From Solwaraspora sp. WMMD791 (GTDB taxonomy: Bacteria > Actinomycetota > Actinomycetes > Mycobacteriales > Micromonosporaceae), in the NCBI RefSeq assembly GCF_029581195.1, contig NZ_CP120737.1:4999001-5063000 (forward strand): DNA of 64,000 nucleotides. Direction: 5' to 3'. The position numbers and the translations under genes were made by a program. Under the pieces are notes generated by a model. The model was given only the letters and a program-made list of their open reading frames with translations. It did not search any database and was not told the DNA's origin. Shown piece after piece: positions 1 through 64,000 of this stretch; positions within the stretch are counted from its first letter, which is position 1; each line of letters opens with the position of its first letter.

Positions 1-3000
1 TCCAGGCGACCGTTCTGGTTCAGCTCCAGCAGCCGTTGCAGCCGCGTCGGATCGACGTCGCCGTACCAGTCGGAGTTGACGCTCCGTAGCAGTTGTTTCA
101 GCGCGGTCTCTCCGAGGAGGAACCGGCCGTCGTCGTGGTATGCCGCCAGCACCCGGTACGCCGCCTCCAGACGCTGCGGCGTCAGCTCGAACACCCCGTG
201 CGCGCGGGCCACCAGGTAGCCGGCGGCAAGCAGGTTGTGCCGGGCGGCCTGCTCGCCCACCTCGGCCATCGCCGGAGCGACCGTCGCGAGCCGCGCAGCC
301 AGCCCGTCCAGCGCCGTGACCAGGACCGACGGATTCTGCTCGACCGCTGCGGCACCAGCCACGTCCAGCAGCCCGGCAACCAGGTCGTGACCGGTGAAAC
401 CGAGGTCGGGCCCGCTCGTCTCCGCTGGTACGTAGCCGACCTCGTCCGTTATCGCCGTAGCGCCGAAGGCCGCCACGACGGTCCGACGCTCGACGTCGCT
501 GACCGGATGCAGCAGGTCGCCGGTGGCCTCCGGCAGTACCACGGGTCGAGGCTCCGGCCGATGCACCCGTACGAATCCCGATTCGGTCGTGGCGCCGACG
601 TGGCTGGCCAGGGCGCGGCCGATCCACGTCCCGAGCACCCATACCGGCCACGGGGTCTGCTGGGACGGCAGCCCGATCACCACTGGTGGGTCGTCGTCGC
701 GTACGGCCGGCGACTCGTCCGCCGGCCCGATCCACACCCGTTGGCCGACCGTCTGCACATGCCAACCCGGCATCAGCTGGTACCGGCCCGGGCCGATGCG
801 GTGCAGAGCGACCATTTCGAAGTCCAGTACGGACTGCTGCTGCGGTTCGGTGTGCACCGTGTAGTAGCGGGCCCCGGGGCCGAGGGAGGGACGGTGATCT
901 CGACTGCGGGCCACGAAGTGATCCGCCACCGCCCCGGTCGGCTCGACCAGGTCGACGTCGAGCGCGAGCACACTGTCGCCGCCCAACACCCGGGCGAGTT
1001 CCACCGCCCGCAGGGCGCTGACCGGCGCGGCGGTCAGCAGCTCCACCATGGTTCCCGCAGGTAGGTCGTCCCGCAGCCGGCGCAGCACGCGTTCGGCCTG
1101 GGCGGCGTCGGTGACCTGAACCAACAGCAGCATGCCCTCCCGTCGTGGCAGCCGGGACGGCGCCTGCGTCGTCGAGGACGACGGACGGAGGAAGACCCCT
1201 GCGGCCCCGGCCGGCATGTGGGGGTACCTCTCCGGGGTGCCCAGCGGGATGCTGTCGTACCCGTCGGCCGGGGGCAGTTGAGCGGCCGCCGCGCCCCAAC
1301 GGTGCACCGACCCGGCCTCCTGGATCCACAGGCCCAGGAGGAAAGCCTGGGCCTCATGCAACAGGCTCAGGTACAGGGCCCATGCCGTGTGCTCGAGTGT
1401 TCCGACCTGGCTCACCGCACGTTTCACGCGTTCCCGGAGCCGCTCTCCGGCCGCGCTGTCCGCTGCCGCCGCCGACCACCGCCGCATCTGGGCCATCAGA
1501 TCGCTTCGCTGCGCGAGAAGCTGGTAGATCGCGGCCCGGTCGGGGTGATTCAGCCCGTGCCGCGACAGCAGCTCCGCCACCTCCCGCTGCGAAGCGTCGA
1601 GCTGGCTCGCCGGCCCCTCCAGTAGCTCGCGGTGCACCTCCGGATCCTTGATCAGCCCAGCCAGCACTCCCGGGTCGCCGGTCTCGGCTACCCGCCACCG
1701 TGCCACGGTTGCTTCCTGCTTCGAGTGGAACTTCTCGTGGACCAGCACATCCCGCGAACGGTCGGCGTTCAGGTCGTACCGAAGCCGCAACTGCCAGCGC
1801 CAGCGCTCGAAGGAGGCATCGGCGTGATGCCCGGCGGGCATCTGCACCAGCCGTTCGTATCCGCGCGGCCTCGGCGTGTGCAGCAGCCAACTCATCCGGC
1901 GGTCGAGGCGCCGCCAGGCGTCCATCACGCTGCCCATTTCGTTGTCGACAAGTCGTCTGTTGTCCTGCTCCACCAACGTCGGCACCTCAGTGACGAGTGC
2001 CTCCGCCCCCAGAACACGGTTGGTGTAGGCCAGGTGGATGGCGCCGAGCGAATCGGTGGCGATCTGGTGGATGTCGCGCAGCGCCGAGTGCACCTGCGCG
2101 TCGGTGGGGTCGAGGCGCACCAGTTGGGCGTCAGGGTCGATGGTGGTGCCGCCGGCACCGGCCACCACTGTCCATCCGGCCTGTACGAGGGCCGCCACGT
2201 GGGTGTCGAGCGGCAACGGTGGTTGAGCACGCACCACCCGTACCACCCGACCCGCCGGATCCTCCTCCACACTGGCCCGGACCTGGATGGTCTGTCCGTG
2301 CACCTCCGCCTGGAAGAGATGCGAGTCGTCGATGACGATGTCGGGTTGAACGGGCGTACCCGTAGTGACGACATGCCAGACGAACTCCCGGGCCTTGTCC
2401 TGCGCCGACCGCAGCCCGGTCTGCCGCCCCAGCCTGTGCAGAGCTTGCGCGACGCGGTCGTCGCCCGCTGAGTTCCAGCCGATCCGCTTTGCCTCTTCGT
2501 AGAAATGGACGGCGTCCGGGGCAGTGAACATCCCGCTACGTGCCCGCGCGCCCGAGACCAGGCCCATCAGGGTCGGCAGCGACCCGCCCGAGCCGCCGCC
2601 TCGCAGCCTCAGCGTCGGTTCGCTACCCGAGCCCTGCTGGTTCGCCGGACCGGTCTGCGCGGTGTCCTGCGTCACCGCCGGCGTCGTGTCGTCGACCCGA
2701 TCACCATCTGGCTGGCTCGGGGCGGAGCCGTCGCCGGTCGACGGATGTGCGGGATCCGGGACGTCTGCCAGCTCGGACCCGTCGGTCGCGGCGACCACCT
2801 TGTTGGAAGCGGTGGACGGAACGGGGTGCCGGACATGACCGCCCTCCGTCGCCGGCTCCACGTCCTGTGCCGCCGCGGTGATCCCGGTCTGCCGCGCCTG
2901 CGGGAGGGCCTCCTGCTCGACCTGCATCCCGGCCGCCGGCTGCTGGCTTCCGGCGATCGCCGTGGGCTCGGGATCGGGGGCGGTACCGACCGTTTCGGGT

Positions 3001-6000
3001 ACGTCGTCCGCGACCGTTGCCGAGTGTTCCATGGCGGCGCGCGACGGCACCTCCTTGTCCCCGGCAACTGGTGCGGAGCTGGCCTGCCCGTCAGGGTTGT
3101 CGCTCGTCGGTACCAGCGACGAGTCGTGCGTTGCGGGCAAGATGCTCTGAGAGAGCGTATCCGCTGGTCCGTGTGACGCGGCTTTGGTGGCCGGTGGTGG
3201 TGGCGCGGTGTGTTCGTGGGGGTGGGCCTGCTCCGTCGCCAGATCGGCCAGCATCGTGTCGCGGTCGGCCGTCAATCCGTTGGCGAGGATCGCGGACGCG
3301 ACCGGGTCGGTGCCTTCGGCCTGCATACGCTGCGCCTTGAACTTTACCCATCGCGTGCGCAGATCGTCGGCTGGCGGGGCGGCGGCGTCGGTTGTCTTGG
3401 CGGCAGTGGTGTGGACAACCGTCGGTGGGTCAGTCACTTGTGCCGGCGGTGCCGTCACTTGTGCCGGCGGTGCTGGTGGTGGTGCGGTGGTTTGGGTGGC
3501 TGTTGGTGCGGTGGTGGTGTGTTTGTAAGGGCGGGCTTCGACGGGTACGCCCATCTGCTTGCTCAGTCTTGTGGCAACGTCGTCGAGCCAGCGTCTGACG
3601 TCGGCGGGGTCGAGTCCGGGGCGGATTTTTTCGCTCATGTAGTGGCCGGACTTGTCGTCGACGATCCATCGGCCGGTGGCCGGGTCACGGTGTAGTTCGC
3701 CGCTGATTCGTTCCTTGCCCACGTAGGCGCGGCCCTCGTTGTCGAAGCGTACGCCGATGGTCGGGTGGCCTTGCTGGTTGATGCTCTCCTTGAGCTGGTC
3801 GACGGTGAGGTCGGGGTTCTTCGTGCGCATCGCGGCGTGGAGGTCGTCGAGCTGTCTGGCGGAGACGACGGTGAGAATCTCCTCACTGCCGATCATGATG
3901 TCGTCCGACTCCGTGACGACGTAGTGCCAGTGGGCGTCTGGTCGGCCGGCGTAGATCTCCGGGGTGAAGTCGGACAGCGGCATCCAGGCCGGGTTGACGC
4001 GTATCTGCTGAGTGCGCAGCGCGTCTCCGCTGATGGTCTGCCCGTCGGCCGGACCGGGCGGATCGATTTCGAACGGCTTGACGCCCTTCGCATCGACGGC
4101 AGGACCTCTCAGCTGGTCCAAGTCGGCTACCGGCTGCTCGCTCGGCGGTGTCGACTCCGCCGGAGCAGTTTCCTGGTCGACCATCGCCTGGTAATGGTCG
4201 CTGCGCCGGTACACGTCGAACAGGGGCGCGGAGTCGCGGCCGATCGTCTGGGTGTGTTCGGGTGCGTGGATACGTATCCGGGCGTCCAACGCGGCCGCCA
4301 ACAGCCCGGCGAACGCCTCGCCGACCGGGTCCTGCCAGCGAGATTCCCAGTGTCGGACCGCCTCGGTGAGGGTGGAGAACTCGCTGGCGTCGGCCGGTCG
4401 GAGCGGGTGGAGCAGATGTGTCATTAGCTGGTCGCGCAGCGTCTCATCGGAGAGTGCTCGCAGTTCGACCGGATGGCCGCTGGCGGTGAGGTAGTCGAAC
4501 ATGGCCCGCATCGAGAGTGCCTCGTCGGCCAGGTCGCGGGGCGGTGAGCCGTCCGTGGTGGGTGTGAGGGGCACCTGACCTTCCGCGTGGGCGCGGGCCG
4601 CCGCCGGGTCCCATCCGGCGGCGACCAGGTCGGCGGTTCGCTGGTCGAGGTAGAGATCGCGCATCTGCGTGGCCGGTGGCAGGCTGGGGTCGCGCAGCCT
4701 CGTGATGCCCGCGTCCTGCAGCCGGCCCAGCAAGGTGTCGCGGTTCATCGCGTCCACCTCGGCGCGCAACTGCAGTACGCGGTTGTCCCGGTACCCCTGT
4801 AGAGCTGCCGCTGGCACGCCGTCCGGGCCCACGGTCTCCAGGTGGCGTTCGACCAGGCGCCGCAGCAGCTCCGCCGCCTGACCGAGTTGGCTGGTCGATG
4901 GCACCAACCCACCTGCGTGGGCGGCCCAGGCGGTGATCTGGGCGCGGACGGCCTCGGGACTACCGAGCCAGGCGTGTAGGGCAGGCGAGCCCAGGCCTGC
5001 GGCGGCCAGCCGAGCGCTGACCAGCTCGGGGGCACTGCCGACAGTGGAGTAGAGCTGGCAGTACCCGCCTCCTGGCGTCGGTAGCACCTGTGGCCCGCTC
5101 GTCGAGGTCCCGGTGGTGTCGGCTGGGAGTTGGTGTGTGGTGGTGTCGGTCGGGGTGCGGCGGCTGCTGTCGGTCTGGATGTGCTTGGCGAGTGCGGCCG
5201 CGTCGGTGTCCGGGGTGCCCTTGGGGACCCCGACGTACCGGTGCCGGAAGTCGTCGAGCAGTTCGTGATGCCGTTGCAGCAGATCCCACCAGGCATTTCC
5301 GGCCCGATCCCAGTCCTGGTGCAGCTCGGCCAACTTGGCCTCGGCGGCGACGCGTGCGGCGCTGCCTTCCTGGGCCATGTACGCGTCGTAGCGGGCCTGG
5401 TCGAGATTGTCTGCCGCCGCGACGAAGCTCTCCGCCGCCTTGGCCAGCTTCGCCTCATGATCGACGATCTCGTCGAAGGCGGCGACCCGGCCGGGCGAGT
5501 CCTTGGCCAGGGCTGTGCTGTCCTTCGGGATGTGCAGCGCCGTCCGGGCGTCATGCAGGCCCATCCGCAACGATACGTTCACCAACTCGCCCGGCAGGCT
5601 GGCGCTCGTCACCGTCCTGGCTGGCAGCAGCGAGTACGACAGCGAGACGGTGACCTCGACCCGGCTGAGGTAGTCGACGGCGGCCGAGCGGCTTTCCGGC
5701 TTGACGTTGCCCAGGTCGCTCGTGGCGGTGCCGCCGCTCTCGGCGGCGGCCTGGGTGTCACCGGCGGCGACGCCGGGCCCGCCGGCCTCCAACGCCTGGT
5801 ACGGGTCGTCGGCGAAGCCGCGCCCGATCAGGGGGATGCGGGGAATCCGCAGGCTCTGGGTGATGACGCTGGTGCCGGTGCTGTAGCCACCGCTCTGTTG
5901 CGGCGCGTGTTCGCGGTAGACGCCGGAGCTGACGCCGCCGAGCGAGGCGCTCTCGGGCAGCAGCCTGATGTTGATCGTCGCCTTCTGTCCGAAGATCTGG

Positions 6001-9000
6001 GCGCTGACCGCCGGTGGCAGGTCGAACCCCGCTTCGGTCAGCAGCTTCGGCAGGCCGGGAAGCAGGATTTCCGGGGTGAGGCTCTGGTGGATCTGATGCG
6101 TGCCGGCGTACCCCGTTGTCTTGAGCCGTTTGGCGGCGTCGCCCAGCAGGTTCGCGACGAGTTGTTGCACCTGGGCGACCGGGTTGAGGTCCTCGGCGCT
6201 GAATCGCGGCGGCAGCGGCATTCCGTTGAGAGTCCGCCAGCCGGGTGCCAACTTCTCCGGCACGACGATCTGGTAGGGCACGGCCGTGACCGCCGGCATG
6301 GACCGTGGCGGCCGAAGGTCGTCGGCCCACCGGTCCTGGACCACCTTGTCGTGGACGACCAGCAGGTCGCCGTCGACGCGCTTGCCCTTGTCGAAGATGG
6401 CCAGGGTGTATTTGACGCGGGTCTCCAGCTTGGCCTTGACCCCACGACCGGAGCTGAGGTTCGTGTCGATCGTGGTCAATCCGTCGCTCTGTGCGTTCAG
6501 TACCTGGGACACTTGCCCGACGGTGTCTCCCATGCCGACCGCGAGGTTCTCGCCCTGGTGGTTGGAGACCCCGGTGCCGGCGACGCCGATGGTGGAGGTG
6601 CTGCCATGCATTCGCTGGGTGGTGACACCCTGTTCGCTGGTGTGGGTGGTTTTGATGTCCAGGTCGTCGTGGTCGGCGACGAAGCCCAGGACCTTCGGTT
6701 CGCCGACGGGCTCGGCGATCAGCCGCACGTCCCGGGAGTGCTGTGTCATCCGGCCTGGCTTCGTGTGCAGCACCGACACCCCGCCGTCGACCATGGCGGA
6801 CCAGTGCTGCGCCTGCCCCTCGGGTGTGAGGAGGTAGAGCAGGCGACGGCGGTTCAGCATCGGATCGTCGAGCCCCGGGCCGGAGAGCGAGTCGGAGACC
6901 TTGCCGATCGACCGGTTGGTGATCCGGCCCTGCACCATGTCGAGCAGGCTCTTGACCATGCCCTTGTCAGGGCCGAGCTTGGCCGCCTCGGACCGGAGCG
7001 CGGTGGTCATCGACTCGGTCAGGGTCGGGGTGTCGTCGAAGGTGTAGAGACCCAGGCCGAGGCTGCGTCCGGGCGGTAGGGTCAGCGCCGGAGGCATCGT
7101 CGGCAGCCACGGTTGGCTGATCATGCCGGGGTCCCCGGCCAGCTTCGGCAGCAGGCCGAGCTTCACCATGGTGGCGGCGGACAGCCGCAGGAAGATCGCA
7201 TTGGTGATGGTGCCGTGCCGGGCCACCGACTTGTGATGATGCAGCCATTCGCCGCTGCGCAACGACTGTGGGATGACGGCGTACCGGTCCGGATCGTTGG
7301 TGATCTCTACCGCCGCGGATACCCGCATGTCGAAAGCGACCAGGAACGACCGCTGTTTCCCCTTGCGGTTGTTGGCGTTGCGTTCGATCGCGCCACTGAC
7401 ACTCTTGGTGTCGCGCCTGGAACCGGCGTAGAGCACCTTCTCGTACGTGGCCGGGAACACCGCGCCGCCACCGTGGGTGGTGCCGGTGCTGGTGCCGACG
7501 CGGCGGACGTTCGCCGAGAAGTTGGCGCGCAACGCGAGCTGTTTCTCGATGGTCCGGGCGGCGCTGATCTCGACCGATCCGACCGAGGCGGATTCGTTGG
7601 TGATGTTGGCGTACGCCGGCAGTATGGTCGGATTGGTCAACGCGACCGCGATGGCCAGGTCGGTGGCCGCGCCGTCCTCGGCGGAGGTGATCTTGTCCAC
7701 GTGCCAGACGCCGCCGAGCATCAGACCGAGGCCGTGGATCTGCCGCGACTCGCCGAGCCGGTCGATCATGCTGGCCCAGACCGGCATCCCCTCGGCCAAC
7801 CCGTCGGTGCCGCGCAGACCGCCCAGCTTGGTACGCGACACCGTGTCGGTGTAGTGCTGGGCAGCGTAGAGCGCATCCCTGGCCAGCGCGGTGATCAGGG
7901 CGCTACCCGGGAAGTCCTCCACCGACAACCAGCGGTCGACTGCCGACTTCGGTCCCGCGTCGACCCAGTCGCGCAACCCGTTCAACTCGAGCTGGGTCCG
8001 CCGGTCGACCGCCAGCGGATCGGGCCGTGGCGTCAACGTGGCGGGCAGACTGATCGGCTGCGCGAGCACCGAGGCGTTGTCGAACTGCACGGTGACCGGA
8101 CGGGTCTCGACCAGTCGGAATCGGGTGAACTTCTTTCCGCCGACCAGGGCGGCCGGCTCGTGGGTCGGGTTCACCACCCTGGTCGAGTCGGTGGCCGGCC
8201 GAGGCAGCCGCTGGCGCATCACCCGTCCGAACTTGACGCGGGACTTCGGGTCCGGGCCGAGGTGCTTCGTGTACGCGTACACCTGCACCGTGATCTGCAG
8301 GTCGTTGCCGAATGCCTGGGAGTCCGGAGTGCCACCGTTGAGTCGGCTCTCCTGACCGCCGAGCTGCGCGCTGCTCTGCCGATCGAATCGGCCACGCAGT
8401 TCCACCGCGCCCCCGGGTACGAACGCGCCGGCGGTGTTGCCGGTGAGCCGGAAGACGCCACCGCCCTCGAACGCTACGGCACCTCGCCACTGGCTGCCGG
8501 CGCTGATCTTCTCCTGGAAGGCGTCGGTGTGGGTGGTCCGTACGGCGTCGCCCTTGCTGATGCCAAGGTGCTGGAAGGCCTTGGTGTAGCTGGCGGTCAC
8601 GTGCACGACGACGTGCCGGGTGCCGAACTTCTTGGTGCGACTGAGCTCGGCGATCAGACCGGTCTTGAGCAGATTGCCCTTGCCCTGACGCAGCCCGGCC
8701 ATGGACAGCACCCGGTCCAACGCGTCCTGGTTGGCCTGCCGTTCGACCGCCGCGCGGCTGGTGGCCATTCGTTTGACCTTGCCGGACTTGCCGAACTCGG
8801 GCAGGAAGCCGCCCTCGATGCGTCGGATCAGCCCGGCCACATCCAGATAGAGCTGTTGGAACCCGCTGAGTCCGTACAGCACGGACCGCCCACCGCCGCT
8901 GAGTGCGTACGGCGGCACGTACCACTGCGTCGGGGACGGGATCAGCACGCTGCTGTCATTGAGTAGCTGGGCGACCCGGACCGCCGGTAGGTGGCCGAGC

Positions 9001-12000
9001 ACCACCAGATCCACGGTGATCGGCGCGACCGTGCCCTCGCCGAACACCCGGCTGCCCGGCACCTCGCGTAGCCCGGCGTCAACGGTGACCCGGAAGTGCG
9101 CCTCCACCAGGACGTTGGCGATGTCCTTGAACTCGGTGCCGGTCCGGGACGTGCCGCCCTGGCTGACCGAGGCGGTCATCGAGCGCAGGAAGCCCCCGAA
9201 GAGCCGGGCCTGCACGTATCCGGGGCCGAACGCCCAGCGGGCGGGGACCAGGGACAGACCCATGCCGACCCGGCTGGAGTGGGCCAGCTTCGTCGCCTCA
9301 CTCTGCCCCGGCTGCCAACGGAAGGAGGTCTTGGCGACGTCGGCCAGGATGGACAGCTTCGGCATGCTCGCCGTGAGTTCCAGTGACAGCGCGTGCGCGC
9401 CGTGGGCGCTGGTGATCGTCGGTGGGTGGACCACGGTGTCCAGGGCCGGCATGAGATTGCCGACCATGGCGGACTCCTTGAACAGGCCACGGGCCTGCCC
9501 TGCCCCCAGCGTGCCCGGTCCGACGGCCTTGGTGGGCTGAAGCAGGACGAGTACGTCCTCGATCACGTCGTTCCAGGTCCCCGTCGGGTCGGTGCCCTCG
9601 GCCAGACCGACGCCAGCGCGCAGGATCCGTATCGGCGTGAAGTTCTCGACCAGCATCGACGTGTGTCTGCTCGGGTCGATGGTGAGCCAGTCGGGGTCAC
9701 GGGGCGTGGCCTTGGCGATGTCGTCGACGCTACGGAACGTCACGTCGGCCCGGACCGGCTCGCCGACGTGCCGCTCGGCGGCCTTCGGACCGGTCAGCGG
9801 CCTGGCCGGGTCTGTCACGACGACTTCGAAGCCGACCGGCGCGGCCACCAGGTGAGAGCCTGACCCACTGCGGACGTTGTGCGAGTCGGTCAGCTTGACG
9901 CCGTCCTCGAACGACTCCAGCGGCCGGGAGAGGGCGACTTCGATGGAGCCACCGGCACCGTAACCGACCCGTTGCGGGAACATCGTACCGGCGCCGAGGG
10001 ACCCGGAGCCGCCGCTGGTGGACGCATGCTTGGTCCCACCGGACTGGTCACTGCGGGTGTCGAACTTCGCCTTGTCCTCGGACTGGTCGATGACCTTGGC
10101 CTCGGCCGGCGACCAGGTCGGCGTGACGGTGACCCGGTGCCAACCGAGCAGCCCGTCACGGACGTCGAAGCTCCGGCCACCGGTGGTGAAGAACGACTTT
10201 CCGTCGTCGCGGAGCGCCTGGCCGATCTCGTCGGTCTGCACGGAGAGCTTGGACAGCCCCGGCACCAGCGGCAGTTTCCCGGCCACCCGGGTGCGTACCG
10301 CGTCGGCGACACTCTGGTCGAGGCCACGGATCAGGCCGTCAAGGTCGTCGATGGTGTCAGGCGTGTACAGCAGGTCGGGCCGGGTCTTGTAGAGGCCGGG
10401 CAGTGGGCTGTCGATCGTCGTCACCGGCTCCAGGACCGTCAGCTGGATGTCCTCACCCGGCGCGGTCACGGTGATCCTGGGCGTGGTGCTGCTCTTGACG
10501 ACGGCGGCCAGCGGCGCCGGTGCGGTGCCTGACGTGGTGGACGCCGTCGTGGCCGGGGCATGCACCGTGGCTTCTTCGGCACCGACCTTGGGCGGGATGT
10601 CCACACCGGAGGCCCAGAATTCCTCGGCGATGTTGCCTGTGACGGTGTCCGGCACCGGACGCGGGGCGGTGGAGCCCGAGAAGTACGGTGCCAGCACGTC
10701 GGCGATCTGGCCGAGGGCCCGAGGGGTCAGCACGAACTCGTCGGCGTCGTGCGGGTGGCTGCCCATCAGGTCGCCGTGCTCCGGCTGGTGGGTGTCGTGC
10801 AGCAACGCGTTCGGCGGCGCAGTGCTGTCTTTCACGCCGAGCTGGTGCACGATCTCGTGGGCGTACTTGGCGGGCGACGCGCCGGCCGCCCAGGTCTGCT
10901 GGGACATCTGCGTGCCGGCCGGGACGACCGTGATGGTGCCGCGTGCCTTGGCCGGGTCGTCGACGAAGTCCACTGTCACCCGGATCGGGACGTCCCACCC
11001 GGACAGTCGGTGTTCGGCAGAGTTGACGTACCGCTGCAGCCCTTCGACGGTGCGGGTCTTCACCTCGGCGATCTCCTGCGCCGTGACGCCGGGCGCGGCG
11101 TCGAGGCGCAGCTTGAACGCGAAGTGCATGTCCTGGTCGGTGACGGTGAGCCGATAGCCGACGCCGACCCGCTCGCCGCTGGCCGGGGGCCGGGTCACCT
11201 TCGGCGGCTGGCCGGGGGTGGTCGGCTCGAAGCGGAAAGCGTCCTTGAACGGTGTCCACCGCTCGGCGTCCACCTCGATCACCCGGGCCGGGCCGGCGGG
11301 TCGGCCGTCGCCGAGCAGATCGCGTGGCGGCATCGCGAGCTTGTCGGCCGGCTTGGCGGAGACATCGTCGGCGACGCGGCCCGGTTCCGGTAGTTCGAGG
11401 ACCTCGTCGCCAGCCGTCGGCGTCGGCCGCGCCGGTGCGTCCGGCGTCGGCCGCGCCGGCGTCGCCGTCAGGTTTCCCGCCGGGGTGTCCGCCGGCTTGG
11501 TGACTCCCGGCTTGGTGACCTCCGGCTTGGTGACCGCCGGGGTTTCCGCCGGCTTCGTCCCCGGCGGCACGTCCGCTGCCGAGGTGCCGGGGCTGGTCGT
11601 CGGCAGGTCGCGGGGCGGGCTCGGCAACTCATCGAGCCGGTGGCCGATCGTCGGGTCGGCAGGCCGGGGCCTGGGCGTCGGTAGCTCGTCTGCGGCCCGG
11701 CCGGACGCCGCAGTGGCGTCCGCCCCGCGTAGCTGGGCCAGCCGGTCGCCGAGGGTGGTGTAGCGGGCCGCGGTGTCGTTCCGCAGGCCCTGGGACAGCC
11801 CGCCGAGGGCCTCGTCCAAACGGGAGTCGAGCGGGCGGAGGTGGTCCGGGGAAGTGAGCGCGGCGTTGATCTGGGCGGTGGTGTCCAGCCGGTGCTCGTC
11901 GAGCCGGGCGGCGTAGCGGGAGAGCACATGGTCGATGCCGGCGTGATCGTCGCCAGCCCGGACGAGCGCGTCCTGCCAGGTCCGGTACTCGTCGGCGGAG

Positions 12001-15000
12001 AGCGGGCCGGTGCCGTCGCGCAGCTCCGCGAGTCGGGCCTCGCGCTCCAGCGCCGTGATGCGTGTTTCGTACCGGGCCAGCACGGCCGCGTCGGCGGCCT
12101 CGTCACCGGCCCGGGCGAACTCGGCATTCCATTCGGCCCGCTCGGCCGGTGGCATGCCGAGTGTTTCTTCCCGGTAGGCGCGCAGGTCGGCGAGCCGATC
12201 GGTCAGGTCGTCGAGGGCGCCGGGCGGCGTCGTCGGTACGTCGGGCAGGTCCTCGAGCCTGACCGGTGGGGTGTCCGGGTCGGTTCCGCGTAGCGCGTCC
12301 AGCCGGTGGCGCAGTTCCAGGCCGGCGAGGTCCAGGTCCGGCGTACCACTGTCCCCGCGCAACGCGTCCAGGCGCTTCTGCAGGTCGTCGATGCCGCCGG
12401 GCGGCAACGTCGGTGGCTCCGGAAGCTGGGGGAGCGGTACGTCGGGGCCGTCGGTGCCGCGCAGGTTGGCGAAGCGCAGCTCCAGCTCCAGGTCGGCGAG
12501 CCCCGGGTCGGGGGTGTGATCGCCACGCAGCGCGTCGAGGCGGGCCTGCAACTCGTCGAGGTCGCCCGTCGACCCGGCCCCGTCGGGGGAGCGGCCCGGG
12601 GCGGCATCGGGTACGACCTGGTCGTGCAGCTTCTGTTCGGCCAGTTTGCCGGCGAGGCTGTTCTCGTAGGCGTCGAGCAGCCGGTGCAGTTCGTCGGTGC
12701 GCCCAGCGGCGGTCGCCCGCTCGATGTCGATGGCGTGCTGCAACCAGGTCGACTTGTCCATGCCCAGCTGCGCTGCGCGGTGGTGCCCGGCGTCGACATG
12801 TGCCCGGTAGGAGTCGAGCCGCTGGAACAGGGCCTGCCGGTCGATCCGGTCGTGCAGGGTGTTGAGTCCTCGGGCCGCGTCACCGTGCCGGCCCTGCTCG
12901 ATCGCGGTACGGACCTCGGTGCTCAGCACCCTCAGCTCCTGATCGGGCAGGTCGACACTCCGCGCGTCGGAGACGAGTTCGGTCAACCGCTGGCTGAGCG
13001 CGGCCGGGTCGGGAGTGGCCGCCGGATCGGTGCGCGGCACGGCCGGCAGGTCCAGGAGATCGTCGCCGGCACCCGTACCGTTCGCCCCGTCAGCTCGGCC
13101 CGGCGTAGCGATCTGGTCGGGGGTCTGCGGTCGGCCCAGAGTGTCGACCTGCGGCGTGGACGCAGCCCCGGCGTCGTCGAGTCGCGTCGGACCGACGCCG
13201 GTGGGAGTCTCCTCGGCGCGGGCGGCGACCAACTGCGCTTCCAGGTCGGCGAGGCGTTCGACGGCGGTGGCGCGGGCGGTGGCCTCCGCCGGGGAGATGG
13301 TCGGGACGTCCGGGAACATCGCCGGATCGACCGGGCGGGTTTCGGCTGCCCCACCCGGACGGAGCTGGTTGAGGCGGTGTTCGAGCTCCAACTGGCGGGC
13401 CGCCGGGGACGGCAGATCGGTGCCGCGCAGCGCGGCCAGCCGGCTCTCCAATTCTGCCGTGCTGGTGCCGGGCTGGTGGGTGGGGACCGCAGGCAGGTCA
13501 GCGAGGTCGGCCGGCGTCGTCGGGCGTAGTTGCGCGAACCGGTGCTCGAGTTCCAGCGCGGCCAGGTCGGTACGGGGGGCGTCGGGGCCGCGTAGGTTGT
13601 CCAGCCGGTCCTGCAGCGCCTGCACCGATTCGTCCACCGTCGTGGCTGGTCTGGCCGCCGCGAGGTCGGGTGCAGTGGTCGGGTTGGCCGCCGCGAGGTC
13701 TGGCGCGACCGTACCGGTCGGATAGGCCGGTGGGGGATCGACGGTACGGGAGACCTCGCGGGCTTCGATCTTCACTCCGTCGGCGGTCCTGCGGACCAGC
13801 GCCTCGGCGACCCGGACGTCCCTTTCGGCGCGGGCCACGGCCAACGCGTCCCCGGAGACGTTGGCCAGCGCGTGCTGTGCCTGTTTGAGCTGCTCCACCG
13901 CGTGCAGGTGAGTGAGCTGCTGCGGCGACGGGCCGCCGGCCTGATCCAGGCGGGGCGGTGCGGGCACCGAGAGGTCACGGCCGAGGCTGGTAGGCGCGGC
14001 GACCGTCGGCGGATCCATCCGGTGCAGAGCGGTGAGCGCCGCCGTACCAGGCTCATCGAGCAGGTTCAACGCCTGGTGGACGGTGGTCGCGTCAGCGGCC
14101 TTGCCGAGCTGCACGGGGTTGGGCGCGAGGGCGTCGACCCGGGTGGTGCCCGTCGGGGCCGCCGACGAGATCGAACCCGTCGGGGTGGGGGTGAACGTGG
14201 AGGTGGGCGTGAACGTGGAGGTGGGCGTGGGCGAGGCAGGGCTGACGTCACCGAACGCCTTTTCCGGCGCGCCGAGGTTGAACGCCACCCCGGTCTCCGA
14301 GACCCGGATCGCGCTGACCTCGCCCATGTGCAGGTTGCGCAGCTCGGCGCGACCGAAATCCGCCAGCCCGTCGACGCCGCCGACAGCCCGGTTGAGCGTG
14401 GTGCTGAGGTTGCCGATCTGCATGTTCGGCAGGGTCACCGCGCCCGGCGTGGCCACCGTGGGCATGGTGACCTGATTCATCCCCGCGACCGTGCCGACTG
14501 TCGGTACTTCGAGTCTGGAGATGTGGCCCAGGTCGAGCGCGTGCGCGGCACCGGGCAGATTGGTCGCGGGGATCGGGGTGACCGTACCGGCCGTCCCCGG
14601 CACGGGCACGGACACGTCCAGGTTCTGCACGCCGCGTAGCCCCGCGAGGTCATGCAGGCCGAGCGCGCCACGTGCCGCGGACAGGTCGAGACTGCGGGCC
14701 GAGAAGCTGAGCTGCTGCGTCGACGGAGCGCCGATCATCGGCTTCTCGATGAGGTCGGGAAGGTGCAGCCCGCTCGGACTGAAGTTGATCCCACCGGCGG
14801 GTGGCGGCGCTCCGCCGGGCTTGACGACGTGCACCGTGGTGAGGCCGTTGGCGAGCCGGACGCCACCGCCGAGCGCCGCGAGTCCGTCGAACCGGGTCAG
14901 TCCGAGCCCGCGACCCAGCACTCCGAGCTTGAACGCCCCGGACACTCCGACGGCGCGGATCTCATGACCAGCCAGGGGCAGGAAGATCCGTAGCCATTGC

Positions 15001-16127
15001 CAGCCGCCGAACTCCCGCGCCATCAGGTTGCCGAACCTGACGGCGTTGACGGCGATGAACCGGCCCGCGTCGGCTGTCACACCGGCGAGCTTGACCAGAC
15101 CCTGCTGTCCGATGTTGCCCATTCTGACGACCGTCGCCGGGACGGTGACCAGGGTGAACTTCTCCAGGGTCACGAATCCCCGGGCGGCCAGTCCGTCCAT
15201 CGGGCCGACGATCCGGGGGATCATCAGCGCGCCGACCTTCACCGAGTTGGCCAGGGTGACCCCGATGTCGCCGATTCCGCGCATGGCCACGCTGAGGCTC
15301 AGCGTCGACACCGTACGCCAGAAGTCGTTGATGCCGGTGCGCGCCAGAGTGAAGCTGTTCCGGCTGAACTGGGTGATGTTGCGCCACGCGGTGGTGGCCA
15401 GTTTGGTGAGGTCGCCGAGGGCGATCAGCGGTCGGGTACTGGGACCGAGTAGTCCGAGCAGCCCGAGCGCCAGACCCAGCGCGTTCGTCTTGCCCATCGC
15501 GAAGTCCAGGGTCGCCTTCACCGCCAGGGCGGCGTTCATCGCGAAGGCGATCAGGCCGAGCGGGCCACCGACGAAGACGGCGACCACGGTGACGATGAGG
15601 GTCAGCCAAGTGAAGATCTCCCAGAACACCTCGCAGGCCGACTTGGGAGTCACAGGCGACTTGATGTGACTTGTGGCGTCGAGAAGGGACTGCCGGGCCG
15701 TCCCCGCCGCAGTTCTCACGTCGGCCGCGGCGTTCTCCGCGTCCGCCTTGAGCGCGTTGATGCGTTCCTCGTCGTCGCCGGCCCCGGCCGCATCGCGCAG
15801 TGCCTGGTCCGCCTTGGACTGCGCCTCGCGCAGCGCCTCGGCGTACGTGCGGATGGCCGGCCCGGCGGCGGAGAAGGCCGTGCGTACCCCGGCGATGAAC
15901 CCGCTCATCTCCTTGCTGATCTGTTCGCGCAGCCAGTCTGCGGTCTTGCCGACGAACGCCCCGTCGCCGCTCTGTCGCAGCACCGCGGCGAGCCCGTCGT
16001 CGGCGGTCTTGGCGTGGTCGGCCATGACGTCCATGTAGCTGGCGACGCGCAGCAGCACGTCCGGATCGCCAGGTGTGGGGTCACCCGACAGTGTGAGCGG
16101 TGACCAGTCACCAGGCCGTACCCCCAC
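1..16127 (-). CDS. Giant T7SS-type secreted protein (partial, C-terminus beyond window)
   Basis: One frame stays open from a GTG at 16127 to the left edge (about 5375 residues, no stop seen). The start is chosen because GGGAGGG lies just upstream and the first residues (MGVRPGDWSPLTLSGDPTPG) resemble the N-terminal module of predicted T7SS-secreted proteins (recalled similarity). In order: a helical N-terminal module; a hydrophobic membrane stretch at about residues 163-225; proline/threonine-rich linkers; eight or so repeats of the type LxxRLxxLRGxD between about 850 and 1310; a HEIVHQLGVKD site at 1757-1767; long beta-rich regions; an OTU-like region with Cys3690 and His3978; an LRLRGG motif at 4506-4511; and further alpha/beta sequence. 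It is divergent from the T7SS substrate genes and close to EccC, so export by that ATPase is inferred. It resembles polymorphic-toxin or giant multidomain effectors. The terminal effector domain, if any, is not visible. Confidence 0.85.
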   Translation of the reverse strand, partial: MGVRPGDWSPLTLSGDPTPGDPDVLLRVASYMDVMADHAKTADDGLAAVLRQSGDGAFVGKTADWLREQISKEMSGFIAGVRTAFSAAGPAIRTYAEALREAQSKADQALRDAAGAGDDEERINALKADAENAAADVRTAAGTARQSLLDATSHIKSPVTPKSACEVFWEIFTWLTLIVTVVAVFVGGPLGLIAFAMNAALAVKATLDFAMGKTNALGLALGLLGLLGPSTRPLIALGDLTKLATTAWRNITQFSRNSFTLARTGINDFWRTVSTLSLSVAMRGIGDIGVTLANSVKVGALMIPRIVGPMDGLAARGFVTLEKFTLVTVPATVVRMGNIGQQGLVKLAGVTADAGRFIAVNAVRFGNLMAREFGGWQWLRIFLPLAGHEIRAVGVSGAFKLGVLGRGLGLTRFDGLAALGGGVRLANGLTTVHVVKPGGAPPPAGGINFSPSGLHLPDLIEKPMIGAPSTQQLSFSARSLDLSAARGALGLHDLAGLRGVQNLDVSVPVPGTAGTVTPIPATNLPGAAHALDLGHISRLEVPTVGTVAGMNQVTMPTVATPGAVTLPNMQIGNLSTTLNRAVGGVDGLADFGRAELRNLHMGEVSAIRVSETGVAFNLGAPEKAFGDVSPASPTPTSTFTPTSTFTPTPTGSISSAAPTGTTRVDALAPNPVQLGKAADATTVHQALNLLDEPGTAALTALHRMDPPTVAAPTSLGRDLSVPAPPRLDQAGGPSPQQLTHLHAVEQLKQAQHALANVSGDALAVARAERDVRVAEALVRRTADGVKIEAREVSRTVDPPPAYPTGTVAPDLAAANPTTAPDLAAARPATTVDESVQALQDRLDNLRGPDAPRTDLAALELEHRFAQLRPTTPADLADLPAVPTHQPGTSTAELESRLAALRGTDLPSPAARQLELEHRLNQLRPGGAAETRPVDPAMFPDVPTISPAEATARATAVERLADLEAQLVAARAEETPTGVGPTRLDDAGAASTPQVDTLGRPQTPDQIATPGRADGANGTGAGDDLLDLPAVPRTDPAATPDPAALSQRLTELVSDARSVDLPDQELRVLSTEVRTAIEQGRHGDAARGLNTLHDRIDRQALFQRLDSYRAHVDAGHHRAAQLGMDKSTWLQHAIDIERATAAGRTDELHRLLDAYENSLAGKLAEQKLHDQVVPDAAPGRSPDGAGSTGDLDELQARLDALRGDHTPDPGLADLELELRFANLRGTDGPDVPLPQLPEPPTLPPGGIDDLQKRLDALRGDSGTPDLDLAGLELRHRLDALRGTDPDTPPVRLEDLPDVPTTPPGALDDLTDRLADLRAYREETLGMPPAERAEWNAEFARAGDEAADAAVLARYETRITALEREARLAELRDGTGPLSADEYRTWQDALVRAGDDHAGIDHVLSRYAARLDEHRLDTTAQINAALTSPDHLRPLDSRLDEALGGLSQGLRNDTAARYTTLGDRLAQLRGADATAASGRAADELPTPRPRPADPTIGHRLDELPSPPRDLPTTSPGTSAADVPPGTKPAETPAVTKPEVTKPGVTKPADTPAGNLTATPARPTPDAPARPTPTAGDEVLELPEPGRVADDVSAKPADKLAMPPRDLLGDGRPAGPARVIEVDAERWTPFKDAFRFEPTTPGQPPKVTRPPASGERVGVGYRLTVTDQDMHFAFKLRLDAAPGVTAQEIAEVKTRTVEGLQRYVNSAEHRLSGWDVPIRVTVDFVDDPAKARGTITVVPAGTQMSQQTWAAGASPAKYAHEIVHQLGVKDSTAPPNALLHDTHQPEHGDLMGSHPHDADEFVLTPRALGQIADVLAPYFSGSTAPRPVPDTVTGNIAEEFWASGVDIPPKVGAEEATVHAPATTASTTSGTAPAPLAAVVKSSTTPRITVTAPGEDIQLTVLEPVTTIDSPLPGLYKTRPDLLYTPDTIDDLDGLIRGLDQSVADAVRTRVAGKLPLVPGLSKLSVQTDEIGQALRDDGKSFFTTGGRSFDVRDGLLGWHRVTVTPTWSPAEAKVIDQSEDKAKFDTRSDQSGGTKHASTSGGSGSLGAGTMFPQRVGYGAGGSIEVALSRPLESFEDGVKLTDSHNVRSGSGSHLVAAPVGFEVVVTDPARPLTGPKAAERHVGEPVRADVTFRSVDDIAKATPRDPDWLTIDPSRHTSMLVENFTPIRILRAGVGLAEGTDPTGTWNDVIEDVLVLLQPTKAVGPGTLGAGQARGLFKESAMVGNLMPALDTVVHPPTITSAHGAHALSLELTASMPKLSILADVAKTSFRWQPGQSEATKLAHSSRVGMGLSLVPARWAFGPGYVQARLFGGFLRSMTASVSQGGTSRTGTEFKDIANVLVEAHFRVTVDAGLREVPGSRVFGEGTVAPITVDLVVLGHLPAVRVAQLLNDSSVLIPSPTQWYVPPYALSGGGRSVLYGLSGFQQLYLDVAGLIRRIEGGFLPEFGKSGKVKRMATSRAAVERQANQDALDRVLSMAGLRQGKGNLLKTGLIAELSRTKKFGTRHVVVHVTASYTKAFQHLGISKGDAVRTTHTDAFQEKISAGSQWRGAVAFEGGGVFRLTGNTAGAFVPGGAVELRGRFDRQSSAQLGGQESRLNGGTPDSQAFGNDLQITVQVYAYTKHLGPDPKSRVKFGRVMRQRLPRPATDSTRVVNPTHEPAALVGGKKFTRFRLVETRPVTVQFDNASVLAQPISLPATLTPRPDPLAVDRRTQLELNGLRDWVDAGPKSAVDRWLSVEDFPGSALITALARDALYAAQHYTDTVSRTKLGGLRGTDGLAEGMPVWASMIDRLGESRQIHGLGLMLGGVWHVDKITSAEDGAATDLAIAVALTNPTILPAYANITNESASVGSVEISAARTIEKQLALRANFSANVRRVGTSTGTTHGGGAVFPATYEKVLYAGSRRDTKSVSGAIERNANNRKGKQRSFLVAFDMRVSAAVEITNDPDRYAVIPQSLRSGEWLHHHKSVARHGTITNAIFLRLSAATMVKLGLLPKLAGDPGMISQPWLPTMPPALTLPPGRSLGLGLYTFDDTPTLTESMTTALRSEAAKLGPDKGMVKSLLDMVQGRITNRSIGKVSDSLSGPGLDDPMLNRRRLLYLLTPEGQAQHWSAMVDGGVSVLHTKPGRMTQHSRDVRLIAEPVGEPKVLGFVADHDDLDIKTTHTSEQGVTTQRMHGSTSTIGVAGTGVSNHQGENLAVGMGDTVGQVSQVLNAQSDGLTTIDTNLSSGRGVKAKLETRVKYTLAIFDKGKRVDGDLLVVHDKVVQDRWADDLRPPRSMPAVTAVPYQIVVPEKLAPGWRTLNGMPLPPRFSAEDLNPVAQVQQLVANLLGDAAKRLKTTGYAGTHQIHQSLTPEILLPGLPKLLTEAGFDLPPAVSAQIFGQKATINIRLLPESASLGGVSSGVYREHAPQQSGGYSTGTSVITQSLRIPRIPLIGRGFADDPYQALEAGGPGVAAGDTQAAAESGGTATSDLGNVKPESRSAAVDYLSRVEVTVSLSYSLLPARTVTSASLPGELVNVSLRMGLHDARTALHIPKDSTALAKDSPGRVAAFDEIVDHEAKLAKAAESFVAAADNLDQARYDAYMAQEGSAARVAAEAKLAELHQDWDRAGNAWWDLLQRHHELLDDFRHRYVGVPKGTPDTDAAALAKHIQTDSSRRTPTDTTTHQLPADTTGTSTSGPQVLPTPGGGYCQLYSTVGSAPELVSARLAAAGLGSPALHAWLGSPEAVRAQITAWAAHAGGLVPSTSQLGQAAELLRRLVERHLETVGPDGVPAAALQGYRDNRVLQLRAEVDAMNRDTLLGRLQDAGITRLRDPSLPPATQMRDLYLDQRTADLVAAGWDPAAARAHAEGQVPLTPTTDGSPPRDLADEALSMRAMFDYLTASGHPVELRALSDETLRDQLMTHLLHPLRPADASEFSTLTEAVRHWESRWQDPVGEAFAGLLAAALDARIRIHAPEHTQTIGRDSAPLFDVYRRSDHYQAMVDQETAPAESTPPSEQPVADLDQLRGPAVDAKGVKPFEIDPPGPADGQTISGDALRTQQIRVNPAWMPLSDFTPEIYAGRPDAHWHYVVTESDDIMIGSEEILTVVSARQLDDLHAAMRTKNPDLTVDQLKESINQQGHPTIGVRFDNEGRAYVGKERISGELHRDPATGRWIVDDKSGHYMSEKIRPGLDPADVRRWLDDVATRLSKQMGVPVEARPYKHTTTAPTATQTTAPPPAPPAQVTAPPAQVTDPPTVVHTTAAKTTDAAAPPADDLRTRWVKFKAQRMQAEGTDPVASAILANGLTADRDTMLADLATEQAHPHEHTAPPPPATKAASHGPADTLSQSILPATHDSSLVPTSDNPDGQASSAPVAGDKEVPSRAAMEHSATVADDVPETVGTAPDPEPTAIAGSQQPAAGMQVEQEALPQARQTGITAAAQDVEPATEGGHVRHPVPSTASNKVVAATDGSELADVPDPAHPSTGDGSAPSQPDGDRVDDTTPAVTQDTAQTGPANQQGSGSEPTLRLRGGGSGGSLPTLMGLVSGARARSGMFTAPDAVHFYEEAKRIGWNSAGDDRVAQALHRLGRQTGLRSAQDKAREFVWHVVTTGTPVQPDIVIDDSHLFQAEVHGQTIQVRASVEEDPAGRVVRVVRAQPPLPLDTHVAALVQAGWTVVAGAGGTTIDPDAQLVRLDPTDAQVHSALRDIHQIATDSLGAIHLAYTNRVLGAEALVTEVPTLVEQDNRRLVDNEMGSVMDAWRRLDRRMSWLLHTPRPRGYERLVQMPAGHHADASFERWRWQLRLRYDLNADRSRDVLVHEKFHSKQEATVARWRVAETGDPGVLAGLIKDPEVHRELLEGPASQLDASQREVAELLSRHGLNHPDRAAIYQLLAQRSDLMAQMRRWSAAAADSAAGERLRERVKRAVSQVGTLEHTAWALYLSLLHEAQAFLLGLWIQEAGSVHRWGAAAAQLPPADGYDSIPLGTPERYPHMPAGAAGVFLRPSSSTTQAPSRLPRREGMLLLVQVTDAAQAERVLRRLRDDLPAGTMVELLTAAPVSALRAVELARVLGGDSVLALDVDLVEPTGAVADHFVARSRDHRPSLGPGARYYTVHTEPQQQSVLDFEMVALHRIGPGRYQLMPGWHVQTVGQRVWIGPADESPAVRDDDPPVVIGLPSQQTPWPVWVLGTWIGRALASHVGATTESGFVRVHRPEPRPVVLPEATGDLLHPVSDVERRTVVAAFGATAITDEVGYVPAETSGPDLGFTGHDLVAGLLDVAGAAAVEQNPSVLVTALDGLAARLATVAPAMAEVGEQAARHNLLAAGYLVARAHGVFELTPQRLEAAYRVLAAYHDDGRFLLGETALKQLLRSVNSDWYGDVDPTRLQRLLELNQNGRL
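2595..2612 (-). other. LRLRGG ubiquitin-tail-like motif in the giant protein
   Basis: Codons 4506-4511 read L-R-L-R-G-G, followed by G-S-G-G. This is identical to the last six residues of eukaryotic ubiquitin, the sequence recognised by deubiquitinases including OTU enzymes. It sits in a low-complexity linker about 530 residues after the OTU-like His. The match is exact, but six residues of low complexity can arise by chance; a processing-site role is inference. Confidence 0.5.
4180..5075 (-). other. OTU-like cysteine peptidase region inside the giant protein
   Basis: Residues of about 3685-3983 begin with GGGYCQLYSTV (Cys3690), continue through helical sequence and end with ALDARIRIHAPEH, a short acidic stretch, and DVYRRSDHYQAM (His3978). 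The order Cys-helix bundle-beta strand-HY is the layout of OTU-family cysteine peptidases, where the Cys is the nucleophile and the His near the end completes the dyad. The canonical GDGDC entry is degenerate here (GGGYC), so this is a tentative family call based on layout. Confidence 0.45.
10827..10859 (-). other. Metzincin-like zinc site inside the giant protein
   Basis: Codons 1757-1767 encode HEIVHQLGVKD, matching HExxHxxGxxD. In snapalysin-type and related metzincin metallopeptidases this supplies two zinc-binding His, the catalytic Glu, a Gly turn and a third zinc ligand (Asp). A methionine in HGDLMG about 20 residues later could be the Met-turn. Sequence before it looks like a small mixed alpha/beta fold. 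The motif is seen directly. The protease activity and its target (self-processing or an external substrate) are inference. Confidence 0.6.
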
Positions 16128-16270
16128 CGGACCCTCCCGCTGCCCCGGACGCCGTCGTCCTGTTCGACGTGGCGCACCCGCGTGGAGGTTCACGGTGAAC
16201 CGCTGGCGGCCCTGGCCGCGTCGAACCACACAGACGGCGTACGCCGACGAGCCGGAGGAAGGGGCGCAGG
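16128..16270. promoter_or_regulatory. Divergent intergenic region of the T7SS locus
   Basis: These 143 bases separate the giant minus-strand gene from the plus-strand substrate genes, so promoters for both should lie here. GGGAGGG precedes the GTG at 16127 on the minus strand and GGAGGAAGG (about 16254-16262) precedes the GTG at 16271. I could not identify convincing -35/-10 elements. Confidence 0.5.
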
Positions 16271-17284
16271 GTGGCTGACCTGGTGCTCGACTACGCGCTG
16301 CTACACAGCCTCGCGGGCAGCCTGCGTGAGTTGAAAAGCAAGATCCAGTTCGACGTGGAGACCGGCTCCCGCCGGGCAGTGGTCACCTCCGACGGGACCG
16401 TCGTCGACTCCAGCCAGGTCGGCAATTCGACCCTGTACGGGACGCTGAGCGCCTTCTTCTCCGCCTGCCATACCCCGTTCAAGGACTCGATGGAGCTGCT
16501 CGACGAGCTGGCGAACACCTTCGACAGCATCGCCAAGGCCTACTTCGATCTGGACGCGGACGTCGCCGGCAAGGTGAACCTGGACCGGCTGCGGTCCAGC
16601 GTCAGCGGCTGGCAGGCCGACACCGCCGCGTACGAGCGCTACCTCGACCTGAAGGACCGGGAGATCACCTTCCAGTACTACGACAAGGACGGGAACCTGG
16701 TCGACGGTTCAGTGCCGGTGTGGAGTGGCGATCCGGTGCCCGAGCCGGGGGATGCGCCCACCTCCATCGACGGCACCTCGCCGGTGGGCAGCAACAACAC
16801 CACGGCGGTCCTGGACGACGACGGCAACGTCATCTCCGAGACGACCACGGTCACCTCCGGCGACGGACTGACCTACACCGAGACGACCCAGTTCACCTAC
16901 CGCGACACCGACGGCGACGGGGAGATCGACGTCGTCGACTACACCTCCACCATCACCCACTCCGACGGCATGGAGGAGAAGATCGAGAAAAGGACCAACG
17001 ACGACGGCTCGTTCGTGGTGACCTCCACCACCAGCGAGGGCACCACCACCAGCACGGTCACCCCAAAGGCCGACGGCGGATCGCACCAGGTGACCGTCGA
17101 CCATGAAGGGGAGACCACCACGACCGACATCGTGGTGACCGGACCGGACACCGGCACCAAGACGGTCGTGGATTCGGACGGCACCAAGACGTACACCGGC
17201 AATCCGAAGACCGGGGAATGGACGCTCGTCTCCGAGGAGCCAGCCGAGGACGACTACATCCCCTACACCACTGTCACCATCTGA
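16271..17284 (+). CDS. WXG100-like T7SS substrate with beta-repeat C-terminus
   Basis: 337 residues starting at GTG with GGAGGAAGG upstream. Residues 1-135 are helical, with the T7SS export-type signal YxxxD at Y91-D95 (YFDLD) and a conserved-looking Trp at 114. Residues of about 165-330 are rich in Thr, Asp and Gly, with short beta-type repeats (for example VLDDDGNVISETTTVTSGDG) and DTDGDGEID, which resembles a calcium-binding loop of dockerin or thrombospondin type. There is no classical signal peptide. It is first in an apparent plus-strand operon with the two small WXG100-like genes, so it probably leaves the cell through the linked EccC system. Its function outside is unknown. Confidence 0.75.
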   Translation: MADLVLDYALLHSLAGSLRELKSKIQFDVETGSRRAVVTSDGTVVDSSQVGNSTLYGTLSAFFSACHTPFKDSMELLDELANTFDSIAKAYFDLDADVAGKVNLDRLRSSVSGWQADTAAYERYLDLKDREITFQYYDKDGNLVDGSVPVWSGDPVPEPGDAPTSIDGTSPVGSNNTTAVLDDDGNVISETTTVTSGDGLTYTETTQFTYRDTDGDGEIDVVDYTSTITHSDGMEEKIEKRTNDDGSFVVTSTTSEGTTTSTVTPKADGGSHQVTVDHEGETTTTDIVVTGPDTGTKTVVDSDGTKTYTGNPKTGEWTLVSEEPAEDDYIPYTTVTI

Positions 17285-17308
17285 CCCAGTCACCCTTGGA
17301 GCAAAGCC

Positions 17309-17614
17309 ATGCCGAACATCACCGTCGACTTCAGCAAGGTGCAGGCGGTCAACGACCAGCTCAACTCCGCCGTGACGCAGACCGTACCGCGCCTGGAGAA
17401 TCTGCTCGCCGCGGTGTCCCAGCTGCTCACCAGCGACGGTGGCCTGTGGTTGCAGAAGTCGAGTCCCACCCTCAGCGGGCAGTACCAGACCTTCAACACC
17501 GAGCTGACCGCGGCGATCGAGAGCATCCGGTCCTTCGCCCAGCAGTTCCACAACATCACCGTTCAGCTGAGCACGATGGACGAACAGATCGCCACCTCCA
17601 GCAGCGCCAGCTGA
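17309..17614 (+). CDS. WXG100/ESX-like small protein 1
   Basis: 101 residues, almost wholly helical, with the helix-turn-helix break at GGLWLQ (Trp at about residue 49) where WXG100 proteins carry W-x-G; here the motif is W-L-Q. Size and layout match EsxA/EsxB-type secreted partners. GGAG lies 11 bases before the ATG. It follows the 337-residue substrate gene by 24 bases and precedes a paralogue by 22, so the three are probably co-transcribed. It likely dimerises with its neighbour and is exported by the EccC encoded opposite (inference from family). Confidence 0.8.
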   Translation: MPNITVDFSKVQAVNDQLNSAVTQTVPRLENLLAAVSQLLTSDGGLWLQKSSPTLSGQYQTFNTELTAAIESIRSFAQQFHNITVQLSTMDEQIATSSSAS

Positions 17615-17636
17615 ACCGTCCAACCGGAGGCATCCG

Positions 17637-17942
17637 ATGGCAGAAGTAAACGTCGACTACGCCCTGGTCAACACCGTCGCCGGGCGGCTGACCACCGAGG
17701 GCGCGGAGATCGCCAGCGTACTGACAAACCTGCAGACCAGCGTCAGTGAGCTGCTGACCAGCCAGGGCGGCCTCTGGCTACAGCAGTCCAGCCCGGTGAT
17801 GAGCACGCAGTACACCGAGTTCACCAATTCGTTGACCAAGGCCGTCAGCAACCTGGAGACCTTCGCGTCGAGCTTCTCGATGATCGCGAAGAACCTGAGC
17901 GACATGGATCAGACACTGTCCCAGCCGCCACCCGCGAGCTGA
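17637..17942 (+). CDS. WXG100/ESX-like small protein 2
   Basis: 101 residues, paralogous to the preceding gene: both share LLTS-GGLWLQ-SSP in the middle and end in a short Ser/Pro tail. The turn motif is W-L-Q rather than W-x-G. GGAGG is placed 7 bases before the ATG. As the second member of an ESX-like pair it may form the heterodimer recognised by the EccC C-terminal ATPase domains. The gene ends just before a strong hairpin shared with the convergent eccC gene. Confidence 0.8.
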   Translation: MAEVNVDYALVNTVAGRLTTEGAEIASVLTNLQTSVSELLTSQGGLWLQQSSPVMSTQYTEFTNSLTKAVSNLETFASSFSMIAKNLSDMDQTLSQPPPAS

Positions 17943-17962
17943 CCCCTCGACCTGCGCGGCAC

Positions 17963-17996
17963 GCGGCCCGGTCGCCGGTGACGGTGACCGGGCCGC
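17963..17996. terminator. Bidirectional hairpin terminator between esx-like genes and eccC
   Basis: An 11-bp perfect stem (GCGGCCCGGTC / GACCGGGCCGC) with a 12-base loop lies between the convergent esx-like operon and the end of the ATPase gene. There is no T-tract, as is common in high-GC actinomycetes. Confidence 0.75.
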
Positions 17997-18033
17997 ACCC
18001 CATTGCGGACCGGTGACCGCGCGCCGGTCAGGC

Positions 18034-21000
18034 TCAGCGGAGAACGGTGTGCGGGATCGTCACCGTGCTCAGTACGCCGGTCGCTGGGTCCGGGACATAG
18101 CCGCGACCCGGTCGGCTACCCGAACGCAGCAGCCCTGGAGGCACCCGAGCACCCACCAGGTCACCCTCGATCGCTGACTGCGGTGCCAGCAGCACGCCTT
18201 GACGCGACCGCCGGGCCTCGGCGATCCAGCCGCCCAACGACTGGGTGAGGGTCTCGGCCGTTCCCGCGTAGGCCAGGCCGAGCGCCCGGTCCCGGCCGGT
18301 GCCCACCACCTGGCGCAGCACCGCGTCCACCGGGTTGGCGAAGCCCAACAGGTCGACGTCGTCGACCAGTACCACCAACGGCCCGCCCAGCTCCTCCACC
18401 GCGGCGCCCACCTGCGTCGGGTCCGGCGCGGGCCCCTCGATCGCCCGCACCCGGCCGTGCGCCGCCAACCGGCGCAACACCGACTCGCGGGGCGTCAGGA
18501 TCACCAGCGCGGTACCCCCGGCCAGCAGCGACACCGCGAGCGTGGCCAGGGTGTTGCTGCGGCCCGAACCGGGCGGGCCGGCGACCAGGAACGTCGCCTG
18601 CCGGCCGGTGAAGTCCACATAGCTCGGCTCGGTGGCATCGCCGCCGACTCCGAGCAGTGCGTGCAGCGGACGCCGCTGCTCGTCCGGGACCTGTGCGAAC
18701 GCCTCGGCGAAGGTGACCGCAGCGGGCAGTCCGGCCACCGGGAACGGCCGGCGGTGCGCCGGCACCCCGCTGTCGCGGGCGGTGGCCTTGGCGGCGATCC
18801 GACGTATCGCCTCGACCTGTGCCGGGCCGGACGGATCCGGGTCCAGAAGGGCGATCTGGATCTCAGCCTGGTCCGCGGAGTGCCATCCGCGTCCGGGTGG
18901 CACCACCTCCGGCACCCGACGGTGGTTGACGCCGATCGCCGAGTAGTCGGTCCGGTCGGTCATCCGCAGCATGATCCGGTGGTCGTTCAGGTTGGCCACC
19001 CGCCCGGTCAACAGCGACCGTTCCGAGGACATCACGATGTGCAGCCCGGCGGCCGGTCCCTCCCGCAACAGGCCGAGGAACTGGTCCATCAGCCGTCCAC
19101 CGTCGTGGTCGTTGAGGACCGCGGCAAGCGAATCCCAGCCGTCCACCAGCAGCATCAGATGCGCTGGACGCTGCGTCGGCGGTAGCGCCGCCCGCAATTC
19201 GTCGAGTCCCGCGCACGAGTGCTGGGCCAGCAACTCGTGTCGGCGGGCCAGTTCGCCCTGCAGTCGAGCGAACAGGCGTTCCAGGCGTTCCAGGTCGGCC
19301 CGGGGCACCACCGCGCCGCAGTGCGGAAGCTCCGACAGCGCCATCATCGATCCGCCGGCCGCGTCGACGGCGTACAGGTGCAGATCGGCGGTGGACAGCG
19401 ACCGGGCCAGCGACGCGGTCAGCGTGCGCAGCAGCTGTGACCGGCCCGAACGGGAGGCACCCAGCACGTAGAGATGTCCGAGCGCGGCGAGGTCGCAGGC
19501 CAGCACCGGCTGGCGCTGCTGCTGCGGCAGGTCGGCCAGCGCGTACGGCACCGGCGGCAGACCGGGACCGGTACGCGGCTGCGGGAGGGTGAGATCGTCC
19601 AGCAGCACGACCGGCGGCAGCGGCGGCAGCCACGGGCTCGGCTGCCGCTCGCAGCCCACCTCCCGAGCCGCGGCGTCGATCGCGTCGACCAGCACGTCCA
19701 GGTCGGTGGCGGCCAACTCGTCCGGCGCGGCACCGTCACGGGTCGGCTCCACCGGCGGCGGCAGCGCCCGACCCAGCCGAGGCCAGGGAAGCTCCGCGCC
19801 GTACACCGGCGCGGCCGGCCGGGACTCCGACGCGTCCGGGCCGGCACCCTGGTACACCCCGCCGACGTACCCGGTCTGAAAGGGCAGGGTGGACCGGTGG
19901 GCGAGCCGGGCCAGCGCCCGGCCCGGGGTGGCCACCGGGATCATCGCGGCGTCCGGCACGTCGATGACGTCCGTACTCTCCATCGGATCGGTGACTCGCA
20001 GCGCGATGCGCAGGTTGGTGTTGGCGCGGATGTCGGTGGTCACCACGCCAGCCGGGCGTTGGGTGGCCAGAATCAGATGGATTCCCAGCGACCGGCCTCG
20101 CTGGGCGATGCTGACCAGCCCGGGGATGAAGTCCGGAACCTCCCGGACGAGCGTGGCGAACTCGTCGATGACCAGCACCAGCCGGGGGACCGCCGGAAGC
20201 GAGGGATCGCGGCCACGCATCGTCCGGTACTGGACGAGGTCCTTTACGGCGACTCCGGCCAGGATCTCCTCGCGGCGGCGCAACTCCGCGCCGAGCGACT
20301 CCAGCGCCCGGACCACCAGAGCGCTGTCCAGGTCGGTGACCATGCCGAGGGTGTGCGGCAGCCGCACGCAACTGTGGAACGCGCTACCGCCCTTGTAGTC
20401 GACCAGTACGAAGGTCAACTCGTCCGGCCGGTTCACCGCAGCCATGGAGACCACCATGGACTGCAGTAGTTCGGACTTGCCTGCGCCGGTGGTTCCGGCG
20501 ATCAACGCGTGCGGCCCGTCGCGTACCAGGTCGAGCGCGACCGTTCCGTCGAAACCACTACCGATCACGAAACTCGTCGACGCGGGTCGTCGCGACCAGC
20601 GGTCGGCCAGGTCGACGCTGTCCGGCGGATCGGCGTCCAGTAGTTCCAGCAGCCTGCTGCGGTCGGGCAGCCCGGCCGTCTCGTCCGGAGTGACATCCCG
20701 CAGCGGGGCCATCGCCCGGGCCACCCGCTCGCACCACTGGGCGGTGACGACGTCAGGACGTACTCCGGTTGCCTCGGGCACGCCGGTCTGCCGCACTGTC
20801 AGCCCGTCCGCGTCCGCGCGTAGCACGGCGGTGCACTCCTCCGGCAGCAGCCGCTCCTCAGCGTCGATACAGATCGCGAAGACCCGTACCGCCGGCCCGT
20901 CGGTGAGCACCTGCACCATGCCGGGCACGTCGCGCAACCGTCGCGCGCCGTCGACGACCAGCAGCACGTCGGGTTCGCTGAACAGGACCTGGCCGAGCTG

Positions 21001-22560
21001 CGAACCCCGGGCCTTGGTCCGCGCGGCGACCAGCGACACCAGCTCACCAACCCGGTTCGCCACGGTCTCCGGGTCGTTGCCGACCAGGGTGTAGGGCCGA
21101 GCGGTCGGGACACCCTCCTCGGCCGGCCGGGTGTGCGGCAGCCAGCGCACCCAGCTCCACCGCTCCTCGCCAGCGGGTTCGGTCAACACATGGATCCGCA
21201 GGTCACGCGGACTATGGAGTGCTGCGGCCTGAAGGACGAGCCAGCGTGCCGTCGCGTACGTCGTCTCCGCCGCGCCGGCCAGGCCGACCACCTTGCGGTC
21301 GACCACGTCCACGGTGACCGGAACGTCCGGCACGATCCAGCGCAGCTGCCGGTCGGGCTCGGCGCGGGCCGGGTCCTCCACCTCGATCAGCGACGGCTGA
21401 TCCATCGTGCCGACCCGCAGCACAAGATGGTCGGGGTCGCGGCGGCGTCGTTCCCACAGCCGCCGTCCGGGGCCGACGGCTGTGTACAGAACCGTCGCCG
21501 GGTCGGGCGACGCCTCGCACCGGGCCGACCGTTCCTCGGCGACCGCCGCCGTCAGCTCCCGCATGATCCGGCTGCGTTTACGGAGGTACTCGGCGAGATC
21601 CCTGCGGTACCGCTTACGGCCGCTGCGTCGGTCGGTGTACCAGTTCGCCAACGCCAGCACCGGACTGAGCGCCATGATCAGCAGAAAGAAGTACGACCGG
21701 AAGAGAAAGACGAAAGCCAGGCCCATCACCATCGGGGCGAGGATCATCAGCAGCGGGATCGGGCGGCTGTTCGGCTTGACCGGCGGGCTGGGCAGCCGTC
21801 GCCGCGCGAAGAGCAGCGGCGGCACGATCCGTGGCGGCCGGTTGAAGTCCAGCATCGGCACGTCTACGGCCGGCGTCACTGCGGCGTCCGGTGCCGGGCG
21901 CCGCACCAGCCGCAGCAGGCTGCCGCCCACCGCCAGGTCCACACCGGTCGGCCAGCGTCGGGATCCGTCGCGCCTGGCTCCTGAGGCGTCGGGTTGGTCC
22001 GCGTGCTCCTGCCCCTGTTCGGCCCGAGGATCCGGCACGTGCTGGGCAGAATGGCTCGGGTACCTGGCCGCAGGCATCGGATCGGTCTGGGGTGGGGGCT
22101 GCGGCACCGCCAGCCGTACCTCGGAGCCACTGGTGGCCACCCAGGCGCGACCCTGTTCGTCGATGGTGAGCCGGGCGGCGTGCGCGGGCACCCCGCTACC
22201 GCCTGGATCGATCGCGGACCCGGGTGCCGAGCCGATGTCGTGACAGCCCAGACCGACCGGCCAGACCTGCCCGGCGCTCGGGCCGCCGACGCCGTGCACC
22301 TCCAGCCAGTGGGTTCGGGAGTCGCCCGGCAGGTACCGCACCCCGCCACCGGGTACCGGCGCTCCGTCGCCCAGCCGGACCCCGGCGACCAGCCCTGCCC
22401 GGTTCACCGTCCAGGTCGGATCCAGCCGCGTCCCGTCGAGATACCAGTCGCCCGGGGAGCCGTCCTGCTCGATGAGCGCACCTACCGGGGTGTCCGCCTC
22501 GACGTCGATCGCGATGTCCCGGTCGGCAGCGCCGGAGACGACGGTCAGCAGCAGGCGCAC
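18034..22560 (-). CDS. eccC: Type VII secretion ATPase EccC/EssC (FtsK/SpoIIIE family)
   Basis: 1508 residues, GTG start overlapping the upstream stop by one base (TAGTG). It has an N-terminal FHA- or ubiquitin-like beta segment (residues 1-150), a hydrophobic double membrane segment at about 268-307, then three RecA-type ATPase domains: Walker A GTTGAGKSELLQS (about 687) with DYKGGS and LVLVIDEFA; GASRSGRSQLLRT (about 1035); GPPGSGRSNTLAT (about 1332). Domain 1 keeps the Asp-Glu Walker B. Domains 2 and 3 have VDGWD and VDDVD and look degenerate, as is usual for EccC. It is a single chain rather than split EccCa/EccCb. The N-terminal module is closer to EssC of Bacillota than to mycobacterial EccC (inference). 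It is the motor that recognises WXG100 substrates, and its presumed clients are the three genes to its left and the giant protein. Confidence 0.92.
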   Translation of the reverse strand: MRLLLTVVSGAADRDIAIDVEADTPVGALIEQDGSPGDWYLDGTRLDPTWTVNRAGLVAGVRLGDGAPVPGGGVRYLPGDSRTHWLEVHGVGGPSAGQVWPVGLGCHDIGSAPGSAIDPGGSGVPAHAARLTIDEQGRAWVATSGSEVRLAVPQPPPQTDPMPAARYPSHSAQHVPDPRAEQGQEHADQPDASGARRDGSRRWPTGVDLAVGGSLLRLVRRPAPDAAVTPAVDVPMLDFNRPPRIVPPLLFARRRLPSPPVKPNSRPIPLLMILAPMVMGLAFVFLFRSYFFLLIMALSPVLALANWYTDRRSGRKRYRRDLAEYLRKRSRIMRELTAAVAEERSARCEASPDPATVLYTAVGPGRRLWERRRRDPDHLVLRVGTMDQPSLIEVEDPARAEPDRQLRWIVPDVPVTVDVVDRKVVGLAGAAETTYATARWLVLQAAALHSPRDLRIHVLTEPAGEERWSWVRWLPHTRPAEEGVPTARPYTLVGNDPETVANRVGELVSLVAARTKARGSQLGQVLFSEPDVLLVVDGARRLRDVPGMVQVLTDGPAVRVFAICIDAEERLLPEECTAVLRADADGLTVRQTGVPEATGVRPDVVTAQWCERVARAMAPLRDVTPDETAGLPDRSRLLELLDADPPDSVDLADRWSRRPASTSFVIGSGFDGTVALDLVRDGPHALIAGTTGAGKSELLQSMVVSMAAVNRPDELTFVLVDYKGGSAFHSCVRLPHTLGMVTDLDSALVVRALESLGAELRRREEILAGVAVKDLVQYRTMRGRDPSLPAVPRLVLVIDEFATLVREVPDFIPGLVSIAQRGRSLGIHLILATQRPAGVVTTDIRANTNLRIALRVTDPMESTDVIDVPDAAMIPVATPGRALARLAHRSTLPFQTGYVGGVYQGAGPDASESRPAAPVYGAELPWPRLGRALPPPVEPTRDGAAPDELAATDLDVLVDAIDAAAREVGCERQPSPWLPPLPPVVLLDDLTLPQPRTGPGLPPVPYALADLPQQQRQPVLACDLAALGHLYVLGASRSGRSQLLRTLTASLARSLSTADLHLYAVDAAGGSMMALSELPHCGAVVPRADLERLERLFARLQGELARRHELLAQHSCAGLDELRAALPPTQRPAHLMLLVDGWDSLAAVLNDHDGGRLMDQFLGLLREGPAAGLHIVMSSERSLLTGRVANLNDHRIMLRMTDRTDYSAIGVNHRRVPEVVPPGRGWHSADQAEIQIALLDPDPSGPAQVEAIRRIAAKATARDSGVPAHRRPFPVAGLPAAVTFAEAFAQVPDEQRRPLHALLGVGGDATEPSYVDFTGRQATFLVAGPPGSGRSNTLATLAVSLLAGGTALVILTPRESVLRRLAAHGRVRAIEGPAPDPTQVGAAVEELGGPLVVLVDDVDLLGFANPVDAVLRQVVGTGRDRALGLAYAGTAETLTQSLGGWIAEARRSRQGVLLAPQSAIEGDLVGARVPPGLLRSGSRPGRGYVPDPATGVLSTVTIPHTVLR

Positions 22561-23834
22561 TATCGGTCTCCAGTCCGGCCGACAGACTCGACGCCGGAGT
22601 ACGCCGTCGGTCGCTGCCCGTCATGCGCCTGTTCGATCAGGTCGTCGTTGGCGGTGGGCGGAACCGGCGGTCCGGGCGGTGGATGGGCGGCCGGCAGCGT
22701 GGCCGCCGCCGGGGCGGGGGGCCGAGGGCTCACGGGTACGGCCGGTTCTGCTGGCGCGGAGGATGCTGCGCCGAGGGCGGTGGGCCCGGGAGACTCCTCC
22801 TCGGCCCAGGCGGGTGCCGGTGGGGCGGGGGGCGCAGTCCGGCGGCGGGGCAGCAGGCACCGGACGAGTGGCGTGGAGTCCACGTCGAGCAGCAACTCCG
22901 GTGCGGTCACCCGACCGGCCAGGTCGACCCGCAACCGCCACCGCGATCCGGGTAGGTAGCCGGCTACCAGGACCAGCAGCCCGGGATCACCGGCGACCAG
23001 GGTGGCGAGCCGCGCCACCGTCTGCGGATCGGGCCGCCGGCAGACCAGGACGGTACGCCCGTTCGGTGCCGTACGGGTCGCGAGATCTGTCACGGCCTCG
23101 GACAGTGACATCCGGTCGACGCCGGGCATCCCGGAGCCGTAGCCGGTTTCCGCCGCGACGATCAGGCGGTCCACGCCGTGCCCGCCGGTCAGCGCGGCCA
23201 ACTGGAGGCCCAACGCGGAGACCAGTCGCTGCGCCGGTGTCGGGGCACCGTGCACCGACACGATGCCGGGGCAGCGGGCGAGATCCAGCAGGACCATCGT
23301 CCTGTCCTTCACCCCTACGGCGATCGGCAGTGCGTCGCTGGCGGTCGGTGCGGAACCCGGGGGCAGTTGGCCGCGGGTCCGCCAGTGGCGCGGCGTGGTG
23401 ACCTGCCACGGAGATTCCGCCGACGGAGTCGGCACGTCCGCTCCCGCGCCGGCGAGCCGCACGCTGAGCTCGCTACGGCCCAGCAAGACCAGGTACGGCC
23501 AGAAATCGTTCCGATCGCCCAGTGCCGATCGAGCGGATCCGATCCAGGCTCGGGCAGCCGGCACTGGGCCCGACCCGGCGAAGCTCTCGGCGACCACCCG
23601 CATCCCTCGCCGAAGTCGGACGAAGTTGACGATCGGTGCCGCCAGATCCCGCGCCGCGGCACCGATGCCGCGCCGGATGCGCCGCCCGGTGCCCCGCATG
23701 CCGTACCGGCGGTCGAACCACCGCAGCAGGACCACCAGCAGGATCAACAGCTCCAGCACGGTGAGTACGGTGAGTAGCGTCTGCCGGTTGGTGTCCAGGA
23801 ACCGGCCGAGATCGCTGAAGGACGGCGTGTTCAA
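22560..23834 (-). CDS. T7SS-linked membrane protein of unknown function
   Basis: 424 residues. One membrane helix at about residues 18-38 (LLTVLTVLELLILLVVLLRW) is followed by a basic stretch, then a soluble alpha/beta region of about 260 residues with no nucleotide-binding motif. The last 110 residues are a Pro/Ala-rich tail. Its stop overlaps the eccC start by one base, so translation is probably coupled, which argues for a structural or assembly role with the ATPase. It does not resemble EccB, EccD or EccE by length or membrane count. I do not recognise the family. Confidence 0.75.
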   Translation of the reverse strand: MNTPSFSDLGRFLDTNRQTLLTVLTVLELLILLVVLLRWFDRRYGMRGTGRRIRRGIGAAARDLAAPIVNFVRLRRGMRVVAESFAGSGPVPAARAWIGSARSALGDRNDFWPYLVLLGRSELSVRLAGAGADVPTPSAESPWQVTTPRHWRTRGQLPPGSAPTASDALPIAVGVKDRTMVLLDLARCPGIVSVHGAPTPAQRLVSALGLQLAALTGGHGVDRLIVAAETGYGSGMPGVDRMSLSEAVTDLATRTAPNGRTVLVCRRPDPQTVARLATLVAGDPGLLVLVAGYLPGSRWRLRVDLAGRVTAPELLLDVDSTPLVRCLLPRRRTAPPAPPAPAWAEEESPGPTALGAASSAPAEPAVPVSPRPPAPAAATLPAAHPPPGPPVPPTANDDLIEQAHDGQRPTAYSGVESVGRTGDR

Positions 23835-24146
23835 CCGTGCTCCTCCTCCGCCCGTAGCCGGCCCGGGTACGGCGCCACCGCGCCCCGATGGTAACCGCGC
23901 ACGGTGGTCGGCCCGTGGCGGTCGCAGCCCACTCCGGAGGGGCGAATTCGCAGCTCAAGCCCGGCCGGCGAGGCCCGGTCCGCCGGCCGGCGCGAGTAGA
24001 TGAACTCTTGATGACGACTGGGCTCTGGTGGCTTCCGGCGCTGCCGGGACATGGGCGCTGGCCGTACCCCTCGACATTGCGGTTCGCGCACCGAACCCGG
24101 ATGGAATCGATCAGGTAGGCGGGGCGTGTCAACGCCGCCCCAATCG
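23835..24146. other. Upstream region of the T7SS minus-strand operon
   Basis: This 312-base stretch contains no convincing gene. It should carry the promoter of the 424-residue gene and eccC. Its right side is cut by the left inverted repeat of the IS21 element, so the native upstream context is lost. A TTGACA on the minus strand (about 24127-24132) is a possible -35 hexamer, but no good -10 follows. Confidence 0.4.
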
Positions 24147-24195
24147 TGACCACCGTGGTCCGGCTGAAACTGGACCACCCCGGTTTGGTTGATCT

Positions 24196-24990
24196 TCAGT
24201 CGTTGGTCTTGGTCGCTGCCGGGACGCGGCCGAGGTCGCGGTCCTTGAGCCGGTAGCTGTCGCCCTTCATCGAGATGACCTCGGCGTGGTGAACAAGCCG
24301 GTCGATCATGGCCGCGGCGACGACGTCATCACCGAAGACCTCTCCCCACCGGCCGAAGGGCTTGTTACTGGTGACAATCAGCGAGGCACGTTCGTAGCGG
24401 TTCGAAACCAACTGGAAGAACAGGTTCGCCGCTTCGGCTTCGAAGGGGATGTAGCCGACCTCGTCGACGATCACCAGCGGGATCCGGCCGAGTTTGACGA
24501 GCTCGTCCTGCAGCCGGCCGGCGTGGTGGGCGTCAGCGAGACGGGACACCCACTGAGCGGCGGTGGCGAACGCGACCCGGTGTCCGGCCTGGCAGGCCCG
24601 GATACCGAGACCGATGGACAGGTGGGTCTTGCCGGTGCCGGGCGGCCCCAGGAACACGACGTTCTCCTTCGACGCCACGAAGTCCAGAGTGCCCAGGTGG
24701 GCGATCGTCTCCCGCTTCAACGACCGCTGGTGTTCGAAGTCGAACTCCTCCAGGCTCTTGCGTGCCGGGAACCTCGCCGCCCGGATACGTCCCTCACCGC
24801 CGTGGGCCTCCCGGGCCGCCACTTCGCGTTGCAGACAGGCGGCGAGGAACTCCTCGTGCGTCCACGACTCCGCCCGGGCCCGCTCCGCGAGCCGGTCCAC
24901 CGACGCCGCCAACGAGGGCGCCTTCAACGCACGGGTGAGGAAAGCGATCTCGGAGGAGACGTTGCGGTTGCCGGTCGTTCTGGAGGCCAT
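24196..24990 (-). CDS. istB: IS21 helper ATPase IstB
   Basis: 264 residues, AAA+ ATP-binding protein that assists the IS21 transposase. Walker A is GPPGTGKTHL, Walker B is LVIVDEVGYIPF, and a sensor region follows at IVTSNKPFGRWGEVF. The start is taken as the ATG at 24990, which overlaps the istA stop (TGATG), the usual coupled arrangement. An extension upstream to 25161 would run through istA in another frame and is rejected. Length matches the family. Confidence 0.93.
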   Translation of the reverse strand: MASRTTGNRNVSSEIAFLTRALKAPSLAASVDRLAERARAESWTHEEFLAACLQREVAAREAHGGEGRIRAARFPARKSLEEFDFEHQRSLKRETIAHLGTLDFVASKENVVFLGPPGTGKTHLSIGLGIRACQAGHRVAFATAAQWVSRLADAHHAGRLQDELVKLGRIPLVIVDEVGYIPFEAEAANLFFQLVSNRYERASLIVTSNKPFGRWGEVFGDDVVAAAMIDRLVHHAEVISMKGDSYRLKDRDLGRVPAATKTND

Positions 24991-26219
24991 CACGCGGCCG
25001 CCTCGGCATCGACACCGAACATGCGGTCGTAGTCGGCCAACCTGCGGTGCTCCACCTCGGCCGTGACCGCCGGTGCCGGCGCCTGCCGCGCGGCGGTCCG
25101 CAGATCGGCGGCGGCCTGACGGTGAGCCGGGTCGGTGATGCTCTGATGCCGCGCCCAGCACCGGTCGTGCCGGGCGACGAGACGGCCCTCGCAGAGCACC
25201 TGCACCCGGTCGGCGTCAGCGACCACGTCGACCCGGCGGCCCACCACCATCGGGTGCACCGAGTAGTCGTTGCCGTCCAGCCGGACGTAGTGGTCGCGGG
25301 GCAGACGGGTGCTCCGCCGCCAGCCGACCACCGGCGCGACCGGCGGCAGCGTCAGCATCGCCGCTCGGTCGGCCTCCCACCGGTCCACCGGCCGGCAGCC
25401 CAGCACCCGGTGCCGACGCTGGTTCGCCCGTACCAGCCATTCGGCAAGCTGGGCGTTGAAGTCCCGGGGCGAGCTGAACCGGCGCCCGGGCAGGAACGAC
25501 GTCTCCAGATAGCCGTTCGCCCGCTCCACCAGGCCTTTGGCTTCCGGGTCCGCCGGCCGGCACTGGAGCACGCGGATCCCGAGAGTGCCACGGAAGCCGT
25601 TCATCGCCTCGGTCAACTGCGGCCTGCCGGCACGCCACTGGCCGACCGCGGACTCGTTGTCCCATACCAACGTCCTGGGCACCCGACCCCACCCGGAGAT
25701 CAACGTCCAGTGTCCGACCAGCAGATCCGCCGACTGCCGGGACGGGATCATCACCGCCGTCAGCCACCGCGAGTACCCGGACACCATCACCATCACCGGC
25801 GGCCGTCCGACCTGACCGAACCCCAGGGGCACGTCCGCCGGCGGGAACCACAGATCACACTGCGCCAGCTCACCCGGCAGGTACTCGGTGCGCTGCGCCG
25901 GGTCAGGCCGGCGGAACAACGGCCGCAGCCGCTGCACCCGGTCACAGAACACCGTCTTCCCACGGGTCCACCCGACCCGTTCCATGATCACCGTCGAGGG
26001 CATGTCCGGGAACTCCGCCAACAACGCCCTGATCTGCGGCTCGACCGCGTCCACGATCGAGCCCTTCGCAGCCCGTCGGTACCGCGGCGGCTCATCACTG
26101 GCCAACGCCTTCTTCACGGTGTTGCGAGACATCCTCAACCGCCGTGCGATGGCCTGAATCGCCATACCCTCCGACCGCCGCAGCCGCCGGATCTCCGCCC
26201 AGTCCTCCACGCTCAGCAC
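24990..26219 (-). CDS. istA: IS21 transposase IstA
   Basis: 409 residues. An N-terminal helix-turn-helix (residues of about 10-35, MAIQAIARRLRMSRNTVKKA) binds the ends. A DDE integrase core runs from about 115 to 270 (DLWFPPADVPLG, VMVSGYSRWLTAVMI, WDNESAV, then a conserved Glu in the AKGLVERANGYLE stretch). A C-terminal beta domain ends at the overlap with istB. Full length with no frameshift. Upstream lies the right terminal repeat. Confidence 0.93.
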   Translation of the reverse strand: MLSVEDWAEIRRLRRSEGMAIQAIARRLRMSRNTVKKALASDEPPRYRRAAKGSIVDAVEPQIRALLAEFPDMPSTVIMERVGWTRGKTVFCDRVQRLRPLFRRPDPAQRTEYLPGELAQCDLWFPPADVPLGFGQVGRPPVMVMVSGYSRWLTAVMIPSRQSADLLVGHWTLISGWGRVPRTLVWDNESAVGQWRAGRPQLTEAMNGFRGTLGIRVLQCRPADPEAKGLVERANGYLETSFLPGRRFSSPRDFNAQLAEWLVRANQRRHRVLGCRPVDRWEADRAAMLTLPPVAPVVGWRRSTRLPRDHYVRLDGNDYSVHPMVVGRRVDVVADADRVQVLCEGRLVARHDRCWARHQSITDPAHRQAAADLRTAARQAPAPAVTAEVEHRRLADYDRMFGVDAEAAA

Positions 26220-26266
26220 CTCCCGATGCTTCAGGAGGTGGTCCCGATTCAGCCGGAACCACGTGG

Positions 26267-27448
26267 TCAGTTTTCACGCGGAGCTGACAGGGCGGTCGCT
26301 TCGGCCTTTCGCTGCATCCAGGTCCTTGCCTGGTCGACCAGTTGTTGCGGCGCGTCGGGGGCGAAGCTGGCGACGAGATTGTCCGCCGAGGCCCGGCCGG
26401 CTGCCTCGGCGCGGGAGAACATCGCTGTTTCGTACGCGGCAAGCGCGGATTCCACGTCGGAGTGTTCCGCCAACGCGGCACCGAGGTCCGCGGCGTCGAG
26501 CAGCGCGAGGTTCGCTCCCTGCCCGGCGAACGGGGACATCACATGCGCCGCGTCGCCGAGCAGGGTCACCCCGGCGGTCCGCGCCCACCTCAGCCCCACC
26601 GGAAGAGCGTGGATCGGGCGCGGAACCAGGGGTCCTTCACCCTCGCCGATCAGCGCACGGAGGCCGGGCGCGAAGTCGTGGAAGATCTCCAGCAGCCGTC
26701 GACGAGTGCCGCCCGGGTCGGTGGGATCCACGAGCCTGCGGGCCCAGTTCTCATCGCTCTGGACCGCGTAATAGATTCTGATCACGCCGCCACCGTTGCG
26801 CTGGGCGATGATCCCGTGGCCTTCCGTGAAGGCGTACATCGACCCCGGCCCGACCAGGTCCGCCGCCTCGCGATGCGTCGCATCGACATCAGACAGAAGA
26901 TCCTCGACGAAGGACACGCCGGAATAGAGAGGGACCGCGTCCGTCAGCAGCGAGCGCACTTTCGACCAGGAGCCGTCTGCGCCCACCAGGACCTCGGCCT
27001 CTACGATCTCACCGTTACCCATGGTGAGCTCCGTGCGCCCGCCGCCCGGCCTTGTCACCGAGGTCACCTTCGTGTTCCAGCGGACGACACCCTCGGGTAG
27101 CGATTCGACCAGCAGGCGCCTCAGGTCGCCGCGATCCACCTCGGGCCGCACGCCGGCACCACCCTCGTACGCCAGGTCGAAATGTACGGTCCCGAACCTG
27201 TCGACAAGGCGTGTCGTCTCCCCTGTGTCCCGCGAGATCGAGCGGAACTCCTCGAACAGGCCGGCATCGGCGAGTGCCCGCTGGCCCGAGTCCGCGTTCA
27301 GGCCGAGCGTGCCGCCCGCGTCACGGGCCCGCGACGACGCGTCAAGCTCGTAAACCGTCGACGGGATCCCGCGTAGGTGCAGGATGCGGGCCAGAGCCAG
27401 GCCGCCCAGCCCACCCCCGACAATCGTCACGTGTCTTGTGGCCGCCAA
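26267..27448 (-). CDS. FAD-dependent monooxygenase (TetX-like), 3' end altered by IS21
   Basis: 393 residues of class A flavoprotein monooxygenase type: VTIVGGGLGGLALARIL (FAD dinucleotide fold) at the N-terminus, EVLVGADGSWSKVR (DG motif) in the middle and LLGDAAHVMSPFAGQGANLA (FAD ribityl site) near residue 300. The start is taken as TTG at 27448 with GGAAGG seven bases upstream; longer starts add unrelated sequence. The stop codon TGA (26267-26269) lies inside the right terminal repeat of the IS21 element, so the last native residues are missing or replaced. The core fold is complete, so activity may survive. The divergent AraC-type gene may regulate it. TetX-like enzymes hydroxylate small aromatic or antibiotic substrates; the substrate here is unknown. 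Confidence 0.88.
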   Translation of the reverse strand: MAATRHVTIVGGGLGGLALARILHLRGIPSTVYELDASSRARDAGGTLGLNADSGQRALADAGLFEEFRSISRDTGETTRLVDRFGTVHFDLAYEGGAGVRPEVDRGDLRRLLVESLPEGVVRWNTKVTSVTRPGGGRTELTMGNGEIVEAEVLVGADGSWSKVRSLLTDAVPLYSGVSFVEDLLSDVDATHREAADLVGPGSMYAFTEGHGIIAQRNGGGVIRIYYAVQSDENWARRLVDPTDPGGTRRRLLEIFHDFAPGLRALIGEGEGPLVPRPIHALPVGLRWARTAGVTLLGDAAHVMSPFAGQGANLALLDAADLGAALAEHSDVESALAAYETAMFSRAEAAGRASADNLVASFAPDAPQQLVDQARTWMQRKAEATALSAPREN

Positions 27449-27567
27449 TTCCCACCTTCCTTCGTCGCCGGCTGGCTTGCCTGCCAAACCTAGGAGCACA
27501 CACCCTGCGTCGCTTGGACAGGCGAGCCAGCCGATGGGACTTACGGGACAGGTGGTTCGATGGGTGA
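27449..27567. promoter_or_regulatory. Divergent promoter region, monooxygenase / AraC regulator
   Basis: 119 bases between two divergently transcribed genes, a typical regulator-target arrangement. Ribosome-binding GGAAGG is visible for the monooxygenase; no operator palindrome stands out. Confidence 0.45.
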
Positions 27568-28467
27568 ATGAATGCCTCCCGCCAGCGTGCGGCACGACCC
27601 GGGCAGGTCGGCGAGACGGCGCGATCCAGCTGCGCGCCGCCCCCAGCGGGCGATCAGGGCGCGGCCGTCGGCGCGCGTGTTCGTGCCCGTGACGCCCGGG
27701 CACGGGATGTCGTGGTCACGGACTTCCACACCCCGACGGGAGTGCGGGCGCAGACCTCTCCGGAGGACGAAACGGAGCTCCGGTTGTACGCGGTGCGGCG
27801 CGGTACCTGGACGTTGCGCTACGACAGTGCGGTGCTCCCGGTCCGGGGAGGCGAGTTCATGATCCATCGTGCCGGTGGCCTGGCCGGCTTCGACGCGGAG
27901 CCAAGGACCGTCGGGCGGACGATCGGGATCCCGATCGCCGAGATCGGCGGCTACCACGGTGACGCTCCGGTGGCCAGGCCGGCCACCGCACCCGAGGTGC
28001 GGCTCCTGCTGGCGCACGCGAGCCTGCTGCACGACACGGTCGAAGACCTCGAGGCCGCCGGCTTGTTGGCGGCCCGGAACGCGTTGATCGAGCTGGCTCG
28101 GGGTGTGGTGCGCCAATACGTCGACGACACCGAGCCCACCCTGTCATCCGCCCTGGCACGGGCTGCCCGCGAGCTTGCCGACCACCGGCTCACCGACCAC
28201 GAGCTGACGCCCAGGCTGCTGGCACGCGAGTTGCACGTCTCCGTACGCACGCTGAGCCGCGCCTTCGCTGCCACCGGGGAGACGACGGCCGGCTACATCC
28301 GGCGCCGTCGCCTGGAGGAGGCACGCAGAGCCTTGACTGCCGGCTACACGGTTTCCGAGATCGCGGCCCGATGGCAGTTCGCCGACAGCAGCCACTTCAT
28401 CCGTGCCTTCCGCAAGCGCTACGACCAAACCCCTACCCAGTACGTCTCCACCTCAGGCGACGTCTGA
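27568..28467 (+). CDS. AraC-family transcriptional regulator
   Basis: Up to 299 residues. The C-terminal 100 residues carry two helix-turn-helix motifs of AraC type (LTPRLLARELHVSVRTLSRAF and YTVSEIAARWQFADSSHFIRAFRKRY, ending TPTQY). The middle (about 55-160) fits the cupin-like ligand domain of AraC_binding proteins (LRLYAVRRGTWTLRY, VRGGEFMIHRAGG). The first 50 residues are low-complexity and unlike the family. A GTG near 27709-27712 could be the true start, or a small frame change may exist, because another frame encodes FVPVTPGH, typical of such N-termini. It probably regulates the divergent monooxygenase. Confidence 0.82.
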   Translation: MNASRQRAARPGQVGETARSSCAPPPAGDQGAAVGARVRARDARARDVVVTDFHTPTGVRAQTSPEDETELRLYAVRRGTWTLRYDSAVLPVRGGEFMIHRAGGLAGFDAEPRTVGRTIGIPIAEIGGYHGDAPVARPATAPEVRLLLAHASLLHDTVEDLEAAGLLAARNALIELARGVVRQYVDDTEPTLSSALARAARELADHRLTDHELTPRLLARELHVSVRTLSRAFAATGETTAGYIRRRRLEEARRALTAGYTVSEIAARWQFADSSHFIRAFRKRYDQTPTQYVSTSGDV

Positions 28468-28591
28468 CGCACCAAATTGCCGGTAATGCGGTTTTAGTCG
28501 TATCGCCGGTTGGGGACTGCGTGATTTCCGTGTTCGACCTGGGTGTGCTCCCCTGGACGGGACGTCGGTGCTGTCCAGAAAGGACCAGATC

Positions 28592-28710
28592 GTGGAAGAC
28601 AAGAGCCCGGTTCAGCTTCCGGGACCGACGACAGCGGAGCGTGAGTTCGCCCAGCAACCGGTCGAGCGAGCCAAAGCCGACGGAGTGTAGTTGGTCGGGC
28701 CGGTAGGCAC
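28592..28710 (+). pseudogene. IS256-family transposase N-terminal remnant
   Basis: From GTG 28592 the frame reads VEDKSPVQLPGPTTAERE, then VERAKADGV, then a TAG, then LVGPVG. IS256-type transposases commonly start with this kind of sequence and continue ...AEGVELVGPGGLL, so the TAG replaces a Glu codon. Only about 40 codons of the roughly 400 remain. The rest of the 28468-28723 interval shows nothing else. Confidence 0.6.
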
Positions 28711-28723
28711 CCCACCAGCGCGT

Positions 28724-29137
28724 TCAGCGCCGCAGCAGGTCCATGTGCACGGCCCGCAGCCGCGCCAGCGCCGGGTCGCTGGCTGACGGGATCCGCCGGT
28801 CAAGCTCGGCCCAGACCTCCGCGAGGGCGTCGGTCAACACCCGCAGGTTGCTGGCATGCTGGCGGGCGCTGCGCTGTCGTGTCTGCTCCAACCGGCGCGC
28901 CCAGCCGGCGGTGACCTCGGCGATCCGCCCCGCATCGGCGCGTGCCTGCGCGACGCTCCGCGCGGCGGCTGCCGGCACGATGGCGGCGACGGGACGGGCG
29001 TCGCGGTCGTGCTCGATCACCGTGACGGTGTCGGCCAACTCGGCGAGTGCGACGAGTTGGGCCAGCCGGGTGCGGGCCTCACGCAACGACAGGGCCTGCG
29101 GCCGGACGTGCTCCGGCTGAAGATCGGGGACAGCCAT
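28724..29137 (-). CDS. Phd/YefM-like antitoxin-type protein with long C-terminal extension
   Basis: 137 residues from the ATG at 29137. Residues 13-60 ([18 protein letters not shown] then [19 protein letters not shown]) fit the N-terminal DNA-binding fold of Phd/YefM antitoxins, where the domain occludes and presents a toxin-binding tail. The tail here is about 75 residues, helical and Arg-rich, longer than usual. No toxin gene is adjacent on the same strand, so it may be an orphan or a stand-alone regulator. It is divergent from smpB. Confidence 0.6.
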
Positions 29138-29264
29138 ACGGTCATGGTGCCCGCCGGGTACGACATTCGATGCGTACCCGGGTCCGGGTTCTTGCGTCGA
29201 GCCCGCTTCACGCCGCGCCCCCGATACCCTCGTGGGGAGGTGCGGCAGCGAGGTGATGGTTTGC

Positions 29265-29759
29265 ATGGGTAGGTCCGGCGAGAGCGGTCACCTGCTGGTG
29301 GCCACCAACAAGAGGGCGCGGCACGACTACCAGATCCTGCGCACCTACGAGGCGGGGATAGTCCTGGTCGGCACCGAGGTGAAGTCGCTGCGGGCTGGTC
29401 GGGTGTCGCTGGTGGACGCCTTCGCGCAGCAAGGGGACCGCGAGATCATGCTGCACGGGCTGCACATCGCCGAGTACGGCTTCGGGAGTTGGACGAACCA
29501 CCAGCCCCGGCGTATCCGGAAGCTGCTCCTGCGTCGGGTGGAGATCGATCGGATTCTGGAACGCCTCAGGGAGGGCGGCCTGACGCTGGTGCCGCTGTCG
29601 CTGTACTTCGAGAACGGCTGGGCGAAGGTCGAACTCGGGCTTGCGAAGGGCCGGCGTAGTTTCGACAAGCGGCAGGCCATCGCCGAACGGGAGGCGAACC
29701 GGGAGATCGCCCGGGAGTTCAGCCGTCGACTCAAGGGCAGGCCCCGCCACCAGGGTTGA
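29265..29759 (+). CDS. smpB: SsrA-binding protein SmpB
   Basis: 164 residues. SmpB binds tmRNA and delivers it to stalled ribosomes for trans-translation. Hallmarks are [12 protein letters not shown] near the N-terminus, [16 protein letters not shown], the HIAEYGFGS loop, [25 protein letters not shown] and a basic C-terminal tail ([21 protein letters not shown]). The ATG at 29265 is preferred because the conserved protein begins [17 protein letters not shown]; an ATG at 29256 and a GTG at 29232 are possible. No ssrA follows within the window. Confidence 0.95.
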
Positions 29760-29781
29760 CCAACCACGCCGACCGCAGCCA

Positions 29782-29802
29782 GTGAGTATCGTCGGTACTC
29801 AC
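29782..29802 (+). terminator. Hairpin downstream of smpB
   Basis: A perfect 7-bp stem (GTGAGTA / TACTCAC) with a 7-base loop lies 23 bases after the smpB stop. There is no T-tract. Confidence 0.55.
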
Positions 29803-29812
29803 CCCCCCAGTC

Positions 29813-29828
29813 ACCTTCTGATCCGTAG
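29813..29828. repeat. att-like direct repeat, left copy (tRNA-Arg core)
   Basis: The 16 bases ACCTTCTGATCCGTAG are identical to 47337-47352, where they are the anticodon-loop side of a tRNA-Arg 3' half. The flanking bases differ. This is a candidate crossover core at the left edge of an integrated element that starts with the ABC transporter. Confidence 0.5.
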
Positions 29829-29854
29829 CCCGGTCCAGGCGCAGGACCTGCGCA

Positions 29855-32389
29855 TCAGTGGTCCCGGCCCGCCAGTTCGAGCACGGACACCCGGGAGACG
29901 CGGAACGCGGGCCACGCTGCAGCGACGACGCCGGCTGCGACCGCAACGACGAGCGTTACCGCGAGGCGGGTCCACGGTACGACGACGGATGGGATCTCCG
30001 CGCCACCGGTGACGTCGATCAGCGCCCAGCCGAAGCCTACTGCGACGGCGATACCGATCGATGCTGCCATGAACGATAGGAGTGCCGCCTCGAGCCGCAC
30101 GATTCGACGCAGCTCTCGGCGAGTCGCGCCGACCGCTCGCAGCAGCCCGAGCTCTTTGGCGCGTTCATTGATCGCGAGCGCCGTGGTGTTGGCGACTCCG
30201 AGGAGTGCGATGAAGCTCGCGAGGAGGAGCATCCCGTCGATGAAGTTCCGGAACGCGGCGATTTCGCTTCCGCTGTTGGCGATGTGTTCTGCCCGGGTCG
30301 CGAAGAACGACCCGGGCGTGGCTCGGACCAGCGCCCTCACGTCTTCTTCGGCGTCTGCGGCGACTCCGTCGGCGAGGTCGACGAACAACAGGGCGTCGAG
30401 CAGTCGGCCAACCAGAGTGTCGAGTGTCGCACGGTCGACGAAGTACAGAGGGGCTTCGAAACCGCCGGTGCTCCTCGCGACCACGGCAACGATCGGCGCC
30501 TCGAGTGTCGAGCGTTCGAACTCGATCGCGAGGGTGCCGCCGAGCAGGGTCGGGTCGTCGCCGACCACGGCCACACCCCCCTCGCTCAGGTCGGCGAGGT
30601 CGCCGGCGATCGGGTCGAGGTCGAACATGGTGGGCAGTGCCGTCGGGTCGATGCCGCCGACCGCCTCGGCTTTCCCTGCCACGATCCCCTCGGCGATCGA
30701 CAGCGCGGCGACTGCGTCGACGTCGGGCAGTTCTGCGATCCGGCCGGCCAGGGTGGGGTCGATCGTCGGGAAGTCGGCGGTCGCCGACGTGACCACCAGG
30801 TCCGCCTGTAGTCCTTCACGAACGTCCGTCCCGACCGCGCTCGTCAGTGAGCTTGCGAAGATCGCGAACATCGTCACCATCGCGGTGCCGAGCACGAGCG
30901 CGAGCGCCGTCGACGCCGATCGACGGGGGCTGGCAGCCAGGTTGCCGGCTGCGATGGAGCCACACACACCGGCGGCGCGGCGGGCCACCTGAGCGCTCCC
31001 ACGCGCTGCGGCGGTCACGATCGCCGGGCCGCACAGCACGAGCGCCGGGACGATGGCAGCGACGAGCAGGACCCATGCCGCGCTCGATCGCACCACAGCC
31101 ACGGTTCCTCCGGCGACCGCCGCCGCGGCGAGCACGAGCCCGCTCGCAGTTCGCGCCGGGCTCACCACCCGGGGTTCCGCCGCGCTCTCGCGCAGCGCCT
31201 CGATCGGCGGTGTCGCCGCCGCCCGGCGAGCCGGGATCCATGCCGAGAGGATCGTTGCGCCGATACCGACGGTCGCGGCGACCGCGATCGAGGTCGTACT
31301 CACGATCGACGGCGCGGTGAGCAACGTGACCCCGGCAAGTCCGACGAGCCAGCGCAGCGCGCCAACTCCCGTGATCCCGCACACGAGGCCGACGAGCGTG
31401 GCGACCGTCCCGACGAGCGCCGCCTCGATCACCACTCCGCCGAGCAGTTGGCGTCGTTCCGCACCGATCGCACGCAGCAGCCCCGACTCCCGCCTGCGGC
31501 GGGCGACGGTGAGCGCGAACGTGTTGAAGATGATCGTCACACCGATCACCACCGCGACCACGGCGAATGCCAGGAGGAACACCGTCAGGAACTGCAGCGG
31601 CGACGTCGCGGCGTCCTGCATCGTCCGGATGTGGTCGGGCCCGTCGATGACCTCGGCATCAGTCAGCGCCGACAATCGGTCGAGTACCTCGGCGCGGTCA
31701 GCGCCCTCCGCGACCTTGACGAGCACCTCCGTCGGCGCCGCAGTGTCGAGCCAGCCGGACACCGCTCCGTCGGGCAAGAGCACCGTTCGCTGCAGCGGCG
31801 CCGCGTCTGCCGACGCGAACGTCGCGACACCGGTGATGGTCGCGTCGTGTATCCCCGTCGTGGTCAGGACCTGTACGACGTCACCCGGAGCCAAGCCTGC
31901 GTCACCGGCGAGTGATCGATCGATCACGACCTCGCCGACCTCGGTCGGGGGTTGCCCGCTCGTGAGCCGGAACGGATTGAGCGCCGGGTCGGCGACCCAG
32001 TTGCGACCGACGTCGCTCGCCGTGCCGGTTCCGACTGACGATCCGTGGACGACCAGCTTCGCGAAGCCGACCCATTGCGAGGCGGCCCCGTCGACGCCAT
32101 CGACCATAGCCACGCGCTCGGCAACGTCGGGCTCCAGCGATCGCCGAACCGACCTTTCCGGATCTCCCGGCCCTCCGCCAGGCTCGCCGAGGACGACGCC
32201 CTGCACCACGGCGTCCGTCCCGGCCAACGCTTCGGCGATGTCATCGGCCGCCCGGCCACGCATCGAGTCGGACAACACCAGCGTCGCGACGAGGAACGCC
32301 ACCGACAGCGCGATCGCCGTACCCGTCAGCACGAACCGACCCCGACTCGCGAGCACGCTCCGAGCCGCACTCCGTAGCATCCGGCTCAC
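29855..32389 (-). CDS. ABC transporter permease, FtsX/MacB type
   Basis: 844 residues. It has a first membrane helix near residues 15-37 (FVLTGTAIALSVAFLVATLVL), a large extracytoplasmic region, three helices around 265-400 (including FLTVFLLAFAVVAVVIGVTIIF), a second block from about 430, another periplasmic domain and three C-terminal helices. This duplicated 4+4 layout is that of actinobacterial FtsX-like permeases of about 850 residues. Its start overlaps the ATPase gene stop by 4 bases (ATGA). Such pairs export lipids, peptides or lipoproteins; the substrate is not predictable. Confidence 0.9.
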   Translation of the reverse strand: MSRMLRSAARSVLASRGRFVLTGTAIALSVAFLVATLVLSDSMRGRAADDIAEALAGTDAVVQGVVLGEPGGGPGDPERSVRRSLEPDVAERVAMVDGVDGAASQWVGFAKLVVHGSSVGTGTASDVGRNWVADPALNPFRLTSGQPPTEVGEVVIDRSLAGDAGLAPGDVVQVLTTTGIHDATITGVATFASADAAPLQRTVLLPDGAVSGWLDTAAPTEVLVKVAEGADRAEVLDRLSALTDAEVIDGPDHIRTMQDAATSPLQFLTVFLLAFAVVAVVIGVTIIFNTFALTVARRRRESGLLRAIGAERRQLLGGVVIEAALVGTVATLVGLVCGITGVGALRWLVGLAGVTLLTAPSIVSTTSIAVAATVGIGATILSAWIPARRAAATPPIEALRESAAEPRVVSPARTASGLVLAAAAVAGGTVAVVRSSAAWVLLVAAIVPALVLCGPAIVTAAARGSAQVARRAAGVCGSIAAGNLAASPRRSASTALALVLGTAMVTMFAIFASSLTSAVGTDVREGLQADLVVTSATADFPTIDPTLAGRIAELPDVDAVAALSIAEGIVAGKAEAVGGIDPTALPTMFDLDPIAGDLADLSEGGVAVVGDDPTLLGGTLAIEFERSTLEAPIVAVVARSTGGFEAPLYFVDRATLDTLVGRLLDALLFVDLADGVAADAEEDVRALVRATPGSFFATRAEHIANSGSEIAAFRNFIDGMLLLASFIALLGVANTTALAINERAKELGLLRAVGATRRELRRIVRLEAALLSFMAASIGIAVAVGFGWALIDVTGGAEIPSVVVPWTRLAVTLVVAVAAGVVAAAWPAFRVSRVSVLELAGRDH

Positions 32390-33177
32390 CGCGCCAGCCC
32401 CTTCATCACGTCGATCACCGAATCGGCCGACGGGTGATCCATGACGTCGTGCACTCGGCCGTCGACGACGAACACGACGTGGTCCGCCCGGGCAGCGGCG
32501 TTGGGATCGTGCGTGACCATCACGATCGACTGGTGATGCAGATCGACCGCTGATCGCAGGAATCCGAGGATCTCCTGCCCGGACCGGGTGTCGAGGTTGC
32601 CGGTGGGTTCGTCGGCGAAGACCACCTGCGGCTGGGCGACCAGTGCTCGGGCGACGGCGACTCGCTGTTGTTGGCCGCCTGAGAGCTCCGTCGGCCGATG
32701 ACGCATGCGATCACCGAGGCGCAGCAGCGACACGACCTGATCGAGCACTGCGGCACTCGGCCGGCGCCCCGACAACGTCAACGGCAGGCAGATGTTCTCC
32801 TCGGCCGTGAGTGTCGCCACGAGATTGAACGTCTGGAACACGAACCCGATCCGTTCTCGGCGCAGCCTGGTCAACTCGCGGTCGTTGAGGGTCGACAGAT
32901 CCGTGTTGCCGACGAGTGCACGGCCCGACGTCAGTTGATCCAGTCCGGCGGCGCAGTGCATCATCGTCGATTTTCCCGAACCCGACGGGCCCATCACCGC
33001 CGTGAACTTCCCCGTGGGGAACGCGATGGTGACGTCGTCGAGCGCCACGACGGCCGACCGGCCGGAGCCGTATCGCTTGACGGCGCCGACGAGCATGGCC
33101 GCCGCGTCATCAGCGTTCGCTGACAGCGCGCTCCCGGACTGTCGATTGACGACGGCTGAACCTGGACGTGAGGACAC
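32386..33177 (-). CDS. ABC transporter ATP-binding protein (LolD/MacB type)
   Basis: 263 residues. Walker [12 protein letters not shown]-loop at FVFQTFNL, signature [15 protein letters not shown], Walker [13 protein letters not shown] and H-loop VTHD are all intact. The GTG at 33177 is chosen because GGAG stands 8 bases upstream. It is coupled to the permease through a 4-base overlap. Its leader contains the 85-bp repeat copy at 33203-33287, so expression may depend on that element. Confidence 0.93.
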
Positions 33178-33202
33178 GAGATCTCCGAGGAGTGGTTGGT
33201 CG

Positions 33203-33287
33203 ACGGGTTACGTCGCTTGTCCGACGCCTGATTCGTACCGAGCGAATCTGAGGCGACCGTTAATGCGCTGCTCGGACCGGGTGGCCG
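33203..33287 (-). repeat. 85-bp inverted repeat, copy A
   Basis: Reverse complement of 37461-37545 with a single mismatch (84/85). It points toward the ABC ATPase start, 26 bases upstream. It contains GATTCG-CTCGGTA-CGAATC, a 6-7-6 palindrome, framed by CGCCT and AGGCG. Confidence 0.85.
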
Positions 33288-33374
33288 ACTGGTGCCGGAA
33301 GGAAAGATCGTCGCGGTCACCCGGACGGGTGGGAGTACGACGCCGACGGCATGCGCACCGTACGTCACTGGCTC

Positions 33375-33415
33375 TAACCGTCGTCTCAGATTCGCTCGGT
33401 ACGAAGTGAGCATCG
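33375..33415 (+). repeat. Repeat-family copy B (partial)
   Basis: It shares CGTCGTCTCAG, a variable base or two, TTCGCTCGGTACGAA with the other copies. The preceding TAA closes a short frame ending MRTVRHWL. It stands before the kinase remnant and response regulator, in their orientation. Confidence 0.65.
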
Positions 33416-33423
33416 CCGGGCGA

Positions 33424-33547
33424 TGCGGGTCTCGGCCTCGGCGGCATGGCCGAATTCGCCGCGCTCTACGGCGGCACGGTCAGTGCCGGCCTCGCACCGG
33501 ACGGCGGCTGGATCGTTCACGCGACCCGGAAAGGCAGTCATCTGTGA
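33424..33547 (+). pseudogene. C-terminal remnant of a sensor histidine kinase
   Basis: In frame with the TGA at 33545-33547 the DNA encodes GLGLGGMAEFAALYGG followed by AGLAPDGGWIVHATRK. This matches the end of NarL-partner kinases (G2 box GLGLxGM, then xLYGG and GGW). Only about 40 residues remain. Upstream the sequence changes at repeat copy B, so the rest of the kinase was probably lost by recombination there. The stop overlaps the response regulator start by 4 bases (GTGA), the native coupling. Confidence 0.7.
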
Positions 33548-34209
33548 TCACTGTGCTAGTGGTGGACGCCCAGCCGCTGCAGCGCTTCGCGTTTCGCATG
33601 CTGCTGGAGAGCACTCCCGACACCGAGGTCCTCGGCGAGGCCGAGAACGGCGCCGAGGCAGTTCGGCGGACCACCGAGCTGCATCCCGACGTCGTGCTGA
33701 TGGACATCCGCATGCCGGGCGTCGACGGGATCGAGGCCACCCGGCGTATCGTCGCCGCCGGTGGACGTTCGCGGATCCTGATGCTGACGACGTTCGACGT
33801 GGACCGGTACGCGTTCGCCGCGCTGCGGGCCGGGGCGAGCGGATTCCTGCTCAAGACCAGCCGCCCGGAGGAGCTGCTCGCCGGCATCCGAGCCGTCGCC
33901 GCCGGGGACGCGGTGATCGCGCCGCCGCTGACTCGGCGGCTGCTCGACGCGTTCGCCGACCGGCTCGACGATGACCTCTGCGGGCCCACGCGGGAGGATC
34001 CCCGGCTGAATTCTCTGACCGACCGGGAGCGCGAGGTCCTCGTCGCCATCGGCCACGGCCTCACCAACGGCGAGATCGCGCAACGGTTCACGCTGTCGGA
34101 GTCGACAGTGAAGACCCACGTCGGGCGGGTCCTCGCCAAGATCGGCGCACGGGACCGGATCCAGGCCGTCACCCTCGCGTACGACCTGAGACTCACCCGG
34201 CCGAACTAG
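33544..34209 (+). CDS. NarL/LuxR-type response regulator, orphaned
   Basis: 221 residues. Receiver domain with phospho-acceptor Asp54 (LMDIRMPGVDG), switch Thr in MLTTFD and Lys in LLKTSRPEELL. Only one acid of the usual pair is present at the N-terminus (VVDAQP, Asp8-Ala9), which could weaken magnesium binding. The C-terminal LuxR helix-turn-helix is LTDREREVLVAIGHGLTNGE then SESTVKTHVGRVLAKIG. GTG start at 33544 overlaps the stop of the kinase remnant. Having lost its kinase it may be phosphorylated by another kinase or by small phosphodonors, or be inactive. Confidence 0.9.
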   Translation: MITVLVVDAQPLQRFAFRMLLESTPDTEVLGEAENGAEAVRRTTELHPDVVLMDIRMPGVDGIEATRRIVAAGGRSRILMLTTFDVDRYAFAALRAGASGFLLKTSRPEELLAGIRAVAAGDAVIAPPLTRRLLDAFADRLDDDLCGPTREDPRLNSLTDREREVLVAIGHGLTNGEIAQRFTLSESTVKTHVGRVLAKIGARDRIQAVTLAYDLRLTRPN

Positions 34210-34369
34210 CGCTTCATCTCGCGCGTCCGTCGAAGGTACGGCCGTCGTTCCCAGCCGCACCGCTCCGGGTCGATCCGCTCCGCGTGATCGGCCGCTCCGC
34301 TGCCGGATCCGCCTGCAGCCGTCCACGTCACCGCACGTCCGACCGCCACGGTGCCGTGTTCAGTGCGGA

Positions 34370-34426
34370 CGTGTGTGAGCTCACAGGTGCCTCTTCGGCT
34401 CGTTGACCTCAGGTAGCTCACACACG
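34370..34426. terminator. Bidirectional terminator between convergent genes
   Basis: A 12-bp perfect inverted repeat (CGTGTGTGAGCT / AGCTCACACACG) with a 33-base spacer lies between the convergent response regulator and copper-monooxygenase-like gene. The left arm contains the palindrome TGTGAGCTCACA (34374-34385), so an operator role is also possible. Confidence 0.55.
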
Positions 34427-34438
34427 TTCGACACCTCC

Positions 34439-35644
34439 TCAGGACTTGCGGGGGGAGACCGTCATGATGCCAATGCACATCTCGTCGCTGGTGCCGTCGC
34501 CCCACACCACGTAGCGCGGCGGCAGCTTGCTCAGCTGCGGCACTCGTTTGCGCAGCCCGGCGTCGTGCGTGCACGTCACCCGCAGCGTGTCCCCCGGGCC
34601 GATCTCCACCGGCGACGGCAGCTTCATCAGCCGCTGGTTGTCGAAGTCGAACCGCGGCACGTCCAGCACGACCTTGGCGTTCGGCGTGTCCGGGTTGAGT
34701 TCGACCTTCATGGCCCGCCCGAGCATGTGCATGTGGCCGAACCCGGCGAAGAGCGTCATCGGCGCCTCCACCTTGTGGTCGCAGGTCTGGGTGTCACCCG
34801 GCTTCGGCACGCCGCCCTGGTTGCACTCCTCCACTTGACGGTCCGCCATCTCGCCGACGTCCGACCCGAACCGCTTCGTCACGTCCGCGATCGAGGCCGC
34901 CCGGTCACACAGCGGCCCCGACTCGTCGGCGGCACAGGGCAGGTCGATCGGCGCGTCGAGTGACAACGTCTCGAGTTCCCGGGTCTGCGGCGTGCCGTCC
35001 GTCAGCCGCAGCCGTACCGCCGAGCGGTCCGACCCGGTCGGCTTGCCGTCGGTCGCGAGCAGGTTGTAGTGGATCTGGAGGACGACCAGGCTGCCCGGCT
35101 CCAGCTTGTGGCCGGCGTCCTGGTCGAGCAGCGTCTCCGTCGCGCCCGGCGCCCAGGTGTCCACCCACGCCGCGTCCCCCTCTTCGACCTCGGCGCCGGC
35201 GACGCCGGTCCCGCCGAAACACCGCCAGCCGAGACCAGGGGTCTTCGCGTCGTGCTCGCGCACTGCGGCAGCGCGGGCCGGCGGCACCACGTACACGATG
35301 GCGTGGTGCGCGATGGCGATGTTGTCCGGCGTGAACTGGGTCCCGGTGAGGAACGCCGTCTTGGTCAGGCCCGGATCGATGATCTGGCACCGGTACTCGT
35401 CCGTGCCGCCCTCCGGCGGCGCGGGCGTGTAGGCCTCGGGCATCTTCAGGTCGACGAACCGCTCGCCGGCGCGCAGCGGCTGCGGGGGAGCCGACGACCC
35501 GCCCGCGTGCGCGCTGTGCGGGCCGGCCCCGGCGGGCGCCGAGCTGTTGTCGGCATCCGACCCGCAGGCGACGACGGCGAACGCCGTCGCCAGCGCCATG
35601 ATGGCCGTGGTGAACCTCCACCGTGGATTTTCAGAATTCCTCAT
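34439..35644 (-). CDS. Copper type II monooxygenase-like lipoprotein
   Basis: 401 residues from the ATG at 35644. The N-terminus has a lipoprotein signal (ALATAFAVVACGSD, lipobox Cys at about residue 27), so it is anchored outside the membrane. The body resembles the peptidyl-amidating/dopamine-beta-monooxygenase copper fold: a His pair in IAIAHHAIVYVV, HMHMLGRAMKV with a His-x-His pair, LRVTCTHD, and a late Met in DEMCIGIMT that could be the CuM Met ligand. Disulfide-type cysteines are spread along it. A longer frame to 35959 would run through repeat copy C and is rejected. Substrate unknown. Confidence 0.8.
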   Translation of the reverse strand: MRNSENPRWRFTTAIMALATAFAVVACGSDADNSSAPAGAGPHSAHAGGSSAPPQPLRAGERFVDLKMPEAYTPAPPEGGTDEYRCQIIDPGLTKTAFLTGTQFTPDNIAIAHHAIVYVVPPARAAAVREHDAKTPGLGWRCFGGTGVAGAEVEEGDAAWVDTWAPGATETLLDQDAGHKLEPGSLVVLQIHYNLLATDGKPTGSDRSAVRLRLTDGTPQTRELETLSLDAPIDLPCAADESGPLCDRAASIADVTKRFGSDVGEMADRQVEECNQGGVPKPGDTQTCDHKVEAPMTLFAGFGHMHMLGRAMKVELNPDTPNAKVVLDVPRFDFDNQRLMKLPSPVEIGPGDTLRVTCTHDAGLRKRVPQLSKLPPRYVVWGDGTSDEMCIGIMTVSPRKS

Positions 35645-35752
35645 GGCCTGAAAGCTAGGACCGATTCCGTGCTGTTCCGTCGTACTGCGGTCGTCAATCT
35701 CGGGAGGAAGGTGGTACTGCGGTACTACGCCCCCTTCACCACCCGTACGGCG

Positions 35753-35808
35753 ATTAATCGTCGTCTCAGCTTCGCTCGGTACGAAGTCGGCATCGAACAA
35801 GCGATGTA
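35753..35808 (+). repeat. Repeat-family copy C
   Basis: It contains GTCGTCTCAG, then CTTCG-CTCGGTA-CGAAG (5-7-5 palindrome, perfect), then GCATCGAACAAGCGATGTA. It ends 22 bases before the PAP2 start, in the same orientation. Compared with copy A the third pair outward has changed from A-T to C-G on both arms. Confidence 0.7.
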
Positions 35809-35830
35809 GCTCGTACCTGGGAGGCTGTCG

Positions 35831-37255
35831 ATGGCGGTCGACGCGGCGCCGTCCGGGGAGGCGCCGCCTGGTCGGTTGGCCGGCCCCTGGGTGCCGCTGC
35901 TGGTGGTCGTCGCGGTCGGGCTCGGGTTCGGGCTGCTGGTGCTCCTCGTCCGGCTGCACCTCGAACCGGTGATGAGCGTCGATCGCGGTGTCGCCCGGGA
36001 ACTCAACGAGGTCGTGTCGCCCCGGCCGTATCTGGTGAACACGCTCGACGGGATTTCCCGGCTGGGCGGGCGGCCGATCATGCTCTGGCTGGTCGGCGTC
36101 GCCGCAGTGCTGCTGCTGGTGCGCCGGCGGTTCCGCCTCGCGGTCTACCTGCTGGCCGCCGTCGCCGGTGCGCTACTGCTCGACCCGTCGGTGAAGTCGC
36201 TGGTCGGCCGGCTGCGCCCGGTGGTGGAGGTGCCGGTGGCGGCCGCGACCGGCAACAGCTTCCCGAGCGGGCACGCGCTCGGCTCGATGGTCGTCTACGG
36301 TGCCGTGCTGCTGGTGTTCCTGCCCGCGGTGCGCTACCGCAAGCTGTTCATCTCGGCGGTCGGGCTGATCGTGTTCGCCATCGGCGTCACCCGGATCGCG
36401 CTCGGCGTGCACTACCTGACCGACGTGCTGTCCGGCTGGCTGCTCGGCGTGCTGTGGCTGAGTGTCACGGCGTACGCGTTCCGGCTGTGGCGGCGGGAGG
36501 CGGGACACCCAGTGGCGCCGCTCGACGAGGGCCTGGGGCACGAGGCCGCCGAGGCGATCAAGTCGGCGACCGACTCCAACCGCCCGATCCCTCACCGGTG
36601 GGTCAAGGCGACCGAGATCCTAACCGGCTGGGTGTTCACGTTCGGCATCCTGTACGTCGTCGGCTACCTGCTGAAGAACTACACCGAGGGCACCTGGCTG
36701 GGGCGTTTCGACGACGGCGTCGTCCGATGGCTGCAGACGTTGCGCACTCCCACCCTGGACGACGTGAGCTGGGTGGGGAGCAAGGCCGGCGACACCTACG
36801 CTGTTCTGGCCATCTCGCTGGTCTTCTGCCCCATCGTGCTGGCCGTGTGGCGGCAGTGGCAGCCAGTGGTGTTCGTGGCGCTTACCGTGCTCGGCGAGCT
36901 CACCTTGTTCCTGTGCACCGAGGCCGCCGTCCAGCGGGACCGCCCGCCGGTGGCGCAACTCGACGGCCCCACGCCCACGTCGTCGTTCCCGGCGGAGCAC
37001 ATCGCCGCCGCGATGTGCGTCTGGGTGGCGATCGCGATCCTGGTCGTGGGCCGGACGCACAGCCGGTGGCGCTGGCTCGCCGGAGTGCTCGCGGTGGTCG
37101 TGCCGGCCGGCGTCGCGCTGTCCCGGATGTACCGCGGCATGCACCACCCGACCGACCTGCTCGGTGCCGCGATCCTGACCGCGCTCTGGATCGGCCTGCT
37201 GTGGTGGGTGCTACGGCCCCACAGGCGCGCGGCGCCGGCCGAGGTGCACAGGTGA
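35831..37255 (+). CDS. Double-domain PAP2 superfamily membrane phosphatase
   Basis: 474 residues with about 12 membrane helices and two tandem PAP2 domains. Domain 1 has KSLVGRLRP, NSFPSGHALGS and RIALGVHYLTD (all three phosphatase signatures). Domain 2 has QRDRPP, SSFPAEHIAAA and SRMYRGMHHPTD, with PSGH changed to PAEH but His kept. The active sites would face outside and act on lipid phosphates such as undecaprenyl pyrophosphate or phosphatidylglycerophosphate. GGGAGG precedes the ATG. It begins an envelope gene group with DedA and a glycosyltransferase, and a partial duplicate of its 5' end lies at 37562. Confidence 0.9.
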   Translation: MAVDAAPSGEAPPGRLAGPWVPLLVVVAVGLGFGLLVLLVRLHLEPVMSVDRGVARELNEVVSPRPYLVNTLDGISRLGGRPIMLWLVGVAAVLLLVRRRFRLAVYLLAAVAGALLLDPSVKSLVGRLRPVVEVPVAAATGNSFPSGHALGSMVVYGAVLLVFLPAVRYRKLFISAVGLIVFAIGVTRIALGVHYLTDVLSGWLLGVLWLSVTAYAFRLWRREAGHPVAPLDEGLGHEAAEAIKSATDSNRPIPHRWVKATEILTGWVFTFGILYVVGYLLKNYTEGTWLGRFDDGVVRWLQTLRTPTLDDVSWVGSKAGDTYAVLAISLVFCPIVLAVWRQWQPVVFVALTVLGELTLFLCTEAAVQRDRPPVAQLDGPTPTSSFPAEHIAAAMCVWVAIAILVVGRTHSRWRWLAGVLAVVVPAGVALSRMYRGMHHPTDLLGAAILTALWIGLLWWVLRPHRRAAPAEVHR

Positions 37256-37339
37256 CGCTGCGCTTCGTCGACTGGAACAAGACCGGCGGGATCGACCGCG
37301 GCCGCGTGGACCGTACGGGTCAAACACCGTCACCGCCCG

Positions 37340-37488
37340 TACGGGCTGGGTGGACGTCGACCGCGTTGCTCATCCGGCCCGACGGCTGTGTCGTCCGGGC
37401 CTTGCCTGCCGGGCAGTACCTCGACGCCACCACGCTGGTGGCTGCGCCGGGCACCTGGTTCGGCCACCCGGTCCGAGCAGCGCATTAA
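37340..37488 (+). pseudogene. C-terminal remnant of an aromatic-ring FAD hydroxylase
   Basis: The frame ending at TAA 37486-37488 reads ALLIRPDGCVVRA near its start and GTWFGHPVRAAH at its end. Polyketide-type FAD hydroxylases end with LLVRPDGxVAWR and then a WFG segment. About 50 residues remain of about 500. The stop codon falls inside repeat copy D, suggesting a recombination joint. It follows the PAP2 gene directly with no space for the missing part. Confidence 0.55.
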
Positions 37489-37545
37489 CGGTCGCCTCAG
37501 ATTCGCTCGGTACCAATCAGGCGTCGGACAAGCGACGTAACCCGT
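37461..37545 (+). repeat. 85-bp inverted repeat, copy D
   Basis: Inverted copy of 33203-33287 with one mismatch, which falls in the right arm of the palindrome (CCAATC instead of CGAATC). It lies just before the PAP2 5' duplicate, in its orientation. Confidence 0.85.
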
Positions 37546-37561
37546 ATGTAGGGGGCTAGTG

Positions 37562-37690
37562 ATGGCAGTCAACGCAGCGCCGCCCGGGCCGGCGTCGGTC
37601 GGTCGGTCGGCCGGCTCGTGGGTGTCGTGGTTGGTGATCGGACCCCGTACCACGGAGCTACATCGGTCGGCCCGGCGTAGGGACGACCGG
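37562..37690 (+). pseudogene. Duplicated 5' fragment of a PAP2 gene
   Basis: From ATG 37562 the frame reads MAVNAAPPGPASVGRSAGSW, close to the start of the intact PAP2 gene (MAVDAAPSGEAPPGRLAGPW). Similarity stops after about 28 codons. Both starts stand at a similar distance behind a member of the repeat family, so leader plus gene start appear duplicated as a unit. Confidence 0.65.
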
Positions 37691-37719
37691 TGCGGAACCT
37701 TCGGCCGAAGCCTCCCGGC

Positions 37720-38367
37720 ATGGATCTGACACCGGCCGTGCTCGAGCACCCCTACCTCGTGCTCGGTCTCTTCGTGCTGATCGAGGGGCCGGCCGCGACG
37801 ATCACCGCAGGCACCCTGGTCGGCGCCGGCGCTGCGGCTTTCTGGCCGATCTGGGTGATCGTCGCGCTGGCCGAGGTGGTGGGCGACAGCCTGCTCTACC
37901 TCGTCGGCCGGGCGGCCCGGCGGCCCTGGGTGGCGTCCCTGCTGAGCAGGCTCAAGGCGACGGCGCTGCTCGACCGGCTGGCCGGGATGTCACTGCCCCG
38001 GCTGGTGATCACCGCCAAGCTCGTCGACGTCTTCGCCCTCCCTGCGTTCGTGTCGGTGGGGCTCGCCGGGCTCCCGTACCGGAGATTCGCCGCCTGGGCG
38101 GGTGCCACCGCCGCCGTACGGGGCCTGGTGCTGATCGGTGTCGGCGCTCTGCTCGGCAGCCAGCTGTCCGGCCTGCTCGCACTGCCCGGCGGCATCTTCC
38201 TGCTCACTGCGGCCGTCGCCGTGCCGGTCGCTGTCTTCCACCTCGTCATGAAGCGCTACCACCTACGAAAGGTAGTTGTCCCATGCGCATCCTCATCGGT
38301 GCCGACACCTACGCCCCTCACGTCAACGGGGCGGCCTACTTCGCCCAGCGTCTGGCCGTGGCACTGA
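37720..38367 (+). CDS. DedA-family membrane protein
   Basis: 215 residues from the ATG at 37720 (a GTG at 37690 would add 10). Starts MDLTPAVLEHPYLVLGLFVLIEGP, then GDSLLYLVGR and four to five further helices, as in DedA/SNARE-associated proteins that flip or recycle polyprenyl and phospholipids. The usual basic-aromatic patch is weak (KLVDVFALPAFVSVGLAG). The last 28 residues are unusual because the gene overlaps the next one by 85 bases in another frame. Confidence 0.8.
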   Translation: MDLTPAVLEHPYLVLGLFVLIEGPAATITAGTLVGAGAAAFWPIWVIVALAEVVGDSLLYLVGRAARRPWVASLLSRLKATALLDRLAGMSLPRLVITAKLVDVFALPAFVSVGLAGLPYRRFAAWAGATAAVRGLVLIGVGALLGSQLSGLLALPGGIFLLTAAVAVPVAVFHLVMKRYHLRKVVVPCASSSVPTPTPLTSTGRPTSPSVWPWH

Positions 38368-39479
38368 CCGCCCGGCACGAGGTGCACGTGGCCGCGCCGT
38401 CGACGGACATCCGCAACCATGCCGGCATGTCCAGTGACGGCGTCGTCGAGCACCGCGTACGTTCCTTGCCGGTGCCGGGTCACTCACGTTTCCGGTTCTG
38501 CCCGCCACTGGGGCTGCGCGCGGCAGCCCGCCGGATCCTCGACGAGGTCCAGCCCGACGTGGTGCACGTGCAGAGCCACTTCCCGCTGTGCCGGGCGCTG
38601 GTCGACGCGGCGCGTGAGCGCGGCCTGTTCGTTGTCGCCACCAACCACTTCATGCCCGAGAACCTGATCCACTACCTGCCCATCGGCAACGCCGGCCGGA
38701 CGAGGGCCCACGAGTGGGCATGGCGCGACGCCGCCCGGGTGTTCGCCAAGGCAGACATCGTCACGGCCCCGACCCCGTACGCCGCCGCGCTCGCCGTGTT
38801 CTCCGGTGTGTCCGGGCCGGTCCTGCCCATCTCGTGCGGCATCGACCTCACCCGCTTCCGCGAACAGGCGCCGGTGGCCGAGTTCCGATGGGCCTACAGC
38901 CTCGCGCACAAGCCCACCATCACGTACGTGGGTCGGCTCGACGCCGAGAAGAACCTCGACGTCGTGATGCGGGCGTTCGCGCTGGTGCGCCGATCCCTCG
39001 ACGCCCAGCTGCTCCTGGTCGGCACCGGGTCCGAGGACCGGGCGCTGCGGTCGCTCGCCGGGGAACTGGGCGTCGCCGAGCATGTCACGTTCACCGGGTT
39101 CGTCCCTGACGAGGACCTGCCCTCCGCGTACGCGGCGTCGACGGTCTTCGTCAACGCGGGCACCGCCGAGCTGCAGAGCCTGGTCACGCTCGAGGCGATG
39201 GCCAGTGGAAGGCCCGTGATCGGCGCCGATGCCGCAGCCCTGCCCCACCTCGTACGGAACGAGGAGACCGGCTACCTGTTCCCGCCCGGCGACGCTGTCG
39301 TCCTCGCCGAGCGACTGCTAAGGGTGCTCTGCGACCCGGAGCACGCGGAAGAGCTGGGGCGCCGGGCTCGTGCCGTGGCCGAGCAGCACGACCAGACCCG
39401 TACGGTGTCCGCGTTCGAGCAGCTCTACCGGATCCGTCCGGCCCGTGAGGCGCCCGCGCCCGTCGAGGTCACCGCATGA
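38283..39479 (+). CDS. Glycosyltransferase family 4
   Basis: 398 residues, retaining GT-B enzyme. The N-terminal domain begins MRILIGADTYAPHVNGAA and has VVHVQSHFPL and ATNHFMPENL. The C-terminal domain has ITYVGRLDAEKNLDVVMRAF, FTGFVPDEDL, the donor-binding E-x7-E region (NAGTAELQSLVTLEAMASG) and GYLFPPGDAVVLAERL. It resembles mannosyl- or glucosyltransferases acting on membrane lipids such as PimB or diacylglycerol transferases. It overlaps dedA upstream by 85 bases and the next gene by 4, so it is part of an envelope-lipid operon. Confidence 0.9.
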   Translation: MRILIGADTYAPHVNGAAYFAQRLAVALTARHEVHVAAPSTDIRNHAGMSSDGVVEHRVRSLPVPGHSRFRFCPPLGLRAAARRILDEVQPDVVHVQSHFPLCRALVDAARERGLFVVATNHFMPENLIHYLPIGNAGRTRAHEWAWRDAARVFAKADIVTAPTPYAAALAVFSGVSGPVLPISCGIDLTRFREQAPVAEFRWAYSLAHKPTITYVGRLDAEKNLDVVMRAFALVRRSLDAQLLLVGTGSEDRALRSLAGELGVAEHVTFTGFVPDEDLPSAYAASTVFVNAGTAELQSLVTLEAMASGRPVIGADAAALPHLVRNEETGYLFPPGDAVVLAERLLRVLCDPEHAEELGRRARAVAEQHDQTRTVSAFEQLYRIRPAREAPAPVEVTA

Positions 39480-40123
39480 CAGCGACGATCGTCCGCGCGG
39501 GCACCTCCCGCTGGTATCGCAACGTCCAGCTGAGCCTGGGCGTGGGTACGGCGGCCGGGGCGGGCCTGCTGCTGGTCGGCGACGTCGACCCGGTGGACGA
39601 GATGGTCAGCGAATCGATCCGGACCGTGCCGGGCGCCGTCCTGCTGGCCCTGGCGGCGTGTGGGCTCGCGGCAGCCGGCGCATGGCTCCTGGCCGGTGCC
39701 CGGCGTGTGCTGCCCCCGGCCTGGCCCCTCACCGTGCTGCTGTCGGTGTGGTGCGTGTCCCTGGTCGCGGTGGTGGTGTTCCCCACGAACCTGCCGGGGA
39801 CCGAACCGGGCGTCGCCGCCGTGGTGCATCGGTTCGGCGCGGCGCTGATGGCGGCGCTGCCACCGCTCTTCGCCCTGCTCATCGCCAAGCGTGCCGGGCG
39901 TGGGGCCGACCCGGCCCGGGTCCGCTGGCTGCGCGCGGCCGGGTGGTCCGCGCTCGCCGCGTGCGTCGCGTTCGCGGCGGTGAACGGCCCGGCGGTGCTG
40001 CTCGGCCAAGGTTCACTCCCGTTCGCGGGCCTGGCCGAACGGGTTCTGCTGGCGCTCGTGCTCGTTGTAGTTGGGCTCTGCGCCTGGGTGCTCGAAGACG
40101 AGGAGCGGTCCCGATGGACCTGA
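39476..40123 (+). CDS. DUF998-like integral membrane protein
   Basis: 215 residues, six predicted membrane helices (for example VGTAAGAGLLLVGDV, PLTVLLSVWCVSLVAVVVF, VLLALVLVVVGLCAWVL). Layout, length and the FPTNLPG loop resemble DUF998 proteins of actinobacteria. It overlaps the glycosyltransferase stop by 4 bases (ATGA) and the second dedA start by 10. Function unknown. Confidence 0.75.
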   Translation: MTATIVRAGTSRWYRNVQLSLGVGTAAGAGLLLVGDVDPVDEMVSESIRTVPGAVLLALAACGLAAAGAWLLAGARRVLPPAWPLTVLLSVWCVSLVAVVVFPTNLPGTEPGVAAVVHRFGAALMAALPPLFALLIAKRAGRGADPARVRWLRAAGWSALAACVAFAAVNGPAVLLGQGSLPFAGLAERVLLALVLVVVGLCAWVLEDEERSRWT

Positions 40124-40749
40124 TGGCCATGATCGAGAACGCGATGGCCTCTCCGGTCATCTATCTGGCGATCCTCGCGCTGGCGATCCTCGACGCGTTC
40201 CTGCCGTTCCTGCCGTCGGAGTCGGTCGTCATCGCGGCGGCGGTCTTCGCCGGGTCGGGCATCCCGTCGCTTCCGCTGATCATCGTGTTCGCCGCGCTGG
40301 GTGCCTTCGTCGGTGATCACATCGGCTACCTCATCGGGCGCTTGTTGCGCGAGCGCCGTCCGGGCAGCCGCCTGATCGCCGCCGACAGGATCGCCCCGCA
40401 CCTGCACCGCCGGGGCGGTGCCCTGATCATCGCGGGCCGGTTCGTCCCCGGCGGTCGCACCGCGATCGTGACCGCCAGCGGTGCCACCGGCTACCCGCTT
40501 GCCCGCTTCACCCTGTTCACCGCCATCGCCGCCGTCACCTGGGCCGGCTATTCCGGCCTGATCGGCTACCTCGGCGGTGCCGCCGTCGAATCCAACCCGA
40601 CGCTGGGACTGGCGGTCGGCCTCGGTCTCGCCCTGTCCATCACCGCGCTCGGCGAACTGGTCCGCTACGTGTTGCGCCGCCACCGCCACCGCCACCGCCA
40701 CCGCCACCTCCACCGCCGCCACCGCCGCCGAGCGGCGACCGCGGCCTGA
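40114..40749 (+). CDS. DedA-family membrane protein with His/Arg-repeat tail
   Basis: 211 residues. Begins MDLMAMIENAMASPVIYLAI, with FLPFLPSESVVIAA, the GDHIGYLIGR motif and RFVPGGRTAIVTASGATGYPLARF, which is the DedA signature F/H-x-R-x-x-PG-x-R; this one looks functional. The last 30 residues are an RHRHRHRHLHRRHRRR-type tail from a CCGCCA-like repeat (about 40675-40733), which could bind metal or acidic lipid headgroups or may be neutral. It overlaps the previous gene by 10 bases; earlier starts are other frames. Confidence 0.85.
   Translation: MDLMAMIENAMASPVIYLAILALAILDAFLPFLPSESVVIAAAVFAGSGIPSLPLIIVFAALGAFVGDHIGYLIGRLLRERRPGSRLIAADRIAPHLHRRGGALIIAGRFVPGGRTAIVTASGATGYPLARFTLFTAIAAVTWAGYSGLIGYLGGAAVESNPTLGLAVGLGLALSITALGELVRYVLRRHRHRHRHRHLHRRHRRRAATAA
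40675..40733 (+). repeat. Short CACCGC-type tandem repeat in dedA 3' end
   Basis: About eight near-perfect units of six bases (CACCGC) encode alternating His and Arg. Replication slippage could change the tail length without shifting the frame. Confidence 0.7.
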
Positions 40750-40809
40750 TGACGTCGTCGGGCGTCGATTGCGGCAGACAACGTTCGTACCCGAGCCGTG
40801 CGCCTGCGT

Positions 40810-40831
40810 GCGGGCAGGCTCAGCTGCCCGC
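40810..40831 (+). terminator. Hairpin after the envelope operon
   Basis: An 8-bp stem (GCGGGCAG / CTGCCCGC) with a 6-base loop lies 61 bases after the dedA stop. The rest of 40750-41095 shows no gene I can support. Confidence 0.55.
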
Positions 40832-41095
40832 CCCGAGTCTGCGGTGCTACAGAGGTTGAGATGCTGACGTCTGTGGTCTGGGTGGCTCGGGGTCGGGGGT
40901 CGTACCGGGTCTGAGTGAGGGAGCCGGCGATGGGGTCGGTCTGGTGCTGGCCGGCGCCTACCCGCTGTCGGACCAGGTCGGGGAGGTGGTCGGCGCCATG
41001 GATCGCGCTGTTGGTGACGCCGCCTTTCATCCAGGCCGGACGCCCTCGGTCGACGGTCGCCGCCCTTTGATCCTGCGCCACGCCGCCGGGGCGGG

Positions 41096-42547
41096 TCAGC
41101 GCATCGCGCTGTCCTCCCCGGCGGCGAGCCGCGTGATCGGGGCGGGCGGGGCCACAGCCGGAAGGTCGACCCGGAGCAGCGCGCCACCGCGTGTGGAGCG
41201 GGCGACGGTGGCCCGGCCGCCGTGGGCGTCGACGACCCGCTGCACGATCGACAGCCCGAGACCGGATCCCGGCAACGCCCGGGCGCTGTCGGCACGGTAG
41301 AACCGGTCGAACACCCGCGGCACGTCGGCGGCGTCGATGCCGGGCCCGGCATCGTCGACCTCGAGCACCGCCGACGCGCCCTCGGCCCGGAGCCGGACCT
41401 GGACCGGCTGGTCCGCCGGGGACCACTTGCCGGCGTTGTCGATGAGGTTGAGCACCGCCCGCTGGAGCGCAGCGGGACGCCCGCTCACCCACAAGGAGGT
41501 CACGTCGAGCGCGACCTCGATGTCGGGCATGCGGGAACGCGCCCGGGTCGCGGCCGCCATCACCACGTCGGCGAGGTCGAGCGACTCGGTGCTCTCGTCG
41601 CTGACGTCACCGCGCGCCAGGTCGGCCAGCTCGGCGGCAAGAGTGCTCAACTCGGCCACCTGGGCACCGAGATCGTCGAGCAGCCGGGTCCGGCTCTCCG
41701 CCGGCAGAGCGCTGTCCAGGGTGCCGCGCCGATCGAGCCGGATCAGCAACTCGACGTTGAGACGCAGGCTGGTGAGCGGGGTCTTGAGCTCGTGGGCGGC
41801 GTCCTCGGCGAGCAGCCGCTGAGCCTGCCGGGAGTCCCGGAGCGCGGCGAGCATGTCGTTGATCGACTGGGTCAGCCGCCGGATCTCCCCACCGCCCTCA
41901 TCCGGGATGTCGGCGTCGAGATCCCGGGTGTGCGCGACACGTACCGCGGCGGCGGTCAGCCGGTCGATCGGTGCCAACCCGGTCCGCGCCACGGCCCGCC
42001 CGACAAGGGCACCGCCGACCACGCAGAGCAGCCCGATCAGCAGCATACCGAACCCGAACCGGTTGACCGGGCTGTCGTCGACGACGCGGGCCACCTGGAC
42101 CGCGCCGTCGCCCGCCCGCAGCGTGTAGACGAGGTATCCGTCCTCGTCGCTGTCGTCCGACTCCATCAGGTCGGCCAGGCCGCCCTGCGCCACGCGCCCG
42201 GCGTGCTCGCTGACCGGGGGCAGCGCGGGTTGGCCGGCCGGCGTCCGGGTCGAGCCGTCGGGCAGGACGACCCGCACCAGCTGACCGGATCCGAGGTACG
42301 GCGATAGCGGTACCTGCGCCAGACCGGCGCGCTCCGCGTTCGTCGCCAAGACGCGGGAGTCAGCGCGCAGCTGATTCTCAGCGGAGTCCCGCAGCTGCCA
42401 GTCCAGCAGCTCGCTGGCCACCTGGAAGGCCATGAACACGCTGACGGCGATGGCCGTCGCCGCGATCACCGTCAGCCTGGTCCGCAGGGACCGCCGCCGC
42501 CACCATCGGGTCAGCCGGCGCGGTTCCCGGCCTGCGGGCCTGCTCAC
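41096..42547 (-). CDS. Sensor histidine kinase (MprB-like)
   Basis: 483 residues. Membrane helices at about 26-46 and 165-186 enclose an extracytoplasmic sensor of about 115 residues. HAMP follows ([15 protein letters not shown]), then the HisKA box [12 protein letters not shown] with His252. The N box is [12 protein letters not shown]1 is VDDAGPGI, the F box is [10 protein letters not shown] and G2 is [10 protein letters not shown]. All catalytic boxes are intact. Its start overlaps the regulator stop by 4 bases. Architecture is that of MprB-type envelope-stress kinases; the signal is unknown. Confidence 0.92.
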
Positions 42548-43236
42548 GGAGGAGTCTCCCGCAACGTGTACCCCAGGCCGCGCAGCGTGTAGATCAATCG
42601 CGGCTCACCCTCGGCCTCCATCTTGCGGCGCAGGTAGCTCACATACACCTGGAGGTTGTTGGCGGTGGCGCTCATGTCGAAGCCCCAGATCGCCTCGAAC
42701 AGCGCGTCGCGGGTCAACACCCGGGTCGCGTTGCGTACAAGGACCTGCAGGAGAGAGAACTCGGTCCGGGTCAGGCGCAGCGGCCGCCCGCCCCGCCACG
42801 CCTCGAACCTGTCGGGATCGAGCCGGACGTCGGCGAACGACAGGATCTGCGACTCCCCGTCGGTCGGCGTACGCCGGCGCAGCAGAGCCCGCACCCGGGC
42901 CAGCAACTCCTCGGTGGCGAACGGCTTGGGTAGATAGTCGTCGGCGCCCGCGTCCAGCCCCGCGACCCGGTCCGAGACCTGGTCACGGGCGGTCAGCATC
43001 AGCACCGGCAGATCCCGACCCGCGGCCCGCAACCGCCGGCACGTCTCCAACCCGCCGAGGCGGGGCATCATCACGTCGAGAATCAGCAGATCCAGCGTGT
43101 CACCGCCGGCACCACCGACCCTGTCGAGCACGGCGAGACCGTTGGCGACGGTGCTGGTGTCGTAACCCTCGACCTGTAGCACCCGCTCCAGCGACTCACG
43201 GATAGCCGCGTCATCATCCGCGATCATGATCCGCAC
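42544..43236 (-). CDS. OmpR-family response regulator (MprA-like)
   Basis: 230 residues from GTG 43236, chosen because GGAGGGGG lies 8 bases upstream and the protein then begins VRIMIADDD; an ATG at 43275 is less likely. Receiver with acidic triad Asp7-9, phospho-Asp54 ([13 protein letters not shown]), Thr in MLTARD and Lys in [11 protein letters not shown]. The C-terminal winged helix has [25 protein letters not shown] and [10 protein letters not shown]. Coupled to the kinase by a 4-base overlap, forming a complete two-component system. Confidence 0.92.
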
Positions 43237-43312
43237 GCTGGCCGCCCCCTCCCAGTCGATGCTTTCGCCACCCATTTTCCCCGATCAACCTGAGGCCAGG
43301 ATTAGCGCGTCG

Positions 43313-43432
43313 TGCGGTCGAGCTGCTCCATGAGCACGACGGGCAGCCGGATGCTCACCAGCATCATCGGTGCCCCCCGGTGCGGCACCGGTCGCCGGCA
43401 CCGCGGTCATCGACTGATCACCGGCGCCAGGC
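43313..43432 (-). repeat. Inverted partial copy of the ribbon-helix-helix gene start
   Basis: Reverse complement closely similar (roughly 85-90 percent by eye) to 44461-44580, including the leader and the first codons MMLVSIRLPVxLxEQLDR of the ribbon-helix-helix gene. The two copies enclose the integrase remnant. The stretch 43433-43660 after it has short open frames but nothing I recognise. Confidence 0.7.
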
Positions 43433-43660
43433 CCCGTTCGCGTTCTGGTGGCTCACCGGGGCCGGGTCTGTCGAGTTCTTACAGATCCGGGCGAGGAGGC
43501 GACCATCGAACCCGCAGCCGGCACCGTGGTGGTGGTCTCGCGGGTCGGCGGTACGCCGATGGTCGGAAGACGCGGCCGGCGAGTATCTGCCGACAGGCCC
43601 GCCCCGGCAGACAGGTCGACATCGGTGGACAGGATGAGTCCGTGAGGAAGAGGGTCGGTC

Positions 43661-44045
43661 ATGGCGATGTCGGATGTGATCTTCAAGCGCTGCGGGTGTC
43701 GGGACCTGGGTCGACTCCGGGTACGTATTCGCCCGCTCCGACGGCAGCCCGCTGCACCCCGGCTACGCCAGCGGCCGGTTCCGGCTCCTGGTCGAACGGA
43801 CCGGCGTGCCGCCGGTACGGCTACACGACCTGCGTTACGGGGCCGCATCGCTCGGCCACGAGGCCGGTGCCGATCTCAAGACCGTGCAGGACCTGCTCGG
43901 CCACTCCAGCATCCTGGTCACCGCCGACACCTACACCAGCGTCCTGCCCCAGGCGCAGAGAGACGAAGCGCCGACGCCACGCCCACCTCGTCCTCTCCAC
44001 CGCGCACCGCATCCGCGCCAAGATACGCAACGAGGGCCGGGGTAA
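43661..44045 (+). pseudogene. Tyrosine recombinase (integrase), internally deleted
   Basis: The start reads MAMSDVIFKRCGCRD, the usual beginning of actinomycete integrases. After a frame change near 43705 the sequence is already in the catalytic domain: YVFARSDGSPLHPGY, RLLVERTGVPPVRLHDLRY (Arg of HxxR), AGADLKTVQDLLGHSS (second His/Arg region) and TADTYTSVLP (Tyr nucleophile). The N-terminal arm-binding and core-binding parts, about 250-300 residues, are missing, so the enzyme cannot work. It marks an old integrated element, most likely the one bounded by the tRNA-Arg repeats. Confidence 0.8.
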
Positions 44046-44206
44046 CCGCCGTCGACCCCGACCCGCGACAGGTACGCCGGTCCTACCGGCACCCGCGAAG
44101 CAGGAGAAGCCGCAGGTCGGCGCTCCGCAGCGGAACCGGCTGTCACAGAGTGTGATGACACCCTGGCCAATGCTCGCTCAACGATGTCGGTGTCGGTGAG
44201 GCGACC

Positions 44207-44407
44207 GAGGCGTTGTATGCCCCGTCGGGTCTGCGTCATGAGCGGGTGGTCAGGAACCTGCTGCTTATCGTCATGGGGTTGGCCGACAGTGGCCGGGTCA
44301 TCGCCGTGTTGTGTGACCGGATCGGTGGCACGGGGACGTACAAGATCATGGGGGTTCGTGCATTGGGTGGCGCGGACCTGGATGAGTGGAGGAGGCGGGT
44401 CCTGTGA
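44207..44407 (+). CDS. Small hypothetical protein, possibly a fragment
   Basis: The frame ending at 44407 reads EALYAPSGLRHERVVRN, LLLIVMGLADSGRVIAVLCD, then GGADLDEWRRRVL. Composition looks protein-like and it lies between the integrase remnant and the ribbon-helix-helix gene. There is no good ribosome-binding site and the N-terminus is undefined. I do not recognise it. Confidence 0.35.
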   Translation, partial: EALYAPSGLRHERVVRNLLLIVMGLADSGRVIAVLCDRIGGTGTYKIMGVRALGGADLDEWRRRVL

Positions 44408-44460
44408 GTGAGCCGGATTTCGATCGGATGAGCCATTGCCTGGTTTCAGAAAACTGACAG

Positions 44461-44580
44461 CCTGGCGCCGGTGATCAGGTCGATGACGGCGGTGCCGGCG
44501 ACGGGTGGCGTACCGGAGGCGCCGATGATGCTGGTGAGTATCCGGCTGCCCGTGGCGCTCGTCGAGCAGCTCGACCGTAT
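44461..44580 (+). repeat. Direct-orientation copy of the RHH leader repeat
   Basis: Partner of the inverted copy at 43313-43432. It covers the leader and first 18 or so codons of the intact ribbon-helix-helix gene. Confidence 0.7.
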
Positions 44581-44860
44581 CGCCGGGGAGTCGGTGACCC
44601 GCCGGTCCGACGTCATCCGCGACGCCTTGACTGGGTACGTGGCGGCCCGAACCGCGCCGGTCGGCCAGCACGAGGCCGAGCAGGCCCTCGACGTGCTCCG
44701 CCGCATCGTCACCGCGCACACCGGCGAGGGCCACGCCGACGCGGCCCGACCGCATCGGCGGGAAACAGGCGGACAATACGATCGACGCACTTCAGGGTGG
44801 GCGTACGGCCATGTGGCGGTAGCGGACGTCGGGAAGCGGATTGCTGGCGGTCTGGCGTGA
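44525..44860 (+). CDS. Ribbon-helix-helix DNA-binding protein
   Basis: 111 residues from the ATG at 44525 (or 44528). Residues 1-45 (MLVSIRLPVALVEQLDRIA, then TRRSDVIRDALTGYVAAR) are a CopG/MetJ-Arc type ribbon-helix-helix, as in antitoxins or plasmid and ICE copy-control regulators. The rest is a low-complexity tail. No toxin is adjacent. A truncated inverted copy of its 5' end lies 1.1 kb upstream. Confidence 0.7.
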   Translation: MMLVSIRLPVALVEQLDRIAGESVTRRSDVIRDALTGYVAARTAPVGQHEAEQALDVLRRIVTAHTGEGHADAARPHRRETGGQYDRRTSGWAYGHVAVADVGKRIAGGLA

Positions 44861-44990
44861 TCGGACTCGGCACCGATATCTGGACTCCGGCGGGCATGGT
44901 CCCTGCGGTGGGGAACACCCTGATGCGGTCCGGTGTCTGTGCCGCCGGGCTGCGACGAGAAGAGAGCCAGGCTGGTGGACGGTGGCGGGT

Positions 44991-46241
44991 ATGCCTGAGC
45001 GGTCGGTGGTGTTGCGGGGTGTGGGCTGGGCCTCGCTTGAGGACGCCTACGGTGCGGCCGGGGACGTTCCGGGGCTGTTGCACATGTTGTGGTCGGGTGA
45101 TGCGGCGGTCCGCCGTGAGGCGTACCGGGCGTTGGCGGGGCGTCTGGTGCATCAGGGTTCGCGGTACGAGGCGAGTGCCGTCGCGGCGGGGTTTCTGATC
45201 GATGTCGTGGCGGATCCTGCGGCGCCTGACCGGTTTGCCGCCTGCCAGGTGCTGCGGATGATCGCGATCGGCGACGAGAGCTACTGGTTGACGGAGTCGC
45301 CGGACATTGCTGCGGTTCGGCGTGAGGTGGCCCGGCAGGCGACGCTGACGCTGGCGGAGCTGGAACATGAGCAGAGGATGTGGATCGCTGCGGCCGGCGA
45401 TGAGGATGAGCGGCGGGGCCGGGAGTCGGCTGCCCGCTACCGGGATGTGGAGGCCGATCGGTGTGCGGCGCGGTGGGATCTGGAGGCGTACGACGCGGTC
45501 CGGTCGGGTGTCGCGGTGTTTGTGGCGGCGTTGGGGTCGCCGGATCCGGCGGTGCGGTTGCACACGGCGCATCTGTTGGCTTGGTTTCCTGAGGAGCGTG
45601 ACCTGGTCGTTCCCGCGTTGACGCGGGTGATCGACGGGGATCCGGAGCCGGTGGTGGCGGCGACAGCCTGCGTGGCGGCGGGTCTGTGTGGTGCGACGGA
45701 GGCGGATGCGGGGCTGGTGGAGGCGTTGTCGCGGCGGCTGGCCGGCCCGAACCGTGCGGAGCGGTGGTCGGCGGTGTTGGGGTTGGCGCGGCTGACCGGT
45801 CGGCCGTCGCGGGAGCTCATCGAGGAGCTGTACGCCTGTCTGGTGGGCGCAACCGAACCGGTGCCGAACTGGCCGTTCCTGGACGGTGACATGTCGGGGC
45901 TGGCGGCGTTGACACTGGCGCGGCTGGACCCTGACACCGCTGTGGATCGGGTCGATATCTTGGCACGGGGGCTGGCCGGCACGGTGCCCGGCGCTGACCG
46001 GTTCACGCTGGTGGGTGCGTTGTTGGACGCGGCCTTCCCGGAACACGACGCCGCCGGGCGGGGCCGCGGTGCCGGGGCGACGGGACCAGGCCGGATCGTC
46101 GAGGCCCAGCAGGCGGCGGTGCGTGCGTTGGTGGACAGCGCGGTCTGGGAGGACGGGCCGATGGTGGCGATGCTGCTCGGCCGGTACGGTCTGCCGTCAG
46201 CGCCGGCGTCGCTGCAGGGCTGGCTGGCTGGGGACCGGTAG
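44991..46241 (+). CDS. HEAT/armadillo-repeat protein
   Basis: 416 residues from the ATG at 44991. About eight helical repeats of 35-45 residues (for example GAAGDVPGLLHMLWSGDAAV, VAALGSPDPAVRLHTAHLLA, VIDGDPEPVVAATACVAAGL, RWSAVLGLARLTGRPSRELI) form a solenoid of PBS-lyase/HEAT type. No catalytic motif or signal peptide is seen. Similar stand-alone proteins occur near mobile elements in actinomycetes; a protein-binding scaffold role is inferred. Confidence 0.8.
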   Translation: MPERSVVLRGVGWASLEDAYGAAGDVPGLLHMLWSGDAAVRREAYRALAGRLVHQGSRYEASAVAAGFLIDVVADPAAPDRFAACQVLRMIAIGDESYWLTESPDIAAVRREVARQATLTLAELEHEQRMWIAAAGDEDERRGRESAARYRDVEADRCAARWDLEAYDAVRSGVAVFVAALGSPDPAVRLHTAHLLAWFPEERDLVVPALTRVIDGDPEPVVAATACVAAGLCGATEADAGLVEALSRRLAGPNRAERWSAVLGLARLTGRPSRELIEELYACLVGATEPVPNWPFLDGDMSGLAALTLARLDPDTAVDRVDILARGLAGTVPGADRFTLVGALLDAAFPEHDAAGRGRGAGATGPGRIVEAQQAAVRALVDSAVWEDGPMVAMLLGRYGLPSAPASLQGWLAGDR

Positions 46242-46398
46242 CACCACCCCACCGGCGGGGTCGTGTCGTGCCCGGACCGGACGGGTTCTCGCGGTGTCGG
46301 CCTGGTGGTGGCCTGGAACCTGCTGCCCCTTTGGTTGGCGATGGTGCTGTCGTGGCTTGGTCTGCTGGCATCGCGTTCGACTCGGCACGTTTCGCTAG

Positions 46399-46670
46399 GA
46401 GTCCCGGACCCCACAGGCCAACTGCTTCATCGAACGCTGGGGACGCAGTCTCCGCGACGAGTGCACCGACCACATGCTGATCTACAACGAACGCCACACG
46501 CACGCCGTAGTCGGCGAGTACGTCGACCACTTCAACGACCACCGGCCACACCAAGGGCGCCAGCAGCGGCCACCAACCATGATCCGTCCGTTGTCATCCC
46601 CATCGACAAGCCCATACGCCGCCGACAACGCCTCAGCGGAGTGATCAACGAGTACCACCGGGCAGCCTGA
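46399..46670 (+). pseudogene. Transposase C-terminal remnant 1 (rve/DDE type)
   Basis: Reads [20 protein letters not shown], then [31 protein letters not shown], then after a frameshift near 46570 [17 protein letters not shown] and [12 protein letters not shown]. This is the end of an integrase-core transposase (last catalytic Glu in IERW). The N-terminal two thirds are absent. The short gap 46242-46398 before it shows no gene. Confidence 0.75.
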
Positions 46671-46699
46671 ACTGATCATCAAAACACCAGAAGACCGCC

Positions 46700-47147
46700 G
46701 CTGAACCAGTTTTGGCACGGCACACCGCCCGCAACCTGGCGATGGATCTCGAAGACACCTGCTGCCGGGTGAAATACGTGATCCGCGACCGGGACGGCAA
46801 GTATCCGGGCACTGTTCGACACCGTCCTCGCCGACGCTGGGATCGTCGCGATACTCAGCGGTGTCCGCATGCCCCGGATGAACGCGATCATGGAACGGTG
46901 GGTACGGACCTGCCGACGTGAACTCCTCGACCGGACCCTGATCCTCAACCAGCGACACCTGCTACACGCGCTCCGCGAGTACGAGAACTTCTACAACGAA
47001 CACCGCCCTCATCAAGGCATCGCCAACGTCCGGCCACTCGCCCCGCTACCCGAACCGATCACCGACCCAGACCGACTCACCCACCTGACCATCCACCGGC
47101 GGGACCGCCTCGGCGGCATCCTCCACGAGTACGAACGTGCCGCCTGA
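46700..47147 (+). pseudogene. Transposase C-terminal remnant 2 (rve/DDE type)
   Basis: Reads ARHTARNLAMDLEDTCCRVK and YVIRDRDGKYPG, then after a one-base shift near 46805 FDTVLADAGIVAILSGVRMP, NAIMERWVRTCRRELLDRTL, YENFYNEHRPHQGI and RRDRLGGILHEYERAA. It has the second Asp and the Glu of the DDE core, but the N-terminus is missing. It comes from a different element than remnant 1. Confidence 0.75.
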
Positions 47148-47266
47148 ACTGCCCGGATGACATTTCGGCAGGTACAGGGTCGCCGCTGGACGGGCTGGGA
47201 CGTGAGGGATGCTCGTCGCACGAGCACCCACCGAGCACCAACCGACCACAAGGGATGGAAATGAGA

Positions 47267-47303
47267 AGGGGCCTGGCTGCCGTGTCGGCAGGTCAGGCCC
47301 CTA
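47267..47303 (-). terminator. Intrinsic terminator downstream of the tRNA-Arg fragment
   Basis: A long stem (AGGGGCCTG..CTGCCG / CGGCAG..CAGGCCCCT, 15 paired bases with small bulges, TGT loop) is followed on the minus strand by a pyrimidine/T-rich stretch (TTCTCATTTCC). Its position directly after a tRNA 3' end argues that this is the native downstream part of a tRNA gene. Confidence 0.75.
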
Positions 47304-47310
47304 TCGATCT

Positions 47311-47352
47311 TGTGCCCGAAGGGACTCGAACCCCTAACCTTCTGATCCGTAG
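47311..47352 (-). tRNA. 3' half of tRNA-Arg (ACG), attachment-site fragment
   Basis: The minus strand reads CTACGGA (anticodon loop, ACG), then TCAGAAGGTTAGGGG, the T-loop GTTCGAGTC and CCTTCGGGCAC. The anticodon 3' stem, variable loop, T-arm and acceptor strand fit a tRNA. The 5' half expected at 47353 and beyond is absent: the sequence becomes TCCGAAGTGGATAAAAAG. It is therefore the half left by, or carried by, an integrated element rather than a working tRNA. No CCA is encoded (it reads CACAAG). Confidence 0.75.
47337..47352. repeat. att-like direct repeat, right copy
   Basis: ACCTTCTGATCCGTAG, identical to 29813-29828. In this copy the repeat continues on the left into the full tRNA 3' end. 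Confidence 0.6.
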
Positions 47353-47470
47353 TCCGAAGTGGATAAAAAGACTCTTCTAAAGTCGACTCTATCGCTAGTT
47401 CTGTCCAATAGCAACTATTACAGTCCGGCTGTGTCCTGCGGCGTCCGTGCAGGTCCTGGGCTCGCAAGCG

Positions 47471-47893
47471 CTATGCATACAGGCCAATCAATGGATTGAC
47501 CCATCTTGCGGGAGGCCCGGAATCCGGCTGCGTCCCCGTAGCGCGTGTGTCAGTTCCCCGACGTCCGAGCACCCAAGGAGCACCCACCACCCGGCGTACC
47601 GTCTCGGTCCCCAATACAACCGGACGCATGGACGCTCGCGAGAAGGGCAACGCGGCCTCGTCGACCGCGGCTGCCGCCCCGGTTACATGGCCGTTGACGG
47701 TGGTCGTCGCGGCCACCGCCGGTGTGAGCGCGGTGATGGTCTCCTGCGGCGACGGCTGCTGCGCCACGGCGCCCACCGACCGCGATGCCTCACCCAGAAT
47801 TCCACCAGCCTCCGTCAGTTGGGACCGGGCCTGCCCGAGTACCTGTACGGTGCCAATATCTGTCGCACGCGCTGTGAGCTGGTCCATCGCCAA
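47471..47893 (-). CDS. Hypothetical helical protein (DUF6244-like)
   Basis: 140 residues from ATG 47893. Residues 1-90 (LTARATDIGTVQVLGQARSQ, GEASRSVGAVAQQPSPQETI) are Ala/Gln/Thr-rich and helical, with the SPQxTIxALxP pattern that I recall from DUF6244 proteins of Micromonosporaceae. After about residue 95 the sequence becomes unlike the family, so it may be truncated. No ribosome-binding site stands out. Confidence 0.4.
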   Translation of the reverse strand: MAMDQLTARATDIGTVQVLGQARSQLTEAGGILGEASRSVGAVAQQPSPQETITALTPAVAATTTVNGHVTGAAAAVDEAALPFSRASMRPVVLGTETVRRVVGAPWVLGRRGTDTRATGTQPDSGPPARWVNPLIGLYA

Positions 47894-47907
47894 CTTGAGA
47901 CACCTTC

Positions 47908-48355
47908 ATGGTCATGGCGTTCCAGTGGATCTATCTGTACGCGATCCGCGTGTTCGACGGCCTTCTCGCTGCGGCCCGCAGTGACAGTGCCGTGCTCGCG
48001 GAGCTGCTGGCGCTGCGCCACGAGGTCGCGGTGCTCCGCCGCCAAGTCCACAGCCGACCACGGCTGTCCTGGCCAGACGGGCAATCCTGTCCGCGCTCGC
48101 CCGATTCCTACCCCGTCCGGTCCGCGCCCACCGAATCGTGACCCCGGCGACCCCGCTGGCCTGGCACCGCCGGCTGGTGCGACGTTGCTGGACCTACCCA
48201 AGCCGTGGTGGCCGCCCACCGGTCAGCCCCGAGATCCGGGAGTACCGATCGGCTGCCACCCAACCACGACCCGAAGGTACTTGTACCGATCGACGGCGTC
48301 GTTCAACGCCGACGACGGCTGGGAGGAACCATCAACGAGTACCACCGAGCCGCCT
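47908..48355 (+). pseudogene. Transposase remnant 3 with large internal deletion
   Basis: The N-terminus reads [15 protein letters not shown] and RPRLSWPD. A frameshift near 48078 leads to [40 protein letters not shown] and SPEIRE. It then jumps directly to the family's last residues ([30 protein letters not shown]), with the final stop changed to TCA. About 200 central residues including the DDE core are gone. Its 3' end abuts and truncates the copper-operon gene that follows on the other strand. Confidence 0.75.
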
Positions 48356-48861
48356 CAACGAATCCTCGAACCGCAGGTCAGCAGCCGGAATCTAGTTTGG
48401 CACCCTACAGGCTGGAAGGCGGCGAAGACGCGGTACTGCCCGGCGGGTACCGCGAGGGGGATGGACCAGGTGCCGTCGCTGTCGAGTTCGGGGTGCACGT
48501 GCTGGAAGCCGGACAGGTCCCGGCGGACCACGATCAGGTGCAGGTCCTTGTCATGGCTGGTCGTGTAGGCGGTGACCGGCCGGTTGTCCGGGCCGGTGAC
48601 CTGGAACCGGAACGGCTGCGGCGCACCGGTCGACAGGTTGCCGCTGAGTGGGGTGAGCCGGTAGGTGTCCTGGCTGATCTGTAGCCCGGCCGGCAGCACC
48701 GCTGCCGGGGCGCTCTGCTCGGATGGTGTGCCGGTGTGGCCGCCGTGCGCGGCCGGGGTGGCGGGTGCGGATGCCGGGAAAAGGCCGCCGAGGCCGAGGG
48801 TGGCCGTGAACACGGCCGCCAGCCCGATCCCGAAGCCGCCCAGCTTGATGGCGGTGTTCAT
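48355..48861 (-). pseudogene. Truncated copper-operon membrane-anchored protein
   Basis: Starts MNTAIKLGGFGIGLAAVFTA (membrane anchor or signal), then a His/Gly linker and a beta domain with [40 protein letters not shown] and [20 protein letters not shown]. Homologues I recall continue for another 100 or more residues. Here coding similarity ends near 48408, where transposase remnant 3 joins. The DLHLIVV...FQHVHP segment is common beside copZ and copper ATPases in actinomycetes. It follows copZ by 2 bases, so it was in the same operon. Confidence 0.65.
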
Positions 48862-48863
48862 GA

Positions 48864-49079
48864 CTACCTCGCGAGTTCGTAGCCGGCCTCGTCGACGGCC
48901 GCGGCCACCGCGGTCTCGTCGACGGGCTGGTCACTGGTGACGGTTACCGTGCCGGATGCGAGGTCGACCTGGACATCGGTGACATCGGTGACACCGGGGA
49001 TCGCGCCGGCTTCGGCGCTGACGGAGTTGACGCAGTGCGAGCAGGTCATGCCGGTCACGGTGTGGGTCTGGGTAGCCAT
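48864..49079 (-). CDS. copZ: Copper chaperone CopZ-like HMA protein
   Basis: 71 residues from ATG 49079. Ferredoxin-like HMA domain with the metal site GMTCSHC (Cys13, Cys16), then VNSVSAEAGAIPGV, VQVDLASGTVTVTSDQPVD and AAAVDEAGYELAR. It carries Cu(I) in the cytoplasm, usually to a P-type ATPase. No such ATPase is in the window, and the downstream gene is truncated, so the operon is probably degraded. A CsoR-type palindrome lies 64 bases upstream. Confidence 0.92.
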   Translation of the reverse strand: MATQTHTVTGMTCSHCVNSVSAEAGAIPGVTDVTDVQVDLASGTVTVTSDQPVDETAVAAAVDEAGYELAR

Positions 49080-49141
49080 CACGATCTCCTTGCCGTCGGA
49101 CGTCAGCGGCGCAACGTCGCCGCCCACCAACAGCCATACCC

Positions 49142-49159
49142 ATACCCCCCCGGGGGTAC
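49142..49159. promoter_or_regulatory. CsoR-type copper operator
   Basis: ATACCCCCCCGGGGGTAC contains the palindrome TACCCCC-CC-GGGGGTA, matching the G-tract palindrome recognised by actinobacterial CsoR repressors (known consensus of the type TACCCCnnnGGGGTA). It stands 64 bases upstream of copZ, suiting repression released by Cu(I). No csoR gene is in the window. Confidence 0.8.
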
Positions 49160-49632
49160 GAAGGGCTGGGGTGGTGACGCGCTGCACGCCTTCGGCGGCA
49201 GCACCCACGGCGGTGCCCGTCTTGACGATTCCCGCCTGTATGACCGCTAACCGGCGATGCCTCGATGCGGCTCCACCGTTGTCGGTGCGACGGTCAGCTG
49301 TGCCCGTCGCCGTTGACCGTCACGTGGCCACGACGGGGTAGCCAGGCAGGTCGATCACGCAAACGGTGTCGTCGTGGATGTCGGTGGGTCGGTGCCTGAC
49401 GGCCGGGCTTCGACGGGCACGCAGTGGCGGGCCGTATCCAATCGTGATCACCTCGTCTGGCGCCATGTCCGGGGCCGATCGTGGTGACCGTTGGGCCGGG
49501 CCGGTCCCGATGGACGGCCCCGACCCGGTCGACGTCAGGGGCTGGACGGTCAGTCATCGGCGCCGGCGACGAGCTCGCCGGCAAGGGAAGTCTGCCGGGC
49601 CGGTGCCGGACCGAGGCCATCGGCCGCCGTGG
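49160..49632. other. Intergenic stretch between cueP and copZ
   Basis: 473 bases. A minus-strand frame ends ...TDIHDDTVCVIDLPGYPVVAT (stop near 49338), which has the look of a gene end, but no start or family is recognisable. It may be decayed coding DNA. No other feature is seen apart from the adjacent operator. Confidence 0.35.
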
Positions 49633-50232
49633 TCAGGCCAGTCGTAGGGTGGTCAGGCAGGTCGGGGCATCGTCGCTGGTGCTGATCTTCGACTCGGCGG
49701 TCTTGCCGTCGGAGGTAATCTGCAGGGTGCCGGTGATGTTGCGCGGTAGCCACAACCCGACGAAGCCGTTGGCGAAGGTGGTGCGCGACTCGTCCATCAG
49801 GACTGTGCCGTCGGCATCGTTCACGACTTTGACCTGTACCTGTTTGCCTGCCAGTTCGCCCTTGCAGCCGGTGGGTGCGTGGAAGAAGCAGTCGTGGGTC
49901 TGCTGCAGGTAGGGGCCGACCGACAGGTAGAACCGGTCTGCGGGAATGGGCAGGCTGTGCTCCTGTCCGCCGTCGGAGATCAGCAGTTCACCGGCCCGCA
50001 CGGACGCCTTAAGTTCGGCGGGGCGCTGCTGCAGGCCCAACCGGTCGAGCCGGTCGATGACCTCGACTGTGCTCTTACCCGCCAAGCCGTAGCGGGCCAG
50101 CAGCAGCTGCGCCTCGGCCGACGCCGCCGCAGTCGCGGGAGCCGGGCCCGCGACGCGCGCCGGATCGCCGGTGCCGGTGCAGCCTGCCATCGTCAGGACC
50201 GACACCGCACCGACAAGAAAAAGTCGTCTCAT
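49633..50232 (-). CDS. cueP: Periplasmic copper-binding lipoprotein CueP
   Basis: 199 residues from ATG 50232. Lipoprotein signal MRRLFLVGAVSVLTMAGC. The body matches CueP: LLARYGLAGKSTVEVIDRLD, HDCFFHAPTGCKGELAGKQV (two of the metal-site Cys) and DAPTCLTTLRLA (third Cys near the end). CueP binds copper outside the cytoplasmic membrane and protects exported proteins. It lies in the copper island between copZ and the MFS gene, same strand. Confidence 0.88.
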   Translation of the reverse strand: MRRLFLVGAVSVLTMAGCTGTGDPARVAGPAPATAAASAEAQLLLARYGLAGKSTVEVIDRLDRLGLQQRPAELKASVRAGELLISDGGQEHSLPIPADRFYLSVGPYLQQTHDCFFHAPTGCKGELAGKQVQVKVVNDADGTVLMDESRTTFANGFVGLWLPRNITGTLQITSDGKTAESKISTSDDAPTCLTTLRLA

Positions 50233-50495
50233 ACTCACGATTCTCCATCTGTAGTCATTCACGTGGTCGATCGGGTGCGCAGGTCAGGACCAGGACAGGT
50301 CATCTTCCCGCCCTGGGACAGCGCCCCGGCAGTCAGGCGCCGGAGGTTTGGCCCTTGCCGGGTGAGCGATGCGCCGGGCGGAAGGCGGCGTCACTTCGGT
50401 TGGGAAGCAGATCACTGCGCGGCTTCTCCTGGGGAGCAGCAGTTGCCTTGTCTCGGGTGGGGCGCCGGCATGACGGCCCACCCGAGACTCGGCGG

Positions 50496-51803
50496 TCAGC
50501 GTGTCGCGCTGTTGCGGTGTCGCGCCGGGTGGGCGGCCGCTGCGCCGGGCGCGGTCGCCAGGTGCCCGGCACGGGACAGGTAGCCGACGGCTGCGGTGCA
50601 CAGCAGTCCGGTGGCGGTCAGCAGCAGCCAGGGCAAGGCGGTCCAGCCATGCCGGGAGCCGGCGTCGAGGGCCGCACCGGTCAGCAGGTTCCCCGCGGCG
50701 ATGCCGACACCGGCGAGAGTGTTGTACAGGCCGTAGTAGGTGCCGACCAGGCGTTGCCCGGCGAACTCTACGATGGTGGCCATCTCGAACGGGTACACGA
50801 TCATCGTCGCGACCGTCAGCAGCACCGTACTCAGCAGTACGGGAGCCAGGGCCAGCGTCGTGCGCCACGGCCCTGCCCCGACCGCGGGAGTGAACCCGGC
50901 GGTGGCGGCGAGCGGCAGGAACGCGACCGCCATCAGCGCCAGGCCGCGGATGATGGCCTGCGGCGGGTTCCACCGGCGTGTAGCCCAGGCGGTGGTACGG
51001 ACCTGCCCGGCCACGGTGAGCAGCCCGGAGACAGCGAACAGGATCGCCACCCCGGTCTCCGAGCCGGTCACGCGCCGGACCTCGATGGGCAGACTGAGAT
51101 AGACCTGAAAGTTCAGCACGTAGGAGCCGATCATCGCGGTGGAGAACAGCAGGAAACCGCGGTGCCGCAGCACCTGCCGCCAATCCGCCGCAGCTTCGCG
51201 TTCCTCGGGGCCGGTCGGGGGGTGCCGGGCGTGCCGGGTGGGCAGGGCGCGGGCCTGGGCGATCAGCAGCAGCAGGAACAGCAGCGCGGCAACCGCACAT
51301 ACCCACCTGAATGATGCGGCCAGCAGTGCGAGGCCGATCATGGGCCCGGCGAGGATGCCGGCCTGGTAGAAGACGTTGAACACGGCGAACGCCTCGGTCT
51401 TGCGCTCGCCTGATTCGGCGGCCAGATACGCGCGGACCGCCGGATTGAACAGGGCGCCGGCCAGCCCGGTCAGCACCGACGCGACGATCAGGACGGGCAG
51501 ACTCGCCGCAATGCCGAGCAGGCCGAACCCGGCCACGCGCAGGCCGAGTCCGGCCAGGATCAGCGGTTTGTAGCCGTACCGGTCGGCGAGGGTGCCACCG
51601 AGCAGGAACATGCCTTGCTGGCTGAGGTTGCGCACGCCCAAGACGAGGCCGACCGCCCATGCGGCCATGGCCAGGTCGCCGGTGAGGTAGCCGGCCAGGT
51701 ACGGCATGAGCATGTAGAAACCGATGTTGATGGTCAGCTGGTTCACCAACAGCAGCTGCACCGGCCGGTTGAACGACCGGATCTGAGCCAGGGTGCCGGT
51801 CAC
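50496..51803 (-). CDS. MFS exporter
   Basis: 435 residues, 12 membrane helices. Motif A is [14 protein letters not shown] after helix 2; [15 protein letters not shown] and [20 protein letters not shown] are typical of DHA1/MdtH-like drug exporters. The GTG start overlaps the stop of the cysteine-synthase-like gene by 4 bases, so the two are translated together and probably act on the same compound. A longer start at 51888 reads through that gene in another frame and is rejected. The 263 bases between its stop and cueP show no gene. Confidence 0.9.
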
Positions 51804-52912
51804 GGGACGTCCCCGGCGGTGGGGTCGATGACGTGGGTGCAGCGTGTCCAGCGCAGCACTTCGCGTTCGCGGGGATGCCGGATCTCATCGGGGTCGGCAG
51901 CCGGTTGCGGACCGAGCAGGTCGTGGTGGCGGCAGTAGTCGTCGCTGTAGACGGTGTCGGCGTAGCGGTGTGGCCCGTCGGGGAAGATCGCCGCGATCCG
52001 GGTGTCGTCGGGCAGGGTGCGGGCCAGCCAGGACGCGGCGAGGGCTACCGCGCCGACGCTCCAGCCGCCGCTGACGTAGTGGCCGCCGGCCAGTCTGCGG
52101 CAGGCCCACACGGCTTCGGCTGCGGCGACCCAGTGGACCTCGTCGAAGGCCGGATAGTCGACGTTACGAGGGTGGATGCTGCTGCCGAGCCCGCGCATGA
52201 GCCGGGTCCGGGCCGGCTGGCCGAAGATGGTGGAGCCGCACGCGTCGACGCCGACCAGACGCAGGCCGGGGAAGAACTCGCGTAGCACGCGGGCGGTGCC
52301 GGCGCTGTGCCCGCCGGTGCCGACGCTGCACACCAGCACGTCGACGCGGCCGAGCTGGGCGGCCAACTCCAGGGCGAGGCTCTGGTAGGCGTCGACGTTG
52401 TCGGGGTTGTTGTACTGGTCCGGGCAGAAGCCGTCGTGGTCGGCGAGGAGCTGGGTGACGCGGTCGCGGCGGGCCTGCTGCCAGCCGCCGGTCGGATGCG
52501 GGGTGTCGACCAGGTCGATGCGGGCGCCGTAGGCGGTCAGCAGGTTTCGTAGCGGTGGTTCCATGCCGGGGTCGGTGACCAGGGTGACCGGGTGGCCGTG
52601 GATCAGTCCGGCCAACGCCAGTCCGAGGCCGAGGGTGCCGGAGGTGGACTCTACGATCGGGGCGCCTTCGGGCAGGTCACCGCGGTCGTGGGCGCACTGG
52701 ATCAGGTGCAGGCCGGGCCGGTCCTTGATGCCGCCGGGGTTGTGGCCTTCGAGTTTGGCCCAGAACCCGCGGTCGGTGGTGGTGGTGATGTCGCGGGTCC
52801 ACAGGACCGGGGTGTTGCCGACGAGCTGGTCGAGGTGATGGCAGGTGGAGCTGGAGACGAGCTGGGCGGGAAGAGGCCGGCGGTGCGGCCGGGGAAAAGT
52901 CACGTCGATCAT
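51800..52912 (-). CDS. PLP-dependent cysteine-synthase-like enzyme
   Basis: 370 residues. Fold type II PLP enzyme: Lys in [13 protein letters not shown] (Schiff base), substrate loop [15 protein letters not shown] phosphate loop [15 protein letters not shown] and C-terminal [16 protein letters not shown]. It resembles CysK/SbnA-type enzymes that use activated serine or cysteine. Fusion by overlap to an MFS exporter suggests it makes an exported small molecule (for example an amino-acid-derived metallophore) or detoxifies a thiol; this is inference. Confidence 0.88.
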
Positions 52913-53066
52913 GTGCGTAGCCGCTTTCGCAGATGTGGCCCGCCGCCCGGCGCCACCATGTGGCGTCGGTTGCGGGAATGAGCAGAGGTCGCAGAGGCAG
53001 GTCGCCGGTCCCGGACCGCGCCTGCCGGGGCAGGGCGGGGCTTGAGTCGGCGGCGTGCGGGACCTG

Positions 53067-53432
53067 TCAGCTCCGGTACACGCTCGTCAGCGACAGCACG
53101 CTGTGGTGGTGTCTGCCGGGCGGGTGGGCGGCGTCAGCCGCGGTGGCGGCAGCAATCGAGTGGTCGTCGGCGGGAGGCGGGACCGCGGCCAAGGGCAGGT
53201 CGACGTCGCCGGTCATGGGCTGCTGCGGTAGCGCCGCCGGTGTGCACGGATGCCCCTGATGCGCCTGGTCGGCCGATACCGCGGCACCGTCGCATGCGGG
53301 CGGCGCTGCCGGGTGCGCCCCGGCTGCGGCGGCAGGATGGCTGTGGTGAGGGTGCTGAGGCGCGTGATCGAGCATGGCGCCGCAGAGCAGCAGCAGCGCC
53401 ACGGTGGCCATCCGCACGATCAGCTGGAGCAT
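53067..53432 (-). CDS. Small His-rich exported protein (DUF6153-like)
   Basis: 121 residues. An N-terminal hydrophobic segment ([20 protein letters not shown]) acts as signal or anchor and is followed by an Ala/Pro/His-rich tail with [11 protein letters not shown] and PGRHHHSV. It resembles short DUF6153 proteins found beside copper genes, possibly buffering metal outside the membrane. It is upstream of and co-oriented with the cysteine-synthase-like gene. Confidence 0.65.
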
Positions 53433-53623
53433 GGACCCTTTCCGATCAGCACCCCGACATGCCGAACGTCAAATGTAACAAAGATCCGGTTCATCCCGCC
53501 GGATTTCGCGGATGTGCCACGCCGGTCACCGGACGGTGCGCGGCCAAAGGCGCCTGCCGGTGTACAGCGGGCAGCGGGCGGCCAAGCCTGTTGTGCTTGG
53601 CCGCCCGACGGCGCGTTACGAGG

Positions 53624-54274
53624 TCAGAGGCGTTCGAGAATGGTCTTCATCGTGGCGATCTCGGCCTGCTGATCGGTGATGATCTTCTGCGCGAGGGCCT
53701 TGGCCTCCGGGTTGGAGCCCTGCGCCACCTCGGTCTGGGCCATCTCGATGGCACCCTCGTGGTGACTGATCATCATGGTCAGGAAGTGCTTGTCGAACGC
53801 CGCACCTTTGGCGTCCATGAGCTCTTTCATGTCGGCGTCGGTCATCATGCCGGGCATCGAGCCGTGCTCCATGCCGGAGCCCACGCTCATGTGCGGTTCC
53901 GGGACCGGCCTGCCCCAAGCGATCAGCCAGCCGGTCAGGGTGTCGATTTCGGGCTGCTGCGCGGCCTGGATCTTGCCGGCGAGTTGCTTGACCTCGGCGT
54001 CGGCGGCGCGACCGTCGGCCATGTCGGCCATCTGCACCGCCTGCTGGTGGTGCGGGATCATCGCCTGGGCGAAGGTGACGTCGGCGTCGTTGAACGTGCC
54101 GACCGCCGACGCGGCCGGCGAGGCGGTGGCGGTGGCGCCGTGGTTCACGCCGGTGTCACTCGAGGATTGATCGCTACCGCCGCAGGCCGACAGTACGAGA
54201 GTGGTGGTGACGGCGGCGCCGGCGAGGAGGCCGCGGCGCAGCACGGTAGTGGGCAGCTGGGAAGTACGCATCAT
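53624..54274 (-). CDS. DUF305 ferritin-like lipoprotein
   Basis: 216 residues from the ATG at 54274 (second ATG at 54271). Lipobox in TTLVLSACGG. Two repeated halves each carry the DUF305 motif: DVTFAQAMIPHHQQAVQMAD and FLTMMISHHEGAIEMAQTEV, with many Met and His in between (HMSVGSGMEHGSMPGMM). DUF305 proteins are helical, often copper-associated and exported. Longer starts add unrelated sequence. Confidence 0.92.
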   Translation of the reverse strand: MMRTSQLPTTVLRRGLLAGAAVTTTLVLSACGGSDQSSSDTGVNHGATATASPAASAVGTFNDADVTFAQAMIPHHQQAVQMADMADGRAADAEVKQLAGKIQAAQQPEIDTLTGWLIAWGRPVPEPHMSVGSGMEHGSMPGMMTDADMKELMDAKGAAFDKHFLTMMISHHEGAIEMAQTEVAQGSNPEAKALAQKIITDQQAEIATMKTILERL

Positions 54275-54360
54275 TGCGGGTCGTAACCTTTCGGCAGGAT
54301 GTCGGGTACGCGCGAACGCCTCGACACGACCGCAGGCGGGTCGCCGTCGAGGTGGCGTTG

Positions 54361-54825
54361 CTATATGCGCAGTACCGCTGCCGAGGCGAGCATGAGCCCG
54401 GTGGTCCGATCTGGTGGCGCTCGCGGGGACACGGCCCCCAGCTCGGCGGGCACGGACACCAGGCGATGGCCTCGGACTGTGGTGAGAAGCCAGAGCAGCA
54501 TCACGATCACGGCCAAGCCGCTCAGGATCGCCAGACAGGCGCTCCAGACGCCGGAACTGTGCCCACCGTGGCCGTCGCAGTGCCCGTCCGGGCACGGCTG
54601 CGCCGCGGTGACCACGGCCCCCATCATCCCGGCGGCACCCGCCGTCATCGTGGGCATGCCGGCCATCGCCGGGTGCGGGTCAGCGCGGACACCAGTGTGT
54701 CCGAGGGTGTGCATCAGCGCCAGCCCGAGGGCGGTCGCCAGCAGCAGCGCAAGGCGGGCCGTGTGGCCCACCCCAGTCGCTGCTTTCCTCGTCACGGCGT
54801 CCACGGTAGCGCGCGACGTGACCAT
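54361..54825 (-). CDS. DUF6153-family membrane protein
   Basis: 154 residues from the ATG at 54825. Helix 1 (LALLLATALGLALMHTLGH) and helix 2 (LAILSGLAVIVMLLWLL) flank a loop rich in Met, His and Cys (MAGMPTMTAG, CPDGHCDGHGGHSSG) that could bind copper. It lies upstream of the DUF305 gene on the same strand, a frequent pairing in actinomycete copper loci. Confidence 0.75.
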   Translation of the reverse strand: MVTSRATVDAVTRKAATGVGHTARLALLLATALGLALMHTLGHTGVRADPHPAMAGMPTMTAGAAGMMGAVVTAAQPCPDGHCDGHGGHSSGVWSACLAILSGLAVIVMLLWLLTTVRGHRLVSVPAELGAVSPRAPPDRTTGLMLASAAVLRI

Positions 54826-55108
54826 CCTTGCCGATGACCGGTCAGGCCCCCGTGTTCGCCGCTGGGCCGACCAGCTCAGGCGGTGTCCCGCTAGGGTTAG
54901 CCCTCGGGGGTTTGACACCGACAGCGCCAGCGCGATCAGCAGCAGGATCACCGCCGGCCGCGTGCACCAGCGGAGACGCGGTGGCCGTCACCGGCGGCCC
55001 GCCGTCCGACGCGGCACGCAGCGCTGCCGGATGCCGACAGCCGCGAGCGCTTGATCGAGGTCACCTGGGCCGGACTACTACCGCCGCGGTGCACCACCGT
55101 GCCCGAGC

Positions 55109-56091
55109 ATGGCCCGGCTGGCCGGTCCTACGCTGGGCACGGTCAGGTGCCGGGCCGGCGTCCGAAGGTGCGCACACGAGCACCCATCTGCTGCTGGTCC
55201 CACGTGGCCATCCGTCGAATCCTGGCACAAGGCCGCCCCGCACCCCGCGACACCCGACACCTCCGGCGGAGATCCCTGCGTACCCAGGCCACCGGGCTGC
55301 TCGCCGCCGACTTGGTCCCCGTTGCCCGGCGCGCGGCTGCGGGTGCCGTGGACCGAGGTCGGGGCCTTCGACGCGTTGATGTCGAACTGGCAACGCATCG
55401 GCGACTCCAGCCTCAATGACATCGAGGAGGCCTGCGTCGAGGAGATCTTCCTCCTCCTGATCGCCCCGGACGTGGCCGAACTGCTGTGGTCCCCGGTGTC
55501 CTGCGCCACCGACATCCACGACAGGTCCCGCCTGGGCGAGATCATCAGCGGCCCGATCGACGACATCCTCGCTACGGCCGAATGGTTCGACCACGACGGC
55601 CGGACCATCCTGTCGCCGGCCGGCACCCTCTACCTGGTCGAGGCCGCGTGCCGCGCCCATGCGACCCAGGTCCTCGACCTGGTCATCGAGCAGGAAGCCG
55701 AGTCCCGCCACAGTGCAAGTTCGGCGGCCCGAACACCACCGGTCGGGGCCGGGACGACCGGACCACGTCACCGCAATGGGAGTACGACTGGTACCGCAGC
55801 CATGTCCGGCCCCGGCACGAACTGCTACGCCAGTGGTGCGGCCACCGGGCAGTCACCCACCATGAACGGTTCCTCGCTGCCGAGGCCGAGACTCACCGCC
55901 TCGACATCCTGGTGACCGACCTGCTGAAGGCCCTGGACAGCCTCGGCGCGCACGAGCAGGCCGCCTGGTTCGCCGAGGAGCACGAACGCGACCGCGTCAC
56001 TCCCCACACGATCCGCCCCGTCGTCGAACGCCCCCTGCAACCCTCCGGGATACCGGTTCGCGAGGTCGCGGTCAGGCGGCGCTGGTGGTGA
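55109..56091 (+). pseudogene. Hypothetical gene broken by a frameshift
   Basis: Protein-like sequence from about 55330 reads RLRVPWTEVGAFDALMSNWQ, EEACVEEIFLLLIAPDVAEL, GPIDDILATAEWFDHDGRTI and LVEAACRAHATQVLDLVIEQ. Near 55715 it continues in another frame: WEYDWYRSHVRPRHELLRQW, FLAAEAETHRLDILVTDLLK, HEQAAWFAEEHERDR. Together about 250 residues of helical protein. I do not recognise the family. Location near the right-hand att-like copy suggests an element gene. A sequencing error cannot be excluded. Confidence 0.5.
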
Positions 56092-56334
56092 AGACGGGCC
56101 AGGAGGGTGTCCGCCAGGTAGCGAAACCTGCTGCCCGTAGGCGCAGGTGGGGGCCGCCCCATCCTCCTCGACCCTCGGGAACTTGGGACTGGGCCAGCAG
56201 CGAAACGGCAGGCCAACAAGCCGGGACGCGAGGGGAAACCGTCGGCGGGCGTGGCACCCACGTGTCACGCGCCGTTCACGCCGGCCGCACAACAAGAAAG
56301 GTTCAACCTGCATCCCGCAGCTCGGACTGCTGTT

Positions 56335-56382
56335 GATCTTGCGATCCTGAAGGGGAATCGAAGCTAACCTTTCGATTCGTAG
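56335..56382 (-). repeat. Degenerate copy of the tRNA-Arg 3' end
   Basis: Similar to 47306-47352: both have GATCTTG, GAAGGG, TCGAA and then CTAACCTT...GAT.CGTAG; the last 19 bases match at 16 positions. Paired bases are broken, so no tRNA can form. It is a candidate decayed attachment site at the right edge of the copper island. Other parts of 56092-56807 hold no gene I can support. Confidence 0.45.
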
Positions 56383-56809
56383 GGCGCAAGGTGAGCGCCG
56401 CGATCTGGCACATTCCGCACAACAAAGACGGGCGCCACCGACCTCGAAGCTTCCTCCTTCACGAAGCGTGACCCCGAACGCGGCATCAGGTGGGAGATCC
56501 GTGAGGTCGACGGTCTGGGATCGGACGTCCGCTTCAACCCTTTTGTGGAGCGGCCCAGCGCGGCTACGAATCGCGCTCGACCGCCTGGGCTCCCCTGTCC
56601 GGCCTGGCTGACGAATCACGGCCGGCCCGCCTGTCTGTCAAGGATCGCGCCAGCCGAGACATTCGGCGCGGCCAACCCGTTGAACCAGATGAGCTGCACT
56701 CGGTGGGCGGTGAATCACTCAGAGTGAGCTGTTGTGATCGACTGTGCTCCGATGGGATCCATCATGGACCGGCGGCCAGGTTCCGAATACGCCGGTAGAA
56801 TCGCCGGAT

Positions 56810-57727
56810 GTGGAGTTGAGGCAACTCGAGTACTTCGTGGCCGTGGCCGAGGAGGGGAACTTCACCCGCGCAGCAGAGCGGGTGAGGATCAGCCAGTCCG
56901 GGGTGAGCTCACAGATCCGCCAACTCGAACATGACCTGGGTGCGGCGTTGATCGACCGGTCAGGGCGGCGGGCCACCCTGACTACGGCGGGTGCCGCCGC
57001 GCTGGAGCATGCCCGGGCCGTCCTCGCCTCGGCTGACGCGTTGCGTCAATCGGTCGACGAGGTGAACGGGCTGATCCGTGGCCGGCTCGTGGTGGGGATG
57101 GTGATGGCATGCACCGTCGCCTCCTTCTTCGACGCGCTCGCGGCGTTCCATCGGGCTCACCCCGGCATTGAGATCGTGCTCTTCGAGGGGAACTCGGACC
57201 GGCTCATCGAGAGTGTCCGGGTGGGAGACGCACATGTGGCCTTGGTGGGCACAGCCGAAGTCGCCCCGGCCGGGGTGCGGGCGATGCCGATCATCAGCGA
57301 AGGACTGGTCGCGATCGTGGCCAACGACCACCCGTTGGCCAAGCGCGGCAGCGCCGACTTGGCCGACATCACTGATTTTCCGATCGTGTGCCTGCCGACC
57401 GGCACCGGCACCCGGACGGTTTTCGACCAGGCATGTGCCGCCGCCGGGCTGCAACCCGAGATCGCCCTGCAGGCCAGCGCTCCGACCGCTGTGGTGAGCC
57501 TGGCCTCCAGGGGGCTCGGTGTCGCCATCCTCAGTGAGTCGATGGGCGCGCCACATCGGGGGGACCTGACCGTGCTGCCGATCCACGACGCGCCGGCGCC
57601 CGCCCTGCTGAGCCTCGTCTGGCCGGTCGCTACCAGCCCGGCGCTGCGCGAGTTCATCCGGTGCGCGCGGGCCGCGTTCCAGGTGCCGCCGCCACCTCGC
57701 GAGCCGGAGGAACTGGTACTGACCTGA
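56810..57727 (+). CDS. LysR-family transcriptional regulator
   Basis: 305 residues from GTG 56810 (VELRQLEYFVAVAEEGNFTR). The winged helix has AAERVRISQSGVSSQIRQLE and the linker helix LGAALIDRSGRRATLTTAG. The effector domain begins at about 90 (RGRLVVGMVMACTVASFFDA) with two Rossmann-like lobes. An ATG at 56744 would add a low-quality extension. It precedes the phenazine genes by 0.5 kb in the same direction and is the likely pathway regulator, responding to a small aromatic (inference). Confidence 0.92.
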   Translation: MELRQLEYFVAVAEEGNFTRAAERVRISQSGVSSQIRQLEHDLGAALIDRSGRRATLTTAGAAALEHARAVLASADALRQSVDEVNGLIRGRLVVGMVMACTVASFFDALAAFHRAHPGIEIVLFEGNSDRLIESVRVGDAHVALVGTAEVAPAGVRAMPIISEGLVAIVANDHPLAKRGSADLADITDFPIVCLPTGTGTRTVFDQACAAAGLQPEIALQASAPTAVVSLASRGLGVAILSESMGAPHRGDLTVLPIHDAPAPALLSLVWPVATSPALREFIRCARAAFQVPPPPREPEELVLT

Positions 57728-58282
57728 ACTTCCTCCCCCCACGATCCATCTCTGATGGCTATGTATGCCTATGCTCTGAGCGGTCTGCCGGCGTAGCGCG
57801 TTGGAACCCCTCGAGTTGGCGGCTTACGGACAACCGGCCGACCACAGCTAGATTGTTAATGCCGATCTTGAAAGCGTCTTGTCAACCTTCATATCCCATC
57901 CTGATAGCGGTGGCAAGTAATTGTTCTAGATCGACGACGCCTGGGGCCAAGCTGTTCTTGCCGTGCGTCTCGAATGTGAGAGCGGGTATTGACACTCAGC
58001 TTGCCTGCGGGTAGAAATGAGGACGAGATCGACGAGCGTCGTCCAGGGAGGCGTGTCCGGTCGAGGGCTTTTGAGGGTGGAGCAAATTCGTTTCTGGTCG
58101 TTGTTAGTATTATTGGCTACCACGCTATGGGCCCTGCTCTGTTTGCGCCTTGGTGGGTCTGCTTATTGGGCGTGCACCTGTTCACTGCATTCTAGTGGTG
58201 GCCGACCAAGGCTCTCGGAATGCGCGTACGGTGTCAAGATGGCTCTATCGTAAACCGGGTTGGTGAGAACCGGGAGGAAGAT
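57728..58282. promoter_or_regulatory. AT-richer leader before the phenazine-type cluster
   Basis: 555 bases with visibly lower GC than the surroundings (for example GTTGTTAGTATTATTGGC near 58098). A short frame from 58017 could encode 78 residues with one hydrophobic helix (FWSLLVLLATTLWALLCL), but it has no ribosome-binding site. The region probably contains the promoter and regulator sites for the SDR-phz genes. Confidence 0.45.
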
Positions 58283-59101
58283 GTGACGCCGAAAGTCTGG
58301 TTCATTACCGGTGCATCGCGGGGGTTTGGCCGAGTCTGGACCGAGGCCGCACTGGAGCGCGGCGACTGGGTTGCGGCGACCGCGCGAGATGCCTTGGTGC
58401 TCGACGCCCTTGTCGACCGGTATGGGGGCCGGATTCTTCCGCTCGACCTAGACGTTCGAGACCGCGCCGCTGTGCGCGCCGCCGTCTGGGCTGCTCACGA
58501 GCGATTTGGTCGACTCGACGTCGTGGTCAACAATGCGGGATACGCACTCTTCGGTTCGGTCGAGGATGTGACCGAGAACGAGGCTCGAGCCCAGTTGGAC
58601 ACGAATTTCTTCGGTCCGCTCTGGGTGGTCCAAGCCGCGTTGCCGATTCTGAGGGCGCAGAGGAGCGGCCATATCGTGCAGGTATCCAGTATCGCCGGGA
58701 TCGCCTCGTGGCCGATGCTCGGGCTTTACCACGCCTCGAAATATGCGCTGGAAGGGCTCTCCGATTCGCTGGCGCAGGAGGTTGTCCGTTTCGGAATACG
58801 AGTTACCATTCTGGAGCCCGGACCGTATCGTACCGACTGGCGCGGAAAATCCGCCGTATGGGCGGTGCCGAGTTCGCCCTACGCCGAGTCCGCTGCACCC
58901 TCTTCGGGCTACCCACCGGGCGATCCGATATCCACGGTCACGCCGTTGATGCACATCGTTGACAGTCCGGAACCGCCACTACGAGCGGTATTCGACGATG
59001 CTGTGTTGAGTCTCCTAAAAACCGTTTACCAGGATCGTATCCGTGCCTGGGAGGATTGGACTGTAGTCGGCGCGCAAGAGTCGGCGGCGACACAGACCTG
59101 A
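58283..59101 (+). CDS. Short-chain dehydrogenase/reductase
   Basis: 272 residues from GTG 58283, with GGGAGGAAG upstream. Classical SDR: TGASRGFG cofactor loop near the N-terminus, DLDVRD, NNAGYALFG, catalytic Ser in VSSIAGIAS and YHASK (Tyr and Lys). The GASRGFG pattern and length of 270-290 match NAD(P)H-dependent oxidoreductases common in biosynthetic clusters. One oddity is GRVWTEAAL where GRxLAEAAL is common. It could act on a phenazine or precursor such as dihydrohydroxyanthranilate. Confidence 0.92.
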   Translation: MTPKVWFITGASRGFGRVWTEAALERGDWVAATARDALVLDALVDRYGGRILPLDLDVRDRAAVRAAVWAAHERFGRLDVVVNNAGYALFGSVEDVTENEARAQLDTNFFGPLWVVQAALPILRAQRSGHIVQVSSIAGIASWPMLGLYHASKYALEGLSDSLAQEVVRFGIRVTILEPGPYRTDWRGKSAVWAVPSSPYAESAAPSSGYPPGDPISTVTPLMHIVDSPEPPLRAVFDDAVLSLLKTVYQDRIRAWEDWTVVGAQESAATQT

Positions 59102-59189
59102 CACGGAACCGGATGATCTGTGGCCGATGAGATGACGCAGACGGCCATCCCGAACGTCTCCACAACGACTGAAACGAGAGGAGGCGGGA

Positions 59190-60401
59190 ATGCCCATGGA
59201 CACCGCCACCCGCACGTCGGCGGCCGAGGTCGCGACCCACTCCGACCTGGTCACCCGGGCCACGAACCTGTGCGAGCTACTACGCGAGGACGCGGCCGAG
59301 AACGACCAGACGCGCCGGCTCACCGACCGGGTCGTCAAGGAGCTGGTCAACTCCGGGCTCCTGCGGCTGATGACCCCTCGACGCTGGGGCGGACACCAGG
59401 CCGACCTACGGACACTGCTCGACGTCTCGATCGAAATCGGCCGCAGATGCTGCGCCACCGCGTGGGTCACCGGAGTACTCAATGTCGGAAACTTCGTCGT
59501 CTCGCTCTTCTCCGAGAGAGCGCAGCAGGAGATGTGGGGCGACAACCCGAATGCCAGCAGCGCCCTGGTGCTGGGCCGGCCCGCCCCCGACACCGAAGTG
59601 GTCGGAGGCGGGGTCCGGATCAGCGGACGGTGGCCGTACGCGTCGGGCAGTCTGCACGCAGACTGGATGGGGATGCTGGTCCTGGTCGACCGCGGCGAAA
59701 GGCCTACTCCCTACTTTGCCCTGGTACCCATGGAACAGCTCACCGTGACTGACGCGTGGCACTTCGTCGGCATGCGAGGCACCGGCAGCAACACAGTGGT
59801 CGGCGATCGGATCTTCGTCCCAGAGCACCGGCTGCTGCCGTACCTGCCGGTACTACACGGCGAGACGGATGGCCTGATCGATCCAGAACACCGCTACCGC
59901 AACAGCCTGACCGGTGTCTTCGCGATCGGCCTGCTCGGGTCGCTGATCGGAGCCGCCGACGCCGCACTACGCTACGTCCAAGACAACGCCGAATCCCGGC
60001 CGGTGGCCGGCTCCACGTACCGGACCCAGGCGGACTCGCCGACGCTCCAGCTCGACCTGGCCACCGCCGCCACCATGATCGACACAGCGAAGCTGCTCGC
60101 CCAGGGGATCATCGACCGGATCGAATCAGCGGCAGCGGCCAATGCCAACCCGGACATTCAGACCCGCGCCCGCGCCCGCATGGACTCGACCGAGGTGACT
60201 CGGCTCTGCCGCGAGGCGATGGATGTGCTGATCACCGCGTACGGATCCGGGGCCTTCCACGAGTCGAACCCGTTGCAGCGGCTCTGGCGGGACGTTCACG
60301 TTGGCAGCCGGCACGCCGGCTTCGGCATGGGAATCCCCCAGCAGGTCTACGGCCGGGCACTGGTCGGCAGAGACCCCCGCGACGTGAGCATGCTGCTGTG
60401 A
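59190..60401 (+). CDS. Acyl-CoA-dehydrogenase-like flavoenzyme (possible hydroxylase)
   Basis: 403 residues. Fold of acyl-CoA dehydrogenases: helical N-terminus with LVNSGLLRLMTPRRWGGHQA, middle beta domain with GGGVRISGRWPYASGSLHAD and FVGMRGTGSNTVVGDRIFVP, and a C-terminal helical bundle ending FGMGIPQQVYGRALVGRDPR. The W-x-Y-x-SG and GMRGTGS motifs resemble two-component flavin monooxygenases of the HsaA/HpaB-like group more than true dehydrogenases, and there is no clear catalytic Glu. It may hydroxylate a phenazine or precursor (inference). GGAGGCGGG precedes the ATG. Confidence 0.88.
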   Translation: MPMDTATRTSAAEVATHSDLVTRATNLCELLREDAAENDQTRRLTDRVVKELVNSGLLRLMTPRRWGGHQADLRTLLDVSIEIGRRCCATAWVTGVLNVGNFVVSLFSERAQQEMWGDNPNASSALVLGRPAPDTEVVGGGVRISGRWPYASGSLHADWMGMLVLVDRGERPTPYFALVPMEQLTVTDAWHFVGMRGTGSNTVVGDRIFVPEHRLLPYLPVLHGETDGLIDPEHRYRNSLTGVFAIGLLGSLIGAADAALRYVQDNAESRPVAGSTYRTQADSPTLQLDLATAATMIDTAKLLAQGIIDRIESAAAANANPDIQTRARARMDSTEVTRLCREAMDVLITAYGSGAFHESNPLQRLWRDVHVGSRHAGFGMGIPQQVYGRALVGRDPRDVSMLL

Positions 60402-60458
60402 GAAAGGCCCCGGCCCATCGCCCACCCGAAAGTACCCCCGTCGGAGGGAGAACCCCTG

Positions 60459-61082
60459 ATGGTCGGCCTACAGGACATCGAATCCTATCCCCTCCCGACC
60501 GAGGAGGCCTTGCCGAAGAACGTCGTGTGTTGGCCGCTCGCCCCGCAGCGTGCGGTGCTGCTGGTACACGACATGCAGCGCTACTTCGTCGGCGCTCTGC
60601 CTGAGCCGCTCCGAACCGATCTGGTCATCAACGCGGTCCGGCTGCGCGACCGCTGCGTGCGACTCGGTGTGCCGGTCGCGTACACCGCCCAGCCCGGCGG
60701 GATGAGTCAGCAGCAACGTGGGCTGCTACACGACTTCTGGGGTGGCGGCATGCGCGGCGAGCCAGCCGAGCGTGACGTCGTGCCCGAGTTGGAGCCGGGC
60801 GTCGCCGATCGGATCTTCGTGAAGTGGCGGTACAGCGCCTTCCACCGTTCGGGCCTGCTGGAGTGGATGCGTGCCGACGGCCGCGACCAGATCGTCCTCT
60901 GCGGGGTATTCGGGCACATCGGCGTGCTCGCGACCGCGATCGATGCCTTCACCAACGACATTCAACCCTTCGTCGCAGCCGACGCCATCGGCGATTTCAC
61001 CGCGTTGCACCACCGATTCGCCTTGGACTACGTCGCGCAACGGTGCGGGCAGGTCGTCGTCACGGAGAGGGTCTTTGCGTGA
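60459..61082 (+). CDS. phzD: Isochorismatase PhzD
   Basis: 207 residues. PhzD hydrolyses 2-amino-2-deoxyisochorismate to trans-2,3-dihydro-3-hydroxyanthranilate. Catalytic Asp38 ([10 protein letters not shown]) and Lys122 (FVKWRYSAF) sit at exactly the positions known for PhzD; the usual isochorismatase Cys is replaced in GVFGHIG, as in PhzD. Preceded by GGAGGGAG. Its stop overlaps the phzE start by 4 bases. Confidence 0.96.
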
Positions 61083-63016
61083 ACACTCCGACGAGGCAGG
61101 GCGCAGGCCGATTGCTCGACCGGATCCTCGCCGGGGAACCGCAGGCCTTCGCCTTGCTGCATCGTCCGGGCAGCGGCGTCGACACCACCGACGCGCTGAT
61201 CGGCGAGGTCTCGTACCCGGCTACCCTCGCCGAGGTCGTGCTGCCTGCCCGGCCCGCCGGTCCGCTTGGCCCAGCGCACGAGACGCTGCTGCTGGTGCCG
61301 TACCGGCAGATCATCGAACGGGGCTTCGCCGCCCGCGACGACCGCGCGCCACTGGTCGCCTTGGCGATCAGTGAGCAGGAGACCCTGGCCAGGGACGAGC
61401 TGTTGACGGCGGTGCCAAAGCGGGCAGTCCGGCTCAGCGGTGGCCGGTTCGACCTGGCCGACAGCGAGTACGCCGAGATTATCAGGCGGATCGTGGAGCA
61501 TGAGATCGGCACCGGCACGGGCGCCAACTTCGTCATCAAGCGATCCTTCACTGCCCGGATCGCCAACTATTCACCGAGCGACGCTGTCGCGCTCTTCTGC
61601 CGACTGCTCGAAAGGGAACAGGGCGCGTACTGGACCTTCGTCGTTCACACCCCGACAGGCACGCTCGTCGGTGCCACCCCGGAGCGGCACGTATCCCTCG
61701 ACGCCGGCCGAGTCTCGATGAACCCCATCAGCGGAACGTACCGATACCCCACCACCGGCCCCACTCTCGACGGCATCACCCGGTTCCTTGGCGATCAGAA
61801 GGAGATCGACGAGCTTTACATGGTGCTCGACGAGGAGCTGAAGATGATGGCACGGATCTGCGACGGCGGAGGTCGGGTCGTCGGTCCTTACCTACGGGAG
61901 ATGGCACGGCTGGCGCACACCGAGTACTTCATCGACGGGTACACCGTCCGCGACGTGCGGGAGATACTGCGCGAGACGCTCTTCGCGCCGACCGTGACGG
62001 GAAGCCCACTGGAAAGCGCAGCCCGAGTGATCGAACGGTACGAGCCGCAGGGACGGCGGTACTACGGCGGCATCGCAGCGCTCGTCGGCCGAGACGCCAC
62101 CGGGGAGCGCACCCTGGACTCGGCCATCCTCATCCGTACCGCCGACATCGCCCCAGACGGGCGGCTTCAGATCGGGGTCGGTGCAACCCTGGTGCGGCAC
62201 TCGGAACCGGACGCCGAGGTCGCCGAGACCCATGCCAAGGCCGCCGGGCTGCTCGGTGTCCTGCAGGAACAACCGCCGACAGCATTCGGATCGCACCCGA
62301 AGGTCCGCTCCGCGCTGCGCCGCCGCAACGACCGAATCGCGGATTTCTGGCTGCGCGACCACGCTGCCCGGCGGACCGACGCTGCCGGACTGGCCCAGTT
62401 GCGGGTGCTAGTGGTCGACGAGGAAGACACCTTCACCGCGATGATCGGCCAACAGCTGAGCGCGCTGGGACTCGTCGTGACGGTGATCCGCTTTGACCAG
62501 CCACACGAGCTCACTGGCCACGACCTGGTGCTGCTTGGCCCTGGTCCGGGTGATCCCCGGGACACTAGCGACCCCCGCATCGCAGGGCTGCACAGCAGCG
62601 TGGACCTCCTGCTGGCGGTGAGACAGCCCTTCGTCGCCGTCTGCCTGAGTCACCAGGTACTCGGGCAACGCCTCGGCCTCGATCTGGTCCGCCGACGCAA
62701 CCCGTACCAGGGTACCCAGCGTGAGATCGACCTGTTCGGTGCCCGCGAGCGAGTGGGCTTCTACAACACGTACGTGCTGCACGGGGACCAAGACGACCTG
62801 GCGGTCGACGGGATCGGCCCTGTGCGGCTGAGCCGCGAGCGGAGGACCGGCGAGGTGCACGCGCTGCGCGGCCCCGGTTTCGCCTCAATGCAGTTTCATC
62901 CCGAATCAGTGCTGACCCTCGACGGGCTACGGATCACCGCCGAGGCCTTGCGCTGGGCGCTCGACGCCCGGGTGCCGGACGACGCGATGGTCCAGCCAGC
63001 CCCGGGACGACAGTGA
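61079..63016 (+). CDS. phzE: 2-amino-2-deoxyisochorismate synthase PhzE
   Basis: 645 residues from GTG 61079 (GTGA overlap with phzD). The N-terminal chorismate-binding domain has [36 protein letters not shown] and [12 protein letters not shown]. The C-terminal class I glutamine amidotransferase from about residue 440 has [14 protein letters not shown], nucleophile Cys in [13 protein letters not shown] and the His-Glu pair in MQFHPES. CLSHQ rather than CLGHQ is usual for PhzE. It converts chorismate plus glutamine to ADIC, the committed step of phenazine synthesis. Confidence 0.96.
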
Positions 63017-63026
63017 GGAGTCGGCG

Positions 63027-63866
63027 GTGCACGAGTACATGGTGGTGGACGCCTTCGCGAGCAGGCCGCTGGAAGGAAACCCGGTAGCGGTCTTCTTCGA
63101 CGCCGCAGACCTCAGCGGCGCGACAATGCAGCGGATCGCCCGGGAAATGAACCTCTCCGAGGTGACGTTCGTACTGCCGGCGGAAGGGGCAGCGGACGCC
63201 CAGATCAGGATATTTACACCGGTCAACGAGTTGCCCTTCGCTGGACACCCGATCCTCGGGACGGCGGTGGCCCTCGGCCATACTCTGGGCCGACGCGAAC
63301 TACGGCTGGAAACCCGGATGGGTGTCACCCCGGTCGAGATCTCCGGCGTGATGACTGACGGCTTCATGACGATCCGGATGCGTCAGCCGACCCCGACCTG
63401 GCGTGGCTACGAGCATCCGACCGAGGTGCTGGCGGCACTCGGCGTAGAGGTAGCCACAACCCCAGTCGAAGTCTACCACAACGGGCCGCGTCACGTCCTC
63501 GTCGGACTGGAGAGCGTCGCCGCGCTCTCCGCGCTGCGTCCGGACCACCGCGCCCTGGCGGCCCTGCCGGACATGGCTGCCAACTGCTTTGCCGGCTGCG
63601 GTACCCGCTGGCGCAGTCGGATGTTCTCCCCGGCGTACGGGGTGGTCGAGGACGCCGCGACCGGTTCGGCGGCCGGCCCTCTGGCGATCTACCTCGCTCG
63701 GCACGGCCTCGCCCTGTACGGCCAAGAGATCGAGATCCTGCAGGGGGTGGAGATCGGCCGACCCTCGCTGATGCGCGCCGTCGCGCAGGGTGCCGGCGAA
63801 CGGGTCAGTTCGGTATATGTCAGCGGCCACGGGGCGGTCGTCGCCCGCGGCACGATCATGGTTTAG
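63027..63866 (+). CDS. phzF: Phenazine isomerase PhzF
   Basis: 279 residues from GTG 63027 with GAGGAG upstream. PhzF isomerises dihydrohydroxyanthranilate so that two molecules can condense. Catalytic Glu45 (NLSEVTFV) and His74 (PFAGHPILGT) are at the known positions, with Asp in VEDAATGSAAGPLA close to the known Asp208. The diaminopimelate-epimerase-like fold is complete. It follows phzE by 10 bases. Confidence 0.96.
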   Translation: MHEYMVVDAFASRPLEGNPVAVFFDAADLSGATMQRIAREMNLSEVTFVLPAEGAADAQIRIFTPVNELPFAGHPILGTAVALGHTLGRRELRLETRMGVTPVEISGVMTDGFMTIRMRQPTPTWRGYEHPTEVLAALGVEVATTPVEVYHNGPRHVLVGLESVAALSALRPDHRALAALPDMAANCFAGCGTRWRSRMFSPAYGVVEDAATGSAAGPLAIYLARHGLALYGQEIEILQGVEIGRPSLMRAVAQGAGERVSSVYVSGHGAVVARGTIMV

Positions 63867-63877
63867 GTCAGGCAACC

Positions 63878-64000
63878 GTGGACAGCAGCAGCTTCGAATC
63901 GCTTACTGCGGAGATCGACCTCGCCTTCCCCGAGTACTACACCCCGCCGGCCGAGCCGCTGAGCATCGCCGAGCGGTGGCTCGCCACGGCGGTCCGGCTG
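63878..64000 (+). CDS. phzG: Flavin-dependent oxidase PhzG (partial, runs off window)
   Basis: The first 41 codons from GTG 63878 read MDSSSFESLTAEIDLAFPEY, PPAEPLSIAERWLATAVRL. PhzG/PdxH-type oxidases start with ESLTG-x-FPE...PPxNP and an LxxWL helix. It would oxidise the condensed tricycle to phenazine carboxylic acids. It is 11 bases after phzF in the same operon; the name depends on context. Confidence 0.8.
   Translation, partial: MDSSSFESLTAEIDLAFPEYYTPPAEPLSIAERWLATAVRL

Follow-up and report, generated by a model that had tools for sequence, protein, structure and literature searches.

A giant protein with several peptidase-like sites encoded in a conserved type VII-like cassette of Solwaraspora sp. 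WMMD791: a candidate interchangeable effector

Introduction

The LXG polymorphic toxins of Firmicutes T7SSb systems combine a T7SS-linked N-terminus with small helical partners and variable cargo, and mycobacterial-type ESX systems comprise an EccC ATPase, a WXG100 pair and the AAA+ protein EccA. The giant protein described here likewise has a putatively T7SS-linked N-terminus, small partners and variable cargo. In contrast to LXG toxins, it is roughly ten times larger by our estimate of their size, bears several peptidase sites, lacks an adjacent immunity gene and gave no LXG match in the Pfam scan. The cassette that encodes it resembles mycobacterial-type ESX in having an EccC ATPase, a WXG100-like pair and an AAA+ protein with AAA_lid_6. 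It differs in that no EccD lies nearby, no other ESX core match was obtained among eight neighbour proteins, the AAA+ protein is fused to a beta-helix, and a sigma factor is linked.

Giant multi-peptidase actinobacterial proteins and toxins, including ones with an OTU domain, have already been described, and OTU domains occur in actinobacterial T7SS (WXG) toxins, where the role proposed for them is that of a toxin or of a processing peptidase (Zhang et al. 2012, PMC3482391, available portion). An earlier note on the present locus had called the domain set rarely characterised, a view that the giant actinobacterial proteins of such composition in that portion do not support. Compared by description, those giants share with ours several peptidase domains, OTU included, within one protein and a T7SS link. 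Ours differs in an OTU-like branch without Pfam match, a B module of ~1,770 aa, a dedicated cassette with a sigma factor and a beta-helix/AAA+ protein, and exchange that affects not just the tip but also the interior. The general kind is thus in print as far as the available portion of PMC3482391 goes, and the giant with its cassette is a variant of it, whose cassette, promoter pair and interior exchange were not found in the literature at the level of titles and abstract openings.

Work on such actinobacterial giants is difficult, as nothing indicates their exit route or function. The one analysed here is linked to a particular conserved cassette of export type, a promoter-like pair and three testable active sites.

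Results

Extent and conservation of the giant frame

The analysed window is a 64,000-bp stretch (G000:C1:4999001-5063000) of the Solwaraspora sp. WMMD791 genome (G000; 6.93 Mb, one contig). A minus-strand frame is open from window position 16229 past base 3, giving 5,409 codons with the left end open in the window. Extension leftward in the same genome, a check suggested in the earlier note, located the stop 466 bp beyond the window, at G000:C1:4998535. The frame contains 5,564 codons from GTG16229 to this stop and encodes 5,530 aa from GTG16127. The latter is favoured as the start because a GGGAGGG box lies a few bases 5' of it and because the open frame of the G034 orthologue begins just 10 codons ahead of the equivalent residue. 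Feature coordinates are collected in Table 1.

Table 1. Features of the giant gene and its cassette (window coordinates)
Feature	Position	Strand	Remark
Giant gene	1..16127, runs on leftward to L003:16535 (G000:C1:4998535)	-	start GTG16127; 5,530 aa
T7SS_signal-like N-terminal region, aa 27-135	15723..16049	-	PF21725, sub-threshold
Hydrophobic membrane segment, aa 164-203	15519..15638	-	hydropathy
Proline/alanine-rich region, aa 470-1570	11418..14720	-	by eye from sequence
M domain, aa 1600-1850	10578..11330	-	HEIVHQLGVKD at 10859, then DLMGS
B module, aa 1880-3650	5178..10490	-	local HMM search; no fold assigned
OTU-like cysteine peptidase (putative), aa 3675-3985	4173..5105	-	Cys 5058-5060, His 4194-4196
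P domain after OTU-like domain, aa 4030-4205	3513..4040	-	local HMM search
LRLRGGG in linker	2592..2612	-	not generally conserved
C-terminal domain, aa 4510-5530	1..2600, continues beyond window	-	HEKFH + conserved Glu
Promoter-like element TGAACC-N17-CGTCGAA, giant side	16163..16192	-	upstream of giant
Promoter-like element TGAACC-N17-CGTCGAA, p337 side	16196..16225	+	faces p337, WXG100-like genes
p337	16271..17284	+	cassette protein, no Pfam match
wxgA	17309..17614	+	WXG100-like by similarity to wxgB
wxgB	17637..17942	+	WXG100-like; PF06013 E=1.3e-5, below cut-off
EccC/FtsK-type ATPase, 1,508 aa	18034..22560	-	PF01580 E=2.8e-55, three stretches
tm424 membrane protein	22560..23834	-	hydrophobic N-terminus by eye; no Pfam match

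The single unbroken frame of at least 5375 codons proposed earlier was borne out. Orthologues in G034, G060, G020, G010 and G114 are all unbroken and 5,222-5,680 aa long, and the G079 giant frame is also intact. The longest open frame in 200 shuffles of positions 1-16229 averaged 370 codons and reached 566 at most, for mononucleotide shuffles that do not preserve dinucleotide composition. Point estimates of dN/dS between G000 and G034 or G060 were 0.11-0.42 in all regions outside the low-complexity linker, for which they were 0.79 and 0.31, respectively. The product from GTG16127 contains just two cysteines, one at the membrane segment and the other within the OTU-like site, and both are found in all 5 orthologues. 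On the opposite strand, two open frames, of 649 and 617 codons, overlap the gene.

Domain layout

The suggestion of a T7SS-substrate-like N-terminus finds tentative support in a match to PF21725 T7SS_signal that falls below the Pfam threshold (E=3.7e-4; 20.9 bits against a cut-off of 27 bits). The region is retained in 12 of 12 p337 loci. The predicted membrane segment was confirmed as the sole segment above the hydropathy threshold applied. The Pfam scan of the giant returned nothing credible besides the T7SS_signal-like region, and the NCBIfam scan returned no match.

The two peptidase-like sites reported previously are present as HExxH motifs at 10845-10859 and 1725-1739, and the count is extended by a third, OTU-like cysteine site (5058-5060) absent from that description. 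The first HExxH belongs to the M domain, which we take from its motif to be metzincin-like; a search against solved structures gave 0 PDB sequence matches at E up to 1. The second, HEKFH, is followed by a conserved Glu within LHEAQAFL (1338-1361), in an E-x-Q-A motif 128 residues past the first His. The HExxH and Glu columns are invariant in 8 of 8 C-terminal sequences, including 2 from giants whose N-termini are different, and by motif the C-terminal domain is presumably gluzincin-like. Its search against solved structures gave 3 matches (E 0.049-0.45), with no peptidase among them.

Outside the six orthologues, the B module was found by local HMM in G652, G703 and G590, and twice in G581. 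No internal repeats were detected in it, the best hhalign window pair reaching 3.8% probability. In G114, the linker ahead of the OTU-like domain is a long TTTPPPKPA-type repeat, an expansion not seen in the other 5 orthologues.

The OTU-like cysteine site

All 24 aligned members have the catalytic-type Cys, and the His is conserved in at least 90%. Among 28 OTU-like segments, Cys is present in 26, one has Asp (G629) and one row ends before the site; His is likewise present in 26, the other two rows stopping short of its position. Curated OTU Pfam models matched 0 of the 24 members at E up to 1. A first profile searched against PDB gave 3 matches at E 0.47-0.75, two of them unrelated. The OTU-like profile gave 5 PDB matches, with EschOTU the best and 3 others resembling viral OTU domains, and 26 of 43 VIA-align rows, among the matches listed, resemble OTU-type proteases. 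Like OTU deubiquitinases, the domain has a G-x-x-C-type motif and a closing (D/N)-H-(Y/F/W) motif, and a low-confidence model would place the Cys near a helix start and the His in the final strand pair. It differs from them in having no Pfam OTU match and no assigned substrate. In G661 and G644, five OTU-like matches each lie at separate sites in frames of 2,017 to 4,989 codons, which suggests expanded giant sets within one genome.

Self-cutting by the OTU-like domain at LRLRGGG, presumably the ubiquitin C-terminal motif, was proposed because the motif sits between the OTU-like and C-terminal domains. It was not supported as a general mechanism. Only G000 and G034 have LRLRGGG itself; G060 and G114 read LTLRGGG, and G020 and G010 have no copy. 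A loose pattern was present in 7 of 29 giant frames, namely those of the first four genomes and, at other positions, those of G629, G609 and G325. Observed counts in giant frames versus shuffles were 2 versus 0.1 for LRLRGG (both among close relatives), 4 versus 1.35 for L-x-LRGG and 18 versus 13.3 for LRGG. The corresponding DNA pattern, which omits AGR codons and so skips the window's own copy, had 10 matches in the source genome against 9 in the control.

A conserved cassette around the giant

By tblastn, nine genomes (G000, G034, G060, G020, G010, G114, G079, G590 and G581) share one gene order: tm424, EccC, the divergent wxgB, wxgA and p337, the giant, and the convergent sigma and beta-helix/AAA+ genes. 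One locus was confirmed in Actinoplanes utahensis by a search of genome contigs. The description of EccC as lone is therefore misleading, and this conserved order makes the giant-EccC link stronger than previously stated. In the narrow sense that no EccD is nearby, the description stands: the source genome holds six EccD matches, four above cut-off, the nearest ~142 kb from the window, and among the 7 of 9 cassette genomes searched, the nearest, in G114, lies ~26 kb away from the cassette region. EccB, EccE and mycosin had no Pfam match among the eight neighbour proteins scanned.

The EccC protein carries tandem FtsK_SpoIIIE ATPase domains. The position of the giant, divergent from the WXG100-like genes, was as reported; the WXG100 assignment itself is sub-threshold for wxgB (25.8 bits against a PF06013 cut-off of 27.3) and by similarity for wxgA, which has no PF06013 match and is 41% identical to wxgB. 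The sigma protein matched Sigma70_r2 (1e-16) and r4_2 (3.7e-11) in Pfam, and the AAA+ protein matched Beta_helix (1.6e-51), AAA and AAA_lid_6, the last presumably as in EccA.

Matches to p337 were found in 12 of 354 family genomes: the nine cassette genomes at 67-100% identity, where the match is interrupted by stop codons in G060 and G114, and G006, G044 and G062 at 31-32%. At these three remote loci, EccC (51-52%), a WXG100-like gene and the sigma and beta-helix/AAA+ genes are arranged somewhat differently, and tm424 has no match. Two genus members, G105 and G093, have neither p337 nor an OTU-like match. In G036 and G679, more distant giants adjoin EccC-like (28-30%) and AAA+ (about 34-55%) genes. 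By eye, an IS21-like istB/istA pair lies directly upstream of tm424 at the cassette edge (window 24196-26219), and a SmpB-like protein is encoded at 29232-29759.

A divergent promoter-like pair

Between p337 and the giant, TGAACC-N17-CGTC(G/A) occurs on both strands in 9 of 9 cassettes; the element spacers of the Actinoplanes pair differ from those of the remaining cassettes. The full form, TGAACC-N16-18-CGTCGAA, has 4 matches in the source genome against 0 in the control, and the N17 spacing is limited to the two cassette elements. Only this form is specific, since a looser form (N15-18 with CGTCG) has 92 matches genome-wide against 6 control matches. From linkage and from the likeness of the element to what we take to be ECF promoters, we infer that the cassette sigma factor may read the pair. 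The two elements jointly form an inverted repeat, so the pair could instead be an operator of another regulator.

Exchange of cargo between giants

The N-terminus is the part of the giant common to all 12 p337 loci, the three remote ones included. The remote cassettes match it to aa 408, 425 and 599 only (32-35% identity), and their cargo beyond gave no tblastn match. The G079 giant keeps aa 1-1877 (82%) and 4397-5514 (71%), and its interior is replaced by 2,405 aa with, by eye, an OTU-like-looking Cys/His pair (GDHNLCLLDSL ... HQHFVPL). Residues 444-2247 of this interior match a 14,824-aa frame of G629 at 45%, and an 11,802-aa frame of G609 is matched by residues 683-2247 at 47% and 444-845 at 41%. 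The G629 (14,824 codons) and G609 (11,802 codons) frames are single open frames from the same family; G629 has Asp at the OTU-like Cys position.

The C-terminal region of G010 is 32% identical to that of G000, its B module being 77-92% identical per window. G652 and G703, whose N-termini lack an N-model match, have a C-terminal domain that shares the divergent type of G010 and is 31% identical to G000. The G590 giant ends shortly past the OTU-like domain, and in G581 the M-B-OTU series occurs twice. A segment before the C-terminus, DDLRxRWVxFxAQR...LTADxxTMLADLA, is present in G000, G034, G060, G020, G010, G114 and G079; a pattern search did not find it in G590, G581, G652, G703, G604 or G663. 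A conserved front with a variable C-terminus, as in polymorphic toxins, appears from these alignments in G010 and the remote cassettes.

In eight of the nine cassettes, the giant stop and the convergent sigma gene are 14 to about 113 bp apart (for G010, G079 and G581, the distance was estimated from where the tblastn matches end); in G590 they overlap. None of the nine has room between the two for an adjacent immunity gene. In G010, wxgA, wxgB and p337 are 80-95% identical to those of G000 despite the divergent C-terminus (32%), which is not the behaviour expected of matched immunity genes.

Discussion

We lean towards a dedicated type VII-like cassette that exports an interchangeable giant multi-peptidase effector. 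The ECF-type sigma factor would probably turn on both divergent promoters and thereby drive joint production of the giant, p337 and the two WXG100-like proteins. The giant's N-terminus, with the signal-like region and membrane segment, may dock to the cassette EccC, which would export the giant or insert it into the cell envelope, possibly with the beta-helix/AAA+ protein as an EccA-like accessory. The remainder would be swappable cargo in which as many as three types of peptidase site are combined, namely a metzincin-like one, an OTU-like cysteine one and the C-terminal HExxH...E. The OTU-like and metzincin-like units might cut the giant, freeing its parts, or attack a target. As no immunity gene lies beside the giant, a target that the producer does not share, for instance eukaryotic predators or competitors, is likelier than sister bacteria.

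In its broad sense, the earlier idea of a contact-dependent toxin or giant cell-surface effector would be consistent with the peptidase sites and the swapping of cargo. Its interbacterial form, in which the C-terminal metallopeptidase-like domain enters rivals and self-protection is unlinked or activation occurs only in the target, would explain why G010 combines a conserved front with a divergent C-terminus of the type seen in G652 and G703, and agrees with the T7SS link and the OTU domains described in actinobacterial T7SS toxins (PMC3482391, available portion). We regard it as rather unlikely: the contact-dependent interbacterial sense is weakened because the giant and the convergent sigma gene leave no space for another gene between them and because the G010 small genes are conserved despite the divergent C-terminus. 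An envelope-anchored giant for the producer's own use, a surface proteolytic or adhesive machine in development or nutrition, would suit the single strong membrane segment that follows the signal-like region, the long Pro/Ala-rich stretch with the large conserved B module, the missing immunity gene, and the dispensability indicated by G105 and G093, which lack p337 and an OTU-like match. The interior exchange, divergent C-terminus and remote-cassette cargo look instead like effector diversification, and we consider this non-toxin role improbable. We give almost no credence to a decaying or unexpressed gene left open merely by high G+C: the antisense frames would suit that view, but in the comparisons with G034 and G060 dN/dS stays below 0.43 everywhere except in the linker, the frame is intact in G000, the five orthologues and G079, and none of 200 shuffles exceeded 566 codons.

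The preferred reading of a dedicated export cassette has a bolder form that we hold tentatively and think doubtful as a whole. The locus would represent a distinct kind of secretion, a sigma-controlled EccC cassette serving a single multi-protease giant without immunity gene, aimed at eukaryotes, whose interiors of ~1,800 aa or more are traded whole. Each traded interior might join an OTU-type or related peptidase to a large body, beta-rich by eye, in giants of 5,000 to 15,000 aa.

Because the giant is tied to a cassette, a promoter-like pair and three active sites, its export, processing and target can be tested singly. If the reading is true, T7SS-type ATPases can be dedicated to a substrate of more than 5,000 residues, and giants would evolve through exchange of whole interior modules.
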